The notes beneath the pieces are model-generated. The model worked only from the letters and a program-made list of their open reading frames with translations, had not been told where the DNA came from and did no database searches. The position numbers were made by a program, and so were the translations under genes. Positions 1 to 64,000 of a DNA stretch of 64,000 nucleotides are shown piece after piece (the first letter of the stretch is position 1; the number at the start of each line of letters is the position of its first letter). Source of the DNA: Mytilus galloprovincialis (taxonomy: Eukaryota; Mollusca; Bivalvia; Mytilida; Mytilidae); NCBI RefSeq assembly GCF_965363235.1, contig NC_134839.1:58805560-58869559 (forward strand), in the 5' to 3' direction.

Positions 1-2750
1 TTCTTATGTTTTTGACCTGTTGTTCATTCCTAGGATAGGAACTAGGTCCACAAGATTCTATACCACCGTTTTCATTAATGACGCCTTTCATGATTGATTT
101 GGCTGATGTTTTTGACTTACTAAGTTCAATCATTCTATTCAGTGTGCTTGGAGCCACTCTACGGTAAGGTGCTGCATGCTTTGACTTAGCATTCCCATGA
201 GGTTTGAGTACAACTGGTTCTATATCTCCAGAAAAATAGAACTGCAGAATGGCATGTGGATATCCATGAATCTCTATTATAAGCCGGCGGAAATTTGGTG
301 TTTCTTTATGAAAGGAATATGTTCTCCAAAGCTCATAAGAAGATCTGTTTGTTACCTCGGTTGTTTTCATTAGTTGTAATTTGCCTGTATGGTCTACTCT
401 GTATCTGCGTTTTGCCTTGTTTCTTATACGCCAGACACCATTTCCATCCGCTCGAATGTCGCGTGGGTCTTTTAAGTTCTCTCTGTTGATGATGAAAGCA
501 GCTGGTTTTTGTACATACTGGGGAACAGATACACTGTGTGGATATTTTTCAGCATTAATAATAACCTCAAATATTTCCTCAACGTTCAAACCTCTATTTA
601 CAGTTGTAAAAGACTCAAACAGATCATTAAACAATTCACCTGGATAGCTTGTGAAATCTTGAACCTTTTTGGTTTTGGTGGTTTCAACTAATTTACAAAC
701 ATTGTCTTCTGTTAATATCTCTTCAAGCCTGGGTAATGACTCGTCACTGCTTGACAACATTGGTAGTTGTCTTTTTACACGTTTTCTATATGGTGGTCTG
801 TAAATAGAGTCACTGGAATCGCTCTCTATGGTTATGGCATCCTTAAATGGAGACTTTTCAGGAGATGACCATATAGTTATTATTTCATCAATTTCTGTGT
901 CAGGTGTATTCTCAGGTGTATTGTCAGGTGGTGATGAAGGTTCATCTGAAAGAGAGAGGAATGGAATTAATATGATACAATCATAAAATATTTCTTCAGA
1001 TTTGTGTTAAAATTGTTGCTAATTAACATGATCTGAAAATGTGCTTTGCCGTGCACAGCTTAATACGCCCGCAGGGGTTGAACCCTGAACAGTTTGGGCA
1101 AGAATGGACACAATATTCAAGCTTGATACAGGTCTGAATTTGAATTGTAAGGGACTGACCATTTAACTTGCGGGGGGGGGGGGGCATGGTTTTTTCGTAA
1201 ATAAATATTTTGATTCTGAATTTTGAGAAAATAAATAATTTGGCCAGCAAGGGGACAAAAAAATATTCTGACAGAGGATATTTAGCATAAAAAATAATGT
1301 CAAATTTGCAAAAAAATGATTTGTTGCGCTACTTCCCAAAAATAAATAATTTGTGTGCGAAACGCGCAAAAAAAAATTCTGACCAGAAAAAAAAACCATG
1401 CCCCCCCTGCAAGTTAAATGGTCCGTCCCTAATTAAATATTTGACACATTTTAGGTTTCTGACATAGAGTAAAAGTAGTCAACAAACTTGAAATTGGTTA
1501 AAATATTTGAATTTATTTTTAATTGAAGATTTTTTCTGTTGCACAATACTTAGTAAATCTGTTTTCAGACTATATAATATACCAAGAATTAGCCAAAAAA
1601 TGGAAAAAAGTTTAAAATTAAAAAAATAAAAATACACAATTGTAACAGGATGCTGTTACAAAGTCTCCCAAACAAAGCCCCTGTAATTATAAACCCTGTG
1701 GTACTACCCCTATATTTTTCCCCATTAAAACTGTCCGATCACACTTGCTTATAAAGGATTTGATGACAATGAAAATTTGAAATGATTATGTTTTCTAATG
1801 AAAGTTTTGTGGGGATCTTGACTTTAAAAAAAGGGGGGGGTGACCTCAGAGTCTCCTTATATTTCATTTGATTTGTTTTATTGTCCTATACAAGAATATA
1901 TATATATGGTTTAGGGGTGGGGATCTCTACCATTTACAAGTTCTCAAACAGGAGGGGGTAAGGGTTACCCCCGGGGACTTCCCCTATATTTCATTTGATT
2001 TGTTTTATTGACCCATACGAGAATATTTATGATTTTGGGGTGGGGATCTCGACCATTTACAAGTTATCAAACTGGAGGGGGTGGGGTAATCCCTGGGGAC
2101 TCCCCTATATTTCTTTTCATTTGTTTTATTGTCTCATACAAGAATATATATGGTTTAGGGGTGGGGATCTGGACCGTTTACAAGTTATCAAATACAATGG
2201 GGGTGGGGGTGACCCCGGGAACTCCCCCTATATTGCTTTTGATTTGTTTAATTGTCCCATACAAGAATATATATAGTTAAGGGGTGGGGATCTCAACTGT
2301 TTTCAAATTATCAAACAGGAGGGGGTCAAGATGACCCCCCAGGGCTCCACCTATATTACTTTTGATTTGTTTAATTGTCCCATACAAGAAAATATATAGT
2401 TAAGGGGTGGGGATCTCAACTGTTTTCAAATTATCAAACAGGAGGGGTCAAGATGACCCCCCAGGGCTCACATGTTTATTCACCTTTCAGGAACAAATTA
2501 ACAACACTTAAAAAGGACATTGACAGGAACATATCTGCAAAGTTTGGTGAAATTATATTTAGTGGTTCTCAAAACAAATATCAAATCATGAAAACTTAAG
2601 GAATGACACAGACGACAGACTTCAAGTGATGACAATAGCTCACAGTGTAAAAGTCTAATAATAAGAAAAAAACTTACCTTTCATTTCTCGTTCTGGTAAA
2701 CCCCTAAGGGCTTCTGCATAAGTTTTCTTTAAAAAAAAATTCTTCGACAT
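1..2750 (-). CDS. Unidentified protein, 5' part (two exons, runs off left edge)
   Basis: Minus-strand gene absent from a start-to-stop scan because its main exon leaves the window. Exon 1 codes from 2750 down to 2678: it starts MSKNFFLKKTYAEALRGLPE, 24 codons plus one base, then donor AAAG|GTAAGT. Exon 2 begins at 945 after acceptor CCTCTCTCTTTCAG and stays open to base 1, about 314 codons; the phases (1 + 2) fit. The start of exon 2 is acidic and Ser/Pro-rich (SSPPDNTPENTPDTE), then basic (RPPYRKRVKRQ), then a compact region with the stretches DIRADGNGVW, VVLKPHGNAKSKHAAPYRR, ENGGIE and YPRNEQQVKNIR. I recall the PHGN...PYRR...GG...PRN..QV.N pattern from multi-copy uncharacterised invertebrate proteins that continue into a MULE/FAR1-like transposase core; that is memory, unverified. 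It could be a host gene of that family or a transposase gene. Coding nature is well supported; function is not known. Confidence 0.72.
1036..1147 (+). repeat. Fragment of dispersed family R1 ('gggttgaaccctgaacagt')
   Basis: Head fragment of a repeat family seen again at 22440-22560 (inverted), 37266, 41497, 47551, 48499 and 49049. The marker is a short motif reading ggttgaaccctgaacagtt followed by ggcaagaatggacacaatat. Lies in the intron of the left-edge gene. Confidence 0.7.
1151..1429. mobile_element. PIF/Harbinger-like MITE with G/C-tract hairpin (copy A)
   Basis: Terminal inverted repeats of about 40 bp begin GGGACTGACCATTTAACTTG and run into a G tract; the right end mirrors this with a C tract (one mismatch, gtccgtccc). 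Flanked by the 3-bp target duplication TAA at 1148-1150 and 1430-1432, typical of PIF/Harbinger insertions. Non-coding; the inside is A/T homopolymer with CCAAAAATAAAT-like repeats. Related to copies at 11779 and 30344. Confidence 0.75.
1641..2490 (+). mobile_element. Family R2: hairpin-started tandem-repeat element, 3' truncated
   Basis: Starts with a perfect hairpin TGTAACAG-GATG-CTGTTACA (1641-1660), then AAGTCTCCCAAACAAAG. From about 1850 it is a tandem array of units of about 120 bp containing 'tttgttttattgtcc', 'tatggtttaggggtgggga' and a 'gggggtgaccccc' core, about five copies. The same head and array occur at 57021-58492, where the 3' end is also kept. Short ORFs across the array come from the repeat and are not genes. 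Confidence 0.75.
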
Positions 2751-3499
2751 GTTGCTTTGCTGAACCAGTATCTAGCAGTGGCTTATTTATTGTCCAACAT
2801 TGGAACCATTCCCATAACCTCAGTTTATTATATTTTTAAGATGTAAAGTGACACTATTAACCTCTGTACTGTTTCAAAATTGTTTAATTGCTGACATTGT
2901 GATAAAAAGTTTACTGATAAAAATGCAATTTTATTACCTTTTCCACATACACTTTCAACAAATTGTCAGTATATTTTTTTATTTTTGAAAGGGACCTATG
3001 GTTTGTTAATTTGATATGCTACATTTCATGAGTGTTACAAGGTTGTGTCTTAAATATTGAAAAACATAAAACATTTTTTTTTTAATTCTGATAACAACAA
3101 TTAAATGTATACATATTATGTCATTAAGATAAATATGATTCTTCAATTCAAAATAACTGAAATAATTGATAGATATTCATCAATGCAAGTTTTTATCTTG
3201 CAAGATCTGTCACCAAATAAGCAATTTTATATAATTTTTTTCAAATGAACCATAGAGAATTTAAAATTATTTTTTTTTGCATAAGACTGTCCTCTTTATG
3301 CCATTGTATTAGAATAACTGAAATTTGTAAAAACATTAATATCAATGATTAATGCATTAACAAGTTTCATGTATTTCCATAATATACATTTTTTTAGCTT
3401 TAATTAATTATTATATAATTTTCAGTTATTTTGTATCTCGTATCTCGTATCTCGTATCTTGTATCGCTGTATCTCGTATCTCTGTATTGCCTTTTACAC
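2751..3499. other. Gene-free AT-rich stretch upstream of the left-edge gene
   Basis: Holds the 5' untranslated and presumed promoter sequence of the minus-strand gene starting at 2750. No TATA box or initiator can be called with confidence. A short microsatellite with unit 'gtatctc' lies near 3434-3482. Confidence 0.5.
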
Positions 3500-3878
3500 C
3501 TTCCCGGCAAAAAGCATAGTGCACGGTTATTTTTAGAATATTTAAAAACCGATATACTTTGTGACGTCATGTAATGAATTTCAGGATATTGTTTAACGTT
3601 TTGAAACAAATGATATCTGTGATCGATTATTTGACGAAAAAAAATCTTCAAATACATAAGATGTCCAATATAAAAAGTAAATGAAATAACAACTAATATG
3701 TTGTTATTGTCAGGGAGACAATGTAATATCTATAAAGTTCCAACAAACCTAAATGACGATTTTGATACAAACATGGTCGGAAATTAATAATATAACAAAT
3801 ATAGCCTTTGTATGAAGTCAATACAGGATATATCGACCCAAAGAAGTATATCGACCTCGGACTTCGTCCCTCGGGGGG
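3500..3878 (+). repeat. Direct duplication, copy 1 (with 4886-5275)
   Basis: The block from 'cggcaaaaagcatagtgcac' through 'gaagtatatcgacctcggac' recurs at 4886-5275 with only a few substitutions. The shared part includes the phrases 'ccgatatactttgtgacgtc' and 'aacaactaatatgttgttat'. The right end of each copy is the left arm of a TIR element. Confidence 0.8.
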
Positions 3879-4805
3879 GCCACTTGCTATATAATTAGTG
3901 GTAGGGATGAGCCGCTGGAATAGGTCACTTTTTCATGCTCTATGATATATGAAAAGGGTGAGAAATTCAGATTAAATATATCAATAGGTATATATTATCA
4001 CTTGCTTGATTATATCATAAGTATCTGAAACTAATCAGATGTCCGTATTTATTCTTGATGCGACTAAACCACAGTCGTAAATGCATCAGTTATTTGTCAA
4101 ACCAATTAAACTCTGTTTATTCTGATGTGGTATTCCCACTGATGCCAGTGATAGATGCAATAAATCCAACTATTTTGACATTTGCACCAAATTAACATTC
4201 AAGGGTTTGTATACATAAAACATGATAACAATTATTTAAAGAAATTCCATTGTGACAGCGTCCTTTAAGAAGGAACGGCAATGAAACTTTTTATCAGTTT
4301 TTAATTAATATTTAAACATGTTAAAATCAGTGAAGGTGTTACACTCTGGGGTGATATTACATTTATCTGACCATAGATGTAATACCATCTATGATCTGAC
4401 AAAACGTCTTTTATATGTAAATGTATTTTGGAATTGAAATATCTTCAAAATGAAAGATGTAAAATGGGCAATAAGAAAAAAGTGTTTAAGATGTGACAAA
4501 TTTATTGGAAAAGAAGGTGATATTATTGCGACTATTTTGCTTTTTAACAAGATGATAACGGCGGTAAAAATATTGAAATATATCTATAGGTCTGTTTTTT
4601 TGTTAATTAATATATGACAAGGTATATATTTTTGATTAACAAAATATATGAAAAGGGTGGGGTACTTGATGTCTCAGCTGCTCACCCCTACCAAAAAAAG
4701 TTTGAAGTGGCCCCCCCGAGCTTCGTCCTCAGTCAATATACTTCTTTCAGGTCAATATATCCTTGTATCGACCTCATACAAAGGCTATATTTGTATAATA
4801 TTATT
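3788..4805. mobile_element. Non-autonomous TIR element, about 1 kb
   Basis: Left arm from about 3788 ('aatatagcctttgtatgaag', 'gaagtatatcgacctcggac') is mirrored by a right arm at 4706-4805 ('gtatcgacctcatacaaagg', 'ctatatttgtataat'), about 90 bp per arm including a G7/C7 stretch. No coding potential inside. The termini are palindromic and AT-rich, so the target duplication cannot be fixed. Superfamily unassigned. Confidence 0.6.
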
Positions 4806-4885
4806 AATTCGTATATTTTAACAAATTTGATTCGTTTAGGGATAGTCACATGTTAAACTATATTTTCGAAGGTAGAGAGAAAACG

Positions 4886-5275
4886 GCGGATAGCAAAAAG
4901 CATATTAACCGGCAAAAATCATATTGCACGGTTATTTTTAGAATATCTAAAAACCGATATACTTTGTGACGTCATGTAATGAATTGCAGGATATTGTTTA
5001 ACGTTTTGAAACAAATGATATCTGTGGTCGATTATTTGACGAAAAAAAATCTTCAAATGCATAAGATGTCCAAAAAAAAGTAAATGAAATAACAACTAAT
5101 ATGTTGTTATTGTCAAGGAGACAATGCTATATCTATAAAATTCCAACAAACCTAAATGACGATTTTCATACAAACATGGTCGGAAATTAATAATATAACA
5201 AATATAGCCTTTGTATGAGGTCAATACAGGATATATATCGACCCAAAGAAGTATATCGACCTCGGACTTCGTCCT
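4886..5275 (+). repeat. Direct duplication, copy 2 (with 3500-3878)
   Basis: Second copy of the 3500-3878 block, beginning 'ccggcaaaaatcatattgca'. It runs into a short palindromic version of the same TIR element. Confidence 0.8.
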
Positions 5276-5345
5276 CAGTCAATATACCTCTTTTAGGTCA
5301 ATATATCCTTGTATCGACCTCATGCAAAGGCTATATTTGTATAAT
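5175..5345. mobile_element. Short palindromic derivative of the 3788-4805 element
   Basis: The same two arms meet almost directly around 'cggacttcgtcctc', giving a near-perfect hairpin of about 170 bp. It looks like the 1-kb element stripped to its TIRs. Confidence 0.65.
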
Positions 5346-6195
5346 ATTGCTAAAGACAAAACAAAAAAGTTGTGTATCAATCTGTTAAATAAAATTTGTC
5401 TCCAGACTAATTTTCCTAGGAAATCATGTCCATGTCATTAATATTTCTAGGTTAAAATGTCCATGCCCTTAATTTTAAAAGGTGAATATAAATGTAATAT
5501 GTTTTAATATTGTTAAAGAGTTATGTATCAATTTTTTAAATAAAATTTATGTCCCCAGACTAATTTTCCTAAGAAATCATGTCTATGTCATTAGTATTCC
5601 TAGGTAAAAATGACCATGTCTTTTATAATAAAAGGAAAATGTTATAAGCAATGGGAACTCAATATTCATGTTTTGATTAGGTTATAAAGGCAATGTCCTT
5701 CATTTTAATTGGAAAAAAATAAGGAAATTTTTGCAATCTAATCTAACATTTTTTTCATCTATTTTAAATATATTTTATGATATAATAAAACTATAAGAAA
5801 AAAAAGTCTCGGGACAATTTTTGGAAATTCCTATAGGAAAACAAGTGCCAGACATAATTTACTAGCTATGGACTTATTTTCCTAGAAACATTTGTCCTAG
5901 GACTTATATTCCTAGTAAAATCATGGACATGGACTTGATTAACTAGGGAAAAAAGTCTGGAGGACAAATTTTACTACCGGACCAAATTTACTGTTACACA
6001 CACACACAATACAATACACACATACAAAAGTCATGAAAACAAAACAATTTTAAACATATAATGCATAGTAAAATACCATAAATGACATATATAAGTTAAA
6101 AGCATATAGTACACTTAAAACATAGCACAAGTTAATAATAAGATTGCACAAATCATATAATCACACAAAAAATAAAAGTAAAAATAAAACAGGCA
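5346..6195. repeat. Degenerate short-motif repeats, gene-free
   Basis: Loose repeats of a motif like 'ctaattttcctaggaaatcatgtccatg' at 5400-5640 and again, partly inverted, at 5860-5960. A CA-rich microsatellite at about 5996-6030 precedes the LINE tail. No gene seen. Confidence 0.4.
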
Positions 6196-6202
6196 TAAAC
6201 AC

Positions 6203-6965
6203 TATATGCATGCACTGCACTGGCATGAGCTGTTACTTGGATCCCATGTTTGTACCAATTTTTTGAATTGGTCCAAAGATGTTTCCATTCGACAATGGTT
6301 CGGTAGCTCATTCCAGATTTGTGTAGCATTATAGCGAAACGATCTTAAGCCATACTTAGTAGTTCGAACTCTTGGGAGTACTGCTGTTTCCTGTGATCTT
6401 AAATCATACTTGTTAATTTTTATATCAATCAAATCAAGAAGGTATATGTATATCTAGCTGTTTTTCAAAAATTCAGTATAGTATCCCTTAACAATCAGAC
6501 CCCAGTGTAATTTAAATGATCTTAAACGTTGAATATTTTTCTGGTATGTGGTTTTACATGCCTGACATATTTTCCCTTAAAATATTAATTGATCCATACC
6601 AAGAGGGTTTTTTTTTTTGTTACAAATAGCAAGTTTAGAACAATCATATGCGCCCTTTAACAATTAAGGGAAATGATGCAAATATTTTAAAAACGATGCA
6701 AATATCTTAAAACATGTTTGACTATGTCATAATGCAGAGGAAAACGTCAAAATTAAGACAAAACTGCAAAGTTTGTACTTTTTCTATACCTAAAATATAT
6801 TTGCAGAATTTATTATGAAGTTTTTCACAAAGTATCCTAGAGTAGATTATCCACCGATAAGTTTTCTTTTTTATAAATGTGCAGTAAAGGGATTAAAATA
6901 TCCCCAAATTTCACACCCATATAATAGTATAGGCTTTGTTGTAAGGTCAAAATGATGTATTGCAT
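6203..6965 (-). pseudogene. Decayed LINE 3' end (CR1/Jockey-like reverse transcriptase C-terminus)
   Basis: Minus-strand reading at 6203-6432 gives the conserved non-LTR retrotransposon C-terminus, including KYGLRSFRYNATQIWNELPN, a downstream LDQFKKLVQTW and a final C.C..C cluster. Further upstream on the minus strand (6850-6960) KPILLYGCEIWG matches the thumb region of such polymerases. The stretch between carries stops and frame changes, so this is a 5'-truncated, inactive copy. Clade assignment is from memory. Confidence 0.7.
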
Positions 6966-7550
6966 TTTTTAGTAAAATTATACATAAAATATTTCATTAA
7001 TTTTGCGGATGCACGGTTTCCGTAAAATTTGGGTCTTTCTCCGTATACCGACAATGAATTTATTGTTGCCATCTGGTTTCCTTTTTGTTTCTTTATTGCC
7101 TTTGCTCATAGGAAAAAATAATTTAAGCCAGATTGATAAAATATAGGTGGCGTTGTGTTTGACAGGTGTCGATGAAGACGAAGCGATTTGTTGGTCAATA
7201 TTTACGAAAACAGTAAACAAACTGGTAGCGAATATTTTTAAAGAAATAGGTCAATCCACAAAGTAGTTTGTACACTTGTTCCAATATCTTCTAAAAAAGA
7301 AACAGTCCCTCTTGGCCCTCATTAATTTACACTTGTTAAAAAGTTATAATTTCATATCTGATGATCTTGACTTCAATGATGAAAATTTCCAACAGGGATA
7401 GGCTGATATACAAATTGTTTTGACATTCATAATACGATTTGGATCTCCTGTAGTTGGTGAATACCAGTATTCATCAATGAGACATCTACCCAACGACAAA
7501 ATCAACCAATGTATATGGAACGCCGTAACTGCCTTATGTTAAAAACTTTC

Positions 7551-7786
7551 ATTATATGATGGTACTTTGACATTATACGATGGTACTTTGACATTATACG
7601 ATGGTACTTTGACATTATACGATGGTACTTTGACATTATACGATGGTACTATGACATTATACGATGGTACTTTGACATTATATGATGGTACTTTGACATT
7701 ATACGATGGTACTTTGACATTATACGATGGTACTTTGACATTATACGATGGTACTTTGACATTATATGATGGTACTTTAACATTAT
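7551..7786 (+). repeat. 21-bp minisatellite, about 11 units (left array)
   Basis: The unit is attatacgatggtactttgac. A 21-bp period keeps reading frames open on both strands, reading TLYDGTL on one and NVKVPSY on the other, so the long ORFs here are by-products. The 45 bp to its left ('tatggaacgccgtaactgcc' and on) is the inverted equivalent of the sequence to the right of the 12984-13214 array. Confidence 0.9.
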
Positions 7787-8886
7787 ACTTTGCTTTGTCA
7801 ATTTCGAGTAGCTCAGGTGTCTTCTGCAATTTTTATTTTACATTTTTATATCATTTGGTAATGTTTATTATTAAAAGCAACATAAATCATAATATATTGA
7901 AAAACATTTTAATTATTTTACAAAAAGAATGGATGATATTTAAGTTTACCTCATCCAAATTTTATGAAACTCATACACAATGCTAAGAACCACAACTCGC
8001 AGGCAGAATTCGAATTTGGACAGTGAGTCAATTACTGTTCTAAGAGTTATGGCCCTTAATGATGTAAAAATGGCAGTTTGAAATCAAATTCTGTTCTACC
8101 TACTACATTTTGAAATCAAATTTAATGTTGAACTTGGCCGACGACTATATGACGTTCACAGAAATGGGGGAGAAAAGCATGGTTTCACTTTGAGATGATC
8201 ATAGAAATTGGATGGATTTGATTCCAGGCGGGGTCATCCGTGTCCCATGGACATGTTTTTCAGTTTGTTATTTTTATATTTGCAGACAATGATTTAGTAT
8301 TACTGTTTCTGTGGTATTTTAAGCTAAATGAACATGTCTTTCCAATCTAGTTAAAACTAGGTCTTCTAATTGCTCCTATCTGTGGTTGCATGAAGATCTA
8401 GTGATATGTGTTAATGATCTTTTTGGACGTCTCTGGTTTTATCCTTTTCCCAAATCATGGAAACTGCAATTTCGTTGGTCAATGACAAAGGTCACTAGAA
8501 CAGAAAGTAGAATGGGGTTTCCCTTGATCTTCATGCAGCAACAAATGAGAGCAATTAGAAGCAGATTAAACAGATTGATATCTTTCCAAAGTTATTGGAC
8601 TATATTCTTTAGTAATGTGCATTTTTCCTTTAAGTGGAAATACATAGAATAATATTGGGGTTTGGAGTAGCATTTACTCATTGCAAAACTGTTTAATTTT
8701 ATATGTTTCTACTTATTCACCCTGGTAACATATTCGTGACAATTTTTATTCCCTAGACAACCTTTGTTATCAATTGAATGATTTAGTAATAATTTGTTAT
8801 CAATTGAATGTTCTAGCTTCTGGTCAGAAATATTTGTTATCAATTGAATGTTCTAACTTCTAGTCAGAAATATTTGTTATCAATAA
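7787..8886. other. Gene-free stretch
   Basis: No gene seen. Around 8760-8880 a motif 'tttgttatcaattgaatg' is repeated three to four times. The short ORF at 8386-8652 has no recognisable feature. Confidence 0.4.
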
Positions 8887-9660
8887 AAATTGAGAAAGGA
8901 AATGGGGAATGTGTCAAAGCGACAACAACCCGACCATAGAGCAGACAACAGCCGAAGGCCACCAATGGGTATTCAATGTAGCGAGAAACTCCCGCAACCG
9001 TAGGCGTCCTCAGCTGGCCCCTTAAAATATGTATACTAGTACAGTGATAATTGACGTCATACTAAACTCCGATTTGTACACAAGAAACTAAAATTAAAAG
9101 TCATACAAGACTAACAAAGGCCAGAGGCTCCTGACTTGCGACAGGCGCAAAATTGCGGCGGGGTTAATCATGTTTATTATATATCAACCCCTCCCCCTAT
9201 ACCTCTAGCCAATGTAGAAAAGTAAACGCATACAACAATACGCACATTAAAATTCAGTTCAAGAGAAGTCCGAGTCCGATGTCAGAAGATGTAACAAAAG
9301 AAAATAAATAAAATGACAATAATACATAAATAACAACAGACTATTAGCAGTTTACTGACATACAAGCTCCATACCTCAATTAAACTGATTGAAATATTAT
9401 GTCTTCATCATATGAATATCAGGCACAATCCCTCCCGTTAGGGGTTTAGTATCATACTATCATAAAATATATGAGAACATAACCCGTGTCATGCCAACAA
9501 CTGTTTTTTAAATAAATGTGTTATTATATAAACAGTATCGTAACTATATCCCTTCTTAAGAAATCTGTTTAAAGGTTTTGTAAGCTTTTGAGGTGAATAC
9601 TGACATTTTTGTGCTTTGTAAAGAATATTACCATAAAAGATTGGATGTGAAATACCTGAA
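8887..9660 (-). mobile_element. Retroelement 3' end, minus-strand copy
   Basis: Inverted copy of 10764-11612. It carries the 3' tail (gagaaaggaaatggggaatg at its outer end) and, at 9540-9660, the last part of the reverse-transcriptase reading frame on the minus strand (RSGISHPIFYGNILYKAQK). 5'-truncated, as is usual for target-primed retroelements. The tail 'aaatggggaatgtgtcaaag' recurs at 27690 and 33100. Confidence 0.75.
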
Positions 9661-10335
9661 CGTATAAGATATAAAAAAGAAGATGTGGTATGATTGCCAA
9701 TGAGACAACTGTCCACAAGAGACCAAAATGACACAGACATTAACAACTATAGGTCACCGTACGGCCTTCAACAATGAGCAAAGCCCATATCGCACAGTCA
9801 GCTATAAAAGGCCCCGAAATGACAACGTAAAACGATTCAAACGAGAAAACTAACGGCCTTATTTATATAAAAAAAAGAAGACGAAAAACAAATATGTAAC
9901 ACATAAACAAACAACAACCACTGAATTACAGGCTCCTGACTTGGGACAGGCACATACACAAATAATGAAATCATTCCTCCGTAAATTTTAAAGAATATTA
10001 CCATAAAAGATTGGATGTGAAATACCTGAACGTATAAGATATAAAAAAGAAGATGTGGTATGATTGCCAATGAGACAACAGTCCACAAGAGACCAGAATG
10101 ACACAGAAATTAACAAACATAGGTCATCGTACGGCCTTCAACAATGAGGAAAGCCCATATCGCACAGTCAGCTATAAAAGGCCCCGAAATGACAACGTAA
10201 AACGATTCAAACGAGAAAACTAACGGCCTTATTTATATAAAAAAAAAAATGAACGAAAAACAAATATGTAACACATAAACAAACAACAACCACTGAATTA
10301 CAGGCTCCTGACTTGGTACAGGCACATATAGAGTC
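9660..10335 (+). repeat. Two tandem copies of a ~300-bp SINE/MITE-like repeat
   Basis: Copies at about 9660-9975 and 10030-10335, each with 'gatgtggtatgattgccaat', 'ggtcaccgtacggccttcaa' (or 'ggtcatcg...') and 'ccccgaaatgacaacgtaaa'. The second copy begins with the same 60 bp of retroelement sequence as the first, so the whole unit was duplicated. Older copies lie at 14740-14960 and 16380-16520. Confidence 0.75.
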
Positions 10336-10394
10336 CCCTCATGGAAGTGCCCATACTTGTTGGGGAGCACATTATTTGTACATAGACTATATAA

Positions 10395-11612
10395 CTTACA
10401 TTAAATAAAGCTAATACTAACAATGACCACTGCCCTTTCCTCGATCTTGATATCTATATCACAAACGGAAAGCTGAATACTAAAATTTATGATAAAAGAG
10501 ATGATTTTTCATTTCCTATCGTTAATTATCCATTTTTAGATGGTGACGTTCCCTTGTCACCATCTTACGGTGTTTATATATCTCAACGTGTACGATTCGC
10601 TCGTGTATGTAACAATGTTTTAGATTTTAACGAGAGAAATTTATGTATTTCTGAAAAATTATTACACCAGGGTTTTCGATATCAAAAACTAGTCAAAACA
10701 TTTACCAAATTTTATCATCGGTATAAGGACATCATTCGTAAATATAGCTCAACATGCAGACTTCTTATACGTTCAGGTATTTCACATCCAATTTTTTATG
10801 GAAATATTCTTTATAAAGCACAAAGGTGTCAGTATTCACCGCAAAAACTAACAAAACCTTTGAATAGACTTATTAAGAAGGGATATAGTTACGATACTGT
10901 TGTCAGGTCATTAAAGATTGCATATTTTGGCGTTAATATTGATTCACTTATAGGGTCTTTGCATCGGAACTAAACACATTTATTCAAAAACCAGTTGTTG
11001 GCATGACACGGGTTATGTTCTTCTCATATATGTTATGATGGTATGATACTAAACCCCTAACGGGATAGATTGTGCCTGATGTTCATATGATGAAATCATA
11101 ATCTTTCAGTCAGTTTAATTGAAGTCTGGAGCTGGCATGTCAGTTAACTGTCTGTTGTTATTTATGTATTATTGTCATTTTGTTTATTTTCTTTGGTTAC
11201 ATCTTCTGACATCAGACTCGGACTTCTCTTGAACTGAATTTTAATGTGCGTATTGTTATGCGTTTACTTTTCTACATTGGCTAGAGGTATAGGGGGAGGG
11301 TTGAGATCTCACAAACATGTTTAACCCCACCGCATTTTGCGCCTGTCCCAAGTCAGGAGCCTCTGGCCTTTGTTAGTCTTGTATTATTTTAATTTTAGTT
11401 TCTTGTGTACAATTTGGAAATTAGTATGGCGTTCATTATCACTGAACTAGTATATATTTGTTTAGGGGCCAGCTGAAGGACGCCTCCGGGTGCGGGAATT
11501 TTTCGCTACATTAAAGACCTGTTGGTTACCTTCTGCTGTTGTATTTTTTCTATGGTCGGGTTGTTGTCTCTTTGGCACATTCCCCATTTCCATTCTCAAT
11601 TTTATATTTGAT
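10395..11612 (+). mobile_element. Retroelement reverse-transcriptase C-terminus plus 3' tail
   Basis: Open from about 10395 to 10973. It reads LNKANTNNDHCPFLDLDIYI, KIYDKRDDFSFPIVNYPF and SPSYGVYISQRVRFARVCNN, then a conserved C-terminal region. I recall the SPSYGVYISQ...RFAR pattern from invertebrate reverse transcriptases of non-LTR or Penelope-like elements. After the stop a 640-bp tail ends at 'ccatttccattctcaatttt'. The upstream part is missing, so this is a partial copy. The same 3' end lies inverted at 8887-9660. Confidence 0.7.
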
Positions 11613-11778
11613 TGTTTGTATTAATTAGCTTTAGTTGAAGTTGTTAAAAAGTTACTTGAATAAAGAGATTATTTGAATGTTTGAGTATGCTTTTAGATCA
11701 CAAGCAAAGGTGGGGTAAGTTTATATCAGCACTTATCCTAACCTCAAACAATTGCTCCAATGAACTTGACTTCCATTA

Positions 11779-11892
11779 GGCAGCAACCATTTGATTTTCG
11801 GGGGGGGGGGCTATGGTTTTTTTTGGAAAAAAAAGTTTGTCCAGAAAAAAAAAACCATAGTCCCCCCCCCAGAAAATCAAATGGTTGCTGCC
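11779..11892. mobile_element. PIF/Harbinger-like MITE with G/C-tract hairpin (copy B)
   Basis: Short 114-bp member. The TIR starts GGCAGCAACCATTTGATTTT followed by a G10 tract, and the right end mirrors it. TTA duplicated at 11776-11778 and 11893-11895. Essentially a hairpin. Confidence 0.78.
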
Positions 11893-11895
11893 TTA

Positions 11896-12599
11896 TGTCT
11901 TTTATTTGATAAAGAGAGACATGTTGTTTTAGTCTCTCTCTTTCTTTTTAGTGACGCTTGTCCAGGACACACCTTGTTTGTCTTTTGTCCTAGACTTTAG
12001 ATGTATGGCACATGAGTGTATTGCCAGAATGTGTGTCGTGACCGTCAGGTCAAATAACCGTTTTAGTGTTAACTTGACGTCTCAAGCTTGTTTATATCTT
12101 TTTACCTAGGCTTCATATATTTGACTTTTACACATATGGTGTAAAATAATTGTTGTAACTTTGACGCATTTCTTCCATCATAGATAGTGGCAGGGGATGA
12201 TTTCGTTTAATGGAAATGCAAACAAACAACTTTTGAGTTGATTGATATGAACCATGAAATAATGTATGAGACTTTGTGTACAATGGTGTAGTTCACTTTG
12301 TAATATGGGTGCTGTCATCGTAGAAGACTGAACACAGTGTTGTACATGTATTTGTATGTTTTCATGTTCATAAATGAGCACGAGTGTGTACATAGAGTGG
12401 ATCTGTACTCTGATTTTGTCAGTCATAATCGAGGTCAAAACAATCTATGTTAGCGATCTTGTGGAAAATATCTTTAACAATAAAATCAAATGCTAAAGAA
12501 ATGTTCATAATGTTCATAGCAAGGTTCTGACCAAGTGCATCCTAGCCAACACAGGCTATTACAAATTCTAAGATGCTGAAATTTTAAAGATCAACTTGT
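11896..12599. other. Gene-free stretch between MITE B and the SAM-like fragment
   Basis: No gene or clear repeat boundary seen. The minus-strand 86-residue ORF at 12178-12438 shows no recognisable motif. Confidence 0.35.
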
Positions 12600-12962
12600 G
12601 TTAATTTATCAAAAAATTTAATTTCTTGTAATAATTCCCAAACACTTTAAATAGTCATTTATTCCAAAGTTTTCATGCATATTTTCACCACACAGAGAAA
12701 TCTCTTGAATAGTTTCTCCCAATACAACATCAAGTTCAGTTTGATAGCCTAAAATGTAATACACTCAATTCGAAGCTTAATCATGTCTGCTGTATTTGAA
12801 ACTCATAGAGCTTCTAATTCATGTCTCGAAAGCATACCCACAATGTTTGGTGGTATCTTTTCTCTTTCAAAATGTACAAACGCATGCTTCAAATCAACCT
12901 TCTTCAGTACACTCAATATGAGTGATTCCTCCATTTTGTTTTTTTCTAATTTCGCATGATTC
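12600..12962 (-). pseudogene. Decayed SAM-like domain fragment
   Basis: Minus strand from about 12938 reads MEESLILSVLKKVDLKHAFV, then FEREKIPPNIVGMLSRHELE. The spacing of hydrophobics and the 'F..E.I....(I/L).(M/L)L...(D/E)LE.L' pattern resembles a SAM domain. Similar coding-like peptide continues downstream (IKLRIECITF, LDVVLGETIQEISLCGENMH) but the reading frame is broken. I recall SAM domains of this kind at the start of mollusc integrase-core multi-copy proteins; unverified. It may be a remnant of a gene or transposon overrun by the adjacent minisatellite. Confidence 0.4.
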
Positions 12963-12983
12963 CTTTTGTCTTTACAAAATGAC

Positions 12984-13214
12984 AAAGTACCATCATATAA
13001 TGTCAAAGTACCATCATATAATGGCAAAGTACCATCGTATAATGTCAAAGTACCATCATATAATGTCAAAGTACCATCGTATAATGTCAAAGAACCATCA
13101 TATAATGTCAAAGTATCATCGTATAATGTCAAAGTACCATCATATAATGTCAAAGTACCATCGTATAATGTTAAAGTACCATCATATAATGTCAAAGTAC
13201 CATCGTATAATGTA
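12984..13214 (-). repeat. 21-bp minisatellite, 11 units (right array)
   Basis: Eleven units of aaagtaccatcatataatgtc, the reverse complement of the 7551-7786 unit. From the second unit on, 'catcat' and 'catcgt' variants alternate, giving a 42-bp higher-order unit. The right flank ('taacataaggcagttacggc') is the inverse of the left flank of the other array. Confidence 0.9.
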
Positions 13215-13497
13215 AGTTTTTAACATAAGGCAGTTACGGCGTTCCATAAATGTACGTATACAATCTACATCTTGATCGCTTCTCACAACCAAATCATACA
13301 GATGTCCACATTACAAATGTATATGTCAAGCTCTAAATTGTCCCAAGTCTATGAAAGTTACATTGTCGAAATGAGCATCTGGTGCAGGAAAATTTGTACC
13401 GTTAATGTTTTTATAAATAAAAGATGATAGTGAAATGAGATATTTAACCAAAGATAATCATTGGTGTTATTAATTTAAATTTCTGATTTATTTTCAG

Positions 13498-16400
13498 GTA
13501 CTCAAAGTGTATGTACCACCTGTACACAGATATGCCACTTATTGAAGGGGTCGGAGATGAAGTTACTGTTGTTTTTACCATTTTTCTAATATTTCTACTT
13601 CTCTGTATTGCATGGTTTTCAACAAATATTCAAGAACTACCTTTCTTTAGTATCATTGTAATAGACTTCACAAGAAGACAGAATAGAAATGCGCAACAGA
13701 CTAACAGTGTTGAAGCAAGTGATAGTTCTGCTGTAAGTTCTACCTCTAGTGAGGAATCAACAGGGGACACGTCCATTCAGGAGGAGACTGACAATGCCAG
13801 TAGGTCCTCCTCTGTTGATAGTGTAAACGAACAAGTGACAGGAGCAGAAAGTCAAATTCCAGTTCAAACAGATGATGTATCAAAGACAAAAGACAAAAAA
13901 GAATCATCTAACGAAAATGTGATTACAGAAGAATCAGGGGAAGATAGGGTGTTAGAGGACAGAAATGAAGATAGTGATAACTTGCCTACAACAGAAACTG
14001 AACTGAGACGTAGAAGGGTTGCATTCTTTTCTGATAAAAATCAAGTTATTGAGACAAAAAAAGAAAATAGAAATCATGAATCGGAGACCATTGTTATAAA
14101 TGACAGAAACCCATCAAATTCATCAAACAATGAACTTCCATCAAATTTACAAAACAATGAATCCAATAAAACATCTGAGTCCGTTAAAAATGAAACTGAA
14201 AATTTGAACAGTGCTGAAATAAATGTTTCCTCTGAATCGGAAACTAATTCTAGTCAGAGTGATAAAGTTCGGATACGACTGAAATACCTAAATGACACTC
14301 AGAGAAATGTAGAAGCATCTTTAGAGGATACAATTGAACAGTTTAGAAGGTATGACATATATATATAATACACATATTTACACTTGTATGCATATTTGTC
14401 TGCCATTACTTTAAATCACACAAGTTGTTGTAAAATATGACATCACAAGTTTTTTAACCAATTTAGATCATAATTAAAAAGTGACTCACTGTTACTTGAC
14501 ATCAAAAGGTTATTTAGAGCAGATCTAAGGTTATTTGTAGATAAAATTCAGCTTAATATCAAAAGTGCAAATATGTTAACACCCTTGTTGCTTACTCTGT
14601 TTATAATTTTCAATACATACTTTATATAGTACTGTAATCAACTTTGAAGAACTGAAAATTATCCAAAATAATGTACATGTCACTGTAGATCAGTTTGTAT
14701 TTCTAATTTATTGAACAATTTAAACTCCAGCTGAATTGTAGTTCTATATAAGACTTTTAGCATAATCATTATGATTGCAAATGAGAGCACTCTCATCAAT
14801 AGACCAAATGACTCATCAATTAACAAATATAGGTCACTATATGGCCTTCGACAATGAGTAAAACTCATTCCACAGTCAGCTATCACATTTGTAAAGGTTC
14901 TCAAATGACAAATGTAAAAAAAATGAAAAGAGAATACTAACAGCCTAATTTTTATTCATGTACAAACATGTAACACAGCAACATATAAAACCTCACTCAT
15001 AGATGTTCCTTGTAGGTATTGATAAATATAGTTAGTACCCATGTTAAAACTATCATAGCAATACAATGAAAGTTCATACTATCACAACTAGCATAGCAAT
15101 ACAATGAAAGTTCATACTATCAAATTTTTTCAATGCGTAGGTCATGACATTTACAAATTATTTTTCAATTGTATGAACTTACCTTTGTATATATATATTA
15201 CTTTGTATTAATTTTATAACTTGTTTGGTTCTGTTGCACTTACATTCCAATATACAAAATATCAGACTAATATTAAAGTGTGTAAAATGAAGTCAAAATG
15301 TGAAAATGTTTGTTTTCCAAATTAAGACATCATTTTTTATACAACCGCAAAAAATGCGGTCATACATGTATATTGGTATGTCGTTGTCGTCGTCGTCGTC
15401 GTCCGAAAACACATTGGTTTTCGCACTATAACTTTAGTTTAAGTAAATAGAAATCTATGAAATTTAAAAACAAGGTCAGTCTTCATGCTCTGCCACAGGC
15501 CCAGCAGCCCAGGCTTGTAAAATTGCTCTCGGGCCTGTAAAAATTGTCTCTGCAGGCCAACAGAATATATAATAAAAAAAATCCAAAATTGGAGATCGGG
15601 GCCTGTAGATTTTAAAGTTCATCGTGAAGACTGCAAGGTTGATGACCACAAAAGGAAGGTTGGGATTGATTTGGGGAGTTTTGGTCCCATCAGTTTAGGA
15701 ATTAGGGGCCAAAAAAGAGCCCAAATAAGCATTTTTCTTGGTTTTCGCTCAATAACTTTAGTATAAGAAAAGAAATCTATCAAATTTAAACACAAGGTTA
15801 ATGAACACAAAAGGAAGGTTGGGATTGATTTTGGGAGTTTTGCTCCCAACAGTTTATGAATAAGGGGCCAAAAAGGGGCCCAAATAAGCATTTTTCTTGA
15901 TTTTCGCACCATAACTTTATAGTATAAGAAAATAGAAATGAATGAAATTTAAACATAAGTTTTATGACCGTAAAAGGAAGGTTGAGATTGGTTTTGGGAG
16001 TTTTAGTCCCAACAGTTTAGGAATTAGGGGCTCAAAGGGTCTACATTAAGGTCCAAAGGGTCCAAAATTAAACTTAGTTTGATTTTAACAAAAATTGAAT
16101 TCATGGGGTTCTTTGATATGCTGAATCTAAACATGTACTTAGATTTTTGTTTATGAACCCAGTTTTCAAGTTGGTCCAAATCAGGGTCCAAAATTAAACT
16201 TTGTTTACATGTACAACAATGTACACACAGGGGCAGATCCAGCCATTTTAAAAGGGGGGGGGGAGGTTCCCAACCCAGAGTAAAGGGGGGTTCCAACTGT
16301 ATGCTCCCATTCAAATAAAAAGTGGATCCGCCAATGACACATGGAATAGAGCTGTTGCAACAATATCTTGGTTGGTATAAAAATAAAAAAATGCTGTACA

Positions 16401-17615
16401 CAATCTCAATGAGACAACTACAAAACATGTAACCACCATAGCTCTAAGGTCAAAGATGTATTTAAAACAACATAGACATAATATTTGTCATGGCACAGCC
16501 TTCAAAATGAGTAAAATTGATATATCATATATATATTAGAAAATGTAAGCTAAGCTTTACAAAGCCCTGGGGAACCAAAAATAGAAAGTCATTGCGCTGA
16601 TCGAAGAAAAAAAAAATTGAACTAAAATGGGTTACAAAATATGAATCAAATTTGACTATAATCATGGTTACATGTATATAATTAGATGTATGTTTCATTA
16701 TTATGTGTTATTCTGATTGGCTACACTATAAGCTCGCGTTATTCCTTAACCAACTACATTTCACAATAAAATTTATTATTCATGATGACACAAGGTGGTC
16801 CCACAATAAAATGCACAGGTAAATTAAATAAAATCTTGATAAAAATCATGTTTTCATCATCCTAGCTAAAAAATGTAATTATAAGTATTGAATGCTTAAC
16901 TTCATAGGGTTGTATTCATAGGGTTGTAAAATCGTTGACCGTGCACACATTTTTAGGATGAAGCACTTCCACGCTTCATACAAAATGTACTTCAGTCAAC
17001 GCTTTTACACCCAAGTGAAGTTACAAAAAGAAGCATTCAATTCTAAAATACATATATAGAAGACAGGAAACAAAAAAAAACTACCAGTGAGAATAAATGG
17101 AAGGCCAATTTCTTCAAGTTAATGAAGTTTTGAATTAAAGAAAAATTAGAAATGTGATAAATATAAGAAATCATGCATTCCTGTTATGAACATTCTGTAT
17201 TTCATAATCTTTTCATTTTATTCATTTCAGGGCACATTTTGCAGAGGAGCTTGAAGCAGATAAACTTGTTCGATTCATTTTCAATGGTCAGGATCTAAGG
17301 AATGATGCTAACACACTACAAGCCTACAATATTGTTGACAATAGTGTAATACATTGTCTTATAACTCAAGTTAATCGCCAAAATACTACGTCTGGTGTAC
17401 AGAATGAAGATGAAGGATTTGATGTTGGCATGCTAATGCTTCCGTGTTTTGGAATCATTTTATGCTTTATGTGGTACCTAAGATTTGAATATCGTCAATT
17501 TTTTTCGGGGACATCAACTGTATGCTTGATAGGCATGTCTTTGCTTTATATAGCAGCTTTGTTGGCAATGATGGAGAATAGAAGAAGGGGACATCATCAT
17601 GCCCATGTGGATTAA
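13498..17615 (+). CDS. TMUB1: TMUB1/2-like transmembrane and ubiquitin-like domain protein
   Basis: Two coding exons: 13532-14349 (acceptor TTTTCAG at 13491-13497, donor AGAAG|GTATGA) and 17231-17615 (acceptor TTCATTTCAG), codon split 2+1, 400 residues. The start at 13532 gives MPLIEGVGDEVTV, nearly identical to the MALIEGVGDEVTV N-terminus I recall for vertebrate TMUB1; an in-frame ATG at 13511 would add seven residues. Order: membrane segment about 12-29; Ser/Asn/Glu-rich acidic linker about 50-245; ubiquitin-like domain about 247-319 (RIRLKYLND ... FIFNGQDLRNDANTL ... VIHCLITQ); two membrane helices about 339-358 and 367-387; His/Arg tail RRRGHHHAHVD. The linker is longer than in human TMUB1 (246 aa). 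Vertebrate relatives act at the ER and elsewhere as ubiquitin-like adaptors. TMUB1 and TMUB2 cannot be separated here. A 5' untranslated exon must lie upstream. Confidence 0.92.
14740..14960 (+). repeat. Diverged copy of the 9660-10335 repeat
   Basis: Within the TMUB intron. It keeps 'atgattgcaaatgagagcac', 'ataggtcactatatggcctt' and 'cacagtcagctatcac', clearly older than the tandem pair at 9660. Another remnant lies at 16380-16520. Confidence 0.65.
15335..16200 (-). repeat. Family R1 copy (inverted), with subrepeats
   Basis: Reverse orientation of the 37266-38999 family: 'gcggtcatacatgtatattg', a GTC microsatellite at 15385-15402, then degenerate subrepeats of about 160 bp with 'aaaggaaggttgggattgat' and 'gggccaaaaa'. 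Sits in the TMUB intron. The ORF at 15619-15912 comes from the subrepeats. Confidence 0.8.
16228..16336. mobile_element. Small hAT-like MITE remnant (CAG...CTG-type ends)
   Basis: Begins CAGGGGCAGATCCAGCC and ends GGATCCGCCAATG. The same family lies at 19836-19988 in opposite orientation. No target duplication remains visible. Confidence 0.5.
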
Positions 17616-18714
17616 ACTTTATAGGATTCTATCTACTTTAAATTCAGAAATTATTGTAATGTTTTTTTATTATTGGAAATATGCAACAGTGTTATAATTG
17701 CTCTAATCTAAACTCGCATTTTGAATCTTTTTTATTTAAATTAAACAGTATTTTTCTCAATATCGCAAAAAAATGAAAATTGCATTCATACAGTCTAAAA
17801 TGACAAAATCTCAATAATAAGTGCATGATATAATTTCTGAAATTACAGTATATTTCTATTCAGGGTTCTCAAACTTGTGCTGGTTACTGGCAACTTCACC
17901 ATCTACTTACAAAAATGTAGTCTTATTCCTGGAGAAAAAAAAATTGCTTAAGTGTCACCTTGTTTTTACAATAAAGCTGTTTTCATCATATACGTTTGAG
18001 AACCCTGCTTTTAATTTTTAAACAATCTGGAAAGTTTCAGAATTCAAAATTCCATATTTTAGCAAGATTTCTGGTAAAATTGTCTGTCAAATTCATGAAA
18101 TAATTGTATGTTATGTTAATGTAACAGAAACTTTTGGTTTTATCTATACAAAATATATTAAGGCTCACCAATTTTTAAATGCATGCAGTTATTAGAATGT
18201 AGAAGTATGAATGGTGGGCAGTGGACAGATGCCAGCAATTTTCATGGAATAACTTATAAACTGTTTTAAACAATGCTTTACAAGTTTTAATATGTTGTTA
18301 CTAATGACAAAACAGAGTCCAAATTTAATATTTAAGATTATTAATTTTTCTGTTCATGCAGGAGTCATGGTCCTTGGAATGGTAGAAAGGCACTTCTTGT
18401 CGTTTTCATGGAATATATTATGCACTGTTCAACCCATGCTTTTCAAATGTGAATATGTTGTTACTGATTTTGAAAATAGAGGTCAAATTCCATATTGTCT
18501 ACTTTTACTTTTATCGTTCAGCTGTTCAATTGTCTTTTAAATTGGAAATATGCACTCAATTATTTTCTTTGCCGTTTCTTATGAACTCTTTAACCAATTC
18601 TTTTCAAATTTTCATTAGTTGTTACTAATGAAGACATGGAGGTCAAATTTGACATAGATTATTTGTTGGGCTTTTGTTGTTTAGAAGTTATGGTCCTTTC
18701 AACGACCTAGATAG
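17616..18714. other. Intergenic: TMUB 3' region and diverged tandem units
   Basis: The first part is the presumed 3' untranslated region of the TMUB gene; no clear polyadenylation signal can be chosen. At 18280-18710 two diverged units ('ttttcaaatgtgaatatgtt' versus 'ttttcaaattttcattagtt', each followed by 'gttactgat'/'gttactaat' and 'gaggtcaaat') form a short tandem repeat. No gene. Confidence 0.45.
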
Positions 18715-19410
18715 GGGCGTATGACATTTGCGCCGATTTAAAAAAAATTGATTCTTTCATTTGCGCCGATTTTATATTTGCTCCTAATTGGATTTACAGG
18801 TAAGTTAATACTTGTACATATACTATACCGTGCAGGTATATTGGTAAAATCTGTTTATAAACAAAGGTTTTAGTTAATTTTGATTCATATTGTTCTGAAC
18901 TTTGCTGTAATTGATGGACATATTGCACACTGCAACTATCCTAGGAGTCAATTTTTATAACCATCGACGGCCATACACATAAGTACGTTAATAGCAAGAC
19001 AAAGAAAAGATGGATTTCGTTATTGACAATTACAACAAATATAGAAGAGACGAAATCACAAGAAAGGAATATATTAGATATGTTGCCTATAAATACTCAG
19101 CAATAACAGATTTATGATTTTAATGTATTCCGTAATTATGGTTTTAAATGCTGTAAATAGATTTTCAATTCGTCATTTTAGTATAAACCAGAGTGCTTAT
19201 CTAAGGTTTTTACTTCTTGATTTTAAAGTATGTGAATATAGTGTACAACTTGAAGACGGAAGAGGTCTATAATGATAAATAAAAAATAACATGACTTGGA
19301 TGGAGAGTTGTCTCATTTGCACTCATACCACATCTTCTTATATCTATTCACCTGTAATTAACCTGTAATTTACCTGTAAAAAATCAGCGCAAATGAAATG
19401 CAAAACGCCG
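18715..19410. mobile_element. 8-bp-TSD MITE with TTTGCGC clusters (copy 1)
   Basis: Flanked by CTAGATAG at 18707-18714 and 19411-19418. Ends are GGGCGTATGACATTTGCGCC and, mirrored, CGGCGTTTTGCATTTCATTT. Near each end are repeated 'atttgcgccgatt' motifs in inverted orientation, next to 'acaggtaa' / 'ttacctgta' motifs. 696 bp, non-coding. Same layout as 53759-54482. The 8-bp duplication suggests hAT-like mobilisation. Confidence 0.75.
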
Positions 19411-19835
19411 CTAGATAGATTGGGAAAGGGCAGGTAGACACTACAGGCTAGGGGTAATTGAGTTGAGTCAAACAAGCATAACAGTGTCATTCATTATAAG
19501 AATACATCAATTTCATTCGTACTGACAAAAAGAGCAGAAAAAAGCCTAGAATACTTTTTTTTTTGGTTGTACAAATCATTCAAGTGAAAAATTCCCTTAC
19601 CTAACTAATGATGCTGACAAAAAATGATGACTGTTGTAACATTTTTACACTTTTTTTCCCAGACTATGTAAAAGTATATATTGCACAATACCTAAATAAA
19701 CTTATGAAAATAACAAATTGTTTTTCGCCACATATATATATATATTCCAGACATGGTGGTTTGAAAAATTCCAACACTTTATTTTGTGTGCTAATAATTG
19801 CATTATTTGCATTTGTAATTCTTTTTGCAATATAT

Positions 19836-19988
19836 CAGTGGCGTGTCAAGAAGGGGGGGGGGGTGTTAGTGAGTTGGAACCCCCATTTTTTGGACAATCA
19901 ATGCCTTTGAATGGGGAAATATGGTTGGACCCACCTCTTTATCATGTGTTGGGTACCTCCTTTTTAAAAATGGCTGGATCTGCCCCTG
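19836..19988. mobile_element. Small hAT-like MITE remnant (same family as 16228)
   Basis: Begins CAGTGGCGTGTCAAG followed by a G12 tract and ends GGCTGGATCTGCCCCTG, the inverse of the start of the 16228-16336 copy. Confidence 0.5.
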
Positions 19989-20374
19989 GTTATTATTTTT
20001 AGATTTTCAATTAAAGTTCAAATTGTTCTTTTATATGCAGAATTTAAAAAAAAAACCAATAGGTTTTTTATGCATATACCTTATAACTTTTCTAGCTTGT
20101 TCCGCTAATTGAGGTTATATTTAAATACTTTAAGTAAGATAAACATTACTGTAAATTCAGAAATAATTGTGAGGTTTTAAATATTGCAAATAATACTACT
20201 GGGTGAGAACGCAATGATAAGAACTTGTACTCAAATATCTGTGTGCAGCCTTTCCACAAATTGCAATCTCACATTTTTGTCCATTCTGCAAAAATTGCAA
20301 TAATAAATGCATGCAATAATTTTTGAATGTACAATATATCCAAAACCTTGTACACTCTCCAACTATCCGACTGA

Positions 20375-20580
20375 TGAGATATATATCTAAAACAGTTTGT
20401 ACAACTCGTCTAAACATCAACCCAACAATGTTAGATCTGTAAATTTGCTTTCGCAAATTTTTGGTTCTTCCCTCGCCGGGATTCGAACCCATGCTACTGT
20501 GATATCGTGACACCAAATCGCCTGCACTGCAGCCGTCCCGCTAGACCACACGACCACCTGGGCTCTCATATTAAAGAGCT
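20375..20580 (-). repeat. tRNA-derived SINE
   Basis: The minus strand shows a tRNA-like head: GTGTGGTCTAGCGGG (box A-like), a spacer, then GGGTTCGAATCCCGGCGAGG (box B), followed by 'gaagaaccaaaaatttgcg' and a tail containing 'attgttgggttgatgtttag'. The head lacks a full tRNA fold and has a long non-tRNA body, so it is a SINE. The 106-residue minus ORF here is not a gene. Confidence 0.8.
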
Positions 20581-21729
20581 TTCGCTGGCCGTGTGTTACC
20601 TTTCCTCGTCAGTTTTAATCTAGCGGCGTACTACAGTACATGATATATAAGGCATGAAGATGTTATTGTTACAGATCAGCTAAATTATCTATAGTAAAGG
20701 ATCCTACAAATTTTGTATATTCAAGGGGTAATCAATATAACAAAGGACAATAATTGAGTTATTTCCACAATTCTTTAAATTAAGGTTGTATTAGAATATT
20801 AATAGAATGGTGTAAAAGCAAGTCAGATGTTTTTTTTAAACTGAGTTCCACTACTGAATTGCATTACTCCTAGTTGAAAAAAATCAGAAATTTAATAGTC
20901 TGGCCATAGATTTGAACTTGCACCCTTGAGTTTTAATCAATATTGTTGTCAAATGTGGTATGAATTCCTGTAGTACTAACTTACTGGACACACCAAAACA
21001 TAATCAAGACTAGTACTGGAGCACCTGTTTTTCAACATCTCTCTTGATTTTGAAGTCCATCCATCATTTTTCATCTTTTTATCTCCTAATATAAATCCCA
21101 TGTGCTTGACATCTATTATTTTATGAATTTATGAATGGGTAAGGGGGACTTTTACATAAATCAATATATGGGGTGGTGGGTTTCAAACCCCAGCAAGATG
21201 TCTGTTCCAAATTTGTAGGTTGAGACCCTCACTCTGCAGGCGTCAAGGCTTGATTAAATTTTTTTACAAGCAATCATCTAAATTCTTTAATTTACATGCC
21301 AAAAAGATGATTAAACCAAACGAGATGACTTTACTTTTTTATCGTCAACTGTGAGGTAATGTGATATTGAGGTATGGATGGTAATTTTTTCTACATCAAA
21401 AATGATTTTTTCAGATTTCAACAAATAGTTTTTTTTTTTACTTTAGTATAAGATTCAGTGTTATAAGTTTTTTATATTTCCAAACTGATTTTCACCTGGA
21501 ATGTGATACTATTTATTATGTTTTTGTTGAATATGATATATATAAATAAATTACATGTTCTTGTAATTACTTTTTCTTTATTTTAACATGCATGATAAGA
21601 TATTGCTGCATATTTATGAACATATAAAACAATTGAATGTCTTTTATAACCCTGAAATCACACAATGCCTAGAAATGAAGAGGATAGGTGGATTGATTGT
21701 TGGTGTTTTAACAACCCTTTTAACCATTT
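20581..21729. other. Gene-free intergenic stretch
   Basis: AT-rich, no gene. A diverged 'actggagcacctg' / 'cagcaagatgtctg' region near 21000-21250 looks like old repeat debris without definable ends. Confidence 0.35.
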
Positions 21730-23210
21730 ATTTTGGACTATTTTGTAGTGGGATGGTCCCAACTGATTAGGAATTAGGGCCCCAAAAGGGGCCTAAAACA
21801 AGCATTTTTCTAGTTTCAGGATAATGACTTGTGTAGAAGTATTTCAATTGCTCTGAAATCTTACCACAATGTTTAAAACCACAAGTTGAAGGTTTGAATT
21901 CATTTTAGGGGTTATGGGGCCAAAGTTTAGGAATTAAGGGCCAAAAAGGGGTCAAAACAAGCATTTTTCTAGTTTCAAGACAATAACTTATGTGTATTTG
22001 TATGGATCTCTCTGAAATTGTACCATATAACAAAGGGGAGGCTGGGATTATGTTTTGGGTTAATTGCCCAAAATATGTAGGAATAAGGGGCCAAAAAAGG
22101 GCCAAAAAGAATCATGTTTCTAGTTTCCAAACATAATGATACATGACACTAACTTGTGTTTAAGTGTATGGATCTCTCTGAAATTGTACTACAAGGTTCA
22201 ATACTGCAATGGAAAGCATGGAATTGAGTTTCAGGGTTATTGCTCCAAGGGGGTTTCAAAAAGGGGAGGGGGGATTTTTTGTTTACCATTTTTTAAAGGG
22301 CTTCCTTTTTTTCAAAATTTTTCAAATTTTGAATTTTGAAGTTTCAGAAGAAATCTTCAATTGCACAGTATTGTGCAGTAGATTTGTTAGATCTTTGACC
22401 ACATTAATGTTGTGACAAAAACTGATATTATGTCAAAAATTTGATCACAATCTAAATTCAAACAGAATCAAGCTTGAATATTGTGACCAAATTTGCCCCA
22501 ACTGTTCAGGGTTCAACCACTGGGGTCGTATAAAGCTGCGCCCTGTGGAGCACCTGGTTATTGGTGGATTCCCAACAGAAAACCATTGACCTTCGATAGG
22601 AAAACTGACAATCCTAGTCAATTAAGATTGAAGTCCAAGTGCACCATCACTAGTAGAACTTCTTAGACCACTTGACCACCGAGACCTCAAAATGTACAGG
22701 AGTGTCTTCTTTCATTGGCATTTATAGCATTGCACTCTTTCTTCTTGTTCCAATGTTTTGATTTCAATTATTTTTTTCCTGAATATGAAATTATTCAAAT
22801 ACCAAATAATGCCAGACACATAAATCCTTATTAAGCAACCATAGAAAATTTTGGGATCAAATATTGGTATCACGTTGTCCTTTGGTATTCACACAATAAA
22901 TTTAGTATAAGTTAATAGAAATTTATGAAATTTAAACACAAGGTTTATGACCACAAAAGGAAGGTTTTGATTGATTTTTGGGGTTATTGTCCCAATAGTT
23001 AAGGAATTAGTGGCCAAATTAGACTTTTTCTAGTTTCCAGAAAGTAACTTGTGGAATGGTGTATAGAGCTCTCTGAAATTATACCACAAGTTTCCATAAC
23101 ACAAAATGATGGTAATAATTGGCTTTTGGATTTATGGCTCAAACCATTAAGGAATTAGGGGCAAAAAGGGAGAAAAACAAGGATGTCCTGGTTAATGGAC
23201 AATTACTGAA
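21730..23210 (-). repeat. R1-related degenerate subrepeat blocks (two clusters)
   Basis: Clusters at 21730-22250 and 22900-23210 of units of about 155-160 bp with 'aggaattaggggccaaaaag' and 'agcatttttctagtttc'. Between them (22440-22560) is an inverted R1 head ending 'aagctgcgccctgtggagca'. Older and more divergent than the copies at 37266 and 47551. Confidence 0.65.
22555..22690 (-). repeat. SINE fragment with Nin-like central domain
   Basis: Shares 'gacaatcctagtcaattaag' and flanking sequence with the fuller copy at 32190-32450. It contains part of the tRNA-like head ('cttagaccacttgaccaccg') in reverse. Truncated. Confidence 0.55.
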
Positions 23211-23214
23211 GTAC

Positions 23215-23305
23215 AAAACATAATTTAAAAGCAGTAGAAGGGAGGTAATTCAAACAAAATTTTGAATTACCTCCCTCACACTGCCTTTAAATTATGTATA
23301 AAGAC
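23215..23305. repeat. Short palindrome
   Basis: Arms of about 38 bp ('acataatttaaaagcagt', 'agggaggtaattcaaa', mirrored by 'tttgaattacctccct' and 'tttaaattatgt') around a short loop. Probably a MITE remnant. Confidence 0.55.
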
Positions 23306-24599
23306 ATGTTGTATTGTTTTGAGGTGATTAACTGTCAATTTTATTTTAAGAAGTTACTATTTTTAAAATGCTGTTCTCAAGATTTCAGATATTGAAAAGA
23401 ATATTTATTCAAATATGCAAAAACAAAGGGGTGGGAGGGTTAACATCTTTTTTGTGGGAGGGGTCAATTTGCAACAGCAAAGTGTATTGCACAAAAGCAA
23501 AAAACTGAATAAAAATTTAAATCACATAACCAGTTCAAGAACTGCATAAAAAACACACAAAATATTATAATTGAGTAAGTCCTTTTGCTAGTCTTATTCA
23601 TGGTTAAGAATTTTTAATCTGTTCCACATTGAGACTATCCATTTACTTTGTTTGCTTTATGAGGTTAGAAAATACTATGGTGGCAATCAGAAACCATAAG
23701 TCAAAGAAATGACAAAACCAATAGAAAAACATTGAAAAGACAAACAAAAGTCCACAAAACATTACACAGAAAACTAAAAAATTAAGCAAAAAGAATCAAA
23801 TCAAAAGTAATGATTTTCTATTATCAGCTCAAGAAGAGTTAAAGGAGTTTCTGCTACACAAGTGGCACTCTTCACTTAAAATGGCAAGTAAAAAAAAAAC
23901 AACATAATCAGTTATGTCAATATTGAAGTATAGGAAATAGTTGTGGTTACAGGTAGAAGCTTTGTACTTCAGATAAACGATTGTTTGATTGGTTGGTTGG
24001 TGCTATAATCTACTTTCAGTACTATGTGTTATATTGTGGCTGTCAGTTTTTATTGGTGAAGAAATTGAGATGTCAGGAGAGAACCACTGACATTTGATAG
24101 AAAATCAGATTGAAGAATACCATGACCTCATTTTCATGGTTTTATTGATCAAAGTTGAATGTTCACAGATAAATACAGTTACTAAAAGGTTAACTATATT
24201 TATGCCCCTGCCGTCTCAAAGGGGGCAATAAGTTTTACTGTTCGTCTGTACATCTGTACAGATCAAGTTTGAATTTGAACTGTTCTCGAGTTATGCCCCT
24301 TGACAAATTAATAAATTGCTGCATTATTGTTTCCGTTCTCTGAACTTAAGTTTGCCTCTACCAAATGCTATGAATTCCTGTAGTACACAATGCTAATTAT
24401 CACAATATACACATCAAGATGAAGTGTGTCCCTTTTATTGATCTAAGGTTATGCCACTTTACAAATCGAAAAATTACTGATTTTTGTTGAGCCTGCAACT
24501 TTTGTGACCGTGATCTTGCGGTAACAGCTGTGTTCGTTAACTTTTTAAAAGCTTTATATTTTAAAAGGTGGAATACCTGGATGTTTTATACTCTGTATA

Positions 24600-25500
24600 T
24601 AGATGCCTTATGTTATAAAGTTTGTCTTTCCCATGTCCATTGTCCTTGAACTCATTTTTAATGGTTCAGTGACCACTTGAAAAAGATTTTTTATAATGTT
24701 AATTTCTCTCTTATTATGAGAAATAGGATAACTATAGTTGGTATGTGCCTACCTTGCAAGGTCCTCATGCCTGTCAGACAATTTTCAAATGACCTTGATC
24801 TTAAATGATTCAGAGAACAAGGTTTAGTTTTAGTGGTCAAGTCCATATCTTAATTACTATAAGCACAAGGTCTAGCATATTTGATATATGGAGGAACTGT
24901 AAAGTGTACATGTCCAGCTGGCAGGTGTCATCTGACCTTGACTTAATTTTCATGGTTCAGTGGTTATAGTTAAGTTTTTGTGTTTTGGTCTGTTTTTCTA
25001 ATATATACTGTATGCAATAGGTCTACTTTATTTGGTGTATGAAATGATTGTAGGGTGTACATGTCTAGCTGGCAGGTGTCATCTGACCTTGACCTCATTT
25101 TCATGGTTCAGTGGTCAGTTAAGTTTTTGAGTTTTGGTCTTTTTTCTAATATTATATGCAATAGGTCAACTATATTTGGTGATGTACATGTCAATCTTAC
25201 AGGTTTCATTTGACATTGACCTCATTTTTACTGTTCATTGTTCAGTGTTAAGTTTTTGTGTTTTGCTCTGTTTTTCTTAAACTACAAGCAATAGGTCAAC
25301 TATATTTGTTGTATTGAAGAATTGTAAGCTGAACATGTCTGCCTGCAGGCATGGTTCATCTGACCTTGACCTCATTTTCATGGTTCATTAGTCAATGCTT
25401 AGTTTTCTTGGTTTAGTCTGTTACTTAGAAACTATAAGCAATGTATTTCTTGTTTGGTTTATATAACCTTGACCTCATTTTCCTGGAGCATGTTTCAAAG
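24600..25500 (+). repeat. Degenerate tandem block, unit about 130-150 bp
   Basis: 'catgtccagctggcaggtgt', 'catctgaccttgacctcatt' and 'caataggtcaactatatttg' recur at about 24910, 25059, 25188 and 25335. No coding capacity. Confidence 0.7.
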
Positions 25501-28500
25501 TAAAATGTAAAGAGTAGTATGAAAATTAAATTCATGATAACTTTTCTACATTAAAACAACCTTAAAAGTTTGGTTAAAATGTGAAAAGGTGACAAGATAT
25601 AAAATTAGTTTTAAGGGTAAATGTCGAATAGTAATGGCCAAGTCTTTCCTTGCTAGTCTTTTGTCACATTTAAGACAAAAGTGAATAATTTGAAGTTTGG
25701 AATTTACTCTGCATAGTTGTAGACTAATATGAACCTGTTGTGTTGTATTATGTTATCATTGCCAGAAATAATACCAGTATGTCACACCAATAACAATTTT
25801 TGACACAGGTACATGCAATACAAATTTGAACCAAATAAGTCTGGACCTTTTTTCAAATAAATTAATTTATTTCTCTTTAATATTTTCTAACAAGATTTAT
25901 AATTTTACATTGTTTTATTTTCTGTCTAACATGTAAAAAGAGTATAATATAAAGAAATATAATAGTCCAATAACACCTCAATAGGTAGTTGAAATGAGCT
26001 TAAGCATTTTTTCAAACAATAGAACTGTTATGTAATACCTCATCCTATACCTAATAATTTATAAAAATAATAAATAAATATTTTGCACCAAAATTTGTTT
26101 AAAAATATATAAATAACTACATATTTATAACATATTCAAAAAACTTCCAATTCTAAGAGTATCCTCCGATTGAGGATCTTATCTTTTTATCTTTTTTTTT
26201 TTATTTACGTGTTACATGTAAAACGTTCATACCTGAAAAGAACAAATAACAAAAATAAATAATAAATTAATCTGTTTCCAGGTCCATAAGTGCATTTTTA
26301 AATATTTTCCCTAATATTTTTCCCAATCTAAAAACTCTAATTATGGTGGATAGTATAAAAGATATTTTTCTGGCATAATGTGGCTTCATTATTATTCGTT
26401 GGCTACACATTTTTGTTAGTTTCCTTGGTACAGGCCAATGAACTACAAATTTCTATAAAGTTGTATCCAGACTTTGGCAGAACAACAAAATCACATATCC
26501 AGGAAAATGCAAGGTTTCCGAAATCCACGAAAATCAGAACCCACAAAAAATAAATGAATCCACGGTATACCAAAATATATTAAATATACAGAGTGAGCTT
26601 TTAAATAAAGACAATACAAAGAATATATCACTGAGCTCTTCTTTAAGCTACAGGTTATGCAAAATCATATTATATCATTAGGATAATTAAGTGAATAAAC
26701 ACTATCAAGTGACTAGAAAAAAAAACTGATTGACAGAAATATGATGTCACACAAAAGATAATTCAGTTTGTATTTATAGATTTTTGTAGGGTTTAAAACA
26801 AGAAGGTATTTTTATCTGCGTTAAACTAATCGAAAGGGCTCAGATGAGATATAAACAATAAACATACTCTTGTTTGTATAACCAAAGGTATTCTTGTTAG
26901 TGCTATTTCCTTTGACCATGAAGTGATATTAAGATGATGATCACTGTACTTGAGTGTAAAACATATCAGTCAAGAAGCCTGAGATGGAAAGATAAAAGGA
27001 AAGGAGTTGGTTCAGTAAGACCCCTTTTTGGCCCCAAAATATAGCAGTTTTACAAAATTGTCAAAAATGTAATCTTTTAGCTATTAAGTAGAAATGTAGA
27101 ATGCTTCTGCTACATGAATATGGGCTGTTTTTGACAATACAATGCACAAATATCGGGTACTAGCATCATAAAGTCATGCTAAATTACTGAAATCTTCACA
27201 ATTTTAGCATTTTAGTTAAATTTTAGACTGTTTCCGTCGTAAATGAAAGTGGCTGCATACGTGTTTATTCATAATATTGAAATGAAAGCTGTATTTGATG
27301 ATATTACATAACACATATAAAGGTTGAGGATGAACACGGATGCGACAACTTTCAATTTTGACAAAAACCATCTGAAAAGTGACATTTTTTTGCATATTTG
27401 ATAGATTATTTCATATTTAAGCTTGAATTGGAGCGTTTTTCATGACTAAATCAGTTAAAATCTTTCGCATAAACTAATTGAATCAATTTAAATAGACACT
27501 TAAAGTGTTTAAAAATGTCCAAAATCTTTCGTCAAATGAACCGGAAATTTGAGGCCAAAATCAGCCCTTACCGGACCTTTACTCCTTTGAGAAATAACAC
27601 AAAAAATACCAAATGATAATGTCAGATCTTATTTTCTTGCTTTAAAACTAAATAGATAAATTTTCAGTACATGAAATTGAAAATAGAAATGGGGAATGTG
27701 TCAAAGAGACAACAACAGATGAAAGAGTAGAAAACAGCCAAATTAAGGCTGTCTATTTGTAGGAAGATGATAATGTCAAATAAACTATAAGGGATTTTTT
27801 TCTTTTCAAATAATGATTATTTCAAGCATTACTGTCAAGTTTTGTAACAATCAGTTCAATTGTTCAAGAGAAATTTAGTACAGTATAATGTAAGACGGAC
27901 ACATACAGATATTTGAGTAGAATTTCTTCAAAAATTCATATAACACCACATCAGGATAAAATACGGTATAGACCATTAAAAGGTCAAAAATTCATTTCAT
28001 CTGCATAAAACAATTGAAAAGGACACAGCTAAAGACTGATAAAATAAACATCTCTTATTCACCTCTTTGTCTTCATTTGAATATCCTTTTTTTGGTCCCT
28101 TATTCTTCCCTCAAAATTTTAACTTTTGTGGTTAATTATCATAAGAAATGTGAAAATAAATGAGTTATTGAAGTGATAAAGCAGAAATAACTACCCTTAC
28201 AAAATTGAAATAAAAATAAAATATCAAGAAAAATTTAAGTCAATTTTGTTTCTTGAATATTCATATATCACTTCTGACACTACAGTCATCTGTATAAATT
28301 CACTTTTACATATTACAAAATTCTTTACAGTTTTGTCTGTTAGAAGTGCCAACATCGCATCAATACAGTTTTTAATTAAAATATTTTTATCATCAGTTCA
28401 TCATGAAAAAGTTCTCAATATTCAATCTGCTACCGTTTAATTTCATTTAATATGTAACAGAATTATTGCACCAAGTTTCACCATACAGAATAATATTACT

Positions 28501-28653
28501 ATACTAGACAAGACAAGGTTGTTCCAATGATGTCATGTACAATATTGTATTGATTTCTGTACTGCACATGTACACCCTACCATTTCTGTATGGTTGTGTA
28601 TTGTATGGTATTGATTTATCTCATAATTATCACAATTCTGTCATGGTCATGTA
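25501..28653. other. Gene-free stretch and presumed CDK5RAP3 3' region
   Basis: AT-rich. At about 26995 and 27590, 'aaaggaaaggagttggttca' and its approximate inverse ('ggacctttactcctttga') could be ends of an old TIR element, but no target duplication is clear. A retroelement-tail fragment ('aaatggggaatgtgtcaaag') lies at 27680-27740. Sequence just below 28653 should be the 3' untranslated region of the minus-strand gene. No second gene found. Confidence 0.4.
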
Positions 28654-31600
28654 TCATACAGTATTAATTTCTCCCATAATGTTCACATTCCTGTCTTTGT
28701 ATTTCTTTGATATTTCTATTTCCATCTGTAAAGAGAGCAATAAATAAGGTAAATTTAGTATTTATTGTGTGCTTTTGTCATGGCAATTGTCATTTGAAAT
28801 AGTATGGTTTTATGAAATGCTCAATACAAATAAAGATATTTTAAAGGAGTTTTTAAAAATGCAAGTTCTAACTATTATGCAATACTTATCCAATAGTATT
28901 TTTTTAATGATAAAAAACATCTGAATTTGATAGATATTTAAAATATTGGTACATTGTAAAATAAAAGAGTATTTATGTTACGACTTCATTTGAGAGTACA
29001 ACTATTGTATAATACAGTGAAAGGATCAGAATGGATTTTCTTTCAAATGATTACTGTAAATTCAGAAATTATTGCGATGTTTTTATTATTGCAAAAAATG
29101 CGACAGGGTAATAATAGCAATAATAATAAAAATTCACATTTTGAAATCTTTTATATGAATCAAACAGGATTTTTCCTGAACTAAGCAAAAATCAAAATCA
29201 TGTTTTAGTCTATAATGACAAAATCACAATATCAAATGCACCAATAATTTCTAAATCTACAGTAGAAAATATTTGGTATGCTCATTTATAAATATATTAG
29301 CCAATGTTTGCTATTGCCATTTTTTCTTCTGCTTTTCTAAATATTCCTTCTTTTTAAAGGTCTTTGAACTTTTTTTGATTGCCAAAAGAAATGCAGTATT
29401 TTACCTGTTTCTGCACTTCTCTTGTTTTCTTTATAATCAGGTCTAATTTAGGTTGTATTTCTGTCTGTTCTTGTATTGCTTCATCTCGCTTCACTACCAT
29501 TTCCTTTTCATGAAAAGTCATTTTATCTGCTAAAGTTAATATCTGTTTCAAATCATCTCTCAGTCTGTCTACATATCTGCAAAAATACCAAACAAATGAA
29601 GAGATAATCAATAATTAAAACATTGACATTTTACTGTTTCTATAAAAAAAATAGAACCTTCACTACTATAAATTATATGTTATGTTTTCTTCTGGACTTA
29701 TTTGACCCTGCATATTAACTACAAATTTTAAAAGATGTATGAAACAGTTTTAAAAAATCACAATTTTTAATCTGTCAGATTATGTCAATTATAGGTTTGG
29801 TGTGCAAGGATCCGGAAATTTTTTCACCTAATTTCAGTCATTTTCATATAACTTAAAAGTTGGTGCCCCTTTTCAAAAACATTGTCAAAATCTCATTACT
29901 GCATGAGTATGCTCATACTCGTAGCATCAACGAACTTGTTTCACTGTTGCATCGCATTTACTTCATGATTTATCCTACCATTTTCCTAAAATCGATCAAG
30001 AGCAATTAAGGGAAGGCAACAGTTTAAAAATAAAATGATTTTAATGACTCAAAATGATAATTTTCTCAGTCATAGCTTACGTTTCTTTTGATTCTGAAGT
30101 CGAAATTAAAACCGGATGTACTGCGATAATACTAAAACGAACAATTACGGACTCATTTCCGGGATTAGTTTTGTTGTTCAAATTCACAGGAAAACATCCG
30201 CTTTTTGATGTTTTACCTTTAATAATGTAAGAATATTAATGAAAATAGTTGCACTTGCTTTATTTAGCATGAAGCAATTTTAAATTTACGATTTAGTGTC
30301 AAATCTGCGGAAGAGAATTTCAGGCATGCGTATTATATAGTAAGGGAGCTACCATTTGATTTTTATGGGGGGGCTAGGATGAAAAATTTTGTCCTGCATT
30401 TTTTTTTAGTTGTAATCTCTGTCCTGCCTTTTTATTTTTCACTCTATTCGGTCCTGCCTTTTTTTTTTATTAGTTTATCCTGACTTTTTTTACCTAAATT
30501 GTCATCCTGCCTTTTTTTTTTGCAAAGTGTCTCATCCTGCCTTTTTTTTTTACTCAAAACTCCTGTCCTGCCTATTTTTTTCAAATTTCATCCTAGCCCC
30601 CCCCCATAAAAATCAAATGGTAGCTCCCTAAACAAAGCACGTGTGTTAGTAGTGAAAAAAATCTTTTTTCTATGTAAATTAAATCAAGTTTTAATTAAAT
30701 TTTAATCATAATTGATAATTGTCTTAGCTGAAAAGTAATTAAATAATGAAGACAGTTGGTATAATTTTAATTTCTTTATAATTTGGAGCTTGTGATTAAT
30801 AGTCCGGTGTGAATTAAAAACACAGGTAAAGAGATTAGCGATCATTAGCCAATAGCTCCCCGAGGCATTAATATAGTTATTAGGAGGGCCCTCAGGATTA
30901 TAACACTTTACTGGAGTGGCAGTTTAATTACATAAAATCGATAAGAAAACAAAACATGTTCAATATGGCGATTTTGAAACTCGATCTCAAGGAAATGACC
31001 GAAATTATTTCTGTTGAAAAATAAAATTTGACCTAAATCCCAATAAATGATTTAGGACTTTTGAGTTTCCGAATCGGTCATGTCTGGCATATATGACCGT
31101 TTCCGGACCCTTGTTGGTGTGTATTAACACAATTGGATATTGACATCATATTAATGATTTTTTGTTGTTGAAAAATTAAAGGATGAGCATTAAGCATAAC
31201 CACATAAAAATAATGACAGCATTCCTATTGCGTACTTTCCATTTCTTTGTAGGAACAATCCAGCATCATAAGATATATCTCCCAGTGTATTTGATATTCC
31301 AGAGCTTGCATTTCCCTATCATGATTTCTTTGATACAAGAATGCAGCTTATGAGGAAGATATTGAACCAAGTGTCATTTATTTCTTTGGCTTAAGCCATC
31401 TCGTGATAAAAGTTTACCAAAACCATCTTGATTTGATTGAATGTTATGGTATATCTGTATCACAGGTGATCATTGATATATTCCAATTGTTGTTGCCATT
31501 TGGTTGATGAAAACTAAAGTTGGAGAATGGAAACAAAACAATTAGATTTTTATTTGTTTATAAAGGGGCATAACTCAAGAGTGATGTCACCCAATTACAA

Positions 31601-34600
31601 ACTTGGTCTGCATTATATGTGATAATAAGCATTGTGTATAAGTTTCATAACAATTGGTTGAGGCAAACTAAAGTTAAAACTAAATGCCACGTCCCCTGCA
31701 GCGGGGGTAAAAAATGGTAACTTAAAATATACATTTCCCACATTATCCCTTTAATAGATATCGGTTATAGAAGTAAAATAAAATATTCATCTTATTATCC
31801 AAGTATAGAGACGCAGAAACTTAATTTTACCTTGGTGAGTTTCTTATCAACATTAAATGATGCATCTTCACAGTTGTCAATTGACTATGAATGTCCTTGA
31901 CCTTTATAAGCATGCCTTCTACTGTTTCCCTGGTTACTTGAAGTGACGATGGAGCTGACTGAAATTGACTGCTGGATAAAAAGTTTCCTTCTTCCTTCAT
32001 TTCTTCTAGCCTCTGAACCAAAAATGCTTCTACCTACAATATGTATAAACTCCTTTTTAAAAGTATAATTATTCAAGAATAAGATTATCACTGACGTTAA
32101 CCATAAAGAAATTTATTATCACAATTTATTTTGCGACATTTGCAAGTAGAGAAGTAACACAAATGTAAAGCGTAAACATATATAATCATGATTGATTTTT
32201 AGGTGTTTTAACGCCACTTCTAAGCACGGCATTTAGGCTGTTTCTCGGTGGCAAGTTTTTAATGGAGGAGGAAGAGGGAGTGCCAGGAGAAAACCACCGA
32301 CCCTTAATAGGAAAACGGACAATCCTAGTCAATTAAGACTGGAGTCGAATGCACCCGCAAGAGCGGGATTCAAACTTACAACCTCAGTGTTGACTGGATA
32401 GTGATTATAGTAGTAACTACTTAGACCACTCAGCCCCGAGACCCCTCACAATAAGAAAGTTCGCAAAATAAATACAGTAGTTGCGAAGTCATCCAGAAAG
32501 GTTCAAATGCTAAAAAAAGAATTTACAAAAAAAAGTTGGTTTACAGTGATAATAGTAATTTGCTCAGTTGTAAATATTTGTCACATAAAGTGTGACGCTT
32601 AATTATTGTTATTCTTTATGATTTTTTTCTACTGACAGACAGCTGTGACCATCAAATGCTTGATATGTTCAAACATCCACTTATAACCACCTCTGAAGTT
32701 ATTAGAACATCCTTAAAATATTTTGCGAATATGGACAATGATGGACTTATGTTGGTTGTTTTACCTCTAACAGATCATCTAAGAACATAGCTCTTGTTTT
32801 AGGATTATCTAATAATGATGTAGCATCTTCTCCTTTAGCCACTCCATCTTCTGTAAAATAAAAGAAAGTACATCTTATATACGTGACAGTATGTTGTGTA
32901 AAAGTTGCAAATGAATGCAACTCATTTGTGCAAGTAATCAGTATGTTGTCCAAAGTCAATAGCCTCTTGCCTTTGTTAGTCTTAAAATTGAGAATGGGAC
33001 TTGTATGTTTTTTAATTTTATCTTCTATCTTTCGGCTGCGTTGAAGACCCGTAGGTGGCCTTTGGCTGTTGTATATTTGGTCTGGTTGTTGTCTCTTTGA
33101 TGTATTCCCTATTTCCATTCCCAATTTTATGCTGTCTTTCATTTAGCTATAATTTTCAATTTTGCATGACTATGTAATTTTGCCTTATACATTACACAGA
33201 TATAGTTTTTATAAGGACATTGTAAGATATTTGGCAGATTTTCCTATTGAAATTTGTAATAGCAAAAAATTATTAATAGAATCTAACCAAATCTTCAGTC
33301 ATCATTTTCAGCTTCCAATTCATTCTAAAGAGAAGTGATCAAAGCTTAATAAGTTAGGTATTTGAATTAGTGAGTAAATTATTAAGCCGTATAGCGGGTT
33401 ATTTTTGCGGCTTTAAATTTTTCATTTAATAAGGTAAACAAAATATTTTGGTGGTTATTATTTTGGCGGATGCAAAAATTTTATCAATACCTTTGCATGT
33501 TCACTTTTAAATTAGCGGAATTTATTTTGGCAATTTTGTTCTATCTGCGAAAATTAGCGAAAATTTTCACCCTGCTAAAATAAACTGCTATACAGTATAT
33601 ATATGATCACTGTGTGTGTGTTACATACCTGCATGCTCCACAATAACCAGGTCACTATAGTCTATTCCATTACTGTCTTTGTCTGATTCTACTACACTGA
33701 AATCTATGGCATCCTACAAAGAAGTAGTTGCATCAGTTTGATATAAATACCCCACTTTTTCCCTACAAATACTACAAACATCTAGATGTGTCAATGCCCT
33801 CACTTACTTCCTACAAACCCCATATATATGTCAATTTCATATAAATAACTTCACTCATTGCCTACAAGGCCCATATATGTCAATTTGATATAAATGCACT
33901 CTCTTACTGCCTACAGAGAATTATATGTGTAGGTATGACTTAAATACCCTAACTCAGTAACTCCAAACAACAAGATATGTCAATTATTATCAATACCCTC
34001 ATAAACTGCCAACAAACAACTTATTGTGTCATTTTAATAATACCCTTATTCAATGCCCACAAACAACTGGCATTACAAAATATGTAAGACAGTTCAACAG
34101 ACCACACCACCATAAAATCCTACTCAATTTCAAGAAAATGAACATACTAAGAAAGACGAACACCAATGAACAAAACATGGTCCTTCTTTGGTACTGACAC
34201 AATAGATGGTTTAGCTAAACCAGTTTTATTTGTGTGTTCAAACCTCCCCCTTTTGTCTATTTACACCATGTCAAAAGTAAAACACACAATAACCAACCTG
34301 GACAGTGCATCTATAATTTTGGAAATAATTTGGAAAGTTATGAAAACAGAATTTGGAATTTCATAAATATGTCCAATGAATTACTTGTTTAATGTTTAAT
34401 AAAACAAAATAGAGTTATACTTTGAATAAGGGCTAATGCAGGGGAAATGTATAGTAGTGTTGAACAATATATGATATTTGTTTCTTTTATGTAATTAAGG
34501 TGGCAGAAAATCATTTCTGTTACATATGTCATAAGAGTTATGGATGTTTGGGTATAAACAAAGTGTTGTCCTAACTTCACCTCATATGTTTTTTCTTAGG

Positions 34601-37600
34601 AATAGCCATGAAAATGATAGATATTTACAGTCCTACCTGATTGTCTGTTCCCTCTTCATTTCCTCCTGTTTCTAACGTAATTTCAGACAAGTCTAAGTTT
34701 ATGTCATCAACAAAATCAATGTCAGCAATATTACCATCACCAGCACCCCAGTCAATCTACAGTACATCATAAAAACATTGGTTATATACTCAGAGATTAG
34801 CTCATTTTCAAAAATTATATGACCTTTCAAAGTTTACCAAATGAAAATGAGGAATTTTTATTGATAACTGTTTTCAAATATTTTTTAAAAGTTTGTTTTC
34901 TACATCATATATTTCATTCATATCCATTTTCTACATGTGGCAGCCCTTATCAAATCTTAGTTTGTGCAGCACTGCCTTCCATAGGTAAATATACTATCCT
35001 ACATCCAGAATTCTTGTACACTGCAGTAACACTCACTTAAACAGGATGATCTGTAACTCATGTGCCAACCACAGAAAAACTTGTTTTAAATGTGCCAAAC
35101 TTGGTTGCTTCAATATTACTAAACTAATATGTTGAAATGAATTTCTGAACTTCCATTTCATATGCATCATCAATGGAGACCACTACCTAACTTATTATTT
35201 TGGATAGTACTGAATTTTGATAATTGTGAAAACTATGACAGAATATGTCACTCAAAAATAGAAACGCCCTTTTAAAATTTAAAAGCATTATGTGTATGCT
35301 TTGGTTTCTTGAATTGGTCTCACATTTTGGTCAGTTGTTTAACAATGGAAATAATGCACAATTTTTTTTAAATTTGCAGTTCGTATTATATAAACAAATT
35401 ATCCAACACACTACAACAGATTGCACAAGATGAAGCCTTCAAACATTGACAACAATATAATAATCTGTTAGTTTTAAACATATTTTATTATACTGGATTG
35501 GGAAACAAGTTTAGCAACTTATATTAATCCCTTTCCACATTGTGGGTGCGAGTGCTGCCTTGTAGCCGCATTAGCTTGCTCTTTTTTTAAATCTACAAGG
35601 GTGTCTTTAACGTGCAAGAGATATGGCTCTCTCTTAATAATCTGTTGACACAGAGATGTCACATGTTCATGTAATTTTGATAGTATAATGCAAATGTTGA
35701 AATTAAATACCACTAACATATCATAATTGGCAGGACCAAATAAACTCCATGGAAATGAGATGTGCAAATGCCAATACACCTGCATACCAAATATCAGTGA
35801 CACACCACTAGTACTGTACTAGGGGTGTGGCCAAACAATCTTCATTGAAATCAGATGAGCATAATACATATCTAACTGAAAACCAAATATAGACCTACAT
35901 CTAGTATTTCTCAATAAACTGACTTAATTATCAACTTATACATTGTTTTTAAATAATTAAAATTTAACTGTTGAGAGTGAAGATATATGACATCTATCCA
36001 ATACATGATTTCATAGTGGTGGAATCTGCTTCTCTAATGATTTTTATCCTTCCTTTTCAAAGATTTGCAAAAGGTTGTTTTCTTTTATGTGACATGATCA
36101 GGCAAAGTCACCTTTTTTTTCAGGATGACACAATAAGAAATTCAGAAGAAATAAAGAAAATCTAATGTCATAATTAAATTTTGCCCAATCATTTGTGCAG
36201 AACAGATTTTTCACTAGTGACAAGAAGTATTTTTCTCACACTGTTCAAGAAATGTGAAAATAGCACAAAAATTAGAGAAAAATGATTCTTACATCTGCCG
36301 AGTCTGTTAGAAGATCCTGTTCATCTGTGGTGTCTATGAACAGTTTTGTACAGTCAATTTTCTCAGGTTTTGTTCCTGTCCGCCATTCATATGTTGTAGT
36401 ATTGCCATTTTTGATAATATGTTTTAACATCGGTAAATTATTTTCTCCAAGATCCCTACAAAGTATGAGTAGTAAAATGACTCTTACATATTATTTGTAA
36501 ATAGGTTTACCATCCATACAATACTGTATTAATTTTCAAGAAACAAGTAAAAAGTACAAATACTATGTAAAAATAAGACAAAAACAAGTGGCCCCTTTTC
36601 TCATATTTTAATGCTTGACTGAATATCTGAATATGATCAATTTTTTTTATAATTTTTTTTTTTTTTTATAAATATATCTGTCAAAAATAATTGATAATCG
36701 CTGAATTTTGAAATTGTCCCAGGACATTGCTGATATAAACCTTTGATAAAATTCAGGCAAGAATTGTACAAGTGACAGCACTTTCAATGCAATTGTCAAT
36801 ATAATTAATATTTTCAAGGAGATAACTTTTTTTTTATCAGGCACTCATTATCAAAGAAGGCATAGTCATATCTGATATAAACCTTTGATATAAATTTGAT
36901 AAAAATCTGCCAAGAATTGAACATGTGAGTGCTCTAACAAGACCAGATGGATGGACACCTGGTAATTCTGTGTCCCCTACAAAGCTTCAAGCAGGGAAAA
37001 AAGGTGCATAAGTACATTATGTGACAAAAACTGCATACTCATTTGTTAAAAATTGAACAAAATCTTTGTAGAAATCTGTTGCTAGCGTCAATCCACTCGT
37101 GGAATCACAAATTTTATCAAATGTTTTTGGTAGATCTTCAACAAGAGCAGCTAGCTCTGATTTGATTTTCTTTCCCTGAAAAACATCAAAGAAACATTTA
37201 ACAACAGATGTTTGTTTCTTAATTGATAATTTTATTACATAATCAGTCATATGATGTCATCTTAAATTAAACCAGATGCTCCGCAGGGCGCAGCTTTATA
37301 CGACCGCAGAGGTTGAACCCTGAACGGTTGGGGTAAGTATGGACACAACATTCAAGCTGGATTCAGCTCTAAATTTGGATTGTGATTAAACAGTTGACAC
37401 AGCATAGGTTTCTGACACATAATGAATGTGGTCTAATGAACTTAAATGTTTTTTTGCCTTTGAGCAATTCACTATGCTGTTGAATATTAATCCTCTCAAA
37501 AAAATGTTTGAAGAAATTTTCTTTTTATTTATGAAATCTGGAATGAAAAAAATTGAACCCCCCCCCCCCAATTTTTTTTTCACATCCCCCTTTCCCTTAT

Positions 37601-40600
37601 TCCAAAACTGATCTCAATTCAAATTTCTAATGGAGTTTGCAACAATAACTACTCATTTAAATACATATTAAAATGTAAAAAAAGTGCTTGTTATCACTGA
37701 ATGGTAAAGATTGTTTTAATTTATCAGTTGGTAGTAAAAGTGAATATACATTGTATATTGTATAAAGCAATGATTTAAGTTGATTCAACTACTATTCTGG
37801 ACAAAGAAAGATAACTCCAATTGAAAATATGAAAATTTCTTGCTATTGCACAATATTGTACAATTAGATATTTCTTGCTATTGCGCAATACTGTGCAATT
37901 GAAAATGTCTTGCTATTGCACAATACTGTGCAATTGAAGATTTCTTGCTATTGCTGAATACTGTCCAATTGAAAATTTCTTGCTATTGCACAATACTTAA
38001 TATAATAATTTTGGACCCCGATTTGGACCAACTTGAAAACTGGGCCAATAATCAAAAATCTAATTACATTTTTAGATTCAGCATATCAAAGAACCCCAAG
38101 GATTCAATTTTCGTTAAAATCAAACTAAGTTTAATTTTGGACCCTTTGGACCTTTATGTAGACCAATTTTAAAACGGGACCAAAAATTAAGAATCTACAT
38201 ACACAGTTAAATTCGGCATATCAAGGAACCCCAATTATTCAATTTTTGATGAAATCGAACAAAGTTTAATTTTGGACCCTTTGGGCCCCTTACTCCTAAA
38301 CTGTTGGGACCAAAACTCCCAAAATCAATCCCAACCTTCCTTTTATGGTCATAAACCTTGTGTTTAAATTTCATAGATTTCTATTTACTTATACTAAAGT
38401 TATGGTGCGAAAACCAAGAAAAATGCTTATTTGGACCCCTTTTTGGCCCCTAATTCCTAAACTGTTTGGACCTCAACTCCCAAAATCTATCCCAACCTTC
38501 CTTTTGTGGTCATAAACCTTGTGTTTAAATTTCATTGATTTCTATTTACTTATACTAAAGTTATTGTGCGAAAACCAAGAATAATGCTTATTTGGGCCCT
38601 TTTTTGGCCCCTAATTCCTAAACTGTTGAAACCAAAACTCCCAAAATCAATCCCAACCTTCCTTTTGTGGTCATAAACCTTGTGTCAAAATTTCATAGAT
38701 TTCTATTTACTTAAACTAAAGTTATAGTGCGAAAACCAAGAAAATGCTTATTTGGGCCCTTTTTGGCCCCTAATTCCTAAAATGTTGGGACCAAAACTCC
38801 CAAAATCATTCTCAACCTTCCTTTTGTGGTAATAAACCTTGTGTTAAAATTTCATAGATTTCTATTCACATTTACTAAAGTTAGAGTGCGAAAACTAAAA
38901 GTATTCGGACGACTAAGACGACGACGACATCGCAGACGGCGACGCCAACATCATACCAATATACGACCAAAAAATTTTCAATTTTTGCAGTCGTATAAAA
39001 ATATGGAGATTTAGTATAATTATCTTTTCATTAGTTTCATTTGCTTTTTTGGTTTAATAAGATTTTTTACCATTCCATAAAAGACCTTTTGATTTTGTTC
39101 CAATTACTCATATTTTTTTTGGGCTGTTTTTTTTTATTTTTGCAAGATGTCGCAAAAAAATAACACATCAAAACTGTAGATTTTTGGCATCACTGTAGAA
39201 TTAACTATTAATTTACATCAGAAATGATGTTGCATAATTCTAGAGTGGCTTATTATCTCCCTTATTTCATGATCTCTTTTCATTTAAACATGCATTTTTG
39301 AATCAGTGCAATATACCGTATACGGCCGTGTATTGTCCGCATTTGTGTATAGTCCGCACCCCCTCTTCATCCCCAAATATCGAGGAAAAAGTCTAGTTCG
39401 CTTGTATAGTCCGCGGCAACTTTTGACAAGATCGGGTCCGCGAACAATGACGGAAAATGTCGAATTTGCGGTATTTTTTTTTTTTTTTTTTGCCGAGATC
39501 GGCAATATAGTAAGTATTGTTGTTGAAAAGATAGATAGTCAGTTAAAACTTATGATAAGTTTTTTAATGGTATCTTTAAAGATATGTTTTCAATCTTTGT
39601 TAAAGACCGGCAACACAGTAATTATTGCTGTTAAAAGATCGATGATCAATATAAAGTTATGATCAGTTTGTAAAAGAAGACTTAAAAGATATGTATTTAA
39701 TCTATTTTAAAAGTTTTCAAAAGATTCTGTTTAATTGCTTAATTAAATCGTCTTTCAGACTATCATTCTTTAAATATTAATTTAAAGTCCCAAACAATGA
39801 AAGTAAGAACTGTATTCATGTAATAAATGTTAATTAATTCAATCATGTACATTTAACTATCGGCTTAAAACTTTTGATCTCATTGAAAGTGGTAGCTTGC
39901 CCAAGCCAATAAACTGTTTAAAATTCTAAAAATAAATATTTGGTATGCTATTAAACAAAAGATGTTCGATGTTTAAAACTTGATTAGAACTCATTAAAAT
40001 GTTACAACTCTTTAATCTTATCATTTCTTTTATTGATTTGAAGAACTGCCTCAGGTTATTGAATTACATTCATCACTTGTCAAAAGTTGACATGGTTAAT
40101 TAATTGCTTTACACACAAACCCGTAAACTCATTCATGTAAGACGATACACCTGCACAATGTGAACTTTCACCTGGAAATATAGTTTCGTATACAAAATTC
40201 CACTTCTTTCAGGTTTACACTTTCAGTATTAATGGTAACGATTTACAATTAAAAAATGTTAGGTCTTGATTTATTTACGTCGATAACTTAAGAGTTAAAC
40301 ACAAATAGTCGGAATACGAAAATTTTTGATACTTTAATCACACATTTTCAAAATGGCGGATCGTGGTTTACTTGTACTGTACACACGCGAATAACATTAA
40401 ACAAAATCGATCTTGGGAAGATTTCACTAGGTTTCAACTTGTCTATTATGGTTTTACCATTGAAGGGTTCATCTTTCATTGATATTCAGGATTCAGGTAC
40501 ACTGTTAAGATGCAATGACACAAATTTGACCAAATCCGAAACAAAGCGGACATTCGATCAAAGGCTGATTTTTATGCAAATTACTAAGTCAACACTGTTG

Positions 40601-43600
40601 GATTGTTTATTTTATTTAAAAAAAATAACAAAGAGTAGTCAAGAATACAGTTAGATTGTTTATTTTATTTCTAAATAATACAAAGAGTTGTCAAGAATAC
40701 ATTATAACATTGACAACACTTTGATGTTTCTGTTTACTTGGCCAAACCTCGTTCAACATCGTATCCCAACTCTGGAAAAAAATGTCATGAAATCCTATAG
40801 TACTGCATAGTCCGCACCCCTTCCATCAATTTCATTCCCAGGGTAAAAAACCGCGGACTATACACGCCTTTCTACGGTAAGCTTTGTTCTGATTACAGGG
40901 CTACTGATTTTCATTTTTTTTTTTGTCTTCAAAAGTAAAGTTGATTTGTGTGGAAAGACCTTTCTTGTTCAGAGAACAATTAGTTTTCAATTGAAATTAT
41001 TGCTATAATATGGCTCAATACATTGCTATGGCGGATAACAAAAATACACATCTGATATGCTGTTTTACCTGTATTCCAAGCTCCTTGCATTTAGAATCAT
41101 ACTTCTTTTTCAGGTCAGTGCATTTGGATGCATAATCTGCTTCTTTTCTGTCACACTCCTGAAAAAAATAATGGTAAATTGCATACACAATGGCTTTGGG
41201 ATTAGTAGATTATCTATATTCAAAACATAGGGTTAAAATTAATGTTGCTTATTTCTTTATTTGTCTCGCTAAGAGTTCAATCTTTTTCACAACATAAGCA
41301 TACTTTTTTTTTTCAATATTTTTCAGTGTAAATTTCAGGCACTGAGAATTTTCAATGTAAGTATGAGGTAAAACCTGTTGATTCAAACAACTACTGGCCA
41401 GCTGACATAGTTACAGTCAAACCTGTATTAAGCAGTCACTCATGGGAAGTATCAAAACTGATTGTTGGAGATAATATAAAATAAAATGCTTTGCCGAGTG
41501 CAGACTAATACCACTGCAGAGGTCGAACCCTGAACAGTTGGTGCAAGTTTGGACTTGCTACATCCTGGACTACACCGCTACTCCATACCGTATGAATCAA
41601 TAACTTTAATAATTTTTTGACACATTGTAAATTTGTACTTAATTTTGTATTTTCAGTTATTTACCACCTTTGGATTGGTACTAGAATAAAAGTCAGCACC
41701 TGATTCTTTATCTCTTTTTAAACCCAATCACAGTTTAAACTGACTGGTCGAGCCAGCACAGCATTGGAAGATTTCTTGCTATTGCGCAATACTGTGATTT
41801 AGCCCAATACTACATGTATGTGATTGAAGATTTCTTGCTATTGTGCATTTCTGTGCTAGAGCGCAATACTACATGTATGACTATGCAATTGAAGATTTCC
41901 TGCTATTGCAAAATACTTCTTATAATAATTTACACATCATGTTTGGTGTGTATCTCCTGCCATATACTGAATAGTTCATGACTTACAATCAATTTTAGTT
42001 GTAAGTTTTTTTGTTCATGACTACAATCAATCTGAGCCGTAAGTTTTTTTGTTCATGACTTAAGATCAATATCAGTCATAAATCTTTGTGAAACTTGAAT
42101 TCTGGATATTAAGCATCCATTCAAAGACTTTTAAAAGGTTAAATACACACAACATTGTTTAAAGAGACGCAGAAAAAAAACCCAAGCATGGAAGTTCCAT
42201 ATCCAGTTTTTTTGGAGTTTGTGTAGATGAATCTTTTGTTTTCTGCATAATATTTTGTGGATCAATTTCTGTCTTTTTTTTTTGGCCTTGGCTTTGTCCG
42301 TCTTTATTCAACTTCAGATTTTTGCACCCTTTATATATTCATCTTTTTTTTCAGACAACAAAAGAATGGATTACCGGTATATTTTTTTCATCTTAGTTTA
42401 TACTAAGATAAAATTGAGAATTATACTAAGAACCTATTACAAGTTCTAGAAAAAAAATGAAAATAAAATCCTTGCAATTTTCTTCTTATAACAGGTGATC
42501 GAGAATCTACATATTAATTGGATGAGGGCAATTTTCCTTTAAAAACAAATACCTTTTGTAATTGTTGACATTTTGAAATCTGCTTTTTCATAGCAGGTAT
42601 TTCATAGTTCACATTTCTGGCTAACATCTGTGCTGTTTCAGCTGAAATGTAATAAATCTTAATACACATGTACAACTTGAGGCAGCTTTAAAAATTTGTA
42701 TATACTATAAATTGAGAAACTATTGCTTACATTTATTATTGAGATTTTGTCATTTAAGACTCAAATAAGTTTTTTTTATTTTGCGATATTGAGAAAAATC
42801 CTGTTTACCAAATTTCAAAATGTGAATTTAAATTTTTGCGATTATGACCCTGTTGCATATATTGCAATAATTAGAACACTGCAATAATTTCTGAATTTAC
42901 AGTATAATGTAATGAGTTAATAAAACAGCCATCCAACAAGACCACAGAACAACAATCTAGAGGAGGGACAACAGTCTAGGTGCTGAATGCAAAACATGTC
43001 ACGTTGTACAATTTCAGCTTCCGTTTGGAATTTTTAAATATAGTAATAGATGGATTTGTGTGTTTTAAAATCAAATGCACTTTACTGCATTCATGCTTTC
43101 TCTGATACAATCTGAAAATCTAAGTGCTGAACTTTTAACAACAATTATAAATCTGAACATTCAAAGGGTACGGTATTTATCACAAAGGGTAAGGTATTTA
43201 TCACAAAGGGTACGGTATTTATCACAAAGGGTAAGGTATTTATCACAAAGGGTACGGTATTTATCACAAAGGGTAAGGATTTATCAGAAAGGGTACGGTA
43301 TTTATCTCAAACGGTACGGTATTTATCACAAAGGGTAGAGTATTCATTACAAAGGGTCTAAATTCAGAAATCATTTGTGAATCTATAATAGCATGATACA
43401 AACCTAAATAAACACCATCTGTTTCATACATCTTGATTATTTCCATCCAATCCTGTGAAAAATAAAAATACTCAATCATTTTTAGTTCTAACTTAACTTC
43501 TTCATATATATTTAGGACTTACAGGTGTGATGGGGATGCTCAAGTATGAATTACAGGTGAGATGGGGATGCTCAAGTGTGATAGTCTGTTCCCAAGTGTG

Positions 43601-46600
43601 TTGGTCTTGTAACTAATGCCAGATGACATGTGGAAAAGTTTCATTTGGTTTGAAATAAGACTTTTTGAGATATTGATCAAAGATGCACAATTATTATGAG
43701 AAGTACATTTTTTTAGTTTGTATATTAATTTGCACTGAACACTGTTTATCAGTAATTTCCCTGCTTTAGCAACTTATATTAAAGTTTCATCTATGCATTA
43801 AATGTAAATCTCTTTCAACAGTGTTTGCAACATTTGAAATGCAAGAATACAATGTATATTTCATATTATGTACATCCTTATTAGAGAGGTATCAACTAAG
43901 AAATGTGCCTCTTATAAAAGTATAATGGAATTCCTATTATTTTGAAGAGGTATGCATAATTTGACATGATATATCTTGAATTAGTTCATTGACTATTACA
44001 GCTCTTTCCTGTAGTAGCAGAAGGGCCAAACAGCTGTATTGCTTTCTACAGCACAACACTATCAGTATCATACATGCTGATCTAACCATATAAGGGCTGA
44101 TTTGGTTTTGTCATTTCATAAACTGTTATCACAGAGATATGTCTCGCCTTTTTGTAATTTTGATTATGCAAATGTTGAAATCAAAATAACAATACTTTAA
44201 CATCTTATAATTACACAAGTTATGCAAATATTCAAAGTCAATGAACCATGACTGAGTTACATGGCTCAACAATCTCCATGTAAATGAGATGTGCCAATGC
44301 TAATACAACTGTATACCAAATACCATTGACTTATTATAAGTCGTTCCCAAACCTAAATACAAACATTAACTTGTAAACTATGAAAAAGTTTCAAAGTCAA
44401 TCAACCATGAAGAGGGGTGGGGCTATATTTTCTCCATGGAAACGATAGTTGCAGATGCCAATGAATATGCATACCAACCATCATTGACTTAACATTAGAA
44501 GTTCATCTTAAACTGATCTAATCACAAACTAATATACATGTAAACTAAGATAAGTTTCAAATTAACATTGGCCTTCCACTAATGGTTGCCCTTGAACTGA
44601 CCTAATCACAAACTAAGACATGATAACTTTGAAAATTTTCAACGTCAATAGACCATGACTAAGGGCGTGGAGCCAAATTATCACCATGGAAATGAGATAT
44701 GCCAATGCGTATACAACTGCAAAACAAATATCATTGACCTACCACTTGTGGTTTCACATAAACTGACCTAATCACTAACTAATACATGTGAAATAAGGAA
44801 AAGTTTTGAAGTCAATAGACCATGACTAAAGGGGCAGGGCCAAATAATCTCCATGGAAATGAGATATGCCAATGCTTATACAACTGCATATTAAATATCA
44901 TTGACCTACCACTTGTGGTTCCACATAAACTGACCTAATTACAAACTAATACATGTAAATTAAGCAAAAGTTTCGAAGTCAATAGACCATGACTGAAGGG
45001 GCAGGGCCAAATAATCTCCATGGAAATGAGATGTGCCAATGCTTATACAACTGCATATTAAATAACATTGACCTACCACTTGTGGTTCCACATAAACTGA
45101 CCTAATTACAAACTAATACATGTAAATTAAGCAAAAGTTTCAAAGTCAATAGACCATGACTGAAGGGGCAGGGCCAAATAATCTCCATGGAAATGAGATA
45201 TGCCAATGCTTATACAACTGCATATTAAATATCATTGACCTACCACTTGTGGTTCCACATAAACTGACCTAATTACAAACTAATACATGTAAATTAAGCA
45301 AAAGTTTCGAAGTCAATAGACCATGACTGAAGGGGCAGGGCCAAATAATCTCCATCGAAATGAAATGTGCCAATGCTTATACAACTTCATACCAAATATG
45401 ATTGAGCTACCACTTCTGGTTCACCATAAACTAGACCTAATCACAAACTATTACATTGTTGACGCCTTCGTCGACACCTGTAACAGCATACCTATGTCTC
45501 GCTTTTTGACTCCGTCAAGGCAAGACAATAAAAAATTGTCTTATCCAAATCCATACTCACAATAACTTGAAGTTCCATTCAAACCATTAAAAGTTAGATA
45601 TAAGTATATCAATTTTGGAAAGCAAGATACAACCCAAATCACATGATTCCTTTAATTTCATAAAGTGATCTAAATAAGGTTTGTTCTTTAATTGTGTTAT
45701 TGTTCAATAAACTGCTTTTTTAAAAATAAAATCACTAAAAAATGTGTTGGCCATAACTGAGTTTTACAGGTCTTAGTTGGTTTTCCTATGCTCATTTTCA
45801 AGATTGGTCATCATAGATTCTAAATCAGAACTTTAATTTATTGGTTTAAATCACCTTCATTTTCTGTGAGGAGTACTGTCCAATCATATTCTTTTTTCCA
45901 AAGTCTGTGTCCTTCATTAACTCCACAATTTGTTGACAGTGAAAATAGTTTATATCTAGAAAAAAAAATCATTTTTAATGCTTTTTTCTATTAAAAATCT
46001 CATTTAATTTTTAGTCAAGATTTTGTAAACTAAACTAATTTTTCTAAAAACTAAACCTAATGTATTGAACATAATAAAGGATCAAAACTGTTTGAATTAT
46101 CTCTTGCTTTTAATTTAAAATCAGAATTTAAGAAAATAATGTATAAAATAACAAGAATGTGTCCATAGTATATGGATGACCCACTTTCACTTTCATTTTC
46201 TATGTTCAGTGGACCACGAAATTGGGGTAAAATCCCTTAATTTGGCTTTTCAATTTTAATATCATGTTATAGGGAACATGTGTACTCAGTTTTAAGTTCA
46301 AAAACTAACATTACCAAAAACTTTAACCCGAAGTTGGCCAGGTAAACAAACAGACAAACAGACAAGACAAAAAAATGTATGCTCAGACTGAAAAAACAAA
46401 ATTCCCCTCTTCTATCGTAGGTGGGGCATAAAATGGTAAAATAGAAGGGAAATTCTTTTTTTTTCAACAATTAACAGAATTAAAATTGGTTTATATAATT
46501 AGAAATAACCAGCTTATTATACAGTGTGGGTTGTTTATTGTTGAAGGCCATATGATGACCTTTGGTTGCTAGCTTTTACATCATTTGGTCTCTGGTGGTA

Positions 46601-49600
46601 AGATTAATATCACAAAATATCATAGTAAACAGTTTGTGTACAGCTTACTTCCTAACTTATCAGTTGTAAAATTATCCAAAAAGCATTTATAAGTTCAAAA
46701 TTATTATTTTATAAATAAACATTATTCAGAATTTGTTTTCAGTGCAACTTTTCATTCATAACTTCAGAAATTGACTCAAATCTATCTTTCAAATTTATAG
46801 TGGGATCACACAAGACTGCTAATACCAGTCTTATAAATAACTGGAATATGTATATAGATCAAAAACCAGGAAAAATACTGTAAATCAACTAATTTTCATG
46901 ACTTTCCTGAGTAGAAAAAAAAATGGCGGAAATATGTAACACTTCAAATCAATCCTTATTTAAATACATAAAATAAATTTGAAAATCACGAAATTAAATT
47001 GCTGCTAAATGGGGTTAAAATGAAAAATGTGAAATAAAGTATCTGCGAAAAAAAATTAAGGATGTACACCTCTGAGGAGCCAAAACTTTCTAGAATTAAA
47101 CTTTTTTTCTGAACTTGATTTTTGGGTTTATAAGACTGTAACAAAATAATTAGTGAACAAAAAATCATATGGTGGTGCACTTCTTTTTTTTTGCTACAGC
47201 CCTTTGAAAATGCACAAATTTGATGATTTTCCCATTTTTCATCGATTTTTACCTATTTTGGGGCTATTCTCGTGAAAAAAATCACAGTTCCACAATTAAA
47301 CTTTTTTTCATAGTTTCTATAAAGATGAAGTGGACCAAAATGAATAAATTATACTTAAAAAAACTATAGGTAGTTGTTAATATAAGAAAGTTTTATCATA
47401 TTTTGAGGCTTTTTTGTGTAAAATTTACTATGCTGTCAATTTTGTATTTTTGTGATTTTTCTCAATTTTAAGAACAAAATGCATATTATTTAAGTTTTTT
47501 TGTTATAAATGATTGAAAAAATACATATCTAAGAAATTTGAAAAGACAACCAGATGCTCTGCAGGGCGCAGCTTTATACGACCGCAGAGGTTGAACCCTG
47601 AACGGTTGGGGCAAGTATGGACACAACATTCAAGCTGGATTCAGCTCTAAATTTGGATTGTGATTAAATAGTTGACACAGCATAGGTTTCTGACACAGAA
47701 TGAATGTGGTCTAATGCACTTAAAATATTTTTTTTGCCTTTGAGCAATTCACTATGCTGTTGAATATTAATCCTCTCAAAAAAATGTTTGAAGAAATTTT
47801 CTTTTTATTTATGAAATCTGAAATGAGAAAAATTTAACCCCCCACCCCCATTTGTTTTCACATCCCCCTTTCCCTTTTTCCAAAACTGATCTCAATTCAA
47901 ATTTCTAATGGAGTTTGCAACAATAACTACTCATTTAAATACATCATAAAATATTAAAATGTAAAATAAAGTGCTTGTTATCACTGAATGGTAAAGATTG
48001 TTTTAATTTATCAGTTGGTAGAAAAAGTGAATATACATTGTATATTGTATAAAACAATGATGTAAGTTGATTCAACTACTATTCTGGACAAAGAAAGATA
48101 ACTCCAATTGAAATATTAATTATATATATTGTATAAAACAAAGATTTAAGTTGATTCAACTACTATTCTTGACAAAGAAAGATAACTCCAATTGAAATTG
48201 CAATTAGATATTTCTTGCTATTGCGCAATACTGAGTAATTGAAAATATTTGCTAATGCACAATACTGTGCAATTGAAGATTTCTTGCTATTGCGCAATAC
48301 TGTGCAATTGAAAATTTCTTGCTATTGCACAATACTGTGCAATTGAAGATTTCTTGCTATTGCTGAATACTGTGCAATTGAAAATTTCTTGCTATTGCAC
48401 AATACTTAATATAATAATTTTGGATCCTGATTTGAAGCAACTTGAAAACTGGGCCCATAATCAAAAATCTAAGTACACGTTTAGATTCAGCATATCAAAC
48501 CAGATGCTCCGCAGGGCGTAGCTTTATACGACCGCAGAGGTTGAACCCTGAACGGTTGGGGCAAGTATGGACACAACATTCAAGCTGGATTCAGCTCTAA
48601 ATTTGGATTGTGATTAAATAGTTGACACAGCATAGGTTTCTGACACAGAATGAATGTGTTCTAATGAACTTAAAATTTTTGTTTTCTCTTAGAGCAATTC
48701 ACTATGCTGTTGAATATTAATCCTCTCAAAAAAATGTTTGAAGAAATTTTCTTTTTTATTTATGAAATTTCAAATGAGAAAAATTGAACCCAATTTTTTT
48801 AATCACATTCCCCTTTCCCTTATTCCAAAACTAATCTCAATTAAAATTTCTAATGGAGTTTGCAACAATAACTACTCATTTAAATACATCATAAAATATT
48901 AAGATGTAAAAAAAACTGCTTGTTATCACTGAATGGTAAAGATTATTTTAATTTATCAGTTGGTAGTAAAAAGTGAATATACATTGTATATTGTATATAA
49001 CAAAGATTTAAGTTGATTCTGGACAAAGAAAGATAACTCCAATTAAAAACCAGGTGCTCCGCAGGGCGCAGCTTTATACGACCGCAGAGGTCGAACCCTG
49101 AACAGTTGGGGCAAGTATGGACAAAACATTCAAGCGTGATACAGCTCTGAATTTGGATTGTGATCAAATTTTTGACATTACATGGTTTTTTTTACACAAA
49201 ACAAATGTCAAGATTTTACAAATCAATTAAAGATTTCTTCTTATTTAAATCTAAAATTAAATAGTTGACACAGCATAGGTTTCTGACACAGAATGAATGT
49301 GGTCTAATGAACTTAAAAGTTTTTTTTTGCCTTTGAGCAATTCACTATGCTGTTGAATATTAATCCTCTCAAAAAAATGTTTGAAGAAATTTTCTTTTTA
49401 TTTATGAAATCTGAAATGAGAAAAATTTAACCCCCCCCCCCTTTTTTCACATCCCCGTTTCCCTTTTTCCAAAACTGATATCAATTCAAATTTCTAATGG
49501 AGTTTGCAACAATAACTACTCTTTTAAATACATCATAAAATATTAAAATGTAAAATAAAGTGCTTGTTATCACTGAATGGTAAAGATTGGTTGGTAGTAA

Positions 49601-52600
49601 AAGTGAATATACATTGTTTATTGTATAAAACAATAAAAAAAACTTCATCAGCAACATTTTATATTGGCAAATTTCCAATGAAGTTATTTACATAAAGTTA
49701 TTGGCAAATAAAAATAGAAAATGACATCATAGTCATGTCTGGCAAATTTCCAACATATATTATCAACTACTATTCTATACAAAGAAAGATAACTCCAATT
49801 GAAAATTAATTGCTATTGCACAATATTGTGCAATTAGATATTTCTTGCTATTGTGCAATACTGTGCAATTGAAAATTTCTTGCTATTGCACAATACTTGA
49901 TATGGAATCCTGATTTGGACCAACTTGAAAACTGGGCCCATAATCAAAAATCAAAGTACATATTTAGATAAAGCATATCAAATAAGCCCAAGAATTTAAT
50001 TTTTGTTAAAATCAAACTTAGTTTAATTTTGGACCCTTTGGACTTTAGTGTAAACCAATTTGAAAACAGGACCAAAAATGAAGAATCTTCATACACAGTT
50101 AGATTTGGTATATCAAAGAACCCCATTTATTCAATTTTTGATGAAATCAAACAAAGTTTAATTTTGGACCCCGATTTGGACCAACTTGAAAACTGGGCCA
50201 ATAATCAAGAATCTAAGTACATTTTTAGATTCAGCATATCAAAGAACCTAACTGATTCATTTTTTGTCAAAATCAAACTAAGTTTAATTTTGGACCCTTT
50301 GGACCTTAATGTAGACCAATTTGAAAACGGGACCAAAAGTTAAGAATCTACATACACAGTCATGACAGTTAGATTCGGCATATCAAAGAACCCCAATTAT
50401 TCAATTTTGATGAAATCAAACAAAGTTTAATTTTGGACCCTTTGGGCCCCTTATTCTGTTGGGACCAAAACTCCCAAAATCAATACCAACCTTCCTTTTA
50501 TGGTCATAAACCTTGTGTTTAAATTTCATAGATTTCTATTTACTTATACTAACGTTATGGTGCGAAAACCAAGAAAAATGCTTATTTGGGTCCCTTTTTG
50601 GCCCCTAATTCCTAAACTGTTGGGACCTAAACTCCCAAAATCAATACCAACCTTCCTTTTGTAGTCATTAACATTGTGTTTAAATTTCATTGATTTCTAT
50701 TTACTTAAACTAAAGTTATTGTGCGAAAACCAAGAATAATGCTTATTTGGGCCCTTTTTTGGCCCCTAATTCCTAAACTGTTGAAACCAAAACTCCCAAA
50801 ATCAATCCCAACCGTTCTTTTGTGGTCATAAACCTTGTGTCAAAATTTCATAGATTTCTATTAACTTAAACTAAAGTTATAGTGCGAAAACCAAGAAAAT
50901 GCTTATTTGGGCCCTTTTTGGCCCCTAATTCCTAAAATGTTGGGACCAAAACTCCCAAAATCAATACCAACCTTCCTTTTGTGGTCATAAACCTTGTGTT
51001 AAAATTTCATAGATTTCCATTCACTTTTACTAAAGTTAGAGTGCGAAAACTAAAAGTATTCGGACGACGACGACGCCGCCAACGTGATAGCAATATACGA
51101 CGAAAAATTTTTCAAATTTTGCGGTCGTATAAAAAGCCCAAGAATTCAATTTTTGTTAAAATCAAACTTAGTTTAATTTTGGACCCTTTGGACTTTAATG
51201 TAGACCAATTTGATAACGGGACCAAAAATTAAGAATCTACTTACACAGTTAGATTTGGCATATCAAAGAACCCCAATTATTCAATTTTTGATGAAATCAA
51301 ACAAAGTTTAATTTTGGACCCCGATTTGGACCAACTTGAAAACTGGGCCAATAATAAAAAATCTGAGTACATTTTTAGATTCAGCATATCAAAGAACCCC
51401 AAGGATTCAATTTTTGTTAAAATCAAACTAAGTTTAATTTTGGACCCTTTGGACCTTAATGTAGACCAATTTGAAAACGGGACCAAAAATTAAGAATCTA
51501 CATACACAGTTAGATTCGGCATATCAAAGAACCCCAATTATTCAATTTTTGATGAAATCAAACAAAGTTCAATTTTGGACCCTTTGGGCCCCTTATTCCT
51601 AAACTGTTGGGACCAAAACTCCCAAAATCAAACCCAACCTTCCTTTTATGGTCATAAACCTTGTGTTTAAATTTCATAGATTTCTATTTACTTATACTAA
51701 AGTTATTGTGGGAAAACCAAGAATAATGCTTATTTAGGCCCTTTTTTGGCCCCTAATTCCTAAACTGTAGGAACCATAACTCCCAAAATCAATCCCAACC
51801 TTTCTTTTGTAGTCATAAACCTTGTGTCAAAATTTCATAGATTTCTATTCACTTAAACTAAAGTTATAGTGCGAAAACCAAGAAAATGCTTATTTGGGCC
51901 CTTTTTGGCCCCTAATTCCTAAAATGTTGGGACCAAAACTCCCAAAATCAATCCCAACCTTCCTTTTGTGGTCATAAACCTTGTGTTAAAATTTCATTGA
52001 TTTCTATTCACTTTTACTAAAGTTAGAGTGCGAAAACTAAAAGTATTCGGACGACGACGACAACGCAAGACGACGACGACGCCAACGTGATAGCAATATA
52101 CGACGAAAAATTAAAATTTTTGCGGTCGTATAAAAATGATATGGGATGTACATGGTTCTTGTAAAATCATTTTTTGTACCTCTCACCCATTTTCTCAAGA
52201 TTTTGGCTAAAAATACAGACTTGATTGGTGATAAAATTTGAAAACTGGATTACTCAAAAACCATTCATTGTAAATACACAATTTTTCACAGAAATATGTT
52301 TGATTATAATATTTTTAAAATTCATTGATATTTTCCACTTGTATCACATGTTTTGGAAATATTTCAAGAACGAGATTTCAACGAGACTGAACGAGACTGA
52401 AAAGTCAGAAGAATACATAAAACAGGTCATGAAAACTACTTACAAGACCCCTGTAATAGCTGTGTGATTTACTAACAAGACCCCTGTAATAGCTGTGTGA
52501 TTTACTAACAAGACCCCTGTAATACCTATGTAATTAACTTACAAGACCCCTGTAATAGCTGTGTGATTTACTAACAAGACCCCTGTAATAGCTGTGTAAT

Positions 52601-55600
52601 TAATTTACAAGACTCCTGTAATAGCTGTGTGATTTACTTACAAGACCCCTGTAATAGCTGTGTGATTTACTTACAAGAACCCTGAAATTGCTGTGTGATT
52701 TATTTACAAGACCCCTGTAATAGCTGTGTGATTAACTTACAAGACCCCTGTAATATCTGTGTGATTTACTTACAAGACCCCTGTAATAGCTATGTGATTT
52801 ACTTACAAGACCCCTGTAACAGCTGTGTGATTTACTTACAAGACCCCTGTAATAGCTGTGTGATTTACTTACAAGACCCCTGTAATAGTTGTGTGATTTC
52901 TGTAACAGGAGGCATATCCTGTATTGCTGTGTTTATTTTCTCTCTGATTTGAGCTGCTGTCTTTTGCCATTGTTGGTCACAGTGTCTTCTGTTTATCAGC
53001 CAATCTGTGAATATAGGAATAGTTCAAACAGATTATTTAATAAAATATAAAACATGGCCTTCTAAAAAAAAAAGCTATTTGGTAGGATCCATTTCTAACG
53101 CATACACATTTTAGACCTATGGTATTTTAAATTGAGACTTTGAAAAATGAAGTCAAGGTAAAAGGTCAATTTGATGCTCTGGTTGAAAAACATCTATGCA
53201 CTAGGTTAGAAGACATACATTGTTATCTGACCTTCCAAAAGGTCAACAGGTATTAATCATGTTTAAAAGGGAAGAAGCCATTTTTGCATTTTTATCATGA
53301 ATGTAAAGATGCCTAAAACCAATATATTTTCAGAATCAGTTTGAAAAAACATATCATATGAAATTTTTCACTGATATTTGGAAAACCAATAGAAGCAAAT
53401 GATCTCCCTTTACTTATTACATCTTAAGTATGTAGTCAATGGTACAAAAATGTAGTAACCATATATTTTTTTAATAATTGTAATAATTTTAAGCTTTCAT
53501 TTCAGAGGTATTTTTTACACCAGAAGTTGCCTTCAAACAAAACACTACAAAATTTATTACATTCTTTACAGTTTACACCAAGGTTGGGCGGTAAATACCG
53601 CCCCCGGTATTTACCAGTGGTATTTACTGGTATTTACCGCCCCGAATAATACTCCCCAAGTGGTCAATACTGGCAAATACTGGTCGATTGAAATTTTCAT
53701 GGTTGTTTTTACTATTAATTGAAGTAAAAACATAATAAAAAGTCAAATAAATTTAAACCGATGCATTACGTTTGCGCGCATTACCATTACATTTGCGCGC
53801 AAAAATCATAACGTTTGCGCGCAGCTTTTGCTTACATTTGCGCGCATTTTTTTTTGACAGGTAAACTCAGGTAAAATACAGGTCATAATACTTTATTATT
53901 ATTAATTTGTTCAATTATTTACAAGTATCAGTACCCTTTCCGTTAGTCTAAGTCTCCTAAGGTACCTATTTTGAAAGAATTCAATCAATAATATTTTAGG
54001 GAAAATACAGGTCATAATACTTATTTATTTATCAATTTGTTCAATCATTTACAATTATCAGTACCCCTTCCGTTAGTCTAAGTCTCTTTTTAGGCAGGGA
54101 AAAAAGGAGATAAAGCCGCATTTTTTTCGATTTTCAGATACAATTCAACAAGTCAAAGGTGTAGACAAAAGTTTAAAAAATCTGTGACATAGCCCATTTA
54201 TCATAACTTGAACTTAAGATATAACGGGGTTTTAAATTGATTTTAGAATTCAATATGAACAATTATATAATTTGAATTAACAAACTATTTTCAAAATTAA
54301 TAATTAATAGTCATATCGATTATGAAAATACCAATAAAGTACAGTCATTTATAATTTAATATATATGAATTATAATTTTTACCTGAGATTACCTGTAAAA
54401 TGAATGCGCGCAAATATAATCAAAAGCTGCGCGCAAACGTAAAATATTTTAATCCTCAAATGCGCGCAAACGTAGTGCGCCCATTTAAACTTTAATCTTT
54501 ATGCAAATGTCAGCTTATATAAATTAATGAATTTGATATGTTTTATTCATTTATAACACTAATTCCTACTAATTTAAAATTTAGTTATAATGAATTATGA
54601 TATAACATACTTTAGATATATAAAAATTTACATATTATTTCAACATTTATAAATCAATATATAATTTTTAATTCAAAAAATATGATTTTACAGGTAATTA
54701 AAAGTAAAGGTAAATTAAAGTACAGGTAAATGAAGTTACATGCATCTTTTTACCTTTTACCTGGCATTTCTAGGTGTGAAAAATTAATTACTAAAACAAC
54801 AGCCCCCAATAAATGTTGACAATACATGGGTTGAAAGTAATAAAAGTGATATTTGAAGACTCCCTTAAACAATAAAATAGTTCCTGTCTATTTAACTGTG
54901 AGACAAAATCCTTCTTCATGCTGAAAATGGAAAGTTTGAAGCTGCTGGGGGACAAAACAGTTTTTATCTTTTACTATAATATTATTTATACTCATACAAT
55001 CAATGTAGATCACTGTTTCTTCAAAGAATTTACATGAGAAATAGAAATGAAAGCCATTAAACATGTTTAAAATGATTTGAACACTTAATTAATAGTAATT
55101 GACCAGGTAGAGAGTGGTTTCTATAGTAATGACCACTCAAAATTTCAATCGACCAGTATTTCCCGGTATTTGCCAGTATTTCCCGGTATTTACCGGTAAT
55201 CACCACTGGCATGGTCAATACTAGTATTGACCATATTGACCGCTTTTTTGCCAACCTTTAGTTTACACCAGTAAATAGTTATCAAAGGTACCAGGATTAC
55301 AATTTAATACGCCAGAAGTGTGTTTCGTCTACATAAGACTCACCAGTGATGCTCAGATCTAAATATTTATAAAGCCAAACAAGTACATATACAAAGTGGA
55401 AGAGCATTGAGGACCAAAAATTCTAAAAAGATGTGACAAATACGGCTAAGGTTATCTATTCCTGGGATTATAATTGATATTCATGTCAACACCGAAGTGT
55501 TGAATAAAATGTTGAACTCTGTAAAATACAGGAAAATAGAAAAAAAATAAAAATGTATTCATAATTTTGCTTTAGATACTGTTTTTTATATAACATAAAA

Positions 55601-55877
55601 AAAAGATTTGTCCAAGTTTCATACCATCCCATGAAGGTTTGACTTAGTAATTGCTGTATAAATAACACTTAAACCAAGATTGAATCTAAATGTTGACATG
55701 TGTGATGACACTTATAAAATGTATAGGATCACTATGTCTAGCCTCTGCAACAAAATGTTGCAAGCTAGACAAAAATGATTGTAATTCTTACCAAGTAATT
55801 TGTTGTAATGAATATCAATAGGTAATGCCTGTACTGTCTGTTGTGAATTTGATGCCATGTTGAATTGGTTTAGTTAT
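28654..55877 (-). CDS. CDK5RAP3: CDK5RAP3 homologue (UFM1 ligase adaptor), 14 coding exons
   Basis: Coding exons in order: 55858-55792, 53004-52873, 45955-45855, 43452-43404, 42641-42553, 41158-41069, 37175-37039, 36455-36293, 34756-34637, 33713-33629, 32850-32765, 32033-31831, 29576-29405, 28725-28654. All have AG/GT borders and matching phases; total 1566 nt, 521 residues plus stop (human 506, from memory). A 5' untranslated piece, 55859-55877, follows acceptor TTTCTTTTAG. Recognition: MASNSQQTVQALPIDIHYNK at the start, WLINRRHC, REKINTAIQDMP, YFHC, YSSQKMKDWMEII, ARNVNYEIPAMKKQI, TYEWRTGTKPE, IDWG at 277-280, SPRYVDRLRDDLKQI, EIQPKLDLIIKKTREVQKQ, and a KYKDRNVNIMG tail. Known role: with UFL1 and DDRGK1 it directs UFM1 conjugation at the ER and supports ER-phagy and ribosome quality control. 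N- and C-terminal halves are helical/coiled-coil; the middle is acidic and disordered. No break seen. Confidence 0.96.
29805..31113. mobile_element. hAT-like TIR element, 1.3 kb
   Basis: Flanked by the 8-bp duplication TTGGTGTG at 29797-29804 and 31114-31121. Ends CAAGGATCCGGAAA and TTTCCGGACCCTTG. Non-coding. Lies in the last-but-one CDK5RAP3 intron and contains the Harbinger-like MITE at 30344-30628. Confidence 0.78.
30344..30628. mobile_element. PIF/Harbinger-like MITE with G/C-tract hairpin (copy C), nested
   Basis: TIR GGGAGCTACCATTTGATTTT plus a G7 tract, mirrored at the right end with a C9-10 tract; TAA duplicated at 30341-30343 and 30629-30631. The inside is a short array of 'tcctgcctttttttt' units. 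Inserted into the 29805-31113 element, hence younger than it. Confidence 0.82.
31114..31826. other. Intron sequence, no gene
   Basis: CDK5RAP3 intron. At 31550-31690 is a dispersed repeat with 'ggggcataactcaagagtga' and 'ataagtttcataacaattgg', related to 24200-24310 ('ttatgcccctt'). Confidence 0.4.
32190..32450 (-). repeat. tRNA-derived SINE with Nin-like conserved domain
   Basis: Minus strand: tRNA-like head with GGGCTGAGTGGTCTAAG and GTTTGAATCCCGC, then a central region with ACTAGGATTGTCCGTTTTCC and GGTCGGTGGTTTTCTCCTGG, then a tail ending in GGCGTTAAAACACC. The central region matches my memory of the deeply conserved Nin-DC domain of metazoan SINEs. Lies in a CDK5RAP3 intron. Confidence 0.7.
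32960..33130 (+). repeat. Retroelement 3'-tail fragment
   Basis: Contains 'gcctttgttagtctt', 'ggttgttgtctctttgatgt' and 'ccctatttccattcccaatt', matching the tail of the 10395-11612 element with an internal deletion. Explains the minus-strand ORF extension around it. Confidence 0.65.
35520..35880 (+). repeat. Isolated units of the 167-bp satellite family
   Basis: 'aaactccatggaaatgagat', 'gtgcaaatgccaatacacct' and 'ggtgtggccaaacaatctt' match units of the 44210-45440 array. Inside a CDK5RAP3 intron. Confidence 0.65.
37266..38999 (+). mobile_element. Family R1, near full-length copy (about 1.7 kb)
   Basis: Head 'accagatgctccgcaggg', then 'ctttatacgaccgcagaggt'. Middle with 'ttgctattgcacaatactgt' repeats (37840-38000) and 'accccgatttggaccaactt'. 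Then four subrepeats of period about 161 bp (38240-38890; 'gcgaaaaccaag' at 38407, 38568, 38729, 38888). Then a GAC microsatellite and tail 'tttttgcagtcgtataaa'. The tail inverts the head motif (tttatacgaccgca), a subterminal inverted repeat. No protein. Superfamily unassigned. Confidence 0.8.
39316..40877. mobile_element. TA-flanked TIR element, 1.56 kb
   Basis: Left end CCGTATACGGCCGTGTATTG then TCCGC; right end mirrored as CCGTAGAAAGGCGTGTATAG then TCCGC. Both are preceded by the dinucleotide TA (39314-39315, 40878-40879). A second internal pair 'catttgtgtatagtccgcac' / 'actgcatagtccgcacccc' extends the homology. Inside is AT-rich with no transposase. TA duplication hints at a Tc1/mariner-like or related mechanism. 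Confidence 0.65.
41490..41935 (+). repeat. R1 fragment and 'ttgctattgc' repeats
   Basis: A diverged R1 head at 41497-41560 ('ggtcgaaccctgaacagttg'), and at 41765-41935 units like 'gaagatttcttgctattgcg' that also occur inside R1 at 37840-38000 and 48190-48410. Confidence 0.6.
43160..43360 (+). repeat. 21-bp minisatellite, about 9 units, beside a CDK5RAP3 exon
   Basis: Unit caaagggtacggtatttatca, reading VRYLSQR in the open frame. It ends about 45 bp from the donor side of the exon at 43404-43452. Unrelated in sequence to the other 21-bp arrays. The 87-residue ORF is a by-product. Confidence 0.85.
44210..45440 (+). repeat. 167-bp satellite array, about 7 units
   Basis: The motif 'gaccatgactgaaggggcag' falls at 44991, 45158 and 45325, an exact 167-bp spacing. 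More diverged units start near 44220, 44400, 44650 and 44820. Each unit has 'aatctccatggaaatgagat' and 'accacttgtggttccacata'. Lies in a CDK5RAP3 intron. The last three units are nearly identical, so homogenisation is recent. Confidence 0.85.
45990..47550. other. Intron stretch, no gene
   Basis: AT-rich intron of CDK5RAP3. 46140-46440 contains an old dispersed repeat ('aagaatgtgtccatagtata', 'aaatggta'), but no boundaries can be set. Confidence 0.35.
47551..52135 (+). mobile_element. Self-nested family R1 cluster (host copy plus inserted copy)
   Basis: R1 heads ('ccagatgctc(t/c)gcaggg') occur at 47551, 48499 and 49049; R1 tails ('gcggtcgtataaa') at about 51135 and 52133. The host copy reads 47551-48498, stops in 'cagcatatcaaa' and resumes at 51136 with 'agcccaagaattcaattttt', exactly where the uninterrupted 37266 copy continues ('gaaccccaaggattcaattt'). 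So a second copy, 48499-51135, sits in the first. A partial head duplication at 49047-49262 lies inside the inserted copy. Several 161-bp subrepeats in 50440-51050 and 51560-52030. Confidence 0.75.
52437..52895 (-). repeat. 33-bp minisatellite made from the exon-2 splice donor of CDK5RAP3
   Basis: About 13-14 units of caagacccctgtaatagctg plus tgtgatttactta. On the minus strand each unit holds GGGGTCTT|GTAAGT, i.e. the last bases of CDK5RAP3 coding exon 2 and its donor. The exon itself ends at 52873 inside the first unit (reading EITQLLQGS), so exon, donor and array share sequence. Because 33 is a multiple of three, each later unit repeats ITQLLQGSCK followed by a stop; only the first donor gives an open transcript that joins exon 3 in phase. 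Confidence 0.9.
53579..55260. mobile_element. hAT-like TIR element, 1.7 kb, with nested MITE
   Basis: 8-bp duplication GTTTACAC at 53571-53578 and 55261-55268. Ends CAAGGTTGGGCGG and, mirrored, TAAAGGTTGGCAAAA. Both ends carry repeated 'ggtatttaccggt'-type motifs and 'ggtcgattgaaattt', giving long imperfect TIRs of about 150 bp. No transposase. Located between CDK5RAP3 coding exons 1 and 2. Confidence 0.8.
53759..54482. mobile_element. 8-bp-TSD MITE with TTTGCGCGC clusters (copy 2), nested
   Basis: 8-bp duplication ATTTAAAC at 53751-53758 and 54483-54490. Ends CGATGCATTACGTTTGCGCG and, mirrored, GGGCGCACTACGTTTGCGCG. Four 'tttgcgcgca' motifs near the left end and three or four inverted ones near the right. 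Same architecture as 18715-19410. It lies inside the 53579-55260 element. Confidence 0.82.
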
Positions 55878-56754
55878 CTAAAAGAAACAAGAAAAATGTG
55901 TTGTCACTAATATCACATATCACTCTTAATGTTGTTCTAGTACCAATGGTTTATAAAAGCCTTTAATCTTTTATCAAGGTGAACTGTGGTCAAGGGCTCA
56001 CACAACTTTAGAATCATAGCGAAAAGTGTTCTCTCTCTTTGAAAGAGGGACGAAAGATACCAGAGGGTCAGAGTCAAACTCATAGATAGAAAATAAACTG
56101 ACAACGCCATGGCTAATAATAAATAGACAAAACAGACTGTGTTCAGCTCGTTGTCCTGTTGTGTGTGAAGTTGATCATTGGTGCATTCATACCTGCCAAC
56201 CCTCCCATTTTGAGTAGGAGACTCCCACTTGAAAGCCGAAATTTGGGAAATCTCCCGCTTGCCGGTACCCTCCCACGAGGGAGTACAGAATCTCCTGCTT
56301 TGGGATATTTTAACCTTGAATGACAAGTCAACATTAAGTACGTTTTAGTGTCACTGATGAGGGTTGTTGTTACCTGTAAATCACAGACCATGTGTAATAG
56401 CTGGTAATTAAATGGCTTCACTTGGCAGCTTGGGTGTCAAACATAGTATTAATTAAGGATTGTTATCGACTTTTGCTTCAAGCTTTCAAAACACTTCAAA
56501 GAAATTTCGGGTTACATCCCCTGTTTAGTCCTGTTTTTTTTAAAAGTTTCCCTTCTTAAAATAATGTGAATTGACAAAACCATATAAATTAAATACAAAT
56601 TGAACAAAGAATCATAAAAGGATGGCTATTAAGAGATTTTTGGATGCCTTGGGACAAAAAAATAACTTTATTTTAAAAATCACTTAAAAGATCTATACCT
56701 CTATTCAATGTTTGAATTGAAATTTATAAGTTATGTATGGAACCTAATTTAACT

Positions 56755-56890
56755 TACAGACCGTGCAAGGGCTGTATAGCCATTCAAGATCGTTAAAAAC
56801 TTCCATTTGTTAGATTTATCTTAAAACCGACCTGCAAGGGCTGTATAGCCAGTCAAGGTCGTTAAAAACTTCCATTTGTTGTTAAACTTA
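56755..56890 (+). repeat. Direct repeat, two units of about 66 bp
   Basis: 'tgcaagggctgtatagcca' followed by 'gttaaaaacttccatttgtt' occurs twice, about 66 bp apart. Confidence 0.75.
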
Positions 56891-57020
56891 ATGAAAATGT
56901 GCATACACAACCTGCACCATGTACAATGTAACCATTATGGTTGAACACATGGAATACAAATACAATAAAGTTGTCCTGATGGGATGCAAATGACAAAGAT
57001 GAGAAAGAACAAGAAGTAAT

Positions 57021-58492
57021 TGTAACAGGATGCTGTTACGAAGTCTCCCAAACAAAGCTCCCATAACTCGCCATTCATATGTTCATTTGATTTGATTTTT
57101 TGTCCCAAGAATATATATGGCTTACGAGTAGGGATCTCCACCATTTACAAGTATTCAAACAGGAGGGGGTGGTGGTGATCCCCCAGGGAAGTTACCTACA
57201 TTTCATTTGATTTGTTTTATTGTCCCCTACAAGAATATATATGGTTTTAGGGTGGGAATCTGGAACGTTTACAAGATAATAGCACATTCTCAAATTGAAC
57301 AGGGTGGGGCGACCCCCAGGAACTTCTCTTTAATTTAATTTCATTTGTTTTATTGTCCCCTACAAGAATATATATGGTTTAGGGGTGGGGATGTTGACCG
57401 TTCACAAGTTTTCAAACAAGAGGGGGTGGGGTGACCCCCTCCAGACTTCCCTTTTATTTCATTTCATTTGTTTTATTGTCCCCTACAAGAATATATATGG
57501 TTTAGGGGTGGGGATCTGGACCGCTTAAAAGATAATAGTACATTCTCAAATTGAACGGGGTGGGGGTGACCCCCAGGAACTTCCATTTAATTTCATGTGA
57601 TTTGTTTTATTGTCCCATACAAGAATATGTATGGTTTAGGGGTGGGGATGTTGACCGTTTACAAGTTTTCAAACAAGAGGGGGTGGGGTGACCCCCTAGG
57701 GACTTCCCTCTTATTTCATTTCATTTGTTTTATTGTCCCCTACAAGAATATATATGGTTTAGGGGTGGGGATGTTGACCGTTTACAAGTTTTCAAACAAG
57801 AGGGGGTGGGGTGACCCCCCAGGGACTTCCCTTTAACTTCATTTCATTTGTTTTATTGTCCCCTACAAGAATATATATGGTTTAGGGGTGGGGATCTGGA
57901 CCATTTACAAGATAATAGCACATTATGAAATTGAACGGGGTGGGGATGACCCCCGGGGACCTCCCTTTAATTGCATTTGATTTGTTTTATTGTCCCAATC
58001 AGGAATATATATGGTTTAGGGGTGGGGATCTGGATCGGTTACAAGATATAAGCATATTCTCAAATTGAAGGGGGTGGGGATGAACTCCCAGGGACTCCCC
58101 CTATATTTCATGTGATTTGTTTTATTGTCCTATAATCATTTCTGAAGACTGCATGTATCTACCACTTACAGTTTTCAAGTTATATTCATTTGAAATTTTT
58201 AGAAAATAAAATCCCATAGGGTTCTATAGTAAAACCCTCCCTTCTTTCTACCCCCCAAAATAGCCCTTAATAGACCCCAATGCACAAACGAAAGATTGAT
58301 GGCTCACCTAGACATATTAGTCTACCATTTTACGAAATCCTAAGTCAATCTGACAAGCGGTTTTGGAGAAACGCTGCGGACAAGTTCATTTTTTAAAGTG
58401 GCGGAAGAGGAAGAGGAAGAGGAAGAAGAATAATAAAAATAATAAGAACTGACCAAAAACAATAAGTCTCCAAACTTTGTTTGGGAGACTTA
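57021..58492 (+). mobile_element. Family R2, full copy with hairpin head and tandem core
   Basis: Head hairpin TGTAACAG-GATG-CTGTTACG (57021-57040) and AAGTCTCCCAAACAAAG, mirrored at the end by CTTTGTTTGGGAGACTT (58475-58491). Core 57090-58140 is a tandem array of about eight units of roughly 120 bp ('ttttattgtcccctacaaga', 'tatggtttaggggtgggga'). The 3' part (58140-58440) is non-repetitive and ends in a purine-rich 'gaagaggaagaggaag' run before the terminal repeat. The 1641-2490 copy lacks this 3' part. Confidence 0.78.
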
Positions 58493-58970
58493 ATAAACAA
58501 CCAACACACTCTGTACAGGTTATAAGTATATTTAAAGAAATAAAGTATATTCAGTAACTCTTATATGTGTTTTGTAGATGAATAGATAAACAGGTCATAT
58601 ATTTCACTTGAAAATGTTGTTCGCGCAAAATCTCCCCCTAAGCTGTCATGGCTGAGGGGAGATCTCCCTCTTTGAAGGTTTTATAGGTTGGCAGGTATGT
58701 GCATTCCGTAATCATATTAACACAAACACTTGCGACTTCTTATCGTCTATGTGGCTCATTGTGTTTCATGCTGTCTTGAAACAAAACATGATAAGTCCAT
58801 TGCTGAACCTGATTCGTGCAGAAAGGCAGAACAAACCAGATGAGTCCCTTACCATTCTACACCGTGAATAATGATAATTAAATATATTTCATTCAATAAA
58901 ATATCAAGCATATGAGTTTTACAATACACAATGTGTAAAACATAAGACAAATAATATAACAGTAGAAAAT

Positions 58971-61905
58971 TCAATAAAAAAAAAAAAAAAAAAAAAATCG
59001 GGAAAATTTTCCCGATATTTTCATTGTACTAATGAACTCAAAATCGTACAATTTTTTTTGGTCACGTTTTTGAATTTCCGGATCTGCGCAGAAATCTTCT
59101 TCCCTTTCTGGTCTTGTTTGCATGAGACTTTGAATAAAATGTATATTTATCAGTCTAAGAAAGGAACTCAATACTAATTCATTTTTAAAAATTGTTTGTT
59201 ATAAAAAAAAAAAAAGTTACCTGATGACAGCGTTTGTTTGTTTACATTGAATATTACGTCATAACTTAAATAACGTCACAACTAAAATCCCTAACAACAG
59301 AACCAAAATTGGAAACAGGCCATTCATTAGGAGGCGGTACCCGGTACTTTTACCCTCCTATGCTATTGACAAGTACCGCCTAAATGTAGGAATTTTTATA
59401 TAAGATATTCATGGAATAAATTGAAAAGTACCACCTAGAAACGTGGAAAGTACCAGTCAACATGAAAGTAGTCCGAGATTACTCTGACGTCCAACGGCTG
59501 TTTTGCCAGACAAGCTGGGGCCGTGGGACGTCAGAGCTCGTCCCATATCAAAAAGTGGATATTTGCCCACCCAAAATAGATGAGCTGCTTCGTTGCTTCT
59601 GGTGCCGACTGACGGCCTTGGAATCATATAAATCGGGCATCAATCTGTTCATTTTTCATTTATCTCTTCATTTATGTAAGTTTCACTTACCTGCCAACCT
59701 TTATTTTCTCATTATTAGACAGTTTTCACAGTGACCCATCGATTTCGGCATTTTGACTTTCACTTTCAAATGGACGTCAAGTTACGAGAGAGTTCGAGGT
59801 CTCGAGACTCAAAATATGCAAATATTTATATTTTTTCACCTCCTTTATAGGAGATCGATGATTAACATTTAGTAGCAAACCATGATTTTTCACCTCCTTT
59901 ACAGGAGATCGGTATGAAGCATTTAGTTCCGACCACGTTACAATCGGAAGCTCTCGGACATTTAGATAACTTGCATCGTAAATGAACGAGGTGTTACATT
60001 ATGGTCATTTGCATGAATCATCACTGTTTTCACGTGGTCATGTGATAATGTTTGAAAATGAAAGGCAAAATGCCGAAATCGATGGGTCACTGTGAAAACT
60101 GTCTAATGATGAGAAAATAAAGGTTGGCAGGTACATGTAGGTGAAACTTACATAAATGAAGAGATAAATGAAAAATGAACAGATTGATGCCCGATTTATA
60201 TAATTCCAAGGCCGTCAGTTGGCACCAGAAGCGACGAAGCAGCGCATCTATTTTGGGTGGGCAAATATCCACTTTTTGATATGGGACGAGCTCTGACGTC
60301 CCACGGCCCCAGCTTGTCTGGCAAAACAGCCGTTGGACGTCAGAGTAATCTCGGACTACATGAAAGATAATGAAACCCCTGCGGAAACGTTACGTTCTTT
60401 GTTTACATTGAATATGACGTCATAACGTAACAACTAAATCCCTAACAACAGAACCGAAATCGGAAACGTTATGGTATTTCTGTTTCTCTTTTTAACATGT
60501 TTGATTTATAAAAAAAATCATACAGACTTCATCCCCATTCACAGGTTATGCCTGCCTCATATAACACACACATACATTATTTTGTAAAATATAATGGCAT
60601 TTTATGAGTGTATAAGTTAATTCACTATAACTTATAAGGAAAAAAAATGCTGATACTTACAATTTTTGTTCCTCTATCTCAGGAAACAAGTTCCTCGTAT
60701 TATTTTCAGTATACTAAAATGTGGACAAAAAAAATGTATGTATCGGATAGAAGCTCATAAACACAGGGAAAAAATCAGAAGAGGTTTATAATTGACTACC
60801 AGATGTTTACCTGTCAAGCACACACGTTGGCTTGTTTAGACGGAACTGCCCGATTTAAACTGTATAATTTTAGTACCTCAGCCCTGACAATATCAGTCTG
60901 TTTTATTGGTTAATATTTCGCAATAAAATTATATTTAAGAAAAAATATAGATAACACATAGCAAATATTTAAATAAGAAATTTAAAAAATAAATGGAATT
61001 GGTACTGACTACATAGATTTTGAAAAGAAGTGATCATTTAAAATATAATTGTAAGACATAATTTAGCAAGCTACTTTCATTTTCGTTTTCGTATTGGTGT
61101 CACATGATTTCAAGATGCCCGCCGAATTTTCGTCTTGATTATCCTATTAGATAAAAAGATATCCTTCAGATACAAAAACAAATTTTATAGAAGGACATGT
61201 CTACCTTGGTGAGGGCATTACTTCTCTATTCTGTACTTTTAATCGACAAAGCTTATACAACGTTGCAGACTATCGATCTAAACGGACAATGGGTTATAGC
61301 TGATGAAAGTAGACGGAATGACAGTTCACCAGGAAAAGGTACTTTTCATATAGTCTTTGAAATTTGGAACAAAAACGTGATCAAATTTAAGAGTTAAATA
61401 ATATTGTCTGAAACCTCAAAATTGGCTCCATATCTAACAGGCATGGGGCGAATTACATTGCAATGTTATGCATTGTATTACAATTATATTGCAATTATAT
61501 TGCAATGTTGAGCATTATATTACAATATTATTGCAATGTAGTGCATTATATCACAATTACTTTGACAAAACCATGCATTGAATTACAGTTACAATAACTT
61601 ACATTTATCAAAGTAATGCATTATATTACAATTACTTTTGCAAAGTTATGCATTGAATTACACATTACATTTGTAAATGTTATTATTATCATTGTGTCAT
61701 ATGTTTTTTTTCGTATGTCATATGTTTTCGTATCAACCACATTTCGTCAGTTTCGACTGCACAAACGTTACATTGTGGCGTGTTTTTTCTGTTTCTATAT
61801 GTACAACAACAACACTACAACTTGACACATGTACATGTATGCAAGATTCAAAGTTGCTTTTAAGGATGTAAGAAGTTATTAAATTAAACTTACTTGTTCA
61901 GCCAT
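58971..61905 (-). CDS. Candidate three-exon small gene, 82 residues, unidentified
   Basis: Exon 1 61905-61894 (MAEQ, donor CAA|GTAAGTTT); exon 2 60713-60661 (acceptor TTTTTTTTGTCCACATTTTAG in two parts, donor ATT|GTAAGTATC; YTENNTRNLFPEIEEQK); exon 3 59154-58971 (acceptor TTCCTTTCTTAG; includes INIHFIQSLMQT, RPEREEDFCADPEIQKRDQK, LYDFEFISTM). Phases 0 and 2 fit at both joins, giving 249 nt. Only one frame of exon 2 is open. The last residues are encoded by a T homopolymer (58978-58997 region), so the true C-terminus is doubtful. No signal peptide or membrane segment; charged and probably helical. I do not recognise the family. It could instead be upstream exons of another transcript. Confidence 0.42.
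59225..59310. repeat. Short duplication flanking the foldback element (with 60385-60470)
   Basis: 'tgtttacattgaatattacg' ... 'atccctaacaacagaacc' recurs at 60385-60470 as 'tgtttacattgaatatgacg' ... 'atccctaacaacagaacc' in the same orientation. The second copy holds a palindromic TGACGTCA (CRE-like) site. Either could belong to the promoter of a minus-strand gene; unproven. Confidence 0.6.
59469..60358. mobile_element. Long-TIR foldback element, 890 bp
   Basis: 8-bp duplication CATGAAAG at 59461-59468 and 60359-60366. Begins TAGTCCGAGATTACTCTGAC and ends with its inverse. Each arm is about 310 bp (59469-59785; 60045-60358) and near-identical; spacer about 260 bp with two 'cacctcctttataggagatc'-like motifs. 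The arms contain 'acttacctgccaacctttat', echoing the ends of the 56189 hAT-like element. The ORFs at 59462-59734 and 60087-60272 are the two arms read in opposite directions. Confidence 0.85.
61197..61339 (+). CDS. First exon of a probable beta-mannosidase-like (GH2) secreted protein
   Basis: ATG at 61197 starts a signal-peptide-like N-terminus (MSTLVRALLLYSVLLIDKAY), then TLQTIDLNGQWVIADESRRN and a short tail to donor GGAAAAG|GTACTT. The 'LNGQW' start directly after a signal peptide is what I recall for MANBA-type lysosomal beta-mannosidases, whose next segment (VPG.VH) would be beyond the window. Only 47 codons and one base are visible, so the family call is tentative. About 95 bp upstream is TCACATGA (M-box/TFE-type E-box), which would suit a lysosomal gene but may be chance. 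Lies inside intron 1 of the opposite-strand candidate gene. Confidence 0.45.
61436..61680. repeat. Degenerate 'ttacattgcaatg' repeat block
   Basis: Starts caggcatggggcgaattac, then five or six loose units with 'gcattatattacaattac'. Possibly the end of a hAT-like MITE; the other end is not seen. Confidence 0.45.
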
Positions 61906-61971
61906 TTTTATTTAATGCCAAAATACGCATCACTAGAATAGTTGTGACAAATTCTGAGCGGTAACAAGAAG

Positions 61972-63421
61972 TGTGATATACCTGACTTAGGTTTGGGGGA
62001 CTAAAGACGAAGTATATATATTGCAAATAAAAAGAAGAACTTTCATATTATGATCCTTTACTTTGGATTCAAACGCCAAAAGAGGCTGATACATGTAATC
62101 ATCACAACAATCATGGTTAAGACAATACAACGTTTCCGGAAAGTACGGATTCAACATACAGATATATAACATCCCCGCCCAAAAATGAAAAATTCCCATA
62201 TTTTTCGAAAATGTTGAATTCGTACTCCAAGAAGAAAAAGATTCAAAATTTCATATAGAACAATACAACATACAAAATAACAGGCACCTTTAAACTTCAT
62301 CATTCTTCCTATACCCATAGGCTTCGCCCATTTTAGCTGCGGCCAACGCACTAACACTGTCTTTATGTGTACCAGCCCTAACAAAAAACGCAAGCTGTTC
62401 CGGTAAACCCTTGATAAATTGAGAGAGAATTTCATGGTCCTTCTTTTTCAAAATCTGAGCTTTCTCAACTATCTGTCCATAAAAATCTTCCAAAATTTGA
62501 CCCCTACTTAATTTCATATTTTGAAAATTTTCGCTCTCAAGGAACACAGTCGGACTTTGCCAATCTAACTCAATATACTTTTCTTCAAAAATTGTAAGAA
62601 AATGTCTCCATGTACGTTTGCTTCCCGAATCTAGTGAATTAAACCATGTTAATGCAGGCCCTGTTAAATTAAGGTGGAAAGCGGCAATCATTCTCTGATC
62701 ATCGATATGGTCAATTTTGTGAAGAGTTGCAAATGAAGTAAATTCTTTCATAAACACTGACGCATTTTCGTGAGGATACCCCCCAAATTTGCGACAAGCA
62801 GCCAATTTTTCCATTATTGTATCTGAATCTCGAATGAAACTTCCTGATTGATTTGCCAATGACACAGAATTATTGGGAGTGTTTATTTTAGGAACTAAAG
62901 AAAGTAATTCGTTGAATTCGGCATCCTCAGATTCGTAATTTCGTGGCAAATAAGTGTCATGAAAAAGAGCTAGATCGTCTTCACTATCATATCGGTTCAT
63001 GGGTGACGCTTCTTGTCATAGAAAATTCAAATGTAACGAGATAAATCTCACATACATAAATAAACAGTTTTATTCAAATATACAGCCATTTTCTGCCCTT
63101 TTGTAACGTTGCGAGTCATACCACGTGTTTTGCACTGTTGACAATTATCTTCATTTTAATGTTTCATATGTTCATTTTGTAATATTAGGTACCAATTGTT
63201 CGATTTTAGGTTCCTCCACCATGTGATATACCTGACTTAGGTTTGGGGGACTAAAGACGAAGTATATATATTGCAAATAAAAAGAAGAACTTTCATATTA
63301 TGATCCTTTACTTTGGATTCAAACGCCAAAAGAGGCTGATACATGTAATCATCACAACAATCATGGTTAAGACAATACAACGTTTCCGGAAAGTACGGAT
63401 TCAACATACAGATATATAACA
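61972..63421 (-). mobile_element. Gag-only LTR retroelement, looks whole for its type and very young
   Basis: Two 200-bp LTRs, 61972-62171 and 63222-63421, read as identical base for base. In minus orientation each starts TGTTATATATC and ends TATATCACA. GAAG (or AGAAG, one base shared with the end) is duplicated at 61968-61971 and 63422-63425. Directly after the 5' LTR (right side) is TGGTGGAGGAACC, a primer-binding-site-like sequence; directly before the 3' LTR (left side) is the purine-rich GGGCGGGGA. The interior of 1050 bp holds one gag-like frame and no pol, so mobility would depend on another element. No break is visible. Identical LTRs imply a very recent insertion. Gypsy-like affinity is inferred from gag only. 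Confidence 0.85.
62290..63000 (-). CDS. Gag-like protein of the LTR element (236 residues)
   Basis: Single frame starting MNRYDSEDDLALFHDTYLPR. The middle has a retrotransposon-Gag pattern: IAAFHLNLTGPALTWFNSL, then W..F...F...Y and LSRGQILEDFYGQIVEKAQ, as in Gypsy-type capsid regions. No CCHC knuckle or protease follows; the frame ends near the purine tract. Carried by the 61972-63421 element. Confidence 0.8.
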   Translation of the reverse strand: MNRYDSEDDLALFHDTYLPRNYESEDAEFNELLSLVPKINTPNNSVSLANQSGSFIRDSDTIMEKLAACRKFGGYPHENASVFMKEFTSFATLHKIDHIDDQRMIAAFHLNLTGPALTWFNSLDSGSKRTWRHFLTIFEEKYIELDWQSPTVFLESENFQNMKLSRGQILEDFYGQIVEKAQILKKKDHEILSQFIKGLPEQLAFFVRAGTHKDSVSALAAAKMGEAYGYRKNDEV

Positions 63422-63732
63422 GAAGCATAGCCGTATTTTCTACCTGTCAGACAAAGAATCTTCAAAACGTGACTGTTATATGTTTTTTTGGCCATAATTA
63501 TTACAAACAAGTGAGTTGAAATTGTCGTGGTTCTTATATAAATTGGTTGCTCAAAATCCCTTTATTTTTCTAAAACTTACACCTGAAAGTCAAATACTTT
63601 AGAGTAAAAACAGTAAAAAAATGTCTGACAGGACACTAGAAATTGCATGCGCTATTATGGCAACCATAAGCAGGATACACGATTCAGACAAAACAATTCG
63701 CGGGATCTAGGATCAGACCCCTCATTTTAATT

Positions 63733-64000
63733 AGGTCTTTCCACTTAACTGTGGAAAGACCTATTGAAGTGGAAAGATCTATTGTATTTGTTCTGATTAT
63801 TTTTTTTTTTCTTCTGCCTAATTTTGTTCTTGCGATAAACATTTGTTTCACAGTATGTCGCTTAGATATTTTTCATATTGTATCGTATAGTTCAAGTGCT
63901 TTTAAATTTCACCCTGCTAAGACGAACAATTTTCTTTGTAAGAGTTATCTCCCCAAACACTGTTTTCCTTGTGACTACATCTCCTCCGTAACCATAAAAA
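63733..64000 (+). repeat. Hairpin-started dispersed element entering the right edge
   Basis: Begins with hairpin AGGTCTTTCCAC-ttaact-GTGGAAAGACCT (63733-63762), then 'attgaagtggaaagatctat' and a T-rich region. The hairpin head followed by its own echo resembles family R2 in plan, not in sequence. Continues outside the window. Confidence 0.6.

Follow-up and report, generated by a model that had tools for sequence, protein, structure and literature searches.

A minisatellite of the mirage type repeats a splice donor in the CDK5RAP3 gene of the mussel Mytilus galloprovincialis

What, if anything, does a row of fourteen donor-like sites do at the end of a single coding exon? The sequence-only reading of this locus had proposed that a minisatellite multiplied the donor of coding exon 2 of CDK5RAP3 about 13-fold, and that the resulting array might act as a length-dependent brake on expression or as a decoy for U1 snRNP. 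We analysed the locus in a window of 64,000 nt from Mytilus galloprovincialis (assembly GCF_965363235.1, contig NC_134839.1), to which all positions refer (Table 1). The identity of the host gene was confirmed, as exons 2 to 13, when joined, match the Pfam family PF05600 with an E-value of 7.5e-161 over nearly the full length of the profile (positions 15 to 502 of 502), and PDB chains named CDK5 regulatory subunit-associated protein 3 are matched at about 1e-121. The protein used for these and for the genome searches did not include exon 1. The junction of exons 2 and 3 reads GSYINYFHC, against GSYIHYFHC in the PDB chain. All 11 reported genome-search matches to the protein fall at the locus in the window; since the exons are readable throughout and the gene was found at this one locus, it has kept its coding capacity.

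Table 1. Positions, within the 64,000-nt window, of the CDK5RAP3 coding exons and of the array at the end of exon 2
Feature	Position	Strand	Basis
Coding exon 1, with start codon	55792..55858	-	sequence reading
Coding exon 2, 132 nt, 3' end within the first repeat unit	52873..53004	-	exon reading; protein identity
33-bp minisatellite (mirage-type), its first copy formed by the end of coding exon 2	52437..52899	-	TRF
Native splice donor GTAAGT (CTT/GTAAGTAA), sole full-length donor of the row	52867..52872	-	
13 further donor-like copies, 33-bp spacing; first bases 52839, 52806, ... 52443	52438..52839	-	
Coding exon 3, with the acceptor for the donor row; intron of 6.9 kb	45855..45955	-	exon reading
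Coding exons 4-13 as a block	28654..43452	-	exon reading; PF05600 match
Exon 4	43452-43404	-	
Exon 5	42641-42553	-	
Exon 6	41158-41069	-	
Exon 7	37175-37039	-	
Exon 8	36455-36293	-	
Exon 9, 3' end not fixed	starts 34756	-	
Exon 10	32850-32765	-	
Exon 11	32033-31831	-	
Exon 12	29576-29405	-	
Exon 13	28725-28654	-	

The array itself is as it had been described. TRF reports a period of 33 bp, 14.0 copies and 91% matches, and exon 2 ends inside the first unit, with 52872 as the first intronic base. Each unit consists of the last 25 bases of exon 2 followed by GTAAGTAA; in the exonic copy only one of these 25 bases departs from the intronic consensus, a synonymous CAA for CAG. The 14 donor-like sites stand in register, but the description of the donors as near-identical applies to only nine of them (GTAAGT, of which eight are extra copies), the other five, all extra copies, being GTAAAT (two) or GTTAGT (three). 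The donor row is not due to chance: a 21-base core, with up to 3 mismatches allowed, is matched 14 times in the window where 0.00 matches are expected. An exact search of the 1.385-Gb genome gives this core seven times, always in the array, and the whole array matches itself only, so that a dispersed repeat family was rejected as the source of the unit. An assembler error, whether in the presence of the array or in its length, is very unlikely. Repeats are error-prone and a single assembly was available, but several of the units are marked by variants of their own and the locus occurs once in the genome.

The consequences of using each donor were computed by translation. Only with the first donor does the join to exon 3 agree with the known protein, whereas all 13 later donors lead to a stop after 68 residues, in line with the claim that full-length protein is obtained from the first donor alone. 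The conservation of the protein points to use of that first donor. Use of a later donor had also been said to add one or more copies of an 11-codon block ending in a stop. This is correct for most units, but in units 4, 8 and 10 the codon concerned is not a stop; the difference is of no consequence because the first unit already contains one. A phase-1 GTAAGTAA donor encodes such a stop in any case, which makes the stop a by-product of the phase and the bases of the donor.

These features bear on the proposal that the array is a selected brake, in which use of the later donors would rise with copy number, each product would contain a stop and decay would lower CDK5RAP3 output. The uniform truncation fits such a device, and so does the state of the extra donors, as GTAAGT is kept in 8 of the 13 and the U1 duplex energy of 6 of the 13 equals that of the native donor (-7.0 kcal/mol). 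However, the donor bases are not conserved among the units; they show no less variation than the remainder of the unit. Among the units compared, 8 of 104 donor positions are changed, against 11 of 325 elsewhere in the unit (Fisher p 0.095, the direction being towards more change in donors). The GT dinucleotide is kept at 14/14 register sites, with no change at the 26 GT bases of units 0 to 12, which at such divergence constitutes weak evidence. Use of a later donor would give the premature stop expected of a regulated poison-exon extension. Selection on the donors is not supported. Furthermore, the stop follows from donor phase and sequence, three other arrays of this kind described below have units that are not multiples of three, and the amphioxus precedents reportedly splice normally. 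Neither function suggested earlier, the brake or the decoy for U1, is supported by these comparisons, nor by the predicted exposure of the native donor, which does not depend on copy number (see below). Altogether, we consider a selected brake unlikely.

Could the array instead hide the native donor within a fold of the RNA and thereby tune its use? Folding is better for the region than for its shuffled versions, both over 180 nt (z -2.80, 2/200 shuffles as good) and over 655 nt (z -4.84, 0/20 as good), and among the eleven donors of the gene that were scored, predicted exposure is lowest for the native donor (0.13, against 0.21 to 1.0 for the others; the donor of exon 9, not being placed, is outside this set). 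Repeats of one unit, however, fold well by construction, and with 13 units the native donor has a predicted exposure of 0.13, against 0.14 when all array units are removed. Because the two values are nearly equal, the low exposure is not caused by the array, and gating of the native donor by array structure was rejected; we regard this explanation as highly improbable. Nor does the inverted repeat of the unit exceed chance, since 122 of 200 shuffles contained one at least as long. A hairpin-prone unit was likewise rejected as the driver of expansion, since shuffles did at least as well in 122, 122, 40 and 200 of 200 cases for the four units tested.

Another alternative requires no selection at all. 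Factors that favour intron-proximal donors might divert a large number of transcripts to the final copies, leaving the allele partly unproductive and imposing a mild load. Competing donors are reported to shift with SRSF1 and hnRNP A1, and SRSF1 can favour the intron-proximal donor (PMC5585400). The intron-proximal donor would here be a poison donor, which counts against the view of the array as a nearly neutral passenger, and by U1 duplex energy the last copy (52443) equals the native donor. Use of the last copy, however, would give an exon of 561 nt, which is improbably long under exon definition, and CDK5RAP3 is otherwise readable. A partly unproductive allele thus seems improbable to us.

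Similar arrays are present elsewhere in the mussel genome. Among 62 exon matches (33 to myosin heads and 29 to kinases, all with short open frames), which were hand-picked from hit lists before any of their sequences was viewed, three carry a comparable array, a share of 4.8% (exact interval 1.0-13.5%) in which the exon ends are the ends of HMM matches, not those of transcripts. These three further mirage-like arrays are new here. An RSK-like kinase exon (L118) has a 67-bp unit with GGTAAGTTGG, another kinase exon (L116) has a 53-bp unit with GGTAAG, and a myosin exon (L084), the end of which was inferred from the protein alignment, has a decayed 47-bp unit; with units of 67, 53 and 47 bp there is therefore no rule of three. 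A fourth donor-side row (L135; 18 bp, 2.0 copies, score 49) was left uncounted, as were rows of two copies lying within or close to the matches at L080, L091 and L104, which are not exon-end arrays. No array was found within 60 bp of a match at 30 Helicase_C loci (L050-L079), which were kept outside the 62 because many are long single-frame ORFs and hence of little use for judging exon ends. At the 38 loci with both flanks, repeats lie on the donor side in six cases and on the acceptor side in none (sign test p 0.03); L085 and L108, with two matches each, were excluded from this comparison. CDK5RAP3 itself has two donor-side arrays and one acceptor-side array.

In the window, TRF repeats cover 14.6% of the sequence when all rows are taken and 3.0% at periods of 10 to 100 with at least 3 copies. 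The share of exons with an array is of the same order, and mirages may therefore be common in the mussel. Genome-wide counts of words did not show an excess of donor-bearing arrays. Triplets of GTAAGT number 10,976, and the reversed control gave 16,558; those of AGGTAAGT number 281 against 406, and its single sites 39,604 against 72,798, so that triplets per single site are slightly more frequent than in the control (0.71%, 281/39,604, against 0.56%, 406/72,798). No statistical test was applied to these counts because matches overlap within arrays. We tentatively suggest, with rather less than even confidence, that about one in 20 internal exons of the mussel ends in a minisatellite copying its own donor, the repeats lying on the donor rather than the acceptor side.

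Taken together, these results make it likely that the CDK5RAP3 array is a mirage and a nearly neutral passenger, probably one of many in the genome rather than peculiar to this gene. In CDK5RAP3 it is probably unremarkable, a leftover of repeat expansion that the gene tolerates rather than a switch. It would have arisen by repeated tandem duplication of 33 bp across the exon-intron boundary in a minisatellite-rich genome. The exon-side donor would be chosen because it bounds an exon of normal size, with other signals lying upstream, and the 13 later donors would mostly be ignored. Any transcript using a later donor would stop after residue 68 and presumably undergo nonsense-mediated decay, and the cost of such a passenger may be a little splicing noise. 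If mirages are as common as suggested, unstable rows of decoy donors would be present in thousands of genes, including RSK-like kinases, myosins and CDK5RAP3, and would constantly supply splicing differences between individuals as well as raw material for new introns. Natural rows of near-identical donors also offer a ready-made experiment on how the spliceosome chooses among equal sites, in which variation in array length, if it exists, would provide a dose series.

Arrays of this kind have counterparts in other animals. The human IFI6 gene contains a minisatellite with a 12-bp unit. As in the mussel, its units at an exon end include splice donors (PMC4526556, PMC2572611), and splicing reportedly also uses two donors further down the repeat, so that three mRNA species arise (PMC4526556). 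Unlike those of IFI6, the later donors of CDK5RAP3 are predicted to give truncation, and none of the 13 leads to a translatable in-frame isoform. Intron gain by tandem duplication is another related process, of which a study in potato reportedly describes a case. In the Rogers model, as discussed in PMC3087553, introns are gained by tandem duplication of segments containing AG/GT. The tandemly copied splice signals of the mussel array could similarly be the starting point of new exons or introns. None is apparent at the CDK5RAP3 array, and on inspection its units have no convincing pyrimidine tract before their ACAG.

The closest likeness is with amphioxus, where exon-boundary arrays are already known as mirages; Canestro 2002 is said to be the original paper on the Adh3 mirage. 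Minisatellite-like tandem duplications of exon-intron boundaries are described in amphioxus for Adh3 and the globins BflGb6 and BflGb9 (PMC3087553) and for troponin C and PGBD5 (PMC3902484), and they are reported to leave regular splicing undisturbed. No mollusc mirage was among the matches listed in literature searches for mollusc and bivalve cases, which is not proof of absence. Like the amphioxus structures, the mussel array consists of short tandem units spanning the boundary (25 exonic nt plus GTAAGTAA, followed by 13 full intronic units), with splice signals in many units (GT in 14/14, GTAAGT in 9/14) and an otherwise readable host gene. It is distinguished by its donor-side position, its 33-bp unit, its 13 extra copies and its one common early stop. 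Amphioxus mirages show length differences (PMC3087553), and a polymorphic 27-bp intronic minisatellite is reported from abalone (PMC6905558); by analogy with these cases, copy-number polymorphism of the mussel array is plausible. If the frequency estimated for the mussel holds, the structure described from the lancelet would be a general outcome of a high minisatellite load, and would matter in molluscs for noise in splicing, errors in gene models and the gain of introns.

CDK5RAP3 was placed on the minus strand of contig C2, in an assembly of 331 contigs (1.385 Gb) in which the 12 of contigs C1-C14 with listed lengths are chromosome-sized (73-133 Mb); 14 is the chromosome number reported for Mytilus edulis (PMC11304980). 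Twelve coding exons have both ends fixed, and a thirteenth, E9, starts at 34756 with its 3' end open. Joined exons 2-13 match PF05600 (7.5e-161, profile positions 15-502 of 502) as well as CDK5RAP3 PDB chains (about 1e-121), and all 11 matches reported in a genome search with CDK5RAP3 fall at this locus.

The copies of the 33-bp array were aligned in register. Exon 2 ends with the first of them, ATCACACAACTATTACAGGGGTCTT; beyond the native donor (donor 0) 13 extra donor-like sites (donors 1-13) follow at 33-base spacing, the last at 52443. Against the consensus, units 0-12 show 19 base differences in total, 0-4 per unit, and the 14 donor-like sites read GTAAGT in nine, GTAAAT in two and GTTAGT in three. 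Six of the 13 extra sites have the same U1 duplex energy as the native donor (-7.0 kcal/mol). The donors of exons E1, E4, E6 and E12 outscore that of exon 2 on this measure, in our reading because the exon side of the latter (CTT) pairs poorly. An exact 21-base core of the array occurs seven times in the genome, each time inside the array, and the whole array matches only itself.

Arrays, gene and native donor placed in this analysis (a slash marks the exon end).
Feature	Position	Strand	Description	Basis
Minisatellite	52437-52899		period 33, 14.0 copies, 91% matches	TRF
Native donor	from 52872	minus	GTAAGTAA	register layout of array
CDK5RAP3	55858 to 28654	minus		exon placement
L118, RSK-like kinase exon	G000:C10:19015850-19016638		67-bp unit with ...GTTCTTATG/GTAAGTTGG	
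L116, kinase exon	G000:C10:60642364-60643245		53-bp unit with ...GGAACCACAG/GTAAGAG, 3.3 copies	
L084, myosin exon	G000:C9:57310997-57311788		47-bp unit, 3.1 copies, 77% matches	

Joining donor 0 to exon 3 (45955) gives ...LLQGSYINYFHC..., which resembles ...LLSGSYIHYFHC... of a PDB chain. Use of donors 1-13 would extend exon 2 to between 165 and 561 nt, and every product would run into a stop after residue 68 (...QGSCK*), which lies 25 to 421 nt 5' of the exon 2-exon 3 junction and also upstream of the later junctions. The sequence-only reading was thus right about the anatomy of exon 2 and its donor row, as the register layout and donor-by-donor joining show, and its claim that only the first donor yields full-length protein holds for 13 of 13 later donors. 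The stop is no designed feature: the intron is in phase 1, and in that phase GTAAGTAA spells (T)GT AAG TAA.

The function proposed in that reading, a brake by which poison inclusion and decay would lower CDK5RAP3 expression according to copy number, is unsupported; no test that we ran pointed toward it. The among-unit change counts show no purifying selection acting on the donor copies (8/104 for donor bases versus 11/325 for the remaining unit positions; Fisher p 0.095), a test that is only indicative since distal units share variants (GTTAGT in three) and the changes are therefore not independent. The array stretch folds better than its shuffles (z -2.80; z -4.84 in a second fold with only 20 shuffles), and the native donor has the lowest predicted exposure among the eleven donors scored. 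Array folding as a control of the native donor was rejected: predicted exposure is 0.14 with 0 units and 0.13 with 13. The inverted repeat within the array unit is ordinary.

We then turn to exon ends elsewhere in the genome. Among 62 hand-picked exon matches in short open frames (33 myosin-head and 29 kinase), chosen regardless of repeats, three carry arrays that copy the exon end (4.8%; exact interval 1.0-13.5%). The L118 exon, with ribosomal protein S6 kinase alpha-6 as its best PDB match, has at least 5.5 copies running to the end of the stretch examined; the L116 exon matches Pfam Pkinase and PDB kinases; and in L084 the donor positions have decayed. None of the periods 67, 53 and 47 is divisible by three, so the period of 33 in CDK5RAP3 requires no frame explanation. 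The share of 4.8% is of the same order as the tandem-repeat cover of the window (3.0% or 14.6%, by the definition used). On the basis of these three cases in a hand-picked 62, arrays of the type named mirages in amphioxus may be frequent in the mussel genome, a broader and less expected point than the CDK5RAP3 array itself.

For 38 of the loci L080-L119 both flanks could be compared: arrays with a TRF score of at least 100 lie on the donor side at six loci and on the acceptor side at none (sign test p 0.03). This is suggestive only; the donor side of introns may be preferred by minisatellites or may tolerate them. Near the exons of CDK5RAP3 itself, within 300 bp, two arrays are on the donor side and one is on the acceptor side. 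Genome-wide, donor-word triplets are fewer in total than reversed-control triplets, and their rate per single site is 0.71% versus 0.56%; we read these mixed word counts as no clear excess of donor-bearing arrays, which fits arrays arising wherever minisatellites arise. Two further arrays have units with both kinds of signal, TACAG..AGGTAAGT (acceptor-like and donor-like) at G000:C2:7981163-7981587 and CTACAG directly followed by GTAAGT at G000:C1:118398197-118398276; judged by their motifs, both are candidates for serial splice units that resemble micro-exons or have zero length.

Other repeats also lie in the window. A 21-bp, 9.4-copy array (TRF; 43162-43357) starts 47 bp past CDK5RAP3 exon 4, and its units are not copies of that exon's end. 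At 38026-38895 and 49912-52037, repeats of 135 and 161 bp with consensus units similar by eye occupy separate CDK5RAP3 introns; the donor array lies 400 bp upstream of the second block. Two 21-bp minisatellites about 5 kb apart (7550-7788 and 12978-13213) have units that by eye seem reverse complements but for one base. On the plus strand, an exon at 17208-17615 encodes a ubiquitin-like region (5.1e-07 to Pfam ubiquitin) and then hydrophobic segments; we take it to resemble TMUB1/2, and the ORF at 13487-14368 may be another part of that gene. A minus-strand ORF at 62290-63015 matches Retrotrans_gag (3.9e-07).

Mirages were described in amphioxus globin genes as minisatellite-like tandem duplications of exon-intron boundaries, after an earlier case in Adh3 (units of 10-72 bp); haplotypes differ in their length, and the data presented suggest that splicing is undisturbed, the authors adding that the copies could serve as cryptic sites (PMC3087553). 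PGBD5 and troponin C are further mirage genes (PMC3902484), and human IFI6, where additional donors within the repeat are reportedly used, provides a second precedent (PMC4526556). Both anatomical features of the amphioxus class are present in the mussel array, and the best reading of the CDK5RAP3 array is that of a mirage: a minisatellite that spans an exon end and is nearly neutral.
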